The position numbers and the translations under genes were made by a program. Positions 1-44,320 of a DNA stretch of 44,320 nt are shown piece by piece (positions within the stretch are counted from its first letter, which is position 1; each line of letters opens with the position of its first letter). The notes beneath the pieces are model-generated. The model was not told the origin of the DNA. It was given only the letters and a program-made list of their open reading frames with translations, and did no database searches. Where the stretch lies: the NCBI GenBank assembly GCA_024695565.1, contig JAILHX010000084.1:1-44320 (forward strand), read 5' to 3'. The stretch comes from Saccharofermentans sp. Lineage in GTDB: Bacteria > Bacillota_A > Clostridia > Saccharofermentanales > Saccharofermentanaceae.

Positions 1-1
1 T

Positions 2-2365
2 GCCATGTTGATGCCGGTGCTGACTTCTTGTAAGTCAGGTAAGCTGGGAAGCAATGTAGTAAAAGCAGATGACCCCTGGTTTGAAACGACCAGGTTCGAA
101 CTTGCTCATGACCTCGGACAGTATGACTCGCTCGGCGCTTCGTATGAAATATGTGCGAACAATGACAACGTGTTTTTCCTGTATTGCTTTTCCAAAGATT
201 TGTGGGCTACCTCGAAAACAGTTATCGATACTTATGATTTCGATGGCAATAAGGTTAACCGTACTTATGTATCGTATCCCGATGATGTTAAGATCGCTCA
301 AATCTATACTCTTCATGCGGATCCTGAAGGAAAAACCATCAATGCGGTAGTTGATCTCTGGTCTGATACTGAATATGGTCCGACGTTTATAGATATAGAT
401 ACTGAGACCGGAGAGGTATCAAACATTAAGAGGATCATTAATGATGAGACTAAGATGGTAATAAAAGAATACGGCTATATGTTTTTCTCCAATGCGGGAT
501 CTTATTTTTTGGCGTTTTCGAGGATCCCGCGTAGTATCAGTGGTACTGATACTCCATATCAACTGTTATTGTTCAGGGACTCTGAGTTTGTATGTGAACT
601 TGATGTGTCTACTACGAACATCAGAGAGTTTTATGACGGCTTCTCGATAGATGAATCTGCAAATTCACTGTATGTGGCAGGACTTGAAGATGCTGATAAT
701 GTGAGTGCGGAATTCGATTTGCAGACAGGAGCGCTTAAGAGCAAAACTTCTTTTGCGGAGATGGGTGATAATAAAATCAATTTTTCTGAATATACTGCAA
801 CTTCTGATGGCGATATGTGTAAGATGGATTCTCTCGGAAATGTCATGAAGATCAATCTAAGCACCATGACTCCTGTGACGATGGTTGAAAACAGCTGGTA
901 CAATCCGCTTTTTCATCAGGTAGCCACAGGTGATGAGACATTTAGTGACCGTTATTATAATTCCAAGATCTTAAGCAGTAATGAAGACAGAACTGTCATC
1001 CATGAAGTAGAAGTTTTATTTTACGGAATAGACGATTACAGCCGCTCAGAATACATTACGGTAATCTCGAGAGTTGATACGAATCCGAATGCGGGCAAAG
1101 AGATAATCGAATTGGCACTTCCGCCTAATTCGGTCATATCAGAATATCTGGCAAAAGCCATATATGAATTTAATAGGACAGATGATGAATACCTGATCAG
1201 AATATGGAGCAAGTATAATACCGGATTGACAATAGGCAGAACGCTTGCAGCGGTCAGCGAGGATGACCAGAAAATCTATGAGATGATACAGGACCTCAAA
1301 GGCGATGAGGCTCCTGACCTTGCCATAAGCATCCAGCAGAATTATGCGATGCGTGACGATGTCTTTATGGACATGACCGGATTCCTTGACCAGGAAATTC
1401 TGGACAAGCAGTTCACCAATATCATCGAAGCCGGAAAGATATACGGCAAGCTCTATTTTCTGCCTGTAACAATTGAGATAGAAGGAATGGTTACAAATTT
1501 AGAACTAATAGAAGATGGTAGCGTCGGAATTACTTTCGATGAATACGACAAGATGATAGAAGAATACATGTACGGTTATTCACCTTACGATTATCCGAAC
1601 TCGAGATCCTATAACAGGAACTCTTTTATCCTGTCCTGCATTGACACAAAAAGTGCCATCGAAGGTGAGAGCGTCAACTTCGGAACGGATCAGTTCCGTA
1701 CCGCTGTCGAATATGCATCTGACAAGTTCACGTACGAAGATGAAAACAGTACTCCAGTGGAATATATAATGGACTACAACAGGAACAGGGGCGAATGCTA
1801 TTACAAGAAGATAAGTTATTATCTTGATTTTGTTCATGCCTGCTGCAAGTCCGGTGGAGATTATAAGATCATCGGGACACCTTCCGTAGATGCATCCGGA
1901 CCGAGGTTTAAAGCCCTTGAGACCATATCCGTAGCTGCTAATACCGATATGGAAGAAGGCTGCAGGAAGTTTATAAATTACCTTTTCTCCGGTGTCGCAT
2001 TCAGTAATGATGCTTGCGAATTCTGGGATATTGTGACTAATAAAGAAGTCATGGCCAGGAATGTTGATGCCCTGACGATCCGCAACAACGTTGCCTTTGA
2101 GGAGCTCGAGATGAAGAAACAGGTCGGTGCCATAATGCAGACCGGAGGCGCTGAAAAGGCATATGGTGATAAGCTTGCGACAGATGAGATGCGTGATAGC
2201 TTCTTAAGCAGCATGGCAACGATCTCAACCTACTATTACGAAGATCACAGGATCGTGGAGTTCGTTTTGGAAGAGCTGGCGCCTTACTATGCAGGTGACA
2301 GGTCTCTTGATGAAGCCATAACCATATTAGATGACAGGGTAACCAGATATATCAGGGAGATGTAA
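2..2365 (+). CDS. Large extracellular solute-binding-like lipoprotein, 5' end cut by the window
   Basis: The reading frame is open to the left edge. The first ATG in the window (position 5) lies only a few residues before a lipobox-like LTSC, which leaves no room for a charged signal-peptide n-region, so the true start is probably upstream. After the cysteine, about residues 20-360 are rich in short beta-strand and Asp-containing repeats (for example FIDIDTETGEV and AEFDLQTGAL), which suggests a propeller-like domain. From about residue 370 to the end the protein resembles family 1 extracellular solute-binding proteins, with YLAKAIYEFNRTDDEYLIRI near the start of that part and a GKLYFLPVTIEIEGMVTN stretch. 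At 786 visible residues it is far longer than the usual 400-500 for a binding protein. No transporter gene is adjacent; the next gene is convergent. The substrate is unknown. The lipoprotein assignment is likely, the domain split is inference. Confidence 0.7.
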   Translation, partial: AMLMPVLTSCKSGKLGSNVVKADDPWFETTRFELAHDLGQYDSLGASYEICANNDNVFFLYCFSKDLWATSKTVIDTYDFDGNKVNRTYVSYPDDVKIAQIYTLHADPEGKTINAVVDLWSDTEYGPTFIDIDTETGEVSNIKRIINDETKMVIKEYGYMFFSNAGSYFLAFSRIPRSISGTDTPYQLLLFRDSEFVCELDVSTTNIREFYDGFSIDESANSLYVAGLEDADNVSAEFDLQTGALKSKTSFAEMGDNKINFSEYTATSDGDMCKMDSLGNVMKINLSTMTPVTMVENSWYNPLFHQVATGDETFSDRYYNSKILSSNEDRTVIHEVEVLFYGIDDYSRSEYITVISRVDTNPNAGKEIIELALPPNSVISEYLAKAIYEFNRTDDEYLIRIWSKYNTGLTIGRTLAAVSEDDQKIYEMIQDLKGDEAPDLAISIQQNYAMRDDVFMDMTGFLDQEILDKQFTNIIEAGKIYGKLYFLPVTIEIEGMVTNLELIEDGSVGITFDEYDKMIEEYMYGYSPYDYPNSRSYNRNSFILSCIDTKSAIEGESVNFGTDQFRTAVEYASDKFTYEDENSTPVEYIMDYNRNRGECYYKKISYYLDFVHACCKSGGDYKIIGTPSVDASGPRFKALETISVAANTDMEEGCRKFINYLFSGVAFSNDACEFWDIVTNKEVMARNVDALTIRNNVAFEELEMKKQVGAIMQTGGAEKAYGDKLATDEMRDSFLSSMATISTYYYEDHRIVEFVLEELAPYYAGDRSLDEAITILDDRVTRYIREM

Positions 2366-2376
2366 CTTAAGGTAGG

Positions 2377-3408
2377 TCAGGCGACTCCGATAAATCTCAA
2401 TAAGCTTGCGATAAACACGTAGAGGAAATCAACGATTCCTGCTGCAACTACGAGTGCCAGCCAGACACGCTTTACGGAAAAGCCCCTGTTCTTGCGGAGC
2501 TCATCGTGCAGCGGTGTTGTGATGCTCTTGAAGAGAATGATCTTCTTTTTGGTAAGTCTTCCGACAGTGATCTTGATGATTGAGATTCCGCCGTCACAGA
2601 GGAACGGAAGTCCGACAAGAAGATAAATGAACGGGATACGGCAGTACATAGCAAAGAATGCGATAAAGAATCCCAGAGATCTTGAACCCGCATCGCCCAT
2701 CAGCATTTTCGAAGGATTGAAATTGAAGAGGAGGTATGCGAAGAGCGCAGGAACGAAGACTGCCGCAAGGATGATCGCATTGCCGTCAAACAGTGAGTTC
2801 GCCAGGAATGCGAGAAGAAGTGTCGTAAGGATAGAGATAAGAGAGAGCGTGCCTGACAATCCGTCGATGCCGTCCGTGGCATTGGTCGCATTGATGGACA
2901 CTACGAAAAGGATCACCGCGAGAATGTAGTAGAGGACGGGATGGATATCAAAATATGTGCCCGTCATCGCGATATAGATGCGTGTTCCGAAGAAGTGAAC
3001 GCAGATGAAAGCTCCGATAAGTGATACTACGACGTCCAGCGCGCCCTTGATATATTCGTTCCAGGCAGTCTTGGATCTGTCGTCAAGCCACCCTGTGACC
3101 ATCTCGGCAAGGACTGCGAGAAGTCCGAATCCCAGACCCGTTACAACGTTGCCTGCCTCAAAAAAGGCTTTGTCTGACGTAACAGGATTGAAGAAAAAAC
3201 ACAAAACGGCTGAAACAACCAGGAATACAAGTGTGAAGTAGAAGCCTACGCCTGTGGGCTTGCCGATGTTTACCTCTGAACCCTGGGCAAATTTACGTCC
3301 GCGGTCGTGGCCTAAGATCAAGCCCTCGCCGGGCAGGAACTTAAGAAGAACGAATGTAATGGCAAAGCCTAATACAAAGCCGACAGCCATTTTTATGAAG
3401 AAATCCAT
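2377..3408 (-). CDS. mraY: MraY-family phospho-N-acetylmuramoyl-pentapeptide transferase
   Basis: This 343-residue polytopic membrane enzyme belongs to the polyprenyl-phosphate N-acetylhexosamine-1-phosphate transferase family; MraY makes lipid I for peptidoglycan on the inner face of the membrane. Visible motifs are the DDRSK pair of aspartates (D109-D110), NATNATDGIDGL (about 173-184), GDAGSRSLG with D239, and a C-terminal TPLHDELRKNRGFS that replaces the classical PLHHHFE; variants of this last motif are common in Clostridia. About ten hydrophobic segments are present and the length is normal for the family. GAGG lies 9 nt before the ATG. The gene stands alone, outside a division and cell wall cluster, and converges on the lipoprotein gene with an 11-nt gap. 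A related family member acting on another sugar cannot be excluded. Confidence 0.75.
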   Translation of the reverse strand: MDFFIKMAVGFVLGFAITFVLLKFLPGEGLILGHDRGRKFAQGSEVNIGKPTGVGFYFTLVFLVVSAVLCFFFNPVTSDKAFFEAGNVVTGLGFGLLAVLAEMVTGWLDDRSKTAWNEYIKGALDVVVSLIGAFICVHFFGTRIYIAMTGTYFDIHPVLYYILAVILFVVSINATNATDGIDGLSGTLSLISILTTLLLAFLANSLFDGNAIILAAVFVPALFAYLLFNFNPSKMLMGDAGSRSLGFFIAFFAMYCRIPFIYLLVGLPFLCDGGISIIKITVGRLTKKKIILFKSITTPLHDELRKNRGFSVKRVWLALVVAAGIVDFLYVFIASLLRFIGVA

Positions 3409-3566
3409 TAATCAGAGCCTCACACTTGTGGTTTATGTAACGAAAAGCATTATACCCTAATAAGATAATCAATAAAAATGTCAAATCATTCAATAAATGT
3501 ATCTATACGCTCGTAGTAGTTGGCTAAATGTGTTAACATATTTTCTTGTTATAAGGAGTATTAGCT

Positions 3567-5312
3567 ATGGATTACAAAGATTTGATCGCTTCTAATTTGG
3601 CAGGAATTACAGGTCTTGATAAGGACCAGGTATTCGGACTTATAGAGATACCGCCCAAGCTCGAGATGGGTGATTACGCATTCCCTTGTTTTGTGCTCGC
3701 GAAAACACTTCACAAGGCTCCGCCCATGATCGCTAACGAGCTTAAGGACAACCCGGAGCTTACAAATGGCTTTAACGGCGCAGTTACCGTTGATACGGCA
3801 GGCCCTTATGTTAATTTCAGGATCGATAAGGGTATCCTTGCCAAGTCGATCGTCTCGGAGATCATTTCTGAAGGCGACCAGTACGGCAATCAGAACTTAG
3901 GCGATGGAAAGAACGTCATCATCGAGTTCTCATCCCCAAATATCGCAAAGCCTTTCCACGTAGGCCATGCGTTTACAACGATCCTCGGAAATTCGCTTTC
4001 CAATATCTATTCAAGACTCGGATACAACGTCATCAGATTCAACCACCTGGGCGACTACGGCACGCAGTTCGGTAAGCTCATCACGGCTTACAGACTCTGG
4101 GGTGACGAGCAGGCTATGCAGGAGAACCCAATCGACGAGCTTACCAGGATATATGTTAAGTTCCACGACGAGTGTAAAGTCAGCGAAGAGCGCGAGAAGG
4201 AACTTGAAGATACGGCAAGAGACAACTTCAGGAAGCTCGAAGAGGGTGAGGAAGAGGAAGTTGCCCTCTGGAAGCGTTTCCGTGACTTAAGCCTTGAGGT
4301 TTTCGAGAAGACATATAAGAGAATGGGCATCAAGTTCGATAACTATAACGGTGAGTCCTTCTATTCATCCAGGATTCCTGCTGTTGTAGAGATGCTCGAG
4401 GAAAAGGGCCTTTTGGAAGAGAGCGAAGGCGCCAAGGTCGTTAAGCTCGACGAAGAAGGCCTTCCTCCGTGCCTCGTAGTCAAGAGCGACGGAACGACGA
4501 TCTATGCTTCAAGAGACCTTGCAGCAGTGCTCTACAGACACGAAGAATTCAACTTCTATAAGAATATCTACGTCGTAGGACTTCCGCAGCAGCTGCACTT
4601 CAAACAGGTTTTCGCAGTCCTCAAGAAGGCAGGCTACGACTTCGCAGATGACTGCGTACACGTAGGCTTCGGACTTCTGAAGTTCAAGGATAACACGGCA
4701 TTCTCAACACGCGCCGGCAACATTATTAAGCTCGACGATTTTCTTGACAAGACAACGGAAAAGACCGCTGAGATCATCAGGAAGAACAGCGAACTTCGTG
4801 GCGGCGACATGACAGACGAGCAGATCGCCGAAGTATCTGAAGTTGTAGGCCTCGGTGCCGTTACATACACATATCTCAAGGCAGGAAGGGAGAAGGACAT
4901 CTTCTTCGACTGGGACGATATGCTCGACTTCGAGGGCGATACGGCTCCTTACCTCATCTACACATATGCGAGGATCAAGTCTATCCTCCGCAAGGCCGCT
5001 GATCAGGGCTTTGCAGGCAATATCGATTCAGCAGATAAGCTCACTGCAGAAGACGAGTATGCGGTAATCAGAAGCCTTGCTGACTTCAAGGATTCCGTAG
5101 TTAAGGCAGCAGAGAGCTATGAACCCTTCATGATCTCACGCCAGATATCTCTTATCGCCAGAAACTTCAACCGTTTCTACAACAATTCGAGGATCTTAAA
5201 CTGCGACAGCGAAGAGCTCAGGGACGCGAGACTCAAGCTCTGCGAAGCTGTCAGCGACTGCATTAAGTCAGGACTTGATATGCTCGGGATCGGCGTAGTC
5301 GAGAAGATGTAA
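3567..5312 (+). CDS. argS: Arginyl-tRNA synthetase (class I)
   Basis: This cytoplasmic enzyme charges tRNA-Arg. The 581 residues match the usual family length. An N-terminal additional domain (about 1-110) precedes the Rossmann fold with the HIGH signature seen as HVGH in SSPNIAKPFHVGHAF. The KMSK region is the relaxed FSTRAGN form typical of ArgS, and the C-terminal DALR anticodon-binding domain follows (about 460-581). The start is fixed by AAGGAG 10 nt before the ATG at 3567. It is the first gene of a probable run argS-pepF-rsmF-rdgB; the next gene begins 14 nt after its stop. The 158-bp gap upstream, shared divergently with mraY, shows no T-box that I can recognise. Confidence 0.96.
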   Translation: MDYKDLIASNLAGITGLDKDQVFGLIEIPPKLEMGDYAFPCFVLAKTLHKAPPMIANELKDNPELTNGFNGAVTVDTAGPYVNFRIDKGILAKSIVSEIISEGDQYGNQNLGDGKNVIIEFSSPNIAKPFHVGHAFTTILGNSLSNIYSRLGYNVIRFNHLGDYGTQFGKLITAYRLWGDEQAMQENPIDELTRIYVKFHDECKVSEEREKELEDTARDNFRKLEEGEEEEVALWKRFRDLSLEVFEKTYKRMGIKFDNYNGESFYSSRIPAVVEMLEEKGLLEESEGAKVVKLDEEGLPPCLVVKSDGTTIYASRDLAAVLYRHEEFNFYKNIYVVGLPQQLHFKQVFAVLKKAGYDFADDCVHVGFGLLKFKDNTAFSTRAGNIIKLDDFLDKTTEKTAEIIRKNSELRGGDMTDEQIAEVSEVVGLGAVTYTYLKAGREKDIFFDWDDMLDFEGDTAPYLIYTYARIKSILRKAADQGFAGNIDSADKLTAEDEYAVIRSLADFKDSVVKAAESYEPFMISRQISLIARNFNRFYNNSRILNCDSEELRDARLKLCEAVSDCIKSGLDMLGIGVVEKM

Positions 5313-5326
5313 CAGAAAGGCAGATT

Positions 5327-7039
5327 ATGGATAACACTGCAAACAGCTCAGTACCGGATTTTAAGGACTTAAACTACACAAGACCGGATCTTGATAAGTT
5401 TACAGCGACCGTTCAGAACGTAAGACTGAGGCTCATGACCGCCAAGACTATCGAGACGGCTGATGAAGCACTTGGTGAATACGAGATTGCGATAAGCTCA
5501 TTCGATACCCAGTATGCGCTCTGTCAGATCCTTCACGACCTTGATACTTCCAATGAGTTCTATAACAACGAGATGGAGTTTTTCGATGAGGCTTCAGCAA
5601 GAGTCCAGGAACTCTCATCCGCAGTCTTATCAGGACTTCTAACCTGCCCGTGCGCAGACCTGCTCAAGGTCAAGTACGGCAGCATGATCTTCCGCAAGGC
5701 TAAGAACCAGAAGGAGATCATCTCCAGCGAAGTTATCGAAGATCTGACGGAAGAATCCAGACTCGAGAACGAGTATGCGCAGAAGCAGTCTGAAGCTGAG
5801 ATCTCATTCGGCAAGAAGAATCTCAACCTAAGCCTTATCCAGCCTTATCTCGAATCAACGGACAGGAGCGTCAGAAGAGAAGCCTGCAAGGCGATTGACG
5901 CTTACTACATGTCCCGCAAAGAGACTTACGACAAGATCTACGACGACCTGGTCAAGACCAGGACACAAATCGCTAAGACGCTCGGTTATAACAGTTTTAC
6001 CGAGCTCGGTTATAAGCGCATGGAGCGCTACGACTATAACAGGGAAGACGTTGCGGTATTTAGAGAGAACATCAAGCGTTACATCGTTCCTCTCACGGTC
6101 CAGATCAGAAAGCTCCAGCAGGAGAGACTTGGCGTTGATGAACTGATGTTCCACGATCTGCCGTGTCTTTTTGCGGACGGCAACCCCACTCCCGTTATAA
6201 GCAAGGCAACATATAAGGAAGCTGCAGGTGAGTTCTTCAGGAAGATCTTAGGCGCTTCGCCCAGCTTCTTCGATGTCCTGACAGACCACGGTTATACCGA
6301 TCTTCTCTCAAGACCTCTTAAGTCCACCGGCGGTTACTGCATGTATCTTGAAGATTACTGCATCCCGTTTATCTTCATGAACGGCAACGGCACATTTGAT
6401 GACGTTGCGACTGTGGTCCACGAAGGCGGTCACGCTTATGCAGCCCTCGCAGGCGCTGAATCTTCGCCTTTTGTGGAATGTCTGTCTCCTACGCTTGAGA
6501 CATGCGAGATCCACTCGACATCCATGGAATACATGTCTTATCCGTTCATGGATATCTTCTACGGCAACCGTGCCGAACAGTACTGTGAGCTCCACATGAC
6601 TGAGGGACTGCTGTTCCTGCCTTACGGATGCATGGTGGATGAGTTCCAGCACATCGTATACGATAATCCGGACATGACTCCCGCAGAGCGCCATGAGGCA
6701 TGGAAGAAGCTCGAAGAGACATACCAGCCCTTCATCAGGTACGATGAGAACGAGACACCGTTCCACGCCATGGGCGGCGCCTGGATGAAGAAGGATCACA
6801 TCTTTACGACCCCGTTCTATTATATCGATTACTGTCTCTCGCAGATCTGCGCTCTTGAGCTTTGGGAAGAGTCCACCATGGACATGAAGACGGCTCTCGA
6901 GAAGTACAATACGCTCTGCCAGCTTGGCGGCAGCGATACATTCCTGAATCTCATTAAGAAGTCCGGTATCGAATCGCCGTTCAAGGTCGATGTCATCAAG
7001 CGTCTGGCGTTCAGATGCGCGGATTTCCTTAATCTGTGA
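5327..7039 (+). CDS. pepF: M3-family oligoendopeptidase (PepF-like)
   Basis: This is a cytoplasmic zinc metallopeptidase that degrades oligopeptides. The HExxH zinc site is HEGGH at residues 365-369 (VATVVHEGGHAYA), followed about 25 residues later by the glutamate-containing ETCEIHSTSMEYM helix that supplies the third ligand, as in M3 peptidases. The length of 570 is normal. AAAGG lies 6 nt before the ATG. The gene sits 14 nt after argS and 7 nt before the rRNA methyltransferase gene, so co-transcription is likely; the neighbours are unrelated housekeeping genes. Confidence is high for the family and lower for the exact gene symbol. Confidence 0.9.
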   Translation: MDNTANSSVPDFKDLNYTRPDLDKFTATVQNVRLRLMTAKTIETADEALGEYEIAISSFDTQYALCQILHDLDTSNEFYNNEMEFFDEASARVQELSSAVLSGLLTCPCADLLKVKYGSMIFRKAKNQKEIISSEVIEDLTEESRLENEYAQKQSEAEISFGKKNLNLSLIQPYLESTDRSVRREACKAIDAYYMSRKETYDKIYDDLVKTRTQIAKTLGYNSFTELGYKRMERYDYNREDVAVFRENIKRYIVPLTVQIRKLQQERLGVDELMFHDLPCLFADGNPTPVISKATYKEAAGEFFRKILGASPSFFDVLTDHGYTDLLSRPLKSTGGYCMYLEDYCIPFIFMNGNGTFDDVATVVHEGGHAYAALAGAESSPFVECLSPTLETCEIHSTSMEYMSYPFMDIFYGNRAEQYCELHMTEGLLFLPYGCMVDEFQHIVYDNPDMTPAERHEAWKKLEETYQPFIRYDENETPFHAMGGAWMKKDHIFTTPFYYIDYCLSQICALELWEESTMDMKTALEKYNTLCQLGGSDTFLNLIKKSGIESPFKVDVIKRLAFRCADFLNL

Positions 7040-7046
7040 GGATCAG

Positions 7047-8477
7047 ATGATACTGCCCGAAGAATTTATCACTGAGATGAATGATTTCTTCTCCCGCTCC
7101 GGTACTGTTCCGCGTGAGGGATTCTACGAGAGCTTTGATAATGAACCTCTTAAGGGTATCAGGTTCTCGCGCTCGAAAAGCATCTCTGGGCAGCAGGAGA
7201 CAGAACTCTTAAGCGACATGAATGAATCCGTTGATCCTGTCTCATGGTGCGACGGCGGATACTACGTAAATAACGAACCCGGCGGCAAAGACCCGCTCTA
7301 TCACGCAGGCGTTTACTATCCCCAGGAACCTTCGGCAATGCTGCCGGCACAGGTAATGGCAGCAAAGCCCGGAGAGATCGTGCTTGACCTCTGCGCAGCA
7401 CCCGGCGGCAAGGCCTGCAGACTGGGCGAAGACATGAAGGGCAAGGGGATCCTGGTAGCAAACGAGATAAGCTTCGAGAGATCCAAAGCTCTGCTCCGCA
7501 ATATCGAGCGCTCGGGCATCGGCGGCCTGGTCATACTCAATGAAACGCCTGAGAATATCGCATCCAGGCTTCCTCTGTTCTTCGATAAGATCCTAATAGA
7601 TGCACCCTGCTCAGGCGAGGGCATGTTCAGAAGAGACAAAGGAGCTGCCAAAAGCTACATGAACTATGGCCCGAAGGTCTGTGTTCCACTTCAGGAATCC
7701 ATCCTCGAAGCTGCCGACAAATGCTTAAGAAAAGGCGGTTCCATAGTCTATTCGACCTGCACTTTCTGCGTTGACGAAGATGAGAACCAGATAGCTTCGT
7801 TCATCTCGCGTCACCCCGAATACCATGTAAAAGCCCATCCCGAGATAATGGGCGTAACTCACGCAGTTGAGGATTCGCTTCTGCCTGGTTCCATGAGGAT
7901 CTGGCCTCATATGTCCAGAGGCGACGGACACTTCTGCGTTCATCTGGTAAAAGGTGAAGAGAAGGACTTAAAGTCTGCTGAAGAATACCTGATAAAGGAC
8001 GTAACAGGTGCCAAAGACAAGTCGGCCGAAGCAGCTCTTAGTATGCTGGGCGAAGTTCTGTCTGACAAAGGCAGGGATGATCTATTAAGGTGCAGGCTCA
8101 TAAATCACGGAACGGGTCTTTTTAAGATGACGTTTGACGAGAAACTGTTCAAGGGCCTTAAAGTCGTAAAAACCGGACTTTACGTCGGTGATATAAAGCC
8201 CCTCAAGTCGGGTAAGAAGGTTTTCGAGCCCTCGAACAGCATAGCATTGTCACTTGGCAGAGAATCTGTAAGGGAAGAATCGTATCTGGCATTATCTAGA
8301 GACGACGACAGACTCACAAAATATTTAAGAGGTGAGACGATAGCCGTATCAGAATATGACGGACTTAAATCATCAGGCACTATCTTAGTCGGCATCGGCG
8401 ATTTCCCGCTTGGCTTTGCAAAGATCAACGGCAGCATGGCAAAAAATATGTATCCCAAAGCATGGAGGCTTATATGA
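7047..8477 (+). CDS. RsmF/NSUN-type RNA (cytosine-C5)-methyltransferase
   Basis: This is an S-adenosylmethionine-dependent RNA m5C methyltransferase of the NOL1/NOP2/Sun family, probably acting on 16S rRNA. The SAM-binding loop LDLCAAPGGKACRLG, the catalytic DAPCSGEGMFRRD with the PC motif, and the second catalytic cysteine in STCTF are all visible. A C-terminal part of about 180 residues resembles the extra domain of RsmF-type proteins. The frame can be opened earlier (6990) inside pepF, but ATG 7047 is preferred because GAGG ends 6 nt upstream and it follows the pepF stop. The stop overlaps the next start in an ATGA at 8474-8477, which suggests translational coupling. Confidence 0.88.
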   Translation: MILPEEFITEMNDFFSRSGTVPREGFYESFDNEPLKGIRFSRSKSISGQQETELLSDMNESVDPVSWCDGGYYVNNEPGGKDPLYHAGVYYPQEPSAMLPAQVMAAKPGEIVLDLCAAPGGKACRLGEDMKGKGILVANEISFERSKALLRNIERSGIGGLVILNETPENIASRLPLFFDKILIDAPCSGEGMFRRDKGAAKSYMNYGPKVCVPLQESILEAADKCLRKGGSIVYSTCTFCVDEDENQIASFISRHPEYHVKAHPEIMGVTHAVEDSLLPGSMRIWPHMSRGDGHFCVHLVKGEEKDLKSAEEYLIKDVTGAKDKSAEAALSMLGEVLSDKGRDDLLRCRLINHGTGLFKMTFDEKLFKGLKVVKTGLYVGDIKPLKSGKKVFEPSNSIALSLGRESVREESYLALSRDDDRLTKYLRGETIAVSEYDGLKSSGTILVGIGDFPLGFAKINGSMAKNMYPKAWRLI

Positions 8478-9082
8478 ACAACGAATTCAAACTCATTCTT
8501 GCAACTTCGAACAAGGACAAGGCAAGAGAGATCGCAGAGATATTAAGCGGTACCCCCTTTGTTGTTACGACAATGAAGGAAGAAGGCTACGATCCCGACA
8601 TCGTGGAAGACGGCAAGACATTTGAAGAAAACGCACTGAAGAAGGCCAGAGCCGTCCACGAGCTTGCCAAGGGCGCATACGTTATGGCTGACGACTCTGG
8701 GCTCTGCATCGACGCATTAGATGGCGCTCCGGGAATATATTCGGCAAGATTCTGCGGTGAGGATTCCACATATCCAGAGAAGTTTAAGAAAATCTTCGAG
8801 ATGCTGGCAGATGTCCCCGAAGAGAAGCGCACGGCAAAGTTCGTATGCAGCATCGCAGTCGTAAGACCTGATGGCTCCGAATTCACGGTAAGAGGTGAGA
8901 TTTGCGGCATCCTGCACGAGAAACCCATGGGAGACGGGGGATTTGGCTACGATCCTATCTTCTACGTTCCCGAGTTCGGCATGACGACTGCGCAGATGAC
9001 CAAGGAGCAGAAAAATTCCATCAGCCACAGAGGCAAGGCTTCGAGGGCAATGGCTGAGATCCTTAAGGCTGAAATCGGTTAA
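8474..9082 (+). CDS. rdgB: RdgB/HAM1 family XTP/dITP diphosphatase
   Basis: This enzyme hydrolyses non-canonical purine triphosphates (XTP, dITP, ITP) to monophosphates and keeps them out of DNA and RNA. Family motifs are LATSNKDKAREI at the N-terminus, the FEENALKKA helix, MADDSGLCIDALDGAPGIYSAR in the active site, GFGYDPIF, and a SHRGKA C-terminal motif. The 202-residue length is typical. An in-frame ATG at 8462 exists, but ATG 8474 has GGAGG 5 nt upstream (8464-8468) and overlaps the previous stop as ATGA, so it is chosen. It ends the argS run; the TGTACA repeat array begins about 20 nt after the stop and no classical terminator is seen. Confidence 0.95.
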   Translation: MNNEFKLILATSNKDKAREIAEILSGTPFVVTTMKEEGYDPDIVEDGKTFEENALKKARAVHELAKGAYVMADDSGLCIDALDGAPGIYSARFCGEDSTYPEKFKKIFEMLADVPEEKRTAKFVCSIAVVRPDGSEFTVRGEICGILHEKPMGDGGFGYDPIFYVPEFGMTTAQMTKEQKNSISHRGKASRAMAEILKAEIG

Positions 9083-9103
9083 TAATCTTGATTTGAGAGG
9101 TGA

Positions 9104-9345
9104 TATGTACAACCATTTGTACAGTGCTGCTGTACTTTTGCTGTACATATGCCCCTAAAAGCGCGATTTGTACAGCTGTTTGTACAGTACTGCCGCACAT
9201 TTGCTGTACAAATGCCCTCTAAAATGCGATTTGTACAAGTGCTTGTACAGCACTGCCGCACATTTGCTGTACAAATGCCCTCTAAAATGCGATTTGTACA
9301 GCTGTTTGTACAGCACTGCCGCACATTTGCTGTACAAACCGCCAC
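9104..9345. repeat. 63-bp tandem repeat array rich in TGTACA palindromes
   Basis: The gap from 9083 to 9488 holds no convincing gene. Three near-identical 63-bp units occupy 9166-9228, 9229-9291 and 9292 to about 9345 (the last one diverges at its end), preceded by a degenerate 62-bp unit at 9104-9165. Each unit carries TTTGTACA twice and then its reverse TGTACAAA; ATTTGTACAGC (9166-9176) can pair with GCTGTACAAAT (9203-9213) over 11 bp. Units 2 and 3 differ at only a few positions, showing recent duplication. The unit length divides by three, which opens long frames on both strands; these are treated as by-products. The role may be RNA structure at the 3' end of rdgB or a protein-binding array; neither is shown. 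Confidence 0.9.
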
Positions 9346-9385
9346 AGCAAGCAGGAATCAGGGCCGTTCATTATATTATTATTTA

Positions 9386-9414
9386 TTGAAAACACCCCTC
9401 AATCGTGATAATAT
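9386..9414 (+). promoter_or_regulatory. Sigma-A promoter for the ACT protein-hom operon
   Basis: TTGAAA (9386-9391), a 17-nt spacer and TAATAT (9409-9414) make a near-consensus housekeeping promoter. The predicted start near 9421 leaves a leader of about 68 nt. The leader contains a small inverted repeat, GGAGG and CCTCC around 9443-9458, before the true ribosome binding site AAAGGTGAT at 9474-9482. Confidence 0.7.
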
Positions 9415-9488
9415 TGTCAGGCGCGTACAAATGTCCGCCGTAGGAGGTATAGTCCTCCCGCAAAATCTCGATGAAAGGTGATAACTTT

Positions 9489-9935
9489 ATGCCCCAGGAT
9501 AACCCTGAATATTATCTTGTCGATAAAAGAGTACTGCCTGAAGTCTTCATTAAGGTCATGGAGGTCAAACAGCGCCTTAATACCGGTGAATCAACATCGG
9601 TCAATGAGGCCGTAAGGAAGACCGGCCTGTCCAGAAGTGCTTACTATAAGTACAAGGATTCCGTCCTGCCTTTCTACGAGGCAGCAAGAGGCAAGAAGGT
9701 TACGCTTCTTCTCTCTGTCGAGAATTTCCAGGGCATCTTGTCCGAGATTATCCGAACTATCGCGGAATCACGCGCCAATATTCTGACCATCAATCAGAAT
9801 ATCCCGATCAACGGCCTTGCAGACATCTCAATCTCCATTGAGACCGTGTCAATGTATGGTACAGTTGACGACATAATCAACGATATCTCTAAGCTCGCCG
9901 GTGTGCGCAAGTGCATGGTGCTGAGCAGGGAATAA
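9489..9935 (+). CDS. ACT domain-containing protein (PheB/UPF0735 family)
   Basis: This small protein has a short N-terminal helix-turn-helix-like part (VNEAVRKTGLSRSAYYKYKD, about residues 29-48) and a C-terminal ACT domain (about 65-148, KVTLLLSVENFQGILSEIIR), the fold that binds amino acids in regulators of amino acid metabolism. Proteins of this family commonly sit just before homoserine dehydrogenase in Firmicutes, as here, 18 nt apart. An ATG at 9471 is in frame, but ATG 9489 has AAAGGTGAT 6 nt upstream and is preferred (148 residues). A role in sensing an aspartate-family or aromatic amino acid is inferred from the domain and neighbour; no ligand can be named. Confidence 0.87.
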   Translation: MPQDNPEYYLVDKRVLPEVFIKVMEVKQRLNTGESTSVNEAVRKTGLSRSAYYKYKDSVLPFYEAARGKKVTLLLSVENFQGILSEIIRTIAESRANILTINQNIPINGLADISISIETVSMYGTVDDIINDISKLAGVRKCMVLSRE

Positions 9936-9953
9936 TGAAAGGAACAGCAGGAA

Positions 9954-11138
9954 ATGGCAATTAAGATTGCAATCATGGGTTTTGGTACTGTCGGATCAGG
10001 CGTAGCAGAGACCCTCGACGTAAACAAAGAAGTAATCGCGAAGCGCATCGGTCAGGAGATCGATGTTAAGTACATCCTTGATATCAGGGATTTCCCGGAC
10101 AGCAGATTTGGCAGCCTGGTAACACATGATGCTGACGAAGTTTTTAACAGCGACATCAATATCGCAGTTGAGACTATCGGAGGCGCCAGGATCGCTTATG
10201 AATATACAAAGCGCGCTCTGTCAGCAGGCATCAGCGTCGTAACATCCAATAAAGAACTCGTTTCCACACACGGTCCCGAGCTGATTGAGATCGCACAGCA
10301 GAATAACTGCTGCTATCTGTTCGAGGCTGCAGTAGGCGGCGGCATTCCGATCATCAGACCTCTTTATAAGTGTCTTGCAGCTAATAAGATCACGAAGATC
10401 GCAGGTATCGTTAACGGTACGACAAATTACATTCTCTCCCAGATGAAGGATGAGGGAATCGATTTTGATACGGCATTGAAGCAGGCTCAGGCTAACGGTT
10501 TTGCCGAGGCTAATCCGTCGGCTGACATCGATGGTATCGATGCACAGAGAAAGATATCTATTCTCTCGACGATCGCTAACGACGGCGCATATATCGCGCC
10601 TGACCAGATCTCTGCTGAAGGCATCTCTGCCGTAACGACAGATGACATGGAATTCGCTTCATCCATCGGCTGTGACATCAAGCTCATCGCGCTTTATGAG
10701 GCAGGTGAGAAGCCGGTCGTATATGTTGCTCCGACATTGGTTGACAAGAGCAATCTCCTGTTCAATGTCGGCGGAGTATTCAATGCGATCATGGTAGACG
10801 GCAACAGCTTAGGCCAGGCTATGTTCTACGGTCAGGGCGCAGGTACGCTTCCTACGGCTTCTGCAGTCTGCGGTGACATTCTTGAGGCTGCCATGGGCAA
10901 TCCTCTTGAAGCAAGAGCCTGGACGAAGGAGAGCGTTGAGATCACGCCTTACGATGAGATCACGGCTGACATCGTTATCAGAGCTGACGTTCCTGCCAAG
11001 GTCATTGGCGCTGCTGAGAACTATGCGTGTGAGATCCTCTCTGATGAGGCAGTCCTCGTTAAGGGTATCGCACACAAGGATATTGCTGATCTTGTAAGCA
11101 GGTCAGAAGCTAAGTCCTGGATGCACTACCTCAAGTAA
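9954..11138 (+). CDS. hom: Homoserine dehydrogenase
   Basis: This enzyme reduces aspartate semialdehyde to homoserine with NAD(P)H, the branch point to threonine and methionine. The N-terminal nucleotide-binding motif is GFGTVGSGVAETL, followed by TSNKELVSTHG, EAAVGGGIPIIRPL and the NGTTNYILSQM catalytic-domain signature; ADIDGIDAQRKISIL continues the catalytic domain. At 394 residues it is shorter than the roughly 430-residue Firmicutes enzymes that end in an ACT domain; the last 60-70 residues are a shortened C-terminal region in which I cannot recognise a full ACT fold. The preceding gene encodes a free ACT protein. AAAGGA lies about 10 nt before the ATG. The sensor operon starts 30 nt downstream, so read-through is possible. 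Confidence 0.94.
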   Translation: MAIKIAIMGFGTVGSGVAETLDVNKEVIAKRIGQEIDVKYILDIRDFPDSRFGSLVTHDADEVFNSDINIAVETIGGARIAYEYTKRALSAGISVVTSNKELVSTHGPELIEIAQQNNCCYLFEAAVGGGIPIIRPLYKCLAANKITKIAGIVNGTTNYILSQMKDEGIDFDTALKQAQANGFAEANPSADIDGIDAQRKISILSTIANDGAYIAPDQISAEGISAVTTDDMEFASSIGCDIKLIALYEAGEKPVVYVAPTLVDKSNLLFNVGGVFNAIMVDGNSLGQAMFYGQGAGTLPTASAVCGDILEAAMGNPLEARAWTKESVEITPYDEITADIVIRADVPAKVIGAAENYACEILSDEAVLVKGIAHKDIADLVSRSEAKSWMHYLK

Positions 11139-11168
11139 TCCCGGTTTTTCCAGGTTCTCGAAAAGTAT

Positions 11169-12782
11169 ATGGATAACATCAAGGTTTTTATTTGCGAAGA
11201 CGAAAGCATCGTGCGTGAAGGTTTGCGCGATATGATCCCGTGGGAGAAATACGGGTTCGAGTTCGTCGGAGATGCACCTGACGGTGAGATGGCGCTCCCC
11301 ATGATCCGCAAATTGAAGCCGGATGTGATCATTACTGACATTACGATGCCTTTTATGGATGGTCTCTCGTTATCGAGGATCGTCATGGGCGAGCTTCCGA
11401 ATACGAAGATAATCATCATCAGCGGCTACAGTGATTTCGAGTACGCCAGAAAAGCTATCGAACTGGGCGTCGAGCAGTATCTGTTAAAGCCCGTTACACG
11501 CGCCGACATGATAAAGGCCTTGGAAGGCATCAAGCAGAAGATCACTGAAGAATCCGAGCAGCAGAACTACATCAGCAAGTACGAGCAGGAGTTCAAGAAG
11601 TTTGAGAGATTCTCGCACAGGGCTTTTTTCGAGAAGCTCGTAGAAGGCTCACTATCAGTAGAAGATATCTACGAACAGGCGAACGAACTTCACCTGAATC
11701 TTAATGCCAACGGATTCAATCTCGTTATCTTCACGATCAGCGATGCAAAGCAGTCTGGTTACGCTGACGACGCTGCCAATGTAATGGAGAAACTGTTCAA
11801 CCACTTCATGCAGTATCCGGATTACATTCTGTTCAGATGCAACCTGTTATCCTATGCGGTGCTTATCAAGGGCGATTCCGACGTTTTGGCCGGGTTAGGT
11901 GACAGATGCGTTGACATGATCAGACAGCACTGTGAAGAAGCTGATTCTGACCTCGAATGGTATGCTGCCGTAGGTGTCCCGACTAACAGATTAAGCGGGA
12001 TCTCGCGCTGTTATGCTGATGCCAACAGGGCTTTTGCATACAGGCATTTATTCCCGGACAAGCATATATTCACATCAGAACTTTTCAAGACCGAGCAGAT
12101 AGCTCCGAGTCCCAAAGACCTTGATTCACTTGATGTTACGAAGTTAGATCCCATGATCATCAGAAACTTCGTGCGCACGGGAACTCTTGCCGAAGTCGGA
12201 TCATTTGCCGAAGAATATATTGCAAGCCTGGGAGCAATGGAGAATACTTTCTTATTCAGATACTATCTGCTCGTCAGCATCAGGGTCAATGTTGAACTCG
12301 CACTTCGTGATGACGGCATTGAGCAACCCGATATCAAGTATTCGCTGCCTTCTGTTGACATGGAGATCGATTCTGAAGAAGTCAGGTCAAGATTTGTCGG
12401 CATCCTTACAGAGGCCATAACTCTTCGCGATGCCGAGGCGATCAAGAGAAGCAGCGATATCATCGACAGCGCTTTGCGTTATATCGACAGTCACTATTCG
12501 GATGAGGATATATCGCTCGATTCCGTTGCTATCGCAAGCAATATCAGTGCCAATTATCTGTCTGCTTTGTTCAGCCAGAAGGTCGGTCTGTCATTCGTCG
12601 AATACGTTACCAAAAAGCGTATGGACAGGGCAAAGCAGCTGCTTAAAAAGACAGACAAGCGATCGGGCGAGATCGCGCTCGAAGTCGGATACAAGGACCC
12701 GAGATACTTCTCGTTCGTATTCAAGAAAAAGACAGGATGTACGCCCAGCCAGTACCGTAACGGAGAGTCTGAAGAAGAATGA
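11169..12782 (+). CDS. YesN-type response regulator with AraC-family output domain
   Basis: This is a cytoplasmic transcription activator of a two-component system. The receiver domain (about 1-125) has the acidic pocket E10-D11, the phospho-acceptor D57 in DVIITDITMPFMDG, and the conserved lysine in YLLKPVTRADM. A middle region of about 300 residues is of the kind usual in YesN-like proteins. The C-terminal 100 residues are an AraC-type double helix-turn-helix (ISANYLSALFSQKVGLSFVE and IALEVGYKDPRYFSFVFKKK). The ribosome binding site is weak. The stop overlaps the kinase start as ATGA. The probable target is the sugar importer operon 4 kb downstream, as in clostridial xylose and arabinose three-component systems. 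Confidence 0.92.
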   Translation: MDNIKVFICEDESIVREGLRDMIPWEKYGFEFVGDAPDGEMALPMIRKLKPDVIITDITMPFMDGLSLSRIVMGELPNTKIIIISGYSDFEYARKAIELGVEQYLLKPVTRADMIKALEGIKQKITEESEQQNYISKYEQEFKKFERFSHRAFFEKLVEGSLSVEDIYEQANELHLNLNANGFNLVIFTISDAKQSGYADDAANVMEKLFNHFMQYPDYILFRCNLLSYAVLIKGDSDVLAGLGDRCVDMIRQHCEEADSDLEWYAAVGVPTNRLSGISRCYADANRAFAYRHLFPDKHIFTSELFKTEQIAPSPKDLDSLDVTKLDPMIIRNFVRTGTLAEVGSFAEEYIASLGAMENTFLFRYYLLVSIRVNVELALRDDGIEQPDIKYSLPSVDMEIDSEEVRSRFVGILTEAITLRDAEAIKRSSDIIDSALRYIDSHYSDEDISLDSVAIASNISANYLSALFSQKVGLSFVEYVTKKRMDRAKQLLKKTDKRSGEIALEVGYKDPRYFSFVFKKKTGCTPSQYRNGESEEE

Positions 12783-14215
12783 CGAAGCCTAAAGAACTCT
12801 TTAAGGCTGATTCGATCAGGGGCAAGATGTCCCGTCTGCTCATGCAGATGTTTATCCCGATAATGCTGCTCTTCACGATCATCCTCGTAATGGTCCTGAC
12901 GCGTAATATCATGATCGCTTCAGTTAACGGCAACATCGCAGACGCATCGGGATTCAACCGTGAGTTCAAAGAAGAAGTTGACCTCGAGATGTATCTCTAC
13001 GTTACGGGATATAACGATGAACTTCCGTACGAAGACGTTGATTCCGCGAGAGAACTTGCCGAGAACCTCCTCGAGCGTACGCGGAACGATGACAGCCGCA
13101 AAGCCATGAAGAACGTTCTGATCCTCTGCGATAACTTAAGCCAGTACATGAAGGATATCGAGCAGACCGAACAGTACGATGAACGTATGCAGCAGCTCGA
13201 AAACAATATCTACGGCATAACCCAGCTCATCGAAGACAATTTCTATTCGTATCTATACCACGAAGCAGGCGAACTAGCGAGCATCCAGAAGCAGCTCGAC
13301 TTATGGCTCATGGCCGAGATCTCATTCGTTATTCTGGTCATCTTGGTCGTAACGCCTATCGTTCTGAAGCGCGCATTCTCACTCAGCAGAAGTATCACGG
13401 ATCCCATCATCGAGATGAACAGCCGTGTTGAAGCTATCGGTGACGGTGACTTAAGCGCCCATACGCCTGTTAAGACAGATGACAGGAACCTGGCGCTCCT
13501 GTCGATGGGTATCGAAGACATGGCTGAGAGATTAAGCAAGCAGATCGAGCTTAACCGCCAGGAACAGATCCATTTAAGAGAGACGGAGCTCTCGCTCATC
13601 CAGGCGCAGATCAATCCGCACTTCCTCTATAACACGCTCGATGCGATCGTCTGGCTCATAGAGAGCGGCAAGAACGACCAGGCAGAGCAGATGGTAACGA
13701 GCCTGTCGCAGTATTTCCGCTCATTCCTAAGCGACGGTAAGGAGATCGTTACGATAGCAGAAGAGACCAATCACATCAGAAGCTATCTTGAGATCCAGCA
13801 GGTCCGTTACAGGGACATCATGGAATACGAGATCAACGTCGATTCCGAGACTGAATTCTATAAGCTTCCGAAGCTGACGCTCCAGCCCCTTGTCGAGAAC
13901 GCCATCTATCACGGCTTGAAGCCGAAGCGCGGTAAGGGCATGATCTCAGTCATCGGAAAGACAGACGGTGATAAGATCGTTCTGACGGTTAAGGACACAG
14001 GCGCCGGAATGGACGGGGAACAGCTCGAGAATCTCAAGAACAAGATCAGGACAGAAGATGCAACGTCATTCGGACTTGTATCTGCATATAAGCGCTTGAA
14101 GCTCCTCTACGGAGAAGGGTTCGACTTCGATATCACAAGCGAAGCGGGCGCCGGCACAGCAATCACGATAAGTATTCCCAGAAAGGCAGACATTGATAAT
14201 GAAACGATTCTTTAG
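12779..14215 (+). CDS. YesM/LytS-type sensor histidine kinase
   Basis: This is a membrane sensor that phosphorylates the adjacent regulator. One membrane segment (about 18-45) precedes an extracytoplasmic, helix-rich domain (about 46-172), a second membrane segment (about 175-200), a HAMP linker (DPIIEMNSRVEAIGDGDLS), the His_kinase domain with phospho-acceptor H281 in QINPHFLYNTLD, and a HATPase domain with LQPLVENAIYHGL (N box) and DTGAGMD (G1 box). The 478-residue length is typical. The start at 12779 forms an ATGA overlap with the regulator gene. The outer domain is small and has no obvious sugar-binding fold, consistent with reading the state of the binding lipoprotein encoded next. Confidence 0.92.
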   Translation: MTKPKELFKADSIRGKMSRLLMQMFIPIMLLFTIILVMVLTRNIMIASVNGNIADASGFNREFKEEVDLEMYLYVTGYNDELPYEDVDSARELAENLLERTRNDDSRKAMKNVLILCDNLSQYMKDIEQTEQYDERMQQLENNIYGITQLIEDNFYSYLYHEAGELASIQKQLDLWLMAEISFVILVILVVTPIVLKRAFSLSRSITDPIIEMNSRVEAIGDGDLSAHTPVKTDDRNLALLSMGIEDMAERLSKQIELNRQEQIHLRETELSLIQAQINPHFLYNTLDAIVWLIESGKNDQAEQMVTSLSQYFRSFLSDGKEIVTIAEETNHIRSYLEIQQVRYRDIMEYEINVDSETEFYKLPKLTLQPLVENAIYHGLKPKRGKGMISVIGKTDGDKIVLTVKDTGAGMDGEQLENLKNKIRTEDATSFGLVSAYKRLKLLYGEGFDFDITSEAGAGTAITISIPRKADIDNETIL

Positions 14216-15185
14216 TCTTCTTTTGAGCATGGTGCTCGCCATAAACATAGCCGGCTGCACGATCAATAACGATCAGCCCCAGGATAAGGATCTCTTCGTA
14301 ATCGGTTTCTCGCAGGTCGGTTCCGAATCTGACTGGAGACTGGCCAACACCCAGTCAATGATCGAGACCTTCACGGAAGAAAAGGGCTATGAACTCCGCA
14401 TGGAAAATGCCAGACAGCGCCAGGACAACCAGTTTGCTGCCGTTCGTTCTTTTATCCTCGAAGACGTTGATTTCATCATCATCGCGCCCACGGTAGAAGA
14501 CGGCTGGGAGCCCGTTCTCAACGAAGTCCGTGAAGCTGGTATCCCCGTTATCATCATGGACCGTTCCGTCTCGGTTGACGATAAGGATCTCTATCTGACA
14601 AACATCGGTTCAGACTTCCTTACTGAAGGTAAGAAGGCTGTCGAGTGGCTCGAAAACGAGACTTCCGGCATGGCAGAAGACGACTCATTAAGGATCCTTC
14701 ATCTGCAGGGAACATATGGTGCTACGGCCCAGCTTTTGAGAACGAAAGCCCTTGAAGTCGCAGTAGCCCAGCACGAAGACTGGGAATTTGCCGCCCAGCT
14801 CTACGGTGACTTCACAGAAGCAAAAGCATACGAAGTCGTTACCGACTACTTAAGGACTGATAAGGATATCGATGTCATCTACAGCGAGAACGACAACATG
14901 ACCTTCGGTGCTATGCGTGCCCTTGACGATGCAGGCATAACATACGGCAAGAACGGCCAGGTCAAGATAATATCTTTCGATGCCACGAAGAAGGCTCTCC
15001 AGTTATGCCTCGAAGGCAAGATAGACCTCTGTGTCGAGTGCAATCCCTTACACGGTGAAGACGTCGAAAAGCTCATCACCATGTACCGCAACGGCGAAGA
15101 CATCCCCAAGCACGTTTACGTCGAAGAGACGATCTTCACACAAAAGGATCTGACGCAGGATTTCATTGATTCAAGGGAATATTAA
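14199..15185 (+). CDS. Sugar-binding lipoprotein, third component of the sensor system
   Basis: This is a periplasmic-binding-protein-like lipoprotein of the ribose/galactofuranose (YtfQ-like) class. The signal peptide ends in the lipobox-like IAGC; the mature protein begins with FVIGFSQVGSESDWRLANT and carries DGWEPVLNEVREAGIPVIIMDR, which matches the importer binding protein encoded at 16715 almost word for word. It overlaps the kinase gene and has no transporter partner of its own, so it probably presents sugar occupancy to the kinase, like XylFII in clostridial XylFII-LytS-YesN systems. ATG 14199 is chosen. A TTG at 14193 has better spacing to AAAGG (14182-14186) and would add two residues. 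The stop TAA abuts the TTA of the convergent araR stop with no gap. Confidence 0.9.
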   Translation: MKRFFSLLLSMVLAINIAGCTINNDQPQDKDLFVIGFSQVGSESDWRLANTQSMIETFTEEKGYELRMENARQRQDNQFAAVRSFILEDVDFIIIAPTVEDGWEPVLNEVREAGIPVIIMDRSVSVDDKDLYLTNIGSDFLTEGKKAVEWLENETSGMAEDDSLRILHLQGTYGATAQLLRTKALEVAVAQHEDWEFAAQLYGDFTEAKAYEVVTDYLRTDKDIDVIYSENDNMTFGAMRALDDAGITYGKNGQVKIISFDATKKALQLCLEGKIDLCVECNPLHGEDVEKLITMYRNGEDIPKHVYVEETIFTQKDLTQDFIDSREY

Positions 15186-16247
15186 TTACCCGCTGTTCCT
15201 CACATGAAGTTTCCATTTGACCGGTTCAGGGCTGTATGACTTGTGTTCTATGGCTGAGATTACTGCTTCCGTTGTCTTATTTACAAGCTCTTTATCGCTG
15301 TGTCCCAATGATGTTATGTTTGCGGGACCTGAAGAGTAGTAGCTGTTCTCGAAGCTTACGACAGCGAGATCTTTTGGAACTGATATTCCGATTCTCTCAA
15401 GGAGCTGGATGAGCCTATATGCAATCTCGTCGTTATGGCAGATTACTGCGGTGCAGTCGGGATCTATCTCGTCGATAAATGTCTGAAGGATCTCGTTATC
15501 ACCTTTGACAATCTTGTTGCGGTCACGGCCCGTGATGAAGAAGGCGTTATGTTCGTCTGATGTGATGCCGTATTCTTTGCATGCTTCGATATAGCCTTTG
15601 TAGCGGGCAAGTCCTCTTGAATCGTCACAGCGGAAGATGCAGCATGTCTTATTGTGACCTTTCTCTTTGAGATGAGATACGAGCATTACTGCGCCCTGGT
15701 AATCGTCTTCTTCGATACATAAACAATTCTTCGTCTCTTTATAAGATGAATAGAGATAAACGACAGGAATGCCTTTGCGCCTGATATCTTCTATAAGTGC
15801 GATGTTCGGGTTTGGAATGATGTTCGAAGACGGTTCGATAAGGATTGCTGCAGGCAGGAGTGCAAGTGCTTCTTCCAGTGCTTTCCGCTCTTTTGCAAAT
15901 GAGCAGTCCGTACCGTAGCAGATAAGGTCGAATCTGTTTTCCTTTAGAGCGCTCTTGATCCCTGAAATGAATTCGGGTCTTACGTATTCGAATTTGTCAC
16001 TGGTAATAAACACAATAGTATTGTTGAGTTTAGCAGAATCGTCTGCGATGTAAGAACCGCTTCCGCGCTTTTTAACTATCAGACCTTTTTCAACAAGCAC
16101 TTTAAGAGCCGATCTGATCGTCTGGCGGCTGCATGAATATTCCTCGCAGAAAGATTCTTCCGTAGGCAGCTTAAGGATACCGTCTGCGCGCATCCGGCGC
16201 AGATCAGATTCCATCTTATATGCGATCTGCAGGTATTTGTCTGCCAT
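15186..16247 (-). CDS. araR: AraR-type transcriptional repressor (GntR HTH plus LacI-type sensor domain)
   Basis: The N-terminal 70 residues form a GntR-family winged helix-turn-helix (TEESFCEEYSCSRQTIRSAL and LIVKKRGSGSYI). Residues from about 80 to the end are a LacI/PBP1-type sugar-binding domain (IVFITSDKFEYVRPEFISGI, then DPDCTAVICHNDEIAYRLIQ and DLAVVSFENS). This architecture is that of AraR, which represses arabinose genes and is released by L-arabinose. The frame opens at 16328, but ATG 16247 is chosen because AAGGA lies 7 nt upstream and the domain starts there. It lies back to back with the importer operon across a 467-bp control region and faces the sensor operon. The effector is inferred from the araD neighbour. 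Confidence 0.85.
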   Translation of the reverse strand: MADKYLQIAYKMESDLRRMRADGILKLPTEESFCEEYSCSRQTIRSALKVLVEKGLIVKKRGSGSYIADDSAKLNNTIVFITSDKFEYVRPEFISGIKSALKENRFDLICYGTDCSFAKERKALEEALALLPAAILIEPSSNIIPNPNIALIEDIRRKGIPVVYLYSSYKETKNCLCIEEDDYQGAVMLVSHLKEKGHNKTCCIFRCDDSRGLARYKGYIEACKEYGITSDEHNAFFITGRDRNKIVKGDNEILQTFIDEIDPDCTAVICHNDEIAYRLIQLLERIGISVPKDLAVVSFENSYYSSGPANITSLGHSDKELVNKTTEAVISAIEHKSYSPEPVKWKLHVRNSG

Positions 16248-16714
16248 CTCAAAGTCCTTATAAACAGTGGATTTCTTAGTTTGATTATAAGTAATAAGGG
16301 GTGCGAACTTCATAACCGATAAATGCAAAAATCTTTAGATTTCACGGGCCCCGAAAATTTACATGACGGATTTTTTACCGCCTTTTTTACCGAAGCAGGA
16401 AATTATTTATTTGTCCTTTTTGGCAATTTGACAATTTGTTACATCTGTTCAAAGAGGGCTCGAAAATCGGGCGAAAAGATTTTCGACAATTCCTCAAAAG
16501 AAAACAAACAAAACAGACAAGAAATCTTTACATTCCCATAAAGTTGTACGCTTTGATCCTAAAACTTCCGAATTTGTATTTAGGCACAATTACCATTCTG
16601 CAAACCCCATATGAGATTCGTGGAACGGCCGGCAGGAGAGTGGTTAAGTGTAGCCAGAAGCACAGGAAAGGCCTGTGGTCCAAGAAATTCATTATGAGAA
16701 ATGAGGTAAGAAAC
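16248..16714. promoter_or_regulatory. Control region between araR and the sugar importer operon
   Basis: This 467-bp gene-free stretch separates divergent araR and the importer binding protein. Visible signals: a 9-bp perfect inverted repeat TCGAAAATC (16460-16468) and GATTTTCGA (16478-16486); the direct repeat TTTTTTACCG at 16371-16380 and 16383-16392; a tandem CAATTTG at 16424-16430 and 16432-16438, containing TTGACA at 16428-16433; and a small hairpin CAGG-CCTG near 16662-16674. These are candidate sites for the adjacent AraR and response regulator. No near-consensus -35/-10 pair could be settled, and a 72-residue open frame inside the region has no family resemblance. The long leader may also carry untranslated RNA structure. 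Confidence 0.5.
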
Positions 16715-17758
16715 ATGAAAAAATTCATGAAGGCTCTGATGGCTGGTACTCTCGCAGTTTCAGTTTTGAGTATGGCAGCTTGCACCACAACAACTACTAC
16801 AACAACAGCTGGTGGCGGCGATGCTACAACAAAGGCTCCCGATGATACAACAGCAGCTACCGAAGAGGCTACAGAGGGTGGCAGCGACGGTGATCTCATT
16901 AAGGTTGCTATCATCAATAACGATCCTAACGAGTCCGGTTATCGTACAGCTAACGACAGAGACATGAAGGAAACATTCACAGAAGAGAATGGTTATGAAG
17001 CTTATTTCTACTACAGCCTTAAGAACGAAGATCAGATCGCTGCAGCAGAGAAGTACATTCAGGACGAAGTTGACTATTTACTTATAAGCGCCGCTGGCAC
17101 CAGTGGTTGGGACGGAGTTCTTGAGGACGCTCAGGAAGCAGGCATCAAGGTTATCCTCTTCGACAGAACGATCGATGCAGACGAGAGCCTCTATGAAGCT
17201 TCTATCGTATCCGACATGGCTAAGGAAGGTCAGCAGGCAGTTGACTGGCTCGCATCCCAGGGCTTAGACGAGTACAAGATCATCCACATCCAGGGTGTTA
17301 TGGGTTCATCCGCTCAGATCGGCCGTTCAGGCGCACTCGATGAGATGGTTGCAGCTAATGACAACTGGAGCATCGTAACACAGCAGACAGCAGAGTGGTC
17401 AGAAGAAGCTGCTCAGCAGATCGTTCAGTCCGTTATCGACTCTGGCGAGACATTCAACGTTATCTATGCAGAGAATGACAACATGGCTAAGGGTGCAGTT
17501 GCTGCTCTCGATAAGGCTAACATCTCTCACGGCGTAGGCAAGGACGTTATCATCATCGGCTTCGACTGCAACACATGGGCACTCGAGGAACTCCTCGCTG
17601 GTAACTGGAACTATGACGGTCAGTGCAATCCTTTCCAGGCTGCTTACATTGACGACATCATCAAGAATGGCGTTACAACAAAGGTAGTCATCATGGACGA
17701 GAAGGGCTTCGACGCTACAACAATCACTCAGGAAGACGTTGACAACTACGGAATCTGA
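16715..17758 (+). CDS. YtfQ-like sugar-binding lipoprotein of the pentose ABC importer
   Basis: This is the substrate-binding component, anchored outside the membrane. The signal peptide MKKFMKALMAGTLAVSVLSM ends at an AAC lipobox, followed by a run of eight threonines and an acidic, Thr/Ala-rich linker to about residue 60. The binding domain starts at LIKVAIINNDPNESGYRTAN and contains SGWDGVLEDAQEAGIKVILFDR, characteristic of the YtfQ (galactofuranose) branch that also includes arabinose binders. The frame can be extended upstream, but ATG 16715 with GAGG 8 nt before it is chosen. It is followed by a strong hairpin (17822-17856) and then the ATPase gene. Linkage to araR and araD points to L-arabinose or an arabinofuranose, which is inference. 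Confidence 0.93.
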   Translation: MKKFMKALMAGTLAVSVLSMAACTTTTTTTTAGGGDATTKAPDDTTAATEEATEGGSDGDLIKVAIINNDPNESGYRTANDRDMKETFTEENGYEAYFYYSLKNEDQIAAAEKYIQDEVDYLLISAAGTSGWDGVLEDAQEAGIKVILFDRTIDADESLYEASIVSDMAKEGQQAVDWLASQGLDEYKIIHIQGVMGSSAQIGRSGALDEMVAANDNWSIVTQQTAEWSEEAAQQIVQSVIDSGETFNVIYAENDNMAKGAVAALDKANISHGVGKDVIIIGFDCNTWALEELLAGNWNYDGQCNPFQAAYIDDIIKNGVTTKVVIMDEKGFDATTITQEDVDNYGI

Positions 17759-17821
17759 TATTTGGTCCCCCGCTTAAGCACTTTACCTAACAACAGCCAA
17801 ATATAAGATTTTGAGACATTT

Positions 17822-17856
17822 AATGTGCGATGCGATGACTCATCGCATCGCACATT
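17822..17856 (+). promoter_or_regulatory. Perfect 16-bp intercistronic hairpin inside the importer operon
   Basis: AATGTGCGATGCGATG (17822-17837), a 3-nt loop ACT and CATCGCATCGCACATT (17841-17856) form a perfect 16-bp stem. No T-run follows (ATTGTCAAATG), so it is not a standard terminator. It lies between the binding-protein gene and the ATPase gene, where such stems commonly protect the upstream mRNA from 3' decay and keep the binding protein more abundant than the membrane parts. Confidence 0.75.
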
Positions 17857-17905
17857 ATTGTCAAATGCATAAAAAGAAACAGTTAATTACTGGAGGAGGA
17901 ACACC

Positions 17906-19417
17906 ATGAAGGAAGGCGCAGTTTTGGAGATGCGCGGGATATGCAAATATTTCCCGGGCGTGCGCGCTCTTGAGAAGGTAGATTTCACTCTAAGAGAAGG
18001 TGAGATCCATGCTCTGATGGGCGAGAACGGTGCAGGAAAATCAACACTCATCAAGGTGTTGACCGGCGTATATCCAATGGATGGCGGAGAAGTCACATTA
18101 TCCGGCAGCCCCATACACATCAAATCGCCGCAGGATGCACAGAATACAGGTATTGCTACGGTTTACCAGGAGATTACTCTCTGTCCTAACCTTACGGTAG
18201 CTGAGAATATGTACATCGGTCGTACAAGCGGTCCTCTTACAAACTGGAAAAAGATGAACAACTCTGCGGGCAAGCTATTAGAAGAACTCGGGATCCCCGT
18301 AAGCCCCACAGAGCAGCTCGGCAATTGCTCGATCGCAGTTCAGCAGATGGTAGCCATTGCCCGTGCGGTAGATATGGATTGTAAGGTTCTTATCCTCGAC
18401 GAGCCTACATCCTCACTTGATGAACAGGAAGTTCAGAAACTCTTCAATCTGATGCGCGACCTTAAGAGCAAGGGCGTCGGAATCATATTCGTAACACATT
18501 TCCTTGAGCAGGTTTATGAAGTCTGTGACCGCATTACCGTTCTGCGTGACGGTAAGCTCGTAGGCGAATACATAATTGAAGACCTGCCCAGAGTGCAGCT
18601 CGTATCCAAGATGCTCGGTAAGGATTTTGATGACATGGCCGACATCAAGAGCGATTCTGCAGCCGAAAGCATAGATTTAAACGGTACCCCCGTTTATCAG
18701 GCAATTAACCTTTCCGGAACGACTGGAATAAAGCCGTTCGACTTTGAGATCCACAAGGGCGAAGTTAACGGCTTTACCGGTCTTCTGGGTTCCGGCAGAT
18801 CAGAGAGCGTACGTGCGATTTTCGGTGCTGACAGAGTAACCGGCGGAAAGGTCATGATCGACGGCAAGCCCGTTAAGATCAGAAAGCCTCTTGATGCAAT
18901 GAGGCACGGTATCAGCTATCTGCCTGAAGACAGAAAGCTTGACGGTATCGTAGGCGATCTCTCAGTAAGAGACAACATCATCCTCGCATACCAGGTCATG
19001 AAGGGTTTCTTCAGACCGTTTTCGAGAGCACAGGCAGAGAAATTTGCCGATGAATATATCAAGCTCCTCAATATTAAGACAGCATCTTCTGAAACGCCGA
19101 TCAAGTCTTTGTCCGGCGGCAACCAGCAGAAGGTAATCCTCGCAAGATGGCTTCTTGCAGACCCCGTATATCTGATCCTCGACGAGCCTACGAGAGGTAT
19201 CGACGTAGGAACCAAAGTAGAGATTCAAAAGCTTGTATTGAAGCTTGCTTCGGAAGGGAAGAGCGTTACGTTCATTTCTTCCGAGATAGACGAGATGATC
19301 CGCACATGTTCGCGCCTTATCGTCATGCGTGACGGCAAGGTCGTAGGCGAACTCAAAGGAGACGATCTCAACCAGAATAAGATAATGGCAACGATTGCCG
19401 GAGGTGAATCCAAATGA
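17906..19417 (+). CDS. Sugar ABC importer ATPase with two nucleotide-binding domains (MglA/YtfR-like)
   Basis: This is the energy-coupling subunit on the inner membrane face. Domain 1 (about 1-245) has an intact Walker A GENGAGKST, Walker B VLILDEPTSSLD and a switch histidine (FVTHFLE). Domain 2 (about 255-500) has the degenerate Walker A GLLGSGRSE usual in sugar importers of this class, the signature LSGGNQQK, and Walker B YLILDEPTRGID. The length of 503 is typical. GGAGGAGG lies just before the ATG. The stop overlaps the next permease start as ATGA. Together with two different permeases this is the ytfR-ytfT-yjfF order. Confidence 0.95.
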   Translation: MKEGAVLEMRGICKYFPGVRALEKVDFTLREGEIHALMGENGAGKSTLIKVLTGVYPMDGGEVTLSGSPIHIKSPQDAQNTGIATVYQEITLCPNLTVAENMYIGRTSGPLTNWKKMNNSAGKLLEELGIPVSPTEQLGNCSIAVQQMVAIARAVDMDCKVLILDEPTSSLDEQEVQKLFNLMRDLKSKGVGIIFVTHFLEQVYEVCDRITVLRDGKLVGEYIIEDLPRVQLVSKMLGKDFDDMADIKSDSAAESIDLNGTPVYQAINLSGTTGIKPFDFEIHKGEVNGFTGLLGSGRSESVRAIFGADRVTGGKVMIDGKPVKIRKPLDAMRHGISYLPEDRKLDGIVGDLSVRDNIILAYQVMKGFFRPFSRAQAEKFADEYIKLLNIKTASSETPIKSLSGGNQQKVILARWLLADPVYLILDEPTRGIDVGTKVEIQKLVLKLASEGKSVTFISSEIDEMIRTCSRLIVMRDGKVVGELKGDDLNQNKIMATIAGGESK

Positions 19418-20541
19418 CAGCAACCGATAAAAAATTGAATTCCGGTAATACCGTCAAAGAATTCATCAGCAAGATAGTACATAATCAGCTGTTTATTCCG
19501 CTTGCGGCATTATTGCTCCTGGTACTGTTCAATCTCATCGCTGATCCTTCATTCTTTAAGATCGCACTTGAGCCGAGCAGCGGAGGCAACCTCATCTTGT
19601 CAGGCAACCTGATCTCAATCGTCGATAATGCTTCTGAGCTCGCTATCCTCGCAATCGGAATGACTCTCGTTACGTCCGCTTCAGGCGGTCAGGATATTTC
19701 CGTAGGTTCTGCTATCGCCATTGCCGGATCAGTCGTATTAAGGATCGTAAAAGTATATTCCACAGATATTTCTAACGGTCAGTTCTTCGGCGTCATCGTA
19801 GGTTCCTTTGTACTCTGCGCTGTTGTGGCAGCTCTTTTCGGAGCCTTCAACGGAGCGCTGGTAGCTTACTTCAAGATCCAGCCGATGGTTGCAACGCTCA
19901 TCCTGTTTACCGCAGGCCGTTCAATCGCAGCATGGATCAATAACAACGACAACATCTCGATCAACGATACGCGTTTCGGTTATTTCGGTAACTTCATTCC
20001 CGGTATTCCGATTCCGACCCCGGTATTCATTACCGCTATCTGCCTCGCAGTGATCGCTCTTGTCCTTAAATTCACAAACTTGAGACTCTACTCACAGGCA
20101 GTAGGTATCAATTCTTCATCTTCAAGACTTAACGGTATCAACCCGAAAACCATCAAGCTCCTGACATTCATCATCCTGGGTGTCTGCGTAGCTGTATGCG
20201 GATTCATTAAAGTATCACGTACATCCTCCATTACATACTCGGTCATCGCAAACAACATCGAGATGGATGCGATCCTCGCAGTTGCTCTTGGTGGTAACAA
20301 CTTAGGCGGCGGTAAGTTCAACATGACAGCATCCGTTATCGGTGCATATGTTATCCAGTTCCTTACAACAACGCTTTATAAGTTCAAGGTAAGTTCAAGT
20401 GCAATCTCTGCTTACAAAGCAGTAGTTGTCATTCTTCTCATAATCATGTCTGCTCCTGTCGTACGTAAGTGGATCAATGATATGAAGAACAAGAGACAGG
20501 CAGCCAAGACCTCGTCTCAGGTAGGAAAGGAGAATGTCTGA
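19414..20541 (+). CDS. Sugar ABC importer permease 1 (YtfT-like)
   Basis: This is an inner-membrane permease of the ribose/galactofuranose BPD_transp_2 family. It has about nine to ten hydrophobic segments and the family hallmark LAILAIGMTLVTSASGGQDISVGS, followed by GAFNGALVAYFKIQPMVATL, YSQAVGINSSSSRLNGI and MDAILAVALGGNNLGGG. The 375 residues exceed most paralogs because of the N-terminal extension before the first helix. GGAGG is 9 nt before the ATG, which overlaps the ATPase stop. It is predicted to pair with the next permease as a heterodimer. Confidence 0.93.
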   Translation: MTATDKKLNSGNTVKEFISKIVHNQLFIPLAALLLLVLFNLIADPSFFKIALEPSSGGNLILSGNLISIVDNASELAILAIGMTLVTSASGGQDISVGSAIAIAGSVVLRIVKVYSTDISNGQFFGVIVGSFVLCAVVAALFGAFNGALVAYFKIQPMVATLILFTAGRSIAAWINNNDNISINDTRFGYFGNFIPGIPIPTPVFITAICLAVIALVLKFTNLRLYSQAVGINSSSSRLNGINPKTIKLLTFIILGVCVAVCGFIKVSRTSSITYSVIANNIEMDAILAVALGGNNLGGGKFNMTASVIGAYVIQFLTTTLYKFKVSSSAISAYKAVVVILLIIMSAPVVRKWINDMKNKRQAAKTSSQVGKENV

Positions 20542-20542
20542 C

Positions 20543-21595
20543 ATGTCAGTTAATTCTAATGCTCTGGGAAGTAACAAGCTTAAGCGCCGTACTTCTCTTA
20601 CAGATACAAATCTGCTCCTGATAATCACGGTCGCAGTATTTGTCATCATGTATATCTGCGCTGTCGTTTTCCTTAAGAAAGGATTTACGAAGCCTCAGAT
20701 GTTCTTCAATATCTTAAATGAGAATGCTTCGCTTCTCGTTCTCTCCTGCGGTATGACGCTCGTCATGATCACCGGCGGTATCGATATCTCCGTAGGTCAG
20801 GTAACATCACTCGTTTGTATGGCATGTGCCGTACATCTTGAGCACAACAATGGTAACGTAATCACATCAATGCTCATCGCATTGGGAATCGGTCTGGCAT
20901 TCGGTGTCGTTCAGGGATTCCTCGTAGCTTACCTTGAGTTCCAGCCATTCATAGTAACTCTTGCAGGCTTGTTCTTTGCAAAAGGCATGACGACCATAAT
21001 AAGCAGCGACCGTATCAGTATCACTAACGAGGCTTTCCTCGCTCTGTGCAAGACAGAGGTTACGATTCCTTTCTTAGGTTCAGTCAACAAAAAAGGAATA
21101 TTCGTACCGGCCAGCATGGAGATCGGTGTTGTAGTTGCGTTAGTGATCGTTGTCCTGCTGTTCTGCCTGCTCAGATGGACCAAGCTCGGCCGTAACTTCT
21201 ACGCTGTAGGCGGTAACAACCAGAGCGCCAACATGCTCGGTATCAACGTTAAGCTCACCAAGTTCCTCGCACATGTCCTTTGCGGTCTCTGCGCAGGAAT
21301 CGGCGGATATGTATTCTTCCTGCATGCATGCTCAGGTTCTCCTCTGCACGCACAGGGAGCTGAGATGAACGCGATCGCTTCATCCATCATCGGCGGAACA
21401 CTGCTCTCAGGCGGTGTAGGTAACATTGTCGGCACGCTTTTCGGAGTCCTGTCACTGTCAACGATCAAGAATATCGTTACTTCATTGGGACTCGAAGATC
21501 CATGGTGGACAAACATCACTGTAGCGGCCATGCTCTGTCTTTTCCTCCTTATCCAGAGCATTATCCTCGCACGCAAGAATAAAAACAAAAAATGA
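20543..21595 (+). CDS. Sugar ABC importer permease 2 (YjfF-like)
   Basis: This is the second BPD_transp_2 permease, homologous to but distinct from permease 1. Visible hallmarks are LLVLSCGMTLVMITGGIDIS, VVQGFLVAYLEFQPFIVTLA, NFYAVGGNNQSANMLGINV and SSIIGGTLLSGGVGNIVG. An ATG at 20534 is only 1 nt from AGGAG (20528-20532), too close. ATG 20543, 10 nt after the site and just past the previous stop, is the better start (350 residues). A 71-bp AT-rich gap to the kinase gene follows, with no clear terminator. Confidence 0.93.
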   Translation: MSVNSNALGSNKLKRRTSLTDTNLLLIITVAVFVIMYICAVVFLKKGFTKPQMFFNILNENASLLVLSCGMTLVMITGGIDISVGQVTSLVCMACAVHLEHNNGNVITSMLIALGIGLAFGVVQGFLVAYLEFQPFIVTLAGLFFAKGMTTIISSDRISITNEAFLALCKTEVTIPFLGSVNKKGIFVPASMEIGVVVALVIVVLLFCLLRWTKLGRNFYAVGGNNQSANMLGINVKLTKFLAHVLCGLCAGIGGYVFFLHACSGSPLHAQGAEMNAIASSIIGGTLLSGGVGNIVGTLFGVLSLSTIKNIVTSLGLEDPWWTNITVAAMLCLFLLIQSIILARKNKNKK

Positions 21596-21666
21596 GTTAC
21601 AATATCTTTTGTTGATGTTTAAATCAATTGTTTTTCTTGCAATTTTCAGACAGAAAGGTAGACGCT

Positions 21667-23223
21667 ATGGATCTGACAAAGTGTGCTTTAGGTATTGAAT
21701 TAGGTTCCACAAGAATCAAGGCAGTTCTTATCGATGAGAACCATCTCCCGGTCGCATCAGGCGATCACGAATGGGAGAACCAGCTCGTTAACGGTATATG
21801 GACATATTCGGAAGATATGATCCACACCGGAATTCAGAAGTGCTACGCGGCATTGAAGGCTGACGTAATGGAGAAGTTCGGCGTAAAGCTTACGACAGTA
21901 GGCGGTATCGGAATCTCTGCCATGATGCACGGCTACCTGCCTTTTGATAAAGATGGCAACAGACTTGCCGAATTCAGGACCTGGCGCAATACGATCACTG
22001 GTGAAGCAGCAGAGAAGCTCACAGAGCTTTTGAACTTCAACATCCCGCAGAGATGGAGCATCGCTCACTTCTATCAGGCTATCTTAAACAACGAATCTCA
22101 TGTTAAGGATGTAGCATTCCTTACTACTCTTGCAGGTTATATCCACTGGACTCTGACAGGCGAGAAGGTAATGGGTGTCGGCGAGGCATCAGGCATGTTC
22201 CCGATCGACAGTTCAACCTGCGATTACAACGAGGGCATGGTCCAGAAGTTTAACAGCCTTACGGGACTTGATCTGAGGAGTCTTCTTCCTAAGGTAGTCT
22301 CAGCAGGCGATTATGCAGGCAGACTCACAGAGACAGGCGCTAAGTTCCTCGATCCTGAGGGAGATCTTGAGGCCGGTATTCCTTTGGCACCCTGCGAAGG
22401 AGATGCGGGAACAGGTATGGTCGCAACCAATTCAGTACGTGTCAGAACAGGCAACGTATCTGCAGGCACATCCGACTTTGCCATGATCGTCACCGATCAC
22501 GATCTCGGAGTTCACCGCGAGATCGATATGGTTACAACACCTGACGGCGCCGCTGTCGCAATGGTTCACTGCAATAACTGCACATCAGATATCAATGCGT
22601 GGGTAAATCTCTTCTCTGAGTTTGCTGCTCTCATGGGCGCTTCATACAGCAAGGGCGAGCTGTTCACAAAGCTCTTCCAGGTTGCAGCAGAAGGTGATCC
22701 TGACTGCGGCGGCCTTATGTCCTATAACTATTTCTCAGGCGAAGGCGTAACTGACCTTGATGAGGGCAGACCTGTTTTCGCGAGAATGCCGGACGCATCA
22801 TTTACTATCGCAAACTTCATGAGAACACATCTCTATTCCGCTCTTGCAACACTCAAGATCGGTATGGATATCCTCCAGAGCGAAGAGCAGGTCAAGATCG
22901 ACAAGCTCTTAGGCCACGGTGGTTTCTTCAAGACTCCCGAAGTCGGCCAGAGAATGCTCAGTGCAGCAGTCAATGCTCCCGTATCTGTCATGAAGACAGC
23001 AGGCGAGGGCGGCCCCTATGGAATGGCACTTCTCGTTGCATATATGCTTAACCGTGACGAAGGCGAGACCTTGCCTGATTATCTCGATAACAAGGTATTT
23101 GCTGATGCCGAGTGTTCCACTATAATGGCAGACAGTGCAGGCGTCGAAGGTTTTGCAAAGTTCCTTGCAGGCTACGTTAAGGCGCTGCCCGTTGAGAAGA
23201 CTGCTACGGAGGTATTCGGTTAA
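21667..23223 (+). CDS. FGGY-family sugar kinase, probable ribulokinase (AraK-like)
   Basis: It is predicted to phosphorylate L-ribulose to L-ribulose-5-phosphate, the substrate of the next gene product. The N-terminal ATPase-fold motif is [19 protein letters not shown], and the second domain has [13 protein letters not shown] and [12 protein letters not shown]. The 518-residue length fits FGGY kinases. It looks unlike classical E. coli-type AraB and more like the non-orthologous clostridial ribulokinases (AraK type); this rests on recollection and on the araD neighbour. ATG 21667 is chosen over an in-frame ATG at 21628 because AAAGG lies 9 nt upstream and the fold begins there. Its stop TAA shares one base with the araD start (TAATG). 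A xylulokinase-like specificity remains possible. Confidence 0.82.
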
Positions 23224-23912
23224 TGCTTGAAGATCTTAAGAAACTCGTTTGTGAGGCAAATCTCCTTTTGCCCAAGCACGGGCTTGTAACTTTTACATGG
23301 GGCAACGTCAGCGGCATCGACCGCGAACAGGGTCTCGTTGTTATCAAACCTTCCGGTGTTGAGTATGATCACATGACTGCTGATGACATGGTAGTCGTAG
23401 ATCTCGACGGCAAGGTCGTCGAAGGCAAGTGGAAGCCGTCATCTGACACAGCCACACACGTTGTACTCTACAAGGCATTCCCCAATATCGGAGGCGTCGT
23501 ACATACACATTCACGCTGGGCTACAAGCTTTGCCCAGGCCGGCATCGCCATCCCCGCCATGGGAACGACACAGGGCGACTATTTCTACGGAGACATCCCT
23601 TGCACACGCCCCATGACCGATGAAGAGATCAAGGGCGAGTATGAGAAGGAGACAGGCAACGTTATCGTTGAGACGTTCGCAGGTCTCGATCCCGATGCAA
23701 TCCCCGCCGTCAATGTTTATTCCCACGGTCCGTTCTGCTGGGGCACCGATCCCATGAACGCCGTTCACAATGCGGTCGTCATGGAAGAAGTCGCATTCAT
23801 GGACTATCACGCGCTGATGCTCAATCCCGAGCACAGGGACATGCAGCAGACGCTTCTTGATAAGCACTACTTAAGAAAGCACGGAGCAAACGCTTACTAC
23901 GGACAAGGCTGA
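23223..23912 (+). CDS. araD: L-ribulose-5-phosphate 4-epimerase
   Basis: This zinc-dependent class II aldolase-like enzyme converts L-ribulose-5-phosphate to D-xylulose-5-phosphate, which enters the pentose phosphate pathway. Zinc ligands H94 and H96 in VVHTHSRW and H168 in VYSHGPF, and the catalytic aspartates D75 (SSDTATH) and D119 (QGDYFYG), align with the known E. coli residues with a shift of one to three. The GNVSG phosphate-binding loop and IKPSG are intact. The 229-residue length is typical. The start overlaps the kinase stop by one base, with GGAGG 10 nt upstream. The stop lies inside a rho-independent terminator. Paralogs UlaF and SgbE share the fold; arabinose context favours AraD. 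Confidence 0.93.
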
Positions 23913-23933
23913 TGGAAATCAGCCTTTTTCTTT
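23905..23933 (+). terminator. Rho-independent terminator of the pentose operon
   Basis: AAGGCTGAT (23905-23913) pairs with ATCAGCCTT (23918-23926), followed by a T-rich tract TTTTTCTTT. The stem begins inside the last codons of araD and includes its stop codon. Confidence 0.9.
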
Positions 23934-23934
23934 G

Positions 23935-23986
23935 GGTGTGTACAGATCCTGTTGCGTTCGGATTATGGTGTGTACAGATCCTGTTG
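23935..23986. repeat. 20-bp direct repeat after the araD terminator
   Basis: GGTGTGTACAGATCCTGTTG occurs at 23935-23954 and again, identical, at 23967-23986, a 32-bp period. A third, degenerate copy (GTGTTCAGATTC) is visible near 24000-24011 and runs into the hairpin elements that follow. Confidence 0.9.
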
Positions 23987-24008
23987 TTCCGATTCTGTTG
24001 TGTTCAGA

Positions 24009-24305
24009 TTCCCGTTAAAATTCCCGTTTACTAACGGGAAAATGAACGGGAATTTTGCTTTAGGCGGCTGTTTTTCCGTTCAAAATCCCGTTTACTAACG
24101 TGAATTCAAACGGGGTTTTGGTCAGAGAGGGCTGCGATACGTTTATCAGTACGTTTCCTAACGTATTTAAAAACGCATTCCGCCTGCCTGGCAAAAAACT
24201 ATGGTAAAAAGTATGGTCCGGGCCATAGTTTTTACCATAGAAATGCCTCCAAGTCCTCGAATACTATGGCAAAAAGTATGGCTTATACCATAGTTTTTAC
24301 CATAG
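24009..24305. repeat. Five consecutive quadripartite hairpin elements (word, word, reverse word, reverse word)
   Basis: The 535-bp gap between araD and purD has no plausible gene but holds five elements. E1: TTCCCGTT at 24009-24016 and 24021-24028, then AACGGGAA at 24033-24040 and 24045-24052. E2: TCCGTT 24075-24080, TCCCGTT 24086-24092, AACGTGA 24097-24103, AACGGGG 24109-24115. E3: TACGTTT at 24138-24144 and 24150-24156, then AACGTAT 24160-24166 and AACGCAT 24172-24178. E4: CTATGGTAAAAAGTATGG 24199-24216 against CCATAGTTTTTACCATAG 24223-24240. E5: CTATGGCAAAAAGTATGG 24264-24281 against CCATAGTTTTTACCATAG 24288-24305. Each arm is itself a doubled word. Function is unknown. Confidence 0.88.
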
Positions 24306-24382
24306 TTTCAGCCTGGGCGGCACATTTGCACTGTAAGAACAGGGACTTTTCGCAAACCTTGCTTGAACAGGAGATTCTTAAG

Positions 24383-24412
24383 TTCAAAACAGCACCCCCA
24401 GTGTGCTAAAAT
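24383..24412 (+). promoter_or_regulatory. Probable purD promoter (extended -10)
   Basis: TGCTAAAAT (24404-24412) is an extended -10 box; TTCAAA at 24383-24388 gives an 18-nt spacer. The predicted leader is about 30 nt and contains the GGAGG site at 24434-24438 used by purD. Confidence 0.5.
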
Positions 24413-24447
24413 ACATAAGTTATTTCACTCATTTGGAGGAACAGTAA

Positions 24448-25701
24448 ATGAAGGTACTTGTTGTAGGCGGCGGCGGAAGAGAGCATGTTATTTGTTGGAA
24501 ACTCAAGCAGGATCCCAGGGTAACGGATCTGTACTGCGCTCCCGGTAACGGCGGTATCGCTTCAATCGCTACTTGTGTAGATATTAAGGCTACGGATATT
24601 GACGGCATGGTCGAATATGCGAAGAAAGAGCAGTTTGATCTCGTTTTCGTTGCTCCCGACGATCCGCTCGCAATGGGTATGGTCGATAAGATGGAAGAGG
24701 CAGGCTTAAGATCCTTCGGTCCTAAGGCGAATGCTGCGATCATCGAAGGCTCAAAGGCTTTCTCCAAGCAGCTTATGAAGAAATATTCGATCCCTACTGC
24801 AAAGTACGAGATTTTCACAGAAGAACAGAAAGCTCTTGATTATCTCGAGACGCAGCCTATGCCTATCGTTATTAAGTGTGACGGCTTAGCTCTTGGTAAG
24901 GGCGTTATCATTGCCCAGACACTTGATGAAGCTAAGCAGGCAGTCAGGGACATGATGGAAGACAAGAAGTTCGGTTCTGCCGGTTCAACGATAGTAATCG
25001 AAGAATGCATGACAGGTCCCGAGCTCACGGTGCTTGCTTTCTCAGACGGCAACACATGTGTTCCGATGGTATCTTCAAGAGACCACAAGAGAGCTTATGA
25101 CCACGACGAAGGCCTTAACACGGGCGGCATGGGCGCTGTTACACCCGGTGCCGACATGACAGATGAACTTAAGGCACGTATCCAGAACAAGATAATCACA
25201 CCTACTGTCGAAGCGCTCAAGACTGAGGGCAGACCGTTCAAGGGTGTTATCTACTTCGGTCTCATGCTTACACCTGAAGGACCTAAGGTAGTTGAGTACA
25301 ATGCTCGTTTCGGAGACCCTGAGGCGCAGGCTGTTTTGCCGCTCCTCGAAAACAGTCTCCTCGATATAGTTGATGCAGTTATCGACGGCAAGCTCGACCA
25401 GATCGACTTTAAGTGGAAGAATAAGTGCTCATGCGTTGTCGTAATGGCTTCCGGCGGATATCCGCAGAGCTATGCAAAGGGTTATGAGATCACAGGTATC
25501 GACACCTGCGGCAAGATCGTGTTCCAGGCAGGCACTGCGCTTAAGGACGGCAAGCTCGTTACGAGCGGCGGACGTGTTCTCTGCGTATACGATGAGGCAG
25601 ATACCCTTGATGAGGCTATCGACGGCGCATATGAAGGTGTAGCGAAGATCTCTTTCCAGGATATGCATTACCGTCACGATATAGGAAGGACACTCGGCTG
25701 A
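24448..25701 (+). CDS. purD: Phosphoribosylamine--glycine ligase (GAR synthetase)
   Basis: This ATP-grasp enzyme catalyses the second step of purine synthesis, joining glycine to phosphoribosylamine. Family motifs are VLVVGGGGREHVICWKL at the N-terminus, VKCDGLALGKGV in the ATP-grasp domain, RDHKRAYDHDEGLNTGGMGA, and VEYNARFGDPEAQAVLPLL. The 417-residue length is normal. GGAGG lies 9 nt before the ATG. It is isolated from other purine genes here; the next gene, nadD-yqeK, starts 3 nt after its stop, so the two are probably co-transcribed. Confidence 0.97.
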   Translation: MKVLVVGGGGREHVICWKLKQDPRVTDLYCAPGNGGIASIATCVDIKATDIDGMVEYAKKEQFDLVFVAPDDPLAMGMVDKMEEAGLRSFGPKANAAIIEGSKAFSKQLMKKYSIPTAKYEIFTEEQKALDYLETQPMPIVIKCDGLALGKGVIIAQTLDEAKQAVRDMMEDKKFGSAGSTIVIEECMTGPELTVLAFSDGNTCVPMVSSRDHKRAYDHDEGLNTGGMGAVTPGADMTDELKARIQNKIITPTVEALKTEGRPFKGVIYFGLMLTPEGPKVVEYNARFGDPEAQAVLPLLENSLLDIVDAVIDGKLDQIDFKWKNKCSCVVVMASGGYPQSYAKGYEITGIDTCGKIVFQAGTALKDGKLVTSGGRVLCVYDEADTLDEAIDGAYEGVAKISFQDMHYRHDIGRTLG

Positions 25702-25704
25702 TAG

Positions 25705-26925
25705 ATGAGGATCGGCATTTACGGAGGGTCTTTTGATCCTGTTCACAACGGTCACATAGCAATGATCAGGTCCGCATTAAAAAGCGGGTTTGTTGACGTT
25801 GTGATCGTTATTCCGTCCGTGCGCAATTCGTTTAAGCTCTATGCCAACAAGCTCCCGCCTCCGTACCGTTATTACATGATGAAGGAGACTATTGAGGGAC
25901 TTGGCATTAAGGACTGCTTTGTAAGTGATATCGAATACGATATCGGGGGCGTCAGCTATACTGCTGTAGTCCTTGCAAAACTTACATCTGACGGATATAT
26001 CAGGGAGTTCCTTACAGTTAACGGAATTAAGCGCAAGAAGGCAGAAGAACACCACGAGTTCTTCTGGATAATGGGATCTGATACTCTCGGAACTTTCGAG
26101 ACCTGGTATAAGCCCGAAGAGATACTGAAGTATGCGGCTTTGCTTGCAGCGGTGCGTCCGGGTGATAACACAGATGTTGAGAAGGCTGCTTCTTCGATCA
26201 GGAAGAACTTAGGCGGCAGGGTAGAAATATTCCGTCTGGACGGCATAAACTGCTCGTCTTCGGAGATCACGAGAAGCGGAGATTTTACTGAAGTCCCGTT
26301 GCCTGCAAGAGAGTTCATAAGCAGACATGCTCTTTATACCGCGAATACTATGCTCGATGGTGTTTCTGAAGTCGCGCGAAAACTGTTCTTCGACAGCAGC
26401 GTCTGGATGTATCACTATCTTGGAGCAAAGCGCCTCCTGCACACTCTTAACGTAGGTTATCTGTCTGCTCACCTGGCTGATGTTTTCGGATGCGACAAGG
26501 ATAAGGCCCTGATCGCAGGCGCTCTGCATGACTGCGCTAAGGAACTTCCCATAGAGCAGCAGTCAGAACTTGCAAAGAAATATTCCGGCGAACTCTTTAC
26601 CGAGAAGAAGCTTCTTCATTCTCCTGCGGGAGCAACGTTTGCCCGGGAGGAACTCGGCATAGAGGATAAAGAGATCCTTGACGCCATCTGCTATCACACG
26701 ACCGGCAGAGGCGATATGAATACATTGGAGAAGATCGTCTATCTGGCTGACAAGATTGAGCCGTCCAGGAATTACACCGATCTGTCACCGATAAGGACGG
26801 CAGCTGAGACAAACCTCGAAGATGCCATGCGCATGACAGCTTCGGCAGTAAGAGATAAGTTCGTATCGCAGGGCAGGGATATTCATCCGATGACGGTAAG
26901 GATGATGGCGGATCTGGGAATGTAA
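25705..26925 (+). CDS. nadD: NadD-YqeK fusion: nicotinate-nucleotide adenylyltransferase plus HD-domain Ap4A hydrolase
   Basis: The N-terminal 205 residues are NadD, which makes deamido-NAD from nicotinate mononucleotide: GGSFDPVHNGH binds the nucleotide, FFWIMGSDTLGTFETWYKPE is the substrate loop, and CSSSEITRSG is a slightly degenerate form of the ISSTxIR motif. Residues from about 215 to the end are YqeK, an HD-domain hydrolase of symmetrical Ap4A: LLHTLNVGYLSAHLA and GALHDCAKEL carry the metal-binding histidines and HD pair, and ICYHTTGRGDMNTLEKIVYLADKIEP is conserved. In many Firmicutes these are separate adjacent genes followed by rsfS; rsfS does follow here. The ribosome binding site is weak, with AGGAAGGA about 14 nt upstream. 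Confidence 0.93.
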   Translation: MRIGIYGGSFDPVHNGHIAMIRSALKSGFVDVVIVIPSVRNSFKLYANKLPPPYRYYMMKETIEGLGIKDCFVSDIEYDIGGVSYTAVVLAKLTSDGYIREFLTVNGIKRKKAEEHHEFFWIMGSDTLGTFETWYKPEEILKYAALLAAVRPGDNTDVEKAASSIRKNLGGRVEIFRLDGINCSSSEITRSGDFTEVPLPAREFISRHALYTANTMLDGVSEVARKLFFDSSVWMYHYLGAKRLLHTLNVGYLSAHLADVFGCDKDKALIAGALHDCAKELPIEQQSELAKKYSGELFTEKKLLHSPAGATFAREELGIEDKEILDAICYHTTGRGDMNTLEKIVYLADKIEPSRNYTDLSPIRTAAETNLEDAMRMTASAVRDKFVSQGRDIHPMTVRMMADLGM

Positions 26926-26997
26926 GCGTTCAAGACGTTTCTGCCCGCTAAATTGTGTTACAATCAAAAATATAAATAAATTCCAAGGAGATAACTA

Positions 26998-27342
26998 ATG
27001 GACAGCAAAGAATTAGCCGCTAAGATTACCGATATACTTGATTCCAAGAAGGGTATTGATATCGAGACGATCGATCTGACGGGCAAGACCGTTCTTGCAG
27101 ATTATTTCGTTTTGGCAAGCGGTAATTCCACGACACAGATAAAGTCACTGGCAGACGAAGTCGAGTATGTTCTGAAGAAGGACTTTGATATCGTTCCCGA
27201 TCACATCGAGGGCCGTTCAGGAGACAAATGGATCCTCCTGGATTACAAGGACGTAGTAGTTCACGTAATGGGCCGCGAGGAGCGCCAGAACTATAACATC
27301 GAGAAGTTCTGGGAGACAAAGCGCAGGGAAGGCGAAGAGTAA
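26998..27342 (+). CDS. rsfS: Ribosomal silencing factor
   Basis: This factor binds ribosomal protein uL14 and blocks subunit joining when nutrients are scarce. The 114-residue protein shows the family pattern: KKGIDIETIDLTGKTVLADY near the N-terminus, FVLASGNSTTQIKSLADEVE, IEGRSGDKWILLDYKDVVVH, and FWETKR at the end. AAGGAG precedes the ATG. The 72-bp gap from nadD-yqeK may carry its own promoter, TTGTGTTAC followed by ATATAAAT, but this is uncertain. A strong terminator follows. Confidence 0.95.
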   Translation: MDSKELAAKITDILDSKKGIDIETIDLTGKTVLADYFVLASGNSTTQIKSLADEVEYVLKKDFDIVPDHIEGRSGDKWILLDYKDVVVHVMGREERQNYNIEKFWETKRREGEE

Positions 27343-27369
27343 TCCCAAATTTATCAGGTGATTTCCAAG

Positions 27370-27400
27370 ACCGGCAAGGGCACCCCTTGTCGGTTTTGTT
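27370..27400 (+). terminator. Rho-independent terminator after rsfS
   Basis: ACCGGCAAGGG (27370-27380) pairs with CCCTTGTCGGT (27384-27394), loop CAC, followed by TTTGTT. A second inverted repeat, TTTGTCGG (27405-27412) and CCGACAAA (27419-27426), lies 10 nt further on and shares the word TTGTCGG with it. Confidence 0.85.
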
Positions 27401-27447
27401 CTGATTTGTCGGAAAAAACCGACAAAGAATGGTGTTATGCTTTTCAC

Positions 27448-28185
27448 ATGAAGAAGAGCACGGCAGCAAAACTGAAGAACCTCATATATCCTCTGGCATT
27501 CATACTGGTGATAATCCTGAGTGTCGTCTATAAGTTTGTGTTCAAGGGCAGCGGTGACCTGTCCATAGAAGCCTTCAGGAGTGGGAAGTCGGCTGAGATA
27601 ACGGATGCATCTTCAGACAGCACGGATGTTCAGGCTGCAGCATCTGAGGAAGCAGAAGCTATGGTAACACCGGAATTTACGGAGACAGCAACAGAGCCTA
27701 TAGAGATGGTCAGCGTCTATATCTGCGGCGAAGTTAAAAATGCAGGGATCTATGAGGCCCCCAAGGGCGTTATGCTGAACGACATCATTGAAGCGGCAGG
27801 AGGCCTTACTGAGGCAGCTTCGGTCAAGAATATCAACTTCGTGTATCAGATAGAGTGCAACATGTCGATCTACATTCCGTCTGAAGATGAGATAGCAGAA
27901 GGCTTTGTCGGAGGCGACGTCATCAGGCAGGACAGTGTCTATGTCTGGGGAGCATCTTCTTCCGGCGGGACAGGTGAACCATCTTCCGGCGATACGCAGC
28001 TCATCAATATAAATACGGCGACAGAATCAGAACTAATGAGCCTGCCCGGAATAGGCGAGGTGACGGCAAAAGCGATAATCGACTACAGGGAAGATAATCC
28101 GTTTGAATCGATAGAGGATATAAAGAATGTAAGCGGCATAGGCGATTCCAAGTATGACAGGATCAAGGACTATATCTGCGTCTGA
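27448..28185 (+). CDS. comEA: ComEA-like DNA-binding membrane protein
   Basis: This is a membrane-anchored DNA receptor of competence-type DNA uptake. One N-terminal membrane segment (about residues 13-32) is followed by an acidic Ala/Thr-rich linker, an SLBB domain (VSVYICGEVKNAGIYEAPKG), a Ser/Gly linker, and a C-terminal helix-hairpin-helix pair (LININTATESELMSLPGIGE and IEDIKNVSGIGDSKYDRIKD). The frame opens at 27358, but that extension crosses the rsfS terminator; ATG 27448 is chosen. No Shine-Dalgarno is present, and an extended -10-like box TGTTATGCT ends 6 nt before the ATG, so the message may be leaderless. comEC is not adjacent. The stop abuts the convergent birA stop with no gap. 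Confidence 0.88.
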   Translation: MKKSTAAKLKNLIYPLAFILVIILSVVYKFVFKGSGDLSIEAFRSGKSAEITDASSDSTDVQAAASEEAEAMVTPEFTETATEPIEMVSVYICGEVKNAGIYEAPKGVMLNDIIEAAGGLTEAASVKNINFVYQIECNMSIYIPSEDEIAEGFVGGDVIRQDSVYVWGASSSGGTGEPSSGDTQLININTATESELMSLPGIGEVTAKAIIDYREDNPFESIEDIKNVSGIGDSKYDRIKDYICV

Positions 28186-29187
28186 TCAGGTATAGCCGTA
28201 AAGGCCCCTGACGCTGACTTCGCCGCTCTTGAGGTCCTCAACGGAGCCGTCATCGAACCTGACCTTGAGTGAGAAATCATCGTTGACTTCCAGGGCAGTG
28301 CCAGTGCGGCCGTTGCCGTTCTCGACCATGAGCGAATAAGCGGTCACTTTGCTGCCGACGGTTATGTTGAGTTCGCGGTAGCGGGCGAGGTAGTAATCAG
28401 AATTGTCGGGCCAGCATGAAGCGAGCTTATCCATTGACTTGATCATCTCGGCGGCGAGTTTAGGCCGGAAGTACTTCTCGCCGTTTTTCTCGATGGACAG
28501 GGAAGTGGCGATCCCGGATATCTCTTCGGGGAAGTCCTCCGGATCCTCATTGACGTTGACTCCTATGCCGATGATGCAGGTGTCGATGAAGCCGCTCTCG
28601 CCCTCGACGGAAACCTCTGTGAGGATGCCGCAGATCTTCTTTCTGTTGACGAGCAGGTCGTTGACCCACTTGATACTGGTGTCGATCCCGTAGGCGTTCT
28701 TTATGGCGTCAGCGACCGCTACGGCGGTCCAGCTCGTGAGGTCCGAGATCATCCCGTAGCCGGATCCGGGCTTAAGGAGATAAGACAGGTATATGCCGAC
28801 TCCTGAAGGCGAAGCAAAGCTCCTGCCGCGTCTGCCTTTGCCGCCTGTCTGCTGGTCGGCAATGACAACGGTTCCCGAAGGCGCGCCCTGCGAAGCTGAG
28901 TCCTTTAAGACTGTGTTTGTTGATCCCACGGTCTCGAAAACATGTATCTCAGCGGTTCTCGTGTCGGGCAGAAGCGCTGATATGGCGCCTTTTGAGAGGA
29001 TATCCGGGCAGTTCGTCAGAAGATACCCCTTGTTGGTTGAGGATTCTATCCCGTAACCGTCTTCACGGAGAGCTTTAACGGCCGTGTTTACGGCTGCTCT
29101 GGAGACTCCCAGGGTCCGGCTGATGGCCTCGCCTGAGATGTAACCGTCTTCTCTGCAGATAAGCTTGAGAACCTCGTCTTTAAGCAT
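28186..29187 (-). CDS. birA: Bifunctional biotin--protein ligase and biotin operon repressor
   Basis: It attaches biotin to carboxyl-carrier proteins and, in its repressor form, controls biotin genes. The N-terminal winged helix-turn-helix (ISGEAISRTLGVSRAAVNTA) is present, so this is the class II regulatory type. The ligase domain has STNTVLKD, the biotinyl-AMP loop GGKGRRGRSF, KWVNDLLVNRKKICGIL, and the C-terminal SH3-like domain. The 333-residue length is typical. GAGG precedes the ATG by 6-7 nt. A palindrome GCAAGT-AA-ACTTGC at 29223-29236 lies upstream. Confidence 0.95.
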   Translation of the reverse strand: MLKDEVLKLICREDGYISGEAISRTLGVSRAAVNTAVKALREDGYGIESSTNKGYLLTNCPDILSKGAISALLPDTRTAEIHVFETVGSTNTVLKDSASQGAPSGTVVIADQQTGGKGRRGRSFASPSGVGIYLSYLLKPGSGYGMISDLTSWTAVAVADAIKNAYGIDTSIKWVNDLLVNRKKICGILTEVSVEGESGFIDTCIIGIGVNVNEDPEDFPEEISGIATSLSIEKNGEKYFRPKLAAEMIKSMDKLASCWPDNSDYYLARYRELNITVGSKVTAYSLMVENGNGRTGTALEVNDDFSLKVRFDDGSVEDLKSGEVSVRGLYGYT

Positions 29188-29222
29188 TTGGCGCCTCTTT
29201 TTTTGATGTTTTCTTTAAATTG

Positions 29223-29236
29223 GCAAGTAAACTTGC
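29223..29236. promoter_or_regulatory. Palindromic operator candidate between birA and the HD-GYP gene
   Basis: GCAAGT (29223-29228), AA, ACTTGC (29231-29236) is a perfect 6-bp inverted repeat 36 nt upstream of birA and 87 nt upstream of the divergent HD-GYP gene. It does not match the GTTAAC-type BirA operator I know from other Firmicutes, so the binding protein is unknown. Confidence 0.4.
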
Positions 29237-29322
29237 TATTTGAAAAATAATAACACTTTGATTTGATTATGAGGTAAAATAATCATGGTAAGTGCTTTAT
29301 TTTATTATAAGTCAGGGTGACC

Positions 29323-31080
29323 ATGGGTATATATTCGAGTTTATTGGCTGGAGTAATGCTGCTCAGCATGATTTCAACGTTTGCTCTCGTGCTTTTTTCG
29401 AGGCGTGGAGCTAAGACGCTTGAGATCTTGTTGTCGGCCTGCATCATGGTCAGCAACATCGGATACTTCATGCTCTCCTGTTCCAGGAATATCGAAGAAG
29501 CGATCCTCGCGAACGCGTTGTGTTATATCGGCGGACTCTTCCTGCCGCTCCTGATCGTTTATATCCTTATCGATTATTCCGATTCCAAGGTGCCTATCTG
29601 GTTCACGGCTGCGATGATCTTCTTCAACGTCGTAGTTTTCCTGTCAGCACTTCTTACTGACAGACTTCCGTATTTTTATTCGTCACTTTTCTTCGCGCCC
29701 GGCAATCCTTCGTTCCTTATCAAGGAGCCCGGCCCGATGTATTACGTTAAGTTCATTATCCTCGCGGTTGAGGTAGCTCTCGTAGCATTCTTCACGATCC
29801 TCACATATCTCGGCAAGAGAAATGCTTCATTCAGGACAATGATGATCTACGCAGGATCGCTGATCGGTGCTCTTGTTGTTTATCTGGCAAGAAGGATCTT
29901 CGATATGCAGATCGATCTTCTGCCGTTCTTCTATCTCGTCTGCTCATTGATCCTGGACTACGTTGTTACCAGAACGACGATCTATAACGTTAACCTGAGC
30001 GTTCAGGAGAAGATCGACGAGCTCAGCACTTACGGCTATATTGCTTTCGACAGGAAGTTCAGATATGTCGGAAGCAACCCCGTATCCGAGAAGTTCTTCC
30101 CTGAGATCAAGAACGCCAGGATCGACAATAAGATCATCGCTAAGGATTACGCTCTTAAGGACCTTCTCAAGTGGGTCGCCGATAATGCCAATGAATCAAT
30201 GGCCAAGAAGCAGACCAGCGGTAAGTTCAAGAAGGCCATTGTCATCAATGACAGAAGTCCGAACGAGAGACGCCACTTGGAGTGCGAGATGAGCTTCATC
30301 CACTTCGGTTTTGATAATCACGTAACAGGCTATCTTGTAGAGATCGTTGACGACACCGAGCAGCACAACATGATCGAGTCCATGAGCTTCAGGGGTGAGT
30401 CACTGCAGCGTGAGGCTGAGCGTCAGGCTAAGAGAGCCAAGTCGATGCAGATGTCCACCATCCTCGGAATGGCTGCCATGATCGAATCCCGTGACAACTC
30501 CACGGGCGGTCACATCAACAGAACATCAGCCTGCGTAGCTTTGTTCGTTGAGCACTTAAGGAAGCTCGATGACTACAACATGAGTGAGAGCTATTGGGAT
30601 GCGGTAATTAACGCTGCTCCTCTCCACGACCTCGGTAAGATTGCGGTTGACGATGCCATCCTTAGAAAGAGAAGCGGACTTTCCGATGAAGAGTACGAGA
30701 AGATGAAGGAGCATGCTACCTTCGGTGCCGTTACCATCAATAAAGTCCTCGAAGACGTTGACGATAAGGAATTCGTTAAGGTCGCAGCCAACGTCGCCCA
30801 CTATCACCATGAGAAGTATAACGGTACGGGATACCCTGAACAGCTAAGAGGCGAGAATATTCCGTTTGAGGCCAGGATAATGGCCCTGGCAGATGTTTTC
30901 GACGCCCTGGTAAGCCGCCGTTATTACAAAGAAGCTATGCCTTATGAGGATGCTTTCGATATCATCAAATCAGAATTGGGACATCACTTCGATCCTCATC
31001 TCGGACGTATCTTCGTATCACTGAAGCCGGATATCGTCGAGCTCTACGAGACATTCAAGGATACTGACTACGAGCGCTGA
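29323..31080 (+). CDS. Membrane-bound HD-GYP phosphodiesterase with multi-helix sensor and PAS-like domain
   Basis: This is a predicted cyclic-di-GMP phosphodiesterase. About seven hydrophobic helices fill residues 1-225, like the N-terminal seven-helix module of some histidine kinases. A PAS-like domain follows (about 235-355, ELSTYGYIAFDRKFRYVGSN), then a charged coiled linker with RQAKRAK, and the HD-GYP domain (about 380-575). Catalytic signatures are intact: LHDLGKIAVDD (HD), and HHEKYNGTGYPEQLRG (GYP). ATG 29323 is chosen over GTG 29317 because AGGGTGA lies just upstream of it. No GGDEF domain is present. It converges on the MATE gene with a 9-nt gap. Confidence 0.9.
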   Translation: MGIYSSLLAGVMLLSMISTFALVLFSRRGAKTLEILLSACIMVSNIGYFMLSCSRNIEEAILANALCYIGGLFLPLLIVYILIDYSDSKVPIWFTAAMIFFNVVVFLSALLTDRLPYFYSSLFFAPGNPSFLIKEPGPMYYVKFIILAVEVALVAFFTILTYLGKRNASFRTMMIYAGSLIGALVVYLARRIFDMQIDLLPFFYLVCSLILDYVVTRTTIYNVNLSVQEKIDELSTYGYIAFDRKFRYVGSNPVSEKFFPEIKNARIDNKIIAKDYALKDLLKWVADNANESMAKKQTSGKFKKAIVINDRSPNERRHLECEMSFIHFGFDNHVTGYLVEIVDDTEQHNMIESMSFRGESLQREAERQAKRAKSMQMSTILGMAAMIESRDNSTGGHINRTSACVALFVEHLRKLDDYNMSESYWDAVINAAPLHDLGKIAVDDAILRKRSGLSDEEYEKMKEHATFGAVTINKVLEDVDDKEFVKVAANVAHYHHEKYNGTGYPEQLRGENIPFEARIMALADVFDALVSRRYYKEAMPYEDAFDIIKSELGHHFDPHLGRIFVSLKPDIVELYETFKDTDYER

Positions 31081-31089
31081 TAGCCTCGC

Positions 31090-32448
31090 TTATTTGATCT
31101 CTTCGTTGATTATGTTCCTGACCCACTTGTACTTCTTATAGTGCATAAGTACTACAGGTATCTTTATTATCTCATCCAGGTTAAGAATGAAGTAAACGAC
31201 CATAACGGGCCAGTTGAATACGAATGCCGCAAGATATCCGACAGGCACGATAAAGGCCCACATCGTAACCGTATCGCATATAAATCCGAACTTCGTATCG
31301 CCGCCGGCACCGAAGATACCGCCGATGAGCGTTGAGTTGATCGATCTGCCGAGAATGTAGTAGCTGCACATCATGAGCATGATGAACAGGTAATGCTCGG
31401 CCGTTTCCGAGAGATTTATGAAGTGCAGGATAACGGGCGCAGATGCCGCAGCAATGATTCCCAGAATGATTCCGGATATGACCGTGAGCTTGAAGAGCTT
31501 GTCGCCGTATGACTTAGCGACTTCGAGATTGCCTGCGCCGAGCTCATTGCCGATAACGATGACGCTTCCGCTTGCGATCGCAAAGCAAAGACATGATACG
31601 AGGTCTTTAACGATGGCGGCAATGGCATTGGCTGATGCAACGTCTGTACCGAGGTGACCTAATATTACCGTTATCATGGCAAAGCCGAAGCCCCAGATAA
31701 GCTGGTTCAGAAGGTACGGAAGGGTATATTTAGAGAACCTCTTACGGATGTCGATATCAACATGAAATATGTCCCTGGGCTTAAGCCTGATCTTCGTCTT
31801 CGTGAAGTAGAAGATGACGCAGAGAACAAAGCCCGTCAGATCGGCGATCGTAGTAGCCAGGGCAGCACCTGAGATCCCCATGGCAGGAGCGCCGCAAAGG
31901 CCGAAGATGAATACTGCGTTAAGGATGATATTAAGAACGACCATTACAATGCTCGCGATGGTGCAATGAAGGACCAGACCTATATTTTTCAGAAGCGTGG
32001 AAAATACCATGCTGAGGATCATGAAGATATATGAGAAAGCCGCAAATCTTAAGTAGGGGATACCGCCTTCGATGAGCTCAGGCACATCAGTAAATATCCT
32101 CATTACGCCTTCAGGCATGAACATCGTACACCCGAAGAACACTACTATTACAGGTATTGAGAGTACTATCATGTATCCGAAAACTTTCTCGATAGATCTC
32201 GTGTCGCCCTTGCCCCAATACTGGGCAGACAAGATCGCGCCTCCCTCGGTTATCGAGAAACCGAACAGTGAGAGGACAAAAGCCACCTGAGTTGCCAGTG
32301 ATACCGATGTCATCGATTCCGGTGACAGGAAGAGCAGCATTACCGCATCCGATACCGGTACGAGCGCGAACATAAAGTTCTGCAGCGTCATCGGCAGTAT
32401 CAGCTTTAGCAGTTTCTTTCTGAATGTAGTGTCGTTTCCATTTTGCAT
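31090..32448 (-). CDS. MATE-family efflux transporter
   Basis: This is a cation-coupled multidrug or metabolite exporter of the MATE/polysaccharide-flippase superfamily. It has twelve hydrophobic segments in two similar halves; LILPMTLQNFMFALVPVSDA at the start and GAPAMGISGAALATTIADL in the middle are typical. A TTG at 32469 would add seven residues, but ATG 32448 is preferred. Neither start has a Shine-Dalgarno site. An extended -10-like TGCTAAAAT (ending 32456) lies 7 nt before the ATG, which suggests a leaderless message. The substrate cannot be predicted. Confidence 0.9.
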   Translation of the reverse strand: MQNGNDTTFRKKLLKLILPMTLQNFMFALVPVSDAVMLLFLSPESMTSVSLATQVAFVLSLFGFSITEGGAILSAQYWGKGDTRSIEKVFGYMIVLSIPVIVVFFGCTMFMPEGVMRIFTDVPELIEGGIPYLRFAAFSYIFMILSMVFSTLLKNIGLVLHCTIASIVMVVLNIILNAVFIFGLCGAPAMGISGAALATTIADLTGFVLCVIFYFTKTKIRLKPRDIFHVDIDIRKRFSKYTLPYLLNQLIWGFGFAMITVILGHLGTDVASANAIAAIVKDLVSCLCFAIASGSVIVIGNELGAGNLEVAKSYGDKLFKLTVISGIILGIIAAASAPVILHFINLSETAEHYLFIMLMMCSYYILGRSINSTLIGGIFGAGGDTKFGFICDTVTMWAFIVPVGYLAAFVFNWPVMVVYFILNLDEIIKIPVVLMHYKKYKWVRNIINEEIK

Positions 32449-32581
32449 GTTGGATATTTTAGCAGACAAATAATAAAAATAAAGGGGAAGGGATTCTTTA
32501 AGGTATAATAATCAAATAAACAGAATATTTATCTGGATTATAATAAAAACTGAATTTGTATTTCTTAACGAAGGGAATATT

Positions 32582-34042
32582 ATGAAGACGTTTCTTGGGA
32601 ACAAGAAGGTAATCAATGCGATTATCGTGATATTGGCTTTGGTCTTGCTGATAGTTGTTATTCCCATTATCGCCGCATCTTTTTATTCCCGTCCGATGGC
32701 AGACGATTTCGGTTATTCTCACGGAGTCTATAGTGCAGTTCAAAATGGCGGGGGCCTCATTGACGTTTTGGCGGCCAGCTTTACCCGTGTAAAAGAGATA
32801 TATCTGGATTGGCAGGGAACATATGCTGCAGTTTTCTTCTTTACTCTTCAGCCCGGAGCATTTACTGACAAAACATACTTCTTAACAAGCATAATCCTGC
32901 TGGTTTCTCTGATTTCTTCTACATTGTTTTTCGCTGTCTCTGCATTAAAGGCTCTGGGCGCAAAACGGGAATCAGGTGCGATCTTAGCTCTTGTGATCCT
33001 TATAATCGAGATCAGTTTTGTAGTTGATAAATACCAGGCGTTCTTTTGGTGGAACGGATGCTCTTATTACACACTCTTCTATTCGATAGCACTGGTATTC
33101 TTATCGCTCTTGATCAAGATGTATAACGCAGAGAAAAAAACCGTGAAATATACTTGTTTTGCCATTTCAATTGTATTAGCAGCGCTGATCGGCGGCGGCA
33201 ATTACTCTACGGCTCTTGTTACCTCGGTCTTGTTATTTACGGGGTTAGTATTTGTCTTCGTAAAAAAGAGAAAAGCTTTCCCTTTATTCCTTATCGTGTT
33301 TGTAGTGCTGGTCCTCGGATTTGCGGTCAGCATGACCGCCCCCGGCAACAGCACTAGAGCAGCTTCCGTCTCAGGAACGTCAGCTCTTGAAGCCATAGTG
33401 CTGTCTGTCATGTATGCCTTCGTTTATATCTTCAAGTGGACGGGCCTTGCTCAGATTGCAGGGTTCATCTTGATTGCAATGATCGCGCTTCCAGCAGTTA
33501 ACAATACTAAATTCAATTTCAGATATCCGCTGTTCGTAGTGTTGTTCTCGATAATGGTCTTCGCAACACAATTTACTCCGCCCATTTATTCCATGGGATA
33601 TATCGGCGAGGGAAGACAGGTCAACATTTTCTATTACTCTTACTATTTGCTGGTCTCATTCGATATCTTCTATGTATGCGGCTGGATCAGCAAAAAGGGA
33701 CTGCTTAAGAACATGTCCGTGAACGTTAAGAGCAAGATTGCTCTTGCTTCACTTATTGTTTCAGGGTGTCTCGCTTTGGGCGGATGCCTTATCTACGGGT
33801 TAAACAACATCACATCCATTGAGATCACAAAGGCTCTGGCTGAAGGCATCCCTCAGAAATACAGCGCTGAATATGATGAGAGGATAGCTTCAATCAAGAG
33901 CGGCAATACCGCAATTAGTGATATTGAGACGATTCCGGATTTCTTTGAGAAGTTCTGCATCGAATCAGATTCAAAATACTGGGTAAACGTCCAGATGGCC
34001 GAGTATTTCGGTGTAGATGAGATAACGTTGGTATCTGATTGA
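32582..34042 (+). CDS. Polytopic membrane protein, DUF6056-like
   Basis: This 486-residue protein has about eleven hydrophobic helices. After the first helix comes the motif FYSRPMADDFGYSHG, then YLDWQGTY and QAFFWWNGCSYYT. A loop with one Asp-Asp pair after helix 1 recalls GT-C fold glycosyltransferases and the DUF6056 family, but I cannot assign a reaction. The hydrophilic C-terminus (about 400-486) is soluble. GAAGGG lies about 8 nt before the ATG. It stands alone between divergent MATE and the hairpin-rich gap. The 3' end is caught in a 23-bp imperfect tandem duplication that includes the stop codon. Confidence 0.7.
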   Translation: MKTFLGNKKVINAIIVILALVLLIVVIPIIAASFYSRPMADDFGYSHGVYSAVQNGGGLIDVLAASFTRVKEIYLDWQGTYAAVFFFTLQPGAFTDKTYFLTSIILLVSLISSTLFFAVSALKALGAKRESGAILALVILIIEISFVVDKYQAFFWWNGCSYYTLFYSIALVFLSLLIKMYNAEKKTVKYTCFAISIVLAALIGGGNYSTALVTSVLLFTGLVFVFVKKRKAFPLFLIVFVVLVLGFAVSMTAPGNSTRAASVSGTSALEAIVLSVMYAFVYIFKWTGLAQIAGFILIAMIALPAVNNTKFNFRYPLFVVLFSIMVFATQFTPPIYSMGYIGEGRQVNIFYYSYYLLVSFDIFYVCGWISKKGLLKNMSVNVKSKIALASLIVSGCLALGGCLIYGLNNITSIEITKALAEGIPQKYSAEYDERIASIKSGNTAISDIETIPDFFEKFCIESDSKYWVNVQMAEYFGVDEITLVSD

Positions 34043-34294
34043 AGACCGATTTAGTGTCTGACCGAAGGCCGATTCCGCATGGTACGAAAAAATGATGAAA
34101 CGAGTTGTTTTCATGCACTGTTTCGTCACAAAAGGCGTGAAAGTGACGTAGGAATGCGAAAAACACCTGTTTTCGTGAATGTTTCGTCACTCGAGTTCTG
34201 TATTAAATCGTCGAAAAAAGCATGAAAAAAATACAGAAAACCGTAGATTCCTGTATTTTTTCGGGGGGCGAAAACGCAAGCAAAAAATACAGAA
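34034..34294. repeat. Hairpin-rich, word-repeating intergenic region
   Basis: The 326-bp gap between the polytopic membrane protein gene and putP has no credible gene. It opens with an imperfect duplication, TCTGATTGAAGACCGATT (34034-34051) and TCTGACCGAAGGCCGATT (34057-34074). TTTCGTCAC then occurs at 34121-34129 and 34182-34190, with reverse GTGACG at 34143-34148. Next, TTCTGTATT (34196-34204) pairs with AATACAGAA (34230-34238), and CTGTATTTTTT (34251-34261) pairs with AAAAAATACAG (34282-34292) over 11 perfect bp. The putP terminator lies at the right end. Confidence 0.82.
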
Positions 34295-34300
34295 CTGCAC

Positions 34301-34339
34301 CCAACCAAAACGGGCTGCCTCCAATCGGAAGACAGCCCG
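34301..34339 (-). terminator. Rho-independent terminator of putP
   Basis: On the minus strand CGGGCTG pairs with CAGCCCG (plus-strand positions 34311-34317 and 34333-34339), with additional CTTCC-GGAGG pairing inside, followed by TTTTGGTT. Confidence 0.85.
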
Positions 34340-34368
34340 CCATCAATTGCTTTATAACACCAAAAAGA

Positions 34369-35934
34369 TCAGTCGTCGATGGACTTATCAGTAGCTCTGT
34401 TGTAGATGTCCTCGACTTCCTTGGAAGGTGCCTTGGTAACGAGAGTTGCTACGATTGCTACGATGAGACCGCAGATGAATCCGGGAACGATCTCGTAAAT
34501 GCCTGTATCCTTGATGAGAGGCGTGCTGATCGTGTCTGTGAAGCAGAGGAGCCATGCGATATCGGCAACGGCGCCTGCGATGATTCCGGCAACAGCGCCC
34601 GGATAGTTGAAGCGCTTCCAGAACAGGGAGAGGATGATGACAGGTCCGAATGATGCGCCGAACAATCCCCAAGCGTTCTCAACCATTGCCATGATGTTTG
34701 CTGACCAGGAATTAGGATTATCGATTCCTGCGAGTGCAATGAAGAATGCAACGACTGCAACGATAAGAACTACGATACGTCCGACCCAGAGCATCTCCTT
34801 GTCGGATGCTTTGTTCTTGCGGAGGAGGGGCTTATAGATGTCGCTTGTGAATGCTGAAGAAGCAACGAGGAGCTGGGAGTCAGCAGTAGACATTGCAGCT
34901 GCGATGATAGCTGAGAGCAGGATTCCTGCGAGGAATCCTGGGAAGATATCACAGACGATCTCGATGAAGATCCTCTTACGCATATCTGAACCGTCAGCTG
35001 CTTTTATGAGAAGAGTTTCAGCAAGTGACTTACCGTCTGAGAGCAGGTAAGTTCTTCCGAGATAAGCGATCACAATAGCTGCGCCGAGTGTGAGGATGAC
35101 CCAGACGATGGCAACAGCTGCTGATTTTTTGACCTGTGAAGGCTTGTTGATAGACATGAAGCGTACAAGGATATGAGGCATACCGAAGTAACCGAGGCCC
35201 CAGCCTAAGCCGGTAACGATATCCTGCCATGAAGCTTCGAACGGGTTAGTGGAGAATGCGGAAACGCCACCTGGGATAGCGTTATATTTGGATAGGTCAA
35301 AGTGACCTACTGCGTCCATTACGATCGGTACAGCGAGGAGAGCTACGAGCATCATGAGACCCTGGAAGAAGTCGGTCCAGCAAACTGCTTTGTAACCGCC
35401 CATGAATGTATAGATGAGGATCAGCACTGCGAAAATGATAAGTGCGAGGTGCTGGTGATCATTGAACCAGGGAAGCACAGAAGCAAATACCGTTGTTCCT
35501 GCGTTGAATGCTGAAGCTACATATACGGTGAAGCTGATGAGGAAGATGACCGCACAAACGATCTTCAATACAGGATTCTGGCTTGCAAATCTGTTTGTGA
35601 GATACTGAGGTACCGTGATGGAGTCACCTGATGCCCTTGAAAAACGGCGAAGCCTTGTAGCTACGAATATCCAGTTAGCAGCAGTTCCCAAAGCCAGTCC
35701 GACACCAATCCAAACCTGTCCCATACCGAGAGCAAAGATTGCACCGGGGAAACCCATCAAGAGCCAGCCGCTCATGTCCGATGCCTGCGCACTCATCGCA
35801 GTAACAAAAGGACCCATGTGACGACCGCCTAAGAAATACTCTTTCTCGTTCCCGTTCTTACTCTTGAAGAAGAAGTAAATACCGATGGCAAGAACGACTA
35901 CGAAATAGAGTATAAAAGCAATAATCTTGTCCAT
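34369..35934 (-). CDS. putP: Sodium/proline symporter
   Basis: This is a member of the sodium:solute symporter family with about thirteen membrane helices, importing proline with Na+. The N-terminal YFLGGRHMGPFVTAMSAQASDMSGWLLMG is the family signature, followed by ASGDSITVPQYLTNRF and GLGWGLGYFGMPHILVRFM, all close to PutP. The 521-residue length fits. AAAGGAG lies 6 nt before the ATG. It has its own extended -10 promoter (35967-35975) and terminator, so it is probably monocistronic. Confidence 0.92.
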   Translation of the reverse strand: MDKIIAFILYFVVVLAIGIYFFFKSKNGNEKEYFLGGRHMGPFVTAMSAQASDMSGWLLMGFPGAIFALGMGQVWIGVGLALGTAANWIFVATRLRRFSRASGDSITVPQYLTNRFASQNPVLKIVCAVIFLISFTVYVASAFNAGTTVFASVLPWFNDHQHLALIIFAVLILIYTFMGGYKAVCWTDFFQGLMMLVALLAVPIVMDAVGHFDLSKYNAIPGGVSAFSTNPFEASWQDIVTGLGWGLGYFGMPHILVRFMSINKPSQVKKSAAVAIVWVILTLGAAIVIAYLGRTYLLSDGKSLAETLLIKAADGSDMRKRIFIEIVCDIFPGFLAGILLSAIIAAAMSTADSQLLVASSAFTSDIYKPLLRKNKASDKEMLWVGRIVVLIVAVVAFFIALAGIDNPNSWSANIMAMVENAWGLFGASFGPVIILSLFWKRFNYPGAVAGIIAGAVADIAWLLCFTDTISTPLIKDTGIYEIVPGFICGLIVAIVATLVTKAPSKEVEDIYNRATDKSIDD

Positions 35935-35966
35935 AACATACTCCTTTGGTGGAAATTAACATAAGA

Positions 35967-35975
35967 ATTATAACA
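35967..35975 (-). promoter_or_regulatory. Extended -10 promoter of putP
   Basis: The minus strand reads TGTTATAAT here, an ideal TGnTATAAT box, about 32 nt before the putP start codon. No good -35 is seen at 16-18 nt, which an extended -10 can tolerate. Confidence 0.55.
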
Positions 35976-36048
35976 GAAAAACTCTGCCGTACATTATCCA
36001 CAAGCCCATTTTTTAGCGTGTTAAGGGCAGCCCGGACCGCACTTGATC

Positions 36049-36957
36049 TTAATCGTCTTCTTCGTCTTCGTCTTCAGAATTGTTTCCGGGAGCTCTGTGT
36101 AAGCGGTGATCAAGAATAATGAGCTTTTTTGCAAGCTCGTCATACTGATTCATAAGATCAGTGCTGTTGATGCGCTTTACATCAAGTTCGGTATTGATCT
36201 TGTTCAGCTTCTCCTGAAGGGGAATGATCTCTTTCTCGAGCATTTTGTTGATTAAAGATTTTCGAACATTATAAAGAACGATGGCGATAACGAAGGCTGC
36301 GACCGCGACAGCAAACATCCACCAGCCGAATGCCCAGATAAGGAGTATCAGACCGAATACGCCCAGTAATGAGAAATATATCTTGAGCGGCTCTGTCGGG
36401 TCTTCCTTTGCTTTATCGAAAATGTTGACTATCTTGTTGACGAATTGCTTTTTGTTATTCTCCCTGGCGATGTGGATGCCGTTGAGGCGCTTTTCTGCAG
36501 TCTCTTTATCTCCTTCGAGCCTATGAATATCCTGTTCATTCTGTCTGTACTCTTTGAGGATGCCAAGAGCCTTTTGGATGCTGCCAAAATATTCCTTGTG
36601 CTCGGGAAGGCAGCTGGCTAAGGCCTTGACCAGAACGGGGTGGTTGTCTGTTATATGGATCTTTTTGTAGTTGATGATGGGCGAGAGCGATTTCCATTTG
36701 CATGCGCATAAGAACAGTCCTCTTAAGGCTTCGAAGCTGTGAGGATCCTTCTTGATAATGAAATCATAAGCTTCTTTGGCAGAGCCGAATTCGCTTCTGG
36801 TCAGAGCTCTGGTTGCGATGTCGACTACGTTATCTTCTCGAAAATATTCATAGTCGTATGTAACTCCGCAGAAAGGGCAGATATATAACTGACGGTCGAT
36901 GTCGATATTGAGCAGACCGCCGCAGCTGTTGCAAAGATGGCTCTTAACAATGGTCAT
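36049..36957 (-). CDS. Zinc-ribbon protein with central membrane hairpin and acidic tail
   Basis: The function is not recognised. Four cysteines in two CxxC knuckles (C9/C12 and C27/C30: CNSCGG and CPFCG) form a zinc ribbon. Residues 45-130 are helical and TPR-like. A charged coiled segment (about 135-190) leads to two closely spaced hydrophobic segments (about 193-235, with WAFGWWMF), then a second coiled coil (about 240-285) and an acidic tail of Glu/Asp. AAAGG lies 9 nt before the ATG. It starts 1 nt after the stop of the seven-helix protein gene, so the two are translated together and may form a complex. Confidence 0.75.
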   Translation of the reverse strand: MTIVKSHLCNSCGGLLNIDIDRQLYICPFCGVTYDYEYFREDNVVDIATRALTRSEFGSAKEAYDFIIKKDPHSFEALRGLFLCACKWKSLSPIINYKKIHITDNHPVLVKALASCLPEHKEYFGSIQKALGILKEYRQNEQDIHRLEGDKETAEKRLNGIHIARENNKKQFVNKIVNIFDKAKEDPTEPLKIYFSLLGVFGLILLIWAFGWWMFAVAVAAFVIAIVLYNVRKSLINKMLEKEIIPLQEKLNKINTELDVKRINSTDLMNQYDELAKKLIILDHRLHRAPGNNSEDEDEEDD

Positions 36958-36958
36958 A

Positions 36959-37708
36959 TTATCTGCCTTTCTTTTTAGATGACTTTGTCAGTTCTTTGCC
37001 TTTCCTTAAGATATATATTGCAGTGAGAGGGCTTACAAACATTCCGAGATCTGCGATTATCACCATACAGAAGTTAGATACTTCGATCGCGCCGAGATCA
37101 AACGGTCCGGATATTGCCAGTATGAGATAGCTTAGGTTATTGATAACCAGGAAGAAGACATATACGGCAATATATATCCAGAGCTTTGGAAGATCCCTCT
37201 CGCGTTCTCTGTTCTTATAGAAAGGATAGAGAATGATGAGCCAAGCTGCGACATTAACCAGAGATTTAAAGATGTTGAATATATAAGTGACTCTGTATAA
37301 CTTCTCGAATTCCAGAAAATCTGTGGTTAAGAACTTCTCTGAAATAACGGCAAACAGAGGAATGGATATCAATTCGATGAGGACGACGGCAATAAGGCCT
37401 TTTGCATTATAACGGTACTTGGCATAAAGGAAGATCGCCAGAACGGTTATTATCGCGAGCAGCATCTGAAGGATCGTAACGCTGGTGTTTATAGTCGTGA
37501 CATTATTGACTGACAGATGAGATTTGATGAGCGTGTACATGCCGCTCAAGACTCCGCCCAGACCATGAGAAATAGCCCAGATCCCCAGGATCCTGGTAAG
37601 CTGATCTTTACGGTACATAATGATCAAACCGATAAGAAGCGTAATAGAGCACAGTACCGGCATGCCGTATGTATACAGTAAATACAAGAATCTGGCTAAG
37701 AATGACAT
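36959..37708 (-). CDS. Seven-helix membrane protein of unknown function
   Basis: About seven hydrophobic helices fill 249 residues, with a short Lys-rich C-terminal tail (KSSKKKGR). No catalytic motif or family was recognised. GGGAG lies 8 nt before the ATG. It follows the DUF2809 gene by 48 nt and is directly coupled to the zinc-ribbon gene, which suggests a small membrane complex linked to the upstream envelope genes. A TATTAT box in the 48-nt gap could give it a separate promoter. Confidence 0.7.
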   Translation of the reverse strand: MSFLARFLYLLYTYGMPVLCSITLLIGLIIMYRKDQLTRILGIWAISHGLGGVLSGMYTLIKSHLSVNNVTTINTSVTILQMLLAIITVLAIFLYAKYRYNAKGLIAVVLIELISIPLFAVISEKFLTTDFLEFEKLYRVTYIFNIFKSLVNVAAWLIILYPFYKNRERERDLPKLWIYIAVYVFFLVINNLSYLILAISGPFDLGAIEVSNFCMVIIADLGMFVSPLTAIYILRKGKELTKSSKKKGR

Positions 37709-37756
37709 CCTATATCTCCCGAACTAATTGAGTTACGCGACTATAATATCATAAGT

Positions 37757-38149
37757 TCAGCGCTTGCGAGTTTTGATAAATTCGGTCACATAGCAGGGGA
37801 TCACACCAACTGCATAACAGATTAGGTCGTTAACGGAAAAGCTTGTTCCGATGATTGTCCTGAGCAACGGATCTGTGATCCCGAACCTGTCACAGAATCC
37901 CCACAGCTGAAGGAACTCAACTATAAAAGCAAAAACAAGTATCGCTGTCGGCAGAATGAACCATTTGGCCGGCCTTCTTACACTGACAGTCCTAAACAGA
38001 GTATAGAGCAGGATGACGACCAGCACATCACCTAAGTAGATGCGTATCCATCCTGTGCCGAACAGGCCGATCAATATCTCGATTCCAAGCAGGATCGCTG
38101 ATGCAATTCCGTAGAACAGCCGTTTGTTCATGATATCAGTCCGGTTCAT
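37757..38149 (-). CDS. DUF2809 family small membrane protein
   Basis: This small protein of about 130 residues has four hydrophobic helices. The pattern IYLGDVLVVILLYTLFRTV, EFLQLWGFCDRFGITDPLLR and GTSFSVNDLICYAVG is that of DUF2809 proteins, distantly VanZ-like. The frame extends to 38215, overlapping the fusion gene. ATG 38149 has GAGGA about 12 nt upstream and overlaps the fusion gene by 14 nt; ATG 38131, 4 nt after that stop, is the alternative. No activity is known. Tight linkage with the YidC-sulfatase gene suggests an envelope role. Confidence 0.75.
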   Translation of the reverse strand: MNRTDIMNKRLFYGIASAILLGIEILIGLFGTGWIRIYLGDVLVVILLYTLFRTVSVRRPAKWFILPTAILVFAFIVEFLQLWGFCDRFGITDPLLRTIIGTSFSVNDLICYAVGVIPCYVTEFIKTRKR

Positions 38150-40751
38150 AAACAGACCAATTCCTCTTATCCCAGATATTCCCGTTAACCATATACCATG
38201 TTGACCACTCGTCATCGAAAAGGTAGTGCTTGTTATTTACAGGGCTCCAGTCCTCGGCAGAGTAGATTATCTGGTCGCCGGACTTGTCACACGGGGTTAT
38301 GGGATTTCCCGTAAACGGATTGACCGGATCTTCTATTACGCCTTCGAAAGCAAGATAAGGAGTGTCCGCATTAGTCATGAAATCATCAACTGTCGTAAAG
38401 CCTTCGCTGTTAAAATCCTTGACCATAAGCACGCAATTAGCGTTCTCGGCGTCGAAGCCGATATCGGTAACGTTAAGCTCATCGAATTGTCCGAGATTGT
38501 AACCGTGGTCTGAGACTATGATGATCCTGGTGTTGTCGTAAAGGCCGTTCTCGCGCAGATAATCAAACCAGTTTCCGAGTGATATGACAGCAGCCATTGC
38601 GCATTCGTAATGAGAATAGTCAAGCGGATCAGTGTCCATTCTCATCGTTCTGCCATCTACCGTAAAGCGGTCCGTGTGGGCAAGATCATATCCGGTGTTA
38701 TCGACATATAAAGCCGGCTTATATTCAGGTTCTGAGAGCAGACATACGGAGTGCGCTGTTCCGTTCTTATACATGAAAAAGCAGTTCTGAGGATCGTCTG
38801 TGATCTGAACTACATCATCCAAAGCTTCCAATGCCGCGTATTCAACAGCGAATTCACCGAATCCGTCGACCTGGGTGTGAATGGAATCAACAGTCAAAGT
38901 CGGATCGGAATAGTAATTTAATTCAGTACTGTTGAAGTTGCCGTTATCATAGAACGGAGGCTGGATCAGATAGGGCAGGGTCTTAACCAGTCCGTAGCAG
39001 AAGTAGTTTCTGCAGTACCTCAGTTCCAGCCTGTCGCCGAAATCTATAAGAAGCTCGCTGTCACTATTGAATGCACCTGCCATGTTGAATGCGCGGGTGT
39101 TTTCGAGACCATCGTAAATGCTGACATCGGATACCCATTCGTAATTTGCGAACGGGGGATCGGAGACTGTTACGTTCCAGCCGCTTTCCGAGAATATCCT
39201 GGGCATGAGAAGGATCGATTCGTTATGCTTGTCGACAAGGAGAACGTCTGATCTGGCATTCATATTCAGAGGAGTATACTCGTATCCGCCGTAAAGTGCG
39301 GGCGCTCCGTGATTGGTGTGAAGTCCGTATGACATCGTGTTCGGATAGTATGTAAAGCCGTCGAACTGCTGCGCGACATCAGGTCGCTCGTTAAACAGAT
39401 AAGGGACGTAAGCGCCGATCATTCTGTCCATCATGATGACCACGACGTTCTGACCGGTTGTGGTAAGCGGAACGACGCAATCTTCGCGGGATGTCTCGTT
39501 GTACCAGATGTGGTTTGATATCTGATTATATATGAGCGAGAAGTTAAATAACGAGATAGCTGCTATCGTTATGACTGAAGCTGCCAGCAGGAACTTCATT
39601 ACGCTCTTAAACTTAAGAACGAAGAATATAACTATGGCAGCAATAACCAGATCTGCAGCAAGATTGATCGCAATCTCTGAGATAGCGTAATTCATCGGTT
39701 TCTCGTAAACGACTGTCTTCTGAAGAAGGCCGAAGTTCTTATTGAACAGTACGTAATTGACTGTCCCTGCGATCGCACAGACAGGCGCTGCGCACATAAT
39801 GATCTTCTCTGTCTTAGTTTTAGTGAAGTAGTAGAAAACAGGGATCCAGATGAGGAAGAACCCGATTGCGGTAAGAAGGCTCGGGATAATGTAGAGGAGT
39901 GGGGAATGAGGATCCTCAATGAAGGTATTAAACAGCTCAATAGGATTCTTGGAGATGATATCTCCGGGAATGAGAAGACCCGTAAGTGCTGTGAGAACTG
40001 CCAGAGAAAAAATAATGACGCCAAGGCTCCCCTTAACGGGTTCTGCTTTCTTAGTCTGCTTTACCCCGGGCTCAATTCCTCTTAATCTGACAATAAGGTT
40101 CTTTACAAGTGAGAATACGTTATTAAGTGTCCAGTAGAAAACAAGACCTGCAGGCGAGTGATAAAGGAATACAAGGAATATAACTGCAATTCCGTAAACC
40201 TGTATCTTTGCCTTAAGAGGATGACCCTTTGTATAGAGGATTCCTGATACGATATTGATCACTGTCATAAGTATCGGAAGGATATTAACGGGGAAACTTC
40301 CGATCATGAAGGACGCATCTTCTTTGCCGAGGTCAGTGATAAACAGGAACGATGCTCCATGAAGGATCTTCATGCCTGACAGGAGATTATATGCTGCAAT
40401 GAAGAAAGGTATCTGCAGGAGCAGAGATGCCGAACTCTTAAGTGCATATATCGGCTTATAGTTGTTGATTCGGTAATATTCCTGAAGCATCAGGAAGCGT
40501 TCGTCGCCCTTGAATGTCTGCTTTGTCCGCTTGATGCGGTATGCCATCTTCGCCTGGATATCGCGTTCTTCAGCCTGAAGCTCGTCAGCACGTTTATAGA
40601 GCGGGAGGACCAGGAAGTTAATTGCAAGACTTAAGATGATGATGGACAGACCTGCATTGTCCGTGATCTTGTTTGCAAACATAAAAACAGCTTCAAAAAG
40701 AAGCTTTAACGGCTGAACAAACAGATAAAACAAGCAATCCAAAAAATCCAT
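38136..40751 (-). CDS. Fusion protein: YidC/Oxa1-like membrane domain plus sulfatase/LTA-synthase-like extracellular domain
   Basis: This is an 871-residue protein. Residues 1-225 follow the YidC/Oxa1 plan: a first helix, helix 2 (33-52, IIILSLAINFLVLPLY), a charged cytoplasmic hairpin (53-105), and helices at about 107-127, 150-173 and 187-210 (YHSPAGLVFYWTLNNVFSL, highly YidC-like). The groove arginine of insertases, expected in helix 2, is N45 here. Five further helices (243-407) follow. From 435 to about 850 is an alkaline-phosphatase-superfamily domain: metal ligand D442 (VVVIMMDRM), likely nucleophile T479 (HTNHGAPALYGG), and D748-H749 (IIIVSDHG). Such domains transfer phosphoglycerol or phosphoethanolamine, or hydrolyse esters, outside the cell. 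The substrate is unknown. No Shine-Dalgarno is present. It heads the four-gene cluster. Confidence 0.85.
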   Translation of the reverse strand: MDFLDCLFYLFVQPLKLLFEAVFMFANKITDNAGLSIIILSLAINFLVLPLYKRADELQAEERDIQAKMAYRIKRTKQTFKGDERFLMLQEYYRINNYKPIYALKSSASLLLQIPFFIAAYNLLSGMKILHGASFLFITDLGKEDASFMIGSFPVNILPILMTVINIVSGILYTKGHPLKAKIQVYGIAVIFLVFLYHSPAGLVFYWTLNNVFSLVKNLIVRLRGIEPGVKQTKKAEPVKGSLGVIIFSLAVLTALTGLLIPGDIISKNPIELFNTFIEDPHSPLLYIIPSLLTAIGFFLIWIPVFYYFTKTKTEKIIMCAAPVCAIAGTVNYVLFNKNFGLLQKTVVYEKPMNYAISEIAINLAADLVIAAIVIFFVLKFKSVMKFLLAASVITIAAISLFNFSLIYNQISNHIWYNETSREDCVVPLTTTGQNVVVIMMDRMIGAYVPYLFNERPDVAQQFDGFTYYPNTMSYGLHTNHGAPALYGGYEYTPLNMNARSDVLLVDKHNESILLMPRIFSESGWNVTVSDPPFANYEWVSDVSIYDGLENTRAFNMAGAFNSDSELLIDFGDRLELRYCRNYFCYGLVKTLPYLIQPPFYDNGNFNSTELNYYSDPTLTVDSIHTQVDGFGEFAVEYAALEALDDVVQITDDPQNCFFMYKNGTAHSVCLLSEPEYKPALYVDNTGYDLAHTDRFTVDGRTMRMDTDPLDYSHYECAMAAVISLGNWFDYLRENGLYDNTRIIIVSDHGYNLGQFDELNVTDIGFDAENANCVLMVKDFNSEGFTTVDDFMTNADTPYLAFEGVIEDPVNPFTGNPITPCDKSGDQIIYSAEDWSPVNNKHYLFDDEWSTWYMVNGNIWDKRNWSVYEPD

Positions 40752-40758
40752 GGATTTT

Positions 40759-40788
40759 ATTATATACCTAATTGATATTTAGTATAAA
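40759..40788 (-). promoter_or_regulatory. Promoter giving a probable leaderless message for the YidC-sulfatase gene
   Basis: On the minus strand TATAAT (40764-40759) is a consensus -10 box with exactly 7 nt to the ATG at 40751; TTTATA (40788-40783) matches four of six -35 bases with an 18-nt spacer. Transcription should start at or next to the start codon. Confidence 0.55.
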
Positions 40789-40844
40789 ATCTTATAAAGC
40801 ACCATCCTAAAGTGCCAAACGTGAAGAATAGAAGGAAGATAACT

Positions 40845-41540
40845 ATGATCAAAGCATTACTGACTATAGATGACGTCTCATCCGTGAACACTCCGGCCAT
40901 CGTTGATTATCTGTGCGGGAAAAACATTAAGGTCATAATGTTCATGGTGGGCCAGTGGGCTGAGAACCATCCTGATGAGCTCATTTATGCTCTTCAGCAC
41001 GGCATGATCGTCGGCAATCACAGCTACACTCATCCTCATTTTTCAGACCTGACGTTCGAAGAGTGTGTAAAAGAGATCGAGAAGAACGAAGAAGTCCTTA
41101 ACAGCTTCTATGAGAAGGCCGGCGTTAAGAGAAGATTCAGGCCTTTCCGCTTTCCGTATGGTGACAAGGGCAGTGAGAACAAGGACCTTATCCAGAAATA
41201 TCTGGCAGACAACGGATTTGATAAGGTTGACGATAGAAATATCCAATATCCTTTCTGGCACGACCAGGGCCTTGATAAAGACATAGATACGTATTGGACA
41301 TTTGATTTCCAGGAATACTGCATACGTCCAAACAGCGGGTTCACATTGGAAGATTCCATGAAGAAGATCCACGATCCCGATCCTGACGACGGTGCAGCTT
41401 TGCTTAAGGAGCCGGGCAATCACATCCTTCTTCTTCATGCCCATGATGAGACTGATGAACTTGCTCCGGGATATTACCGCATCTTCATCGATGAACTCCT
41501 GAATAATGGCGTGGAGTTTATCGAGCCGGCATTTTTGTAA
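40845..41540 (+). CDS. Polysaccharide deacetylase (NodB-like, carbohydrate esterase 4)
   Basis: It is predicted to remove acetyl groups from a cell-wall or surface polysaccharide. The NodB motifs are visible: TIDD (motif 1, catalytic and metal aspartates), GNHSYTHPHF (motif 2, HxxxH zinc ligands), RPFRFPYGDKG (motif 3), and a C-terminal LLLHAHDET (motif 5 histidine). The frame opens at 40812, but ATG 40845 with AGAAGGAAGA just upstream is chosen (231 residues). No signal peptide is seen, so secretion is uncertain and the protein may act in the cytoplasm. It is divergent from the YidC-sulfatase gene across about 90 bp. Confidence 0.88.
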   Translation: MIKALLTIDDVSSVNTPAIVDYLCGKNIKVIMFMVGQWAENHPDELIYALQHGMIVGNHSYTHPHFSDLTFEECVKEIEKNEEVLNSFYEKAGVKRRFRPFRFPYGDKGSENKDLIQKYLADNGFDKVDDRNIQYPFWHDQGLDKDIDTYWTFDFQEYCIRPNSGFTLEDSMKKIHDPDPDDGAALLKEPGNHILLLHAHDETDELAPGYYRIFIDELLNNGVEFIEPAFL

Positions 41541-41566
41541 TATCTGATCAGTATTTAGTTTTCGAG

Positions 41567-41606
41567 AATAAGAAAAGGGGATGTCTCAAAGCACGAGACA
41601 TCCCCT
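41567..41606 (-). terminator. Terminator of the ferrous iron operon
   Basis: GGGGATGTCTC (41577-41587) pairs with GAGACATCCCC (41595-41605), an 11-bp perfect stem. On the minus strand it is followed by TTTTCTTATTCTC. In the plus direction the following TGATCATTTT is a poor tail, though partial bidirectional use after the deacetylase gene is possible. Confidence 0.85.
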
Positions 41607-41637
41607 GATCATTTTATGGCATTTGAAAATTGCTGAG

Positions 41638-41814
41638 TTATTTGTGTTGACTGTGGCATTTTCCGGCCATGGCGCAATGAGAACAGTTGCATCCGCATGA
41701 GCTCTTTCCGGCCTTCTTGTCTTTGATCAAGCTTCTGGCAGCAAAGAATACTGCGATAGCTACTAATGCTATTATCAGGATGTTTACCCAGTTTGAAGCA
41801 AGCCAGTCAATCAT
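41638..41814 (-). CDS. FeoB-associated Cys-rich membrane protein
   Basis: This 58-residue protein is found 4 nt after the feoB stop. One N-terminal membrane helix (WVNILIIALVAIAVFFAARS, about residues 9-28) is followed by a Lys-rich stretch and a cysteine cluster (SSCGCNCSHC, then GKC), which fits the FeoB-associated Cys-rich family found after feoB in many Firmicutes. The cysteines may handle Fe2+ or redox at the inner face. The terminator 32 nt downstream closes the operon. Confidence 0.9.
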   Translation of the reverse strand: MIDWLASNWVNILIIALVAIAVFFAARSLIKDKKAGKSSCGCNCSHCAMAGKCHSQHK

Positions 41815-41818
41815 ATTT

Positions 41819-44266
41819 TTATGCCTTTACAGTATTTACCTTTACTTTCTTTCCTTTCTTGTCAGGTCTTACGAGGAGGAAGATGAGACCTGCAAGAACC
41901 AGGATTGCGAAGATCAATCCGAACACGTTGACAGCGCCTGTGAAGAGGAGACCGAACTGGTATACGATGAGCGCAATTGCATAAGCGAATACGCACTGGT
42001 ATCCAATGGCAAACCATGTCCACTTAGCGTTGTTCATCTCTCTCTTGATAGCACCGATTGCAGCAAAGCAGGGTGCGCAGAGGAGGTTAAAGATGAGGAA
42101 TGCAAAGCCTGAGAGCTGGTTCAAGCCTTCGAAATCAAGCACACCGAATACGCCGACAACTTCTTCTTTTGCAACAAGACCCATGATTGTAGCGATCGTT
42201 GCCTTGATGTTTGCAAATCCAAGAGGAGCAAAGATCCACTTGATCGCATTACCGATGATTCCGAGGACTGATGCCTCCAGCTCCATATCCGGATCAAATC
42301 CAAATCCGTCACCTGTGTTTCCGAATACGGATCCGAGCCAGATGGCGATGGAGGAGATCAGGATAACGGTTCCTGCCTTCTTAATGAAGGACCATCCGCG
42401 CTCCCACATGGATCTCAAAAGATTGCCTAATGTGGGCCAGTGGTAAGCAGGGAGCTCCATTACGAACGGTGCAGGATCGCCTGCGAAAGGCTTTGTCTTC
42501 TTAAGAAGGATTCCTGAGATAACAACTGCAGCAACGCCGATGAAGTAAGCAGAAGGTGCAACCCATGAGCCGCTGAATGCAGTGTGACGGAATAAAGCCG
42601 CGGTGATAAGGGCAATGATAGGAAGCTTAGCGCCGCAGGGAATAAATGTTGTAGTCATGATTGTCATTCTGCGGTCACGCTGATTCTCGATCGTACGTGA
42701 TGCCATGATACCCGGAACGCCGCATCCTGAAGATACGAGCATAGGAATGAATGATTTGCCTGAAAGACCGAATCTTCTGAAGATCCTGTCGAGTACGAAT
42801 GCCACACGTGCCATGTATCCGCAGGACTCAAGGAAAGCGAGGAGGAAGAAGAGTACGAGCATCTGGGGAACGAATCCCAATACCGCACCAACACCGCCGA
42901 CGATACCGTCAACAACAAGACCTGTTACGAAGTCGTTAGCACCGGCCTTCTCGAGAAGTCCTGAAACGAGATCAGGAATGCTGGGAACGAATACAGCGCC
43001 TTCGGTCTCGTCCATGCCGGGAGAAGTGAATTCGCCTCCTTCATCAAGAGCGCCTGCTTCTACAAGCGGAGCTTCAATGTCGTAACCCTTCTCGATCAAT
43101 TCATCAGCATAGAAACCGTAGTCTTCTTCAAAAGCACCGAAGTCAGCATCTTCGAAGTCAGCCTGAAGGTTCTCTGCACCTGTTACGTCATTGTCAGCTG
43201 CATCGTCGATAACAGCCTTTACTCCGTCAACGAAAACTGCCTCGCCGGCCCAGTTATCAACGTCTTCGTCGAACTGCTTCTGGCCGATACCGAAGAGGAA
43301 GAAACCGTCACCGAAGAGATTATCATTTGTCCAGTCGGTAAGGTTAGCACCGAATGTTGTCATTGCGATGAAGTAAACGAGCCACATGATGAGCGCGAAG
43401 ATAGGAAGGCCAAGGATACGGTTGGTTACGATCTTATCGATCTTATCTGATGTGGAGAGCTTGGCCTTATTATGCTTCTTGTAGCAGCTCTTAATGATGG
43501 AAGCGATATAAACGTAACGCTCGTTTGTGATGATTGACTCTGCGTCGTCTTCGAGCTCTGTCTCGGCTGCTTTGATGTCGTTCTCAATGTGTTCGAGCTT
43601 TTCATTGGAGATTCCGAGCTTCTCGATTACCTTTTCATCCCTCTCGAAAACCTTGATCGCATACCATCTCTGCTTATCAGCATCCATATCATGCAGGCAT
43701 GCTTCCTCGATGTGAGCGAGAGCGTGTTCTACGGGACCTGAGAAAGAGTGGGGAGGAACAGTCTTTGTTGACTCAGCTGCCTTGATAGCTTCTTCAGCAG
43801 CTTCCTTGATGCCTGTTCCCTTAAGAGCGGAGATAGCAACAGCCTTGCAGCCCATCTGCTTGCCGAGCATCTCGAGGTCGATCTTATCGCCGTTCTTTTC
43901 AACGATATCCATCATGTTTACTGCCATAACGACAGGGATACCCAATTCTGTAAGCTGTGTTGTGAGATAGAGGTTACGCTCTAAGTTAGTACCGTCAACG
44001 ATGTTGAGGATAGCATCGGGATTCTCATCGATGAGATAGTTACGAGCTACGACTTCCTCCAATGTATAAGGTGAGAGGGAATAGATACCCGGAAGGTCAG
44101 TGATTGTAACACCTTCGTGCTTTTTGAGCTTACCTTCCTTTTTCTCGACAGTTACGCCCGGCCAGTTGCCGACGAACTGATTGGAACCCGTGAGAGCGTT
44201 GAAGAGCGTTGTCTTACCGCTGTTCGGGTTACCTGCTAATGCAATTTTAATTTTCGAATCTGCCAT
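41819..44266 (-). CDS. feoB: Ferrous iron transport protein B
   Basis: This is the inner-membrane Fe2+ transporter with an N-terminal GTPase domain. G-protein motifs are GNPNSGKT (12-19, G1), DLPG (57-60, G3), NMMD (117-120, G4) and SAL (146-148, G5). The membrane part starts at about 285 and includes LGFVPQMLVLFFLLAFLESCGYMARVAF and SGCGVPGIMASR with the conserved cysteine of the gate. At 815 residues it is longer than most: an Asp/Glu-rich insertion of about 100 residues (320-430) lies in the first extracytoplasmic loop. GGAGGGG lies 8-9 nt before the ATG. The end of feoA lies 18 nt upstream. Confidence 0.96.
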   Translation of the reverse strand: MADSKIKIALAGNPNSGKTTLFNALTGSNQFVGNWPGVTVEKKEGKLKKHEGVTITDLPGIYSLSPYTLEEVVARNYLIDENPDAILNIVDGTNLERNLYLTTQLTELGIPVVMAVNMMDIVEKNGDKIDLEMLGKQMGCKAVAISALKGTGIKEAAEEAIKAAESTKTVPPHSFSGPVEHALAHIEEACLHDMDADKQRWYAIKVFERDEKVIEKLGISNEKLEHIENDIKAAETELEDDAESIITNERYVYIASIIKSCYKKHNKAKLSTSDKIDKIVTNRILGLPIFALIMWLVYFIAMTTFGANLTDWTNDNLFGDGFFLFGIGQKQFDEDVDNWAGEAVFVDGVKAVIDDAADNDVTGAENLQADFEDADFGAFEEDYGFYADELIEKGYDIEAPLVEAGALDEGGEFTSPGMDETEGAVFVPSIPDLVSGLLEKAGANDFVTGLVVDGIVGGVGAVLGFVPQMLVLFFLLAFLESCGYMARVAFVLDRIFRRFGLSGKSFIPMLVSSGCGVPGIMASRTIENQRDRRMTIMTTTFIPCGAKLPIIALITAALFRHTAFSGSWVAPSAYFIGVAAVVISGILLKKTKPFAGDPAPFVMELPAYHWPTLGNLLRSMWERGWSFIKKAGTVILISSIAIWLGSVFGNTGDGFGFDPDMELEASVLGIIGNAIKWIFAPLGFANIKATIATIMGLVAKEEVVGVFGVLDFEGLNQLSGFAFLIFNLLCAPCFAAIGAIKREMNNAKWTWFAIGYQCVFAYAIALIVYQFGLLFTGAVNVFGLIFAILVLAGLIFLLVRPDKKGKKVKVNTVKA

Positions 44267-44284
44267 TTGTTTTACCCCTCCTGA

Positions 44285-44320
44285 TTATTCGACTTCGATC
44301 ATATCGGCGTCGTTCTTACG
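44285..44320 (-). CDS. feoA: C-terminal end of FeoA (cut by the window)
   Basis: Only the last eleven codons and stop are inside the window; they read RKNDADMIEVE, the usual FeoA ending (LRKxEAxxIxVE). FeoA is a small SH3-like protein that works with FeoB. It is called from this short match and from its position directly before feoB. Confidence 0.72.
   Translation of the reverse strand, partial: RKNDADMIEVE

What the first reader, a model, noticed from the sequence alone, without database searches (positions are those of the whole stretch)
23932..24312. Five back-to-back quadripartite hairpins with changing words
Five adjacent elements follow one grammar, word-word-reverse word-reverse word, with very short spacers, yet three different words are used: CCCGTT-type (E1, E2), ACGTTT (E3), and CTATGG with an A-run (E4, E5). 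Because each arm is doubled, each element can fold in two registers. E1 and E2 share the loop GTTTACTAAC; E4 and E5 share a right arm exactly. This is not a normal dispersed repeat, since architecture is conserved and sequence is not. I know no named element with this rule. It could be RNA processing structures, multi-site protein targets, or scars of a local template-switching process.
Basis: seen in the sequence. Interest (0 to 1): 0.78.

Follow-up and report, generated by a model that had tools for sequence, protein, structure and literature searches.

The report
Species-specific arrays of repeated DNA words
Between two genes of a rumen bacterium lie strings of short DNA words repeated forwards and backwards at regular steps; relatives carry strings built the same way, often with other words, which suggests fast-changing docking sites for DNA-binding proteins.

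Summary
Five word-word-reverse-reverse elements lie at 24008-24308, centres 62-65 nt apart. "Not a dispersed repeat" is wrong: the same three words (CCCGTT, ACGTTT, CTATGG) occur together in another genome of the genus (G058) between different genes; word positions differ at 2 of 79, others at 31 of 126 (p 9e-6).

The window holds a second array at 9097-9340 (63-nt unit) and probably a third near 34060-34300. In relatives the gap behind rdgB often carries an array with another word (12 of 19 by eye).

In genome G009 the word TGTATCGAAA (140 copies, control 2) forms dispersed modules, most often of eight alternating sites at near-constant spacing. In seven of them words are 98% and spacers 49% identical. 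Unit lengths of 15 word families lie at 52, 62-65 or 73-74 nt, near 5, 6 and 7 helical turns. One G009 array has array-free orthologous sites in 3 of 9 relatives.

Best reading: arrays of phased sites for sequence-specific DNA-binding proteins, spread by an unknown route, with fast word turnover. Reader protein, mobilising enzyme and benefit are unknown. REP membership is not met; MITE is undecided.

The parts
23905..23930 (+). Terminator-like hairpin and T-run behind the class II aldolase gene; the arrays start just beyond it
   Evidence: Read; a terminator-like site upstream of the array detected
23935..23986 (.). Two exact copies of GGTGTGTACAGATCCTGTTG, 32 nt apart
   Evidence: family D7
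24008..24053 (.). E1, quad of word CCCGTT (w-w-w'-w')
24073..24120 (.). E2, degenerate second quad of CCCGTT; with E1 about eight words, unit 64 nt
   Evidence: below the threshold
24137..24179 (.). E3, quad of word ACGTTT
   Evidence: matches G058
24194..24240 (.). E4, quad of word CTATGG
   Evidence: matches G058
24260..24308 (.). E5, second quad of CTATGG; with E4 eight words, unit 65 nt
   Evidence: matches G058
9097..9340 (.). Second array, word TTTGTACAGC, about four units of 63 nt, between rdgB (Ham1 family) and an ACT-domain gene; the second reverse word of the quad is weak or missing
   Evidence: only two palindrome peaks; orthologous gap compared
34060..34300 (.). Probable third array, words CTGTATTTTTT and CGAAAAAA, between convergent genes
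   Evidence: six copies of CGAAAAAA; unit length not determined

Best explanation
The elements belong to a class of dispersed intergenic arrays in this genus. Each short word is probably one site for a sequence-specific DNA-binding protein. Sites are grouped in modules, most often eight in the best-studied family, either as w-w-w'-w' quads 62-65 nt apart or as w/w' pairs with a 52- or 73-74-nt unit, so that repeated units face the same side of the double helix. A species uses its own set of words at several loci; between species the words are replaced, at least once in place. Arrays come and go between genes, so they probably spread as small non-autonomous insertions, perhaps by the protein that binds the words. 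Shown: architecture, dispersal, word conservation, clustering of unit lengths, array-free orthologous sites for one array. Inferred: protein binding, mobility, and that the specificity of the protein drives the word change.
For: Same three words together at another locus in G058: word positions 2 of 79 changed, others 31 of 126, Fisher p 8.8e-6; the ACGTTT quad alone gives p = 1. G009: TGTATCGAAA 140 copies, reversed control 2; of the 100 places listed 88 lie in clusters, 12 are single. Of 16 G009 loci read (chosen by an exact hairpin, plus one), 10 have 8 words, 3 have 10, the others 9, 5 and 2; 6 of the 10 share the spacing 27,26,27,24,27,26,27, the other 4 differ by 1 nt at one or two steps. 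Seven modules: words 98.0%, spacers 48.8% identical. Exact hairpins: TGTATCGAAAAC in 2 of 85 genomes (22 in G009, 1 in G063), ACGGACACAAA in 1 of 85, CTATGG quad in 1 of 85. Unit lengths of 15 word families lie at 52, 62-65, 73-74; 0 of 200,000 random sets fit 10.5 as well. Array A1 of G009: both flanks but no array in 3 of 9 relatives (G063, G067, G074). Orthologous array with TCAGGC in L009 and TACGGC in L010, each with leftover words of the other kind.
Against: No binding protein or transposase was identified. Y1 transposase (PF01797) has no match in G002, G003, G005, G009, G011, G058 or G077, and none of ten neighbouring proteins scanned is a transposase. Copies have no sharp ends and no target duplication could be read. 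The seven modules were chosen partly by their word score, which raises word identity. The pitch inside a quad is 12 nt, not 10.5. Segments of the phase test were picked by eye and 11.0 fits slightly better than 10.5. Where the word changes inside a composite array the step is 62-63 nt at the two borders in the window and one of two in G058, but 83 at the other, 88.5 in G022 and 78 at the second G058 locus. Copy number in the window's own genome is unknown.
Confidence: 0.56

Rival explanations
1. Neutral scars: tandem duplication and template switching between inverted arms make and homogenise the words locally, without function.
For: Arm homogenisation by template switching is described in print (starts of abstracts listed, e.g. 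PMC8604942, PMC7202029); words within an element agree; mosaic word states in L009 and L010.
Against: It cannot keep words alike across unlinked loci while spacers diverge, nor between two species at different loci. It does not predict near-constant spacer lengths or clustered unit lengths.
Confidence: 0.14
2. RNA elements: the arrays are transcribed and act as hairpins for termination, processing or protection of mRNA.
For: Strong folding of E1, E4 and E5. Of 26 G009 arrays with >=6 words, 16 lie between co-directional and 7 between convergent genes by mechanical ORF calls.
Against: Separate stems need not share one sequence in direct orientation, yet the words of a module do. Three of the 26 G009 arrays lie between divergent genes. 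A terminator-like site is already present beside 5 of 14 TGTATCGAAA arrays and the window's E array, though not the 9-kb array; no background rate was measured. No Rfam match in the window.
Confidence: 0.14
3. Fixed chromosomal sites, such as insulators or domain boundaries, bound by architectural proteins; gain and loss occur by deletion, not transposition.
For: Clustered unit lengths and word conservation; the gap behind rdgB is reused by different words in many species.
Against: Copies sharing about 330-416 aligned bases lie on different contigs of G009, which suggests copying; array-free orthologous sites with both flanks.
Confidence: 0.25

Closest known systems
REP, BIME and REPIN elements
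   Same: Dispersed intergenic palindromes, neighbouring units in opposite orientation, some families species-specific, mostly downstream of genes (abstract of PMC3733652)
   Different: No Y1 transposase in at least seven array genomes; several different words in one genome; modules of many evenly spaced sites
MITEs, e.g. BrickBuilt of Porphyromonas gingivalis, a MITE holding a minisatellite
   Same: Small intergenic, multi-copy, species-limited element with internal repeats (abstract of PMC4596501)
   Different: BrickBuilt repeats 23 nt without spacers; here inverted words with spacers of near-constant length; no defined ends or target duplication
Uptake sequences (DUS/USS), from recall
   Same: Species dialects of about 10 bp, often as inverted pairs near terminators
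   Different: Here the one word counted has 140 copies, 88 of the 100 listed in clusters, and one genome uses several words
Operator or centromere iterons, e.g. heptads of the omega repressor of pSM19035, from recall
   Same: Short sites in direct or inverted orientation in regular arrays
   Different: Dispersed on a chromosome at many loci; the protein is unknown

Membership tests
REP/BIME (RAYT-associated) | RAYT (Y1 transposase) in the genome | tested here: not met
   PF01797 in 21 of 85 genomes of the genus, but in none of G002, G003, G005, G009, G011, G058, G077, which carry arrays
REP/BIME (RAYT-associated) | GTAG or CGTC tag at the foot of the hairpin | not tested
   No systematic scan was run
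REP/BIME (RAYT-associated) | Dispersed intergenic palindromes in many copies | tested here: met
MITE | Discrete insertion with empty orthologous sites | tested here: met
   One array: A1 of G009, 3 of 9 relatives with both flanks and no array; the difference is about 50 nt longer than the eight-word module
MITE | Terminal inverted repeats | tested here: inconclusive
   First and last words are inverted, but so are the inner ones; copies share flanks of different length
MITE | Target-site duplication | tested here: inconclusive
   No clear duplication at A1
MITE | Mobilised by a transposase of a partner element | not tested
   Only ten proteins beside TGTATCGAAA arrays were scanned; none is a transposase
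Intrinsic terminators | GC-rich hairpin followed by a T-run, ending a transcript | tested here: inconclusive
   Quads carry A/T runs; a separate terminator-like site lies beside 5 of 14 TGTATCGAAA arrays and the E array; no RNA data
Known structured RNAs (Rfam) | Match at the gathering score | tested here: not met
   0 matches in the whole window
Uptake sequences | One genome-wide word, mostly as single or paired copies spread over the genome | tested here: not met
   Several words in one genome; 88 of the 100 listed TGTATCGAAA copies lie in clusters

The most novel reading that the evidence does not exclude
An unnamed class of nucleoprotein arrays: several, typically eight, sites phased on the helix and read by a fast-evolving family of DNA-binding proteins whose specificity turns over from species to species, so that all words of an array are rewritten together on a partly shared scaffold, a bacterial counterpart of rapidly changing recognition systems.
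Probability: 0.32. Interest if true: 0.88.

Novelty: new variant of a known kind. Interest (0 to 1): 0.72.

Why it matters
Dispersed palindromes in bacteria are usually defined by one conserved sequence. Here geometry is what stays, while the repeated word changes between species and between loci. If each word has its own reader, the arrays give a natural series for studying how a DNA-binding protein and all its sites change specificity together. They also offer a simple handle, the eight-word module, to fish out the protein.

Tried and rejected
Rfam: nothing in the window. Strict exact four-word scans of relatives' loci found little (close group: 1 hit at k = 6, 0 at k = 7-8; mid group 0; far group 3 at k = 6; shuffles 0); approximate word counting replaced it. 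A RAYT origin was rejected for the genomes named. An ORF beside a TGTATCGAAA array, first taken for a possible transposase, reads as hisS (my identification). Phage or plasmid origin: no TGTATCGAAAAC or ACGGC-type hairpin in viral contigs; 41 contigs with a single hit each of a 17-base CTATGG pattern, which I take as chance, without a control; no blastn match of the E array in plasmids or of the 9-kb array in phages. The exact TTGTACAG hairpin of the 9-kb array was found in 0 of 85 genomes. Other subclades: in 20 fetched loci 17 have no gap behind rdgB and 3 hold what reads as coding DNA. The ACGGC pattern has hits in 18 of 85 genomes, but its reversed control gives up to 3 per strand count, so only G009 (35), G002 (16), G003 (6) and G011 (6) stand clearly above it.

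Rows dropped: the comparison of TGTATCGAAA modules began with 14 candidates; 5 were out of register and 2 more shared flanks with another copy, leaving 7. The unit-length test kept 21 of 30 segments (best period at least 3.5 sd above the mean), collapsed to 15 word families. Among the 9 left out, L004 (45 nt) and L019 (tops 82, 61, 52) do not support the clustering; L231 gives 72, the others 62, 62, 62, 63, 52 and, for E1-E5 combined, 65. In shuffled G009 intergenic DNA 6.8 arrays of at least 6 words still appear against 26 real ones, and 32.2 of at least 4 against 55, so some weak arrays are chance. For array A2 of G009, 9 relatives were fetched and 7 printed: none has the TGTATCGAAA array, but the gap differs in length and content, at least three show a CCGTCAA/TTGACGG pair, and it is not a clean empty site. 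For A1, G013 lacks the array and also the neighbouring right flank, so it is not counted as empty.

Full report
Observation. The window segment 23932-24312 lies between a class II aldolase gene (23223-23912) and purD (24448-25701; named from its sequence, recalled). It holds five hairpin elements of the form word-word-reverse-reverse. E1, E4 and E5 are strong; E2 and E3 are degenerate. They exceed shuffled controls. Centres of E1, E3, E4 and E5 are 127, 62 and 65 nt apart; E2, placed by eye, splits the 127 into 64 and 63.

More in the window. At 9097-9340, behind rdgB, a second array repeats TTTGTACAGC with a 63-nt unit; its palindromes are weaker (two peaks only). Near 34060-34300, between convergent genes, lies a probable third.

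Relatives. The window's genome is not held. A purD scan gave 80 loci, of which 30 have purD 94-97% identical. Of 19 loci in which both flanks of the rdgB gap were found, 12 carry by eye an array, mostly with its own word (L005, L022 and L079 share one); four have a gap of 31-121 nt, two hold a gene, one is doubtful. Five further loci with both flanks added one array. Upstream of purD, L002 and L012 have no array; L003 and L004 have other inverted words (by eye). Counting approximate 8-mers in mixed orientation, arrays of at least six words number 3 in the window (shuffles 0.2), 7 in the close loci (0.0), 26 in 800 kb of G009 (6.8), 6 in the mid group (0.8) and 3 in the far group (2.6).

Dispersed families. 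In G009 the word TGTATCGAAA has 140 copies against 2 for the reversed control; of the 100 places listed, 88 are in clusters and 12 single. Of 16 G009 loci read, 10 have 8 words in strict +-+-+-+- order, 3 have 10, the others 9, 5 and 2. The spacing 27,26,27,24,27,26,27 is exact in 6 of the 10; the rest differ by 1 nt at one or two steps. In seven modules words are 98.0% and spacers 48.8% identical after orientation; modules were picked by word score, so the word figure is somewhat flattered, the contrast is not. The exact hairpin of this word occurs in 2 of 85 genomes of the genus (22 in G009, 1 in G063). ACGGACACAAA is confined to G077 (1 of 85). TACGGC-type quads come by eye as two quads, eight words, in the 7 loci read from G002, G003 and G011, and as three or four quads in several G009 loci.

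The window's own words. A CTATGG quad pattern is found in 1 of 85 genomes, G058. There the same three words lie together between a PfkB-type kinase and mraZ-rsmH (named from their sequence, recalled), in another order and 81-85% identical. Word positions differ at 2 of 79, other positions at 31 of 126 (p 8.8e-6; CTATGG 0 of 40 against 17 of 75, CCCGTT 0 of 24 against 9 of 23, ACGTTT 2 of 15 against 5 of 28, p = 1). G058 has a further CTATGG quad in the interval where G009 carries its array A2. In G022 an eight-word array with TTCCGG aligns with E1/E2 including the spacer (73% over 79 nt, E = 0.006), as if the word had been rewritten on the same scaffold.

Unit lengths. For 15 word families the unit lies at 52, 62-65 or 73-74 nt, near 5, 6 and 7 turns of B-DNA; 0 of 200,000 random sets fit 10.5 as well. 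The segments were picked by eye, families may be related, and 11.0 fits slightly better. Direct 7-mer distances in intergenic DNA peak at 64-65 in the window, at 64, 52 and 73 in the first 400 kb of G009, and at 62-63 and 74 in the close loci; the mid and far groups have lower peaks elsewhere, though 51-52 is among them. Between quads of different words the step is 63 and 62 nt in the window and 62 at one border in G058, but 83 at the other, 88.5 in G022 and 78 at the second G058 locus, so phase across a word change is not a rule.

Insertion. Array A1 of G009 is absent, with both flanks present, in G063, G067 and G074; G013 lacks it but its right flank is elsewhere; G005, G014 and G069 have another inverted word there, G022 direct repeats, G017 CGTCAC words (9 relatives, by eye). 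A2 is absent in the 7 relatives printed, without a clean empty site. Copies sharing about 330-416 aligned bases on different contigs suggest copying. No clear ends, target duplication or transposase were found. Of ten proteins beside TGTATCGAAA arrays, six match a Pfam family above its cut-off, one only below, three none; none is a transposase.

Mechanism. Conserved words with divergent spacers of near-constant length, direct as well as inverted identity, and clustered unit lengths fit recognition of double-stranded DNA by a protein. They fit RNA stems or local template switching alone less well. In-place word change (L009 against L010) suggests that sites follow a changing reader.

Literature. 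The outlines with abstracts of PMC4596501 and PMC3733652 were read; other papers were seen in listings only. In these five searches I saw no description of such arrays; the library lacks most subscription journals.

Noticed in passing
window 11140-24431: In many close relatives the DNA homologous to window 9367-11140 is followed directly by purD; the window has about 13 kb (sugar transporter, kinase, aldolase and more) in between.
   Followed up: no
window 17821-17857: A perfect 17-bp inverted repeat (TAATGTGCGATGCGATG, loop of 3) upstream of the sugar ABC transporter gene, perhaps an operator.
   Followed up: no
L001 2042-4195 and L056 1676-4198: The gap behind rdgB holds what reads as a gene for a repeat-rich, probably secreted protein in place of an array (by eye).
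   Followed up: no
L172 18700-18960 (G009:C1 798700-798960): TAGAGCCA/TGGCTCTA direct repeats with 22-23 nt pitch, which look like an insertion-sequence end of the IS21 type (recalled).
   Followed up: no
L240 (G022): Direct repeats of a GCGTTGGTTTCC-like word at the site where G009 carries array A1.
   Followed up: no
G009, single copies listed: Twelve of the 100 listed TGTATCGAAA copies stand alone, more than the reversed control of 2 genome-wide; they might be decayed arrays or single operators.
   Followed up: no
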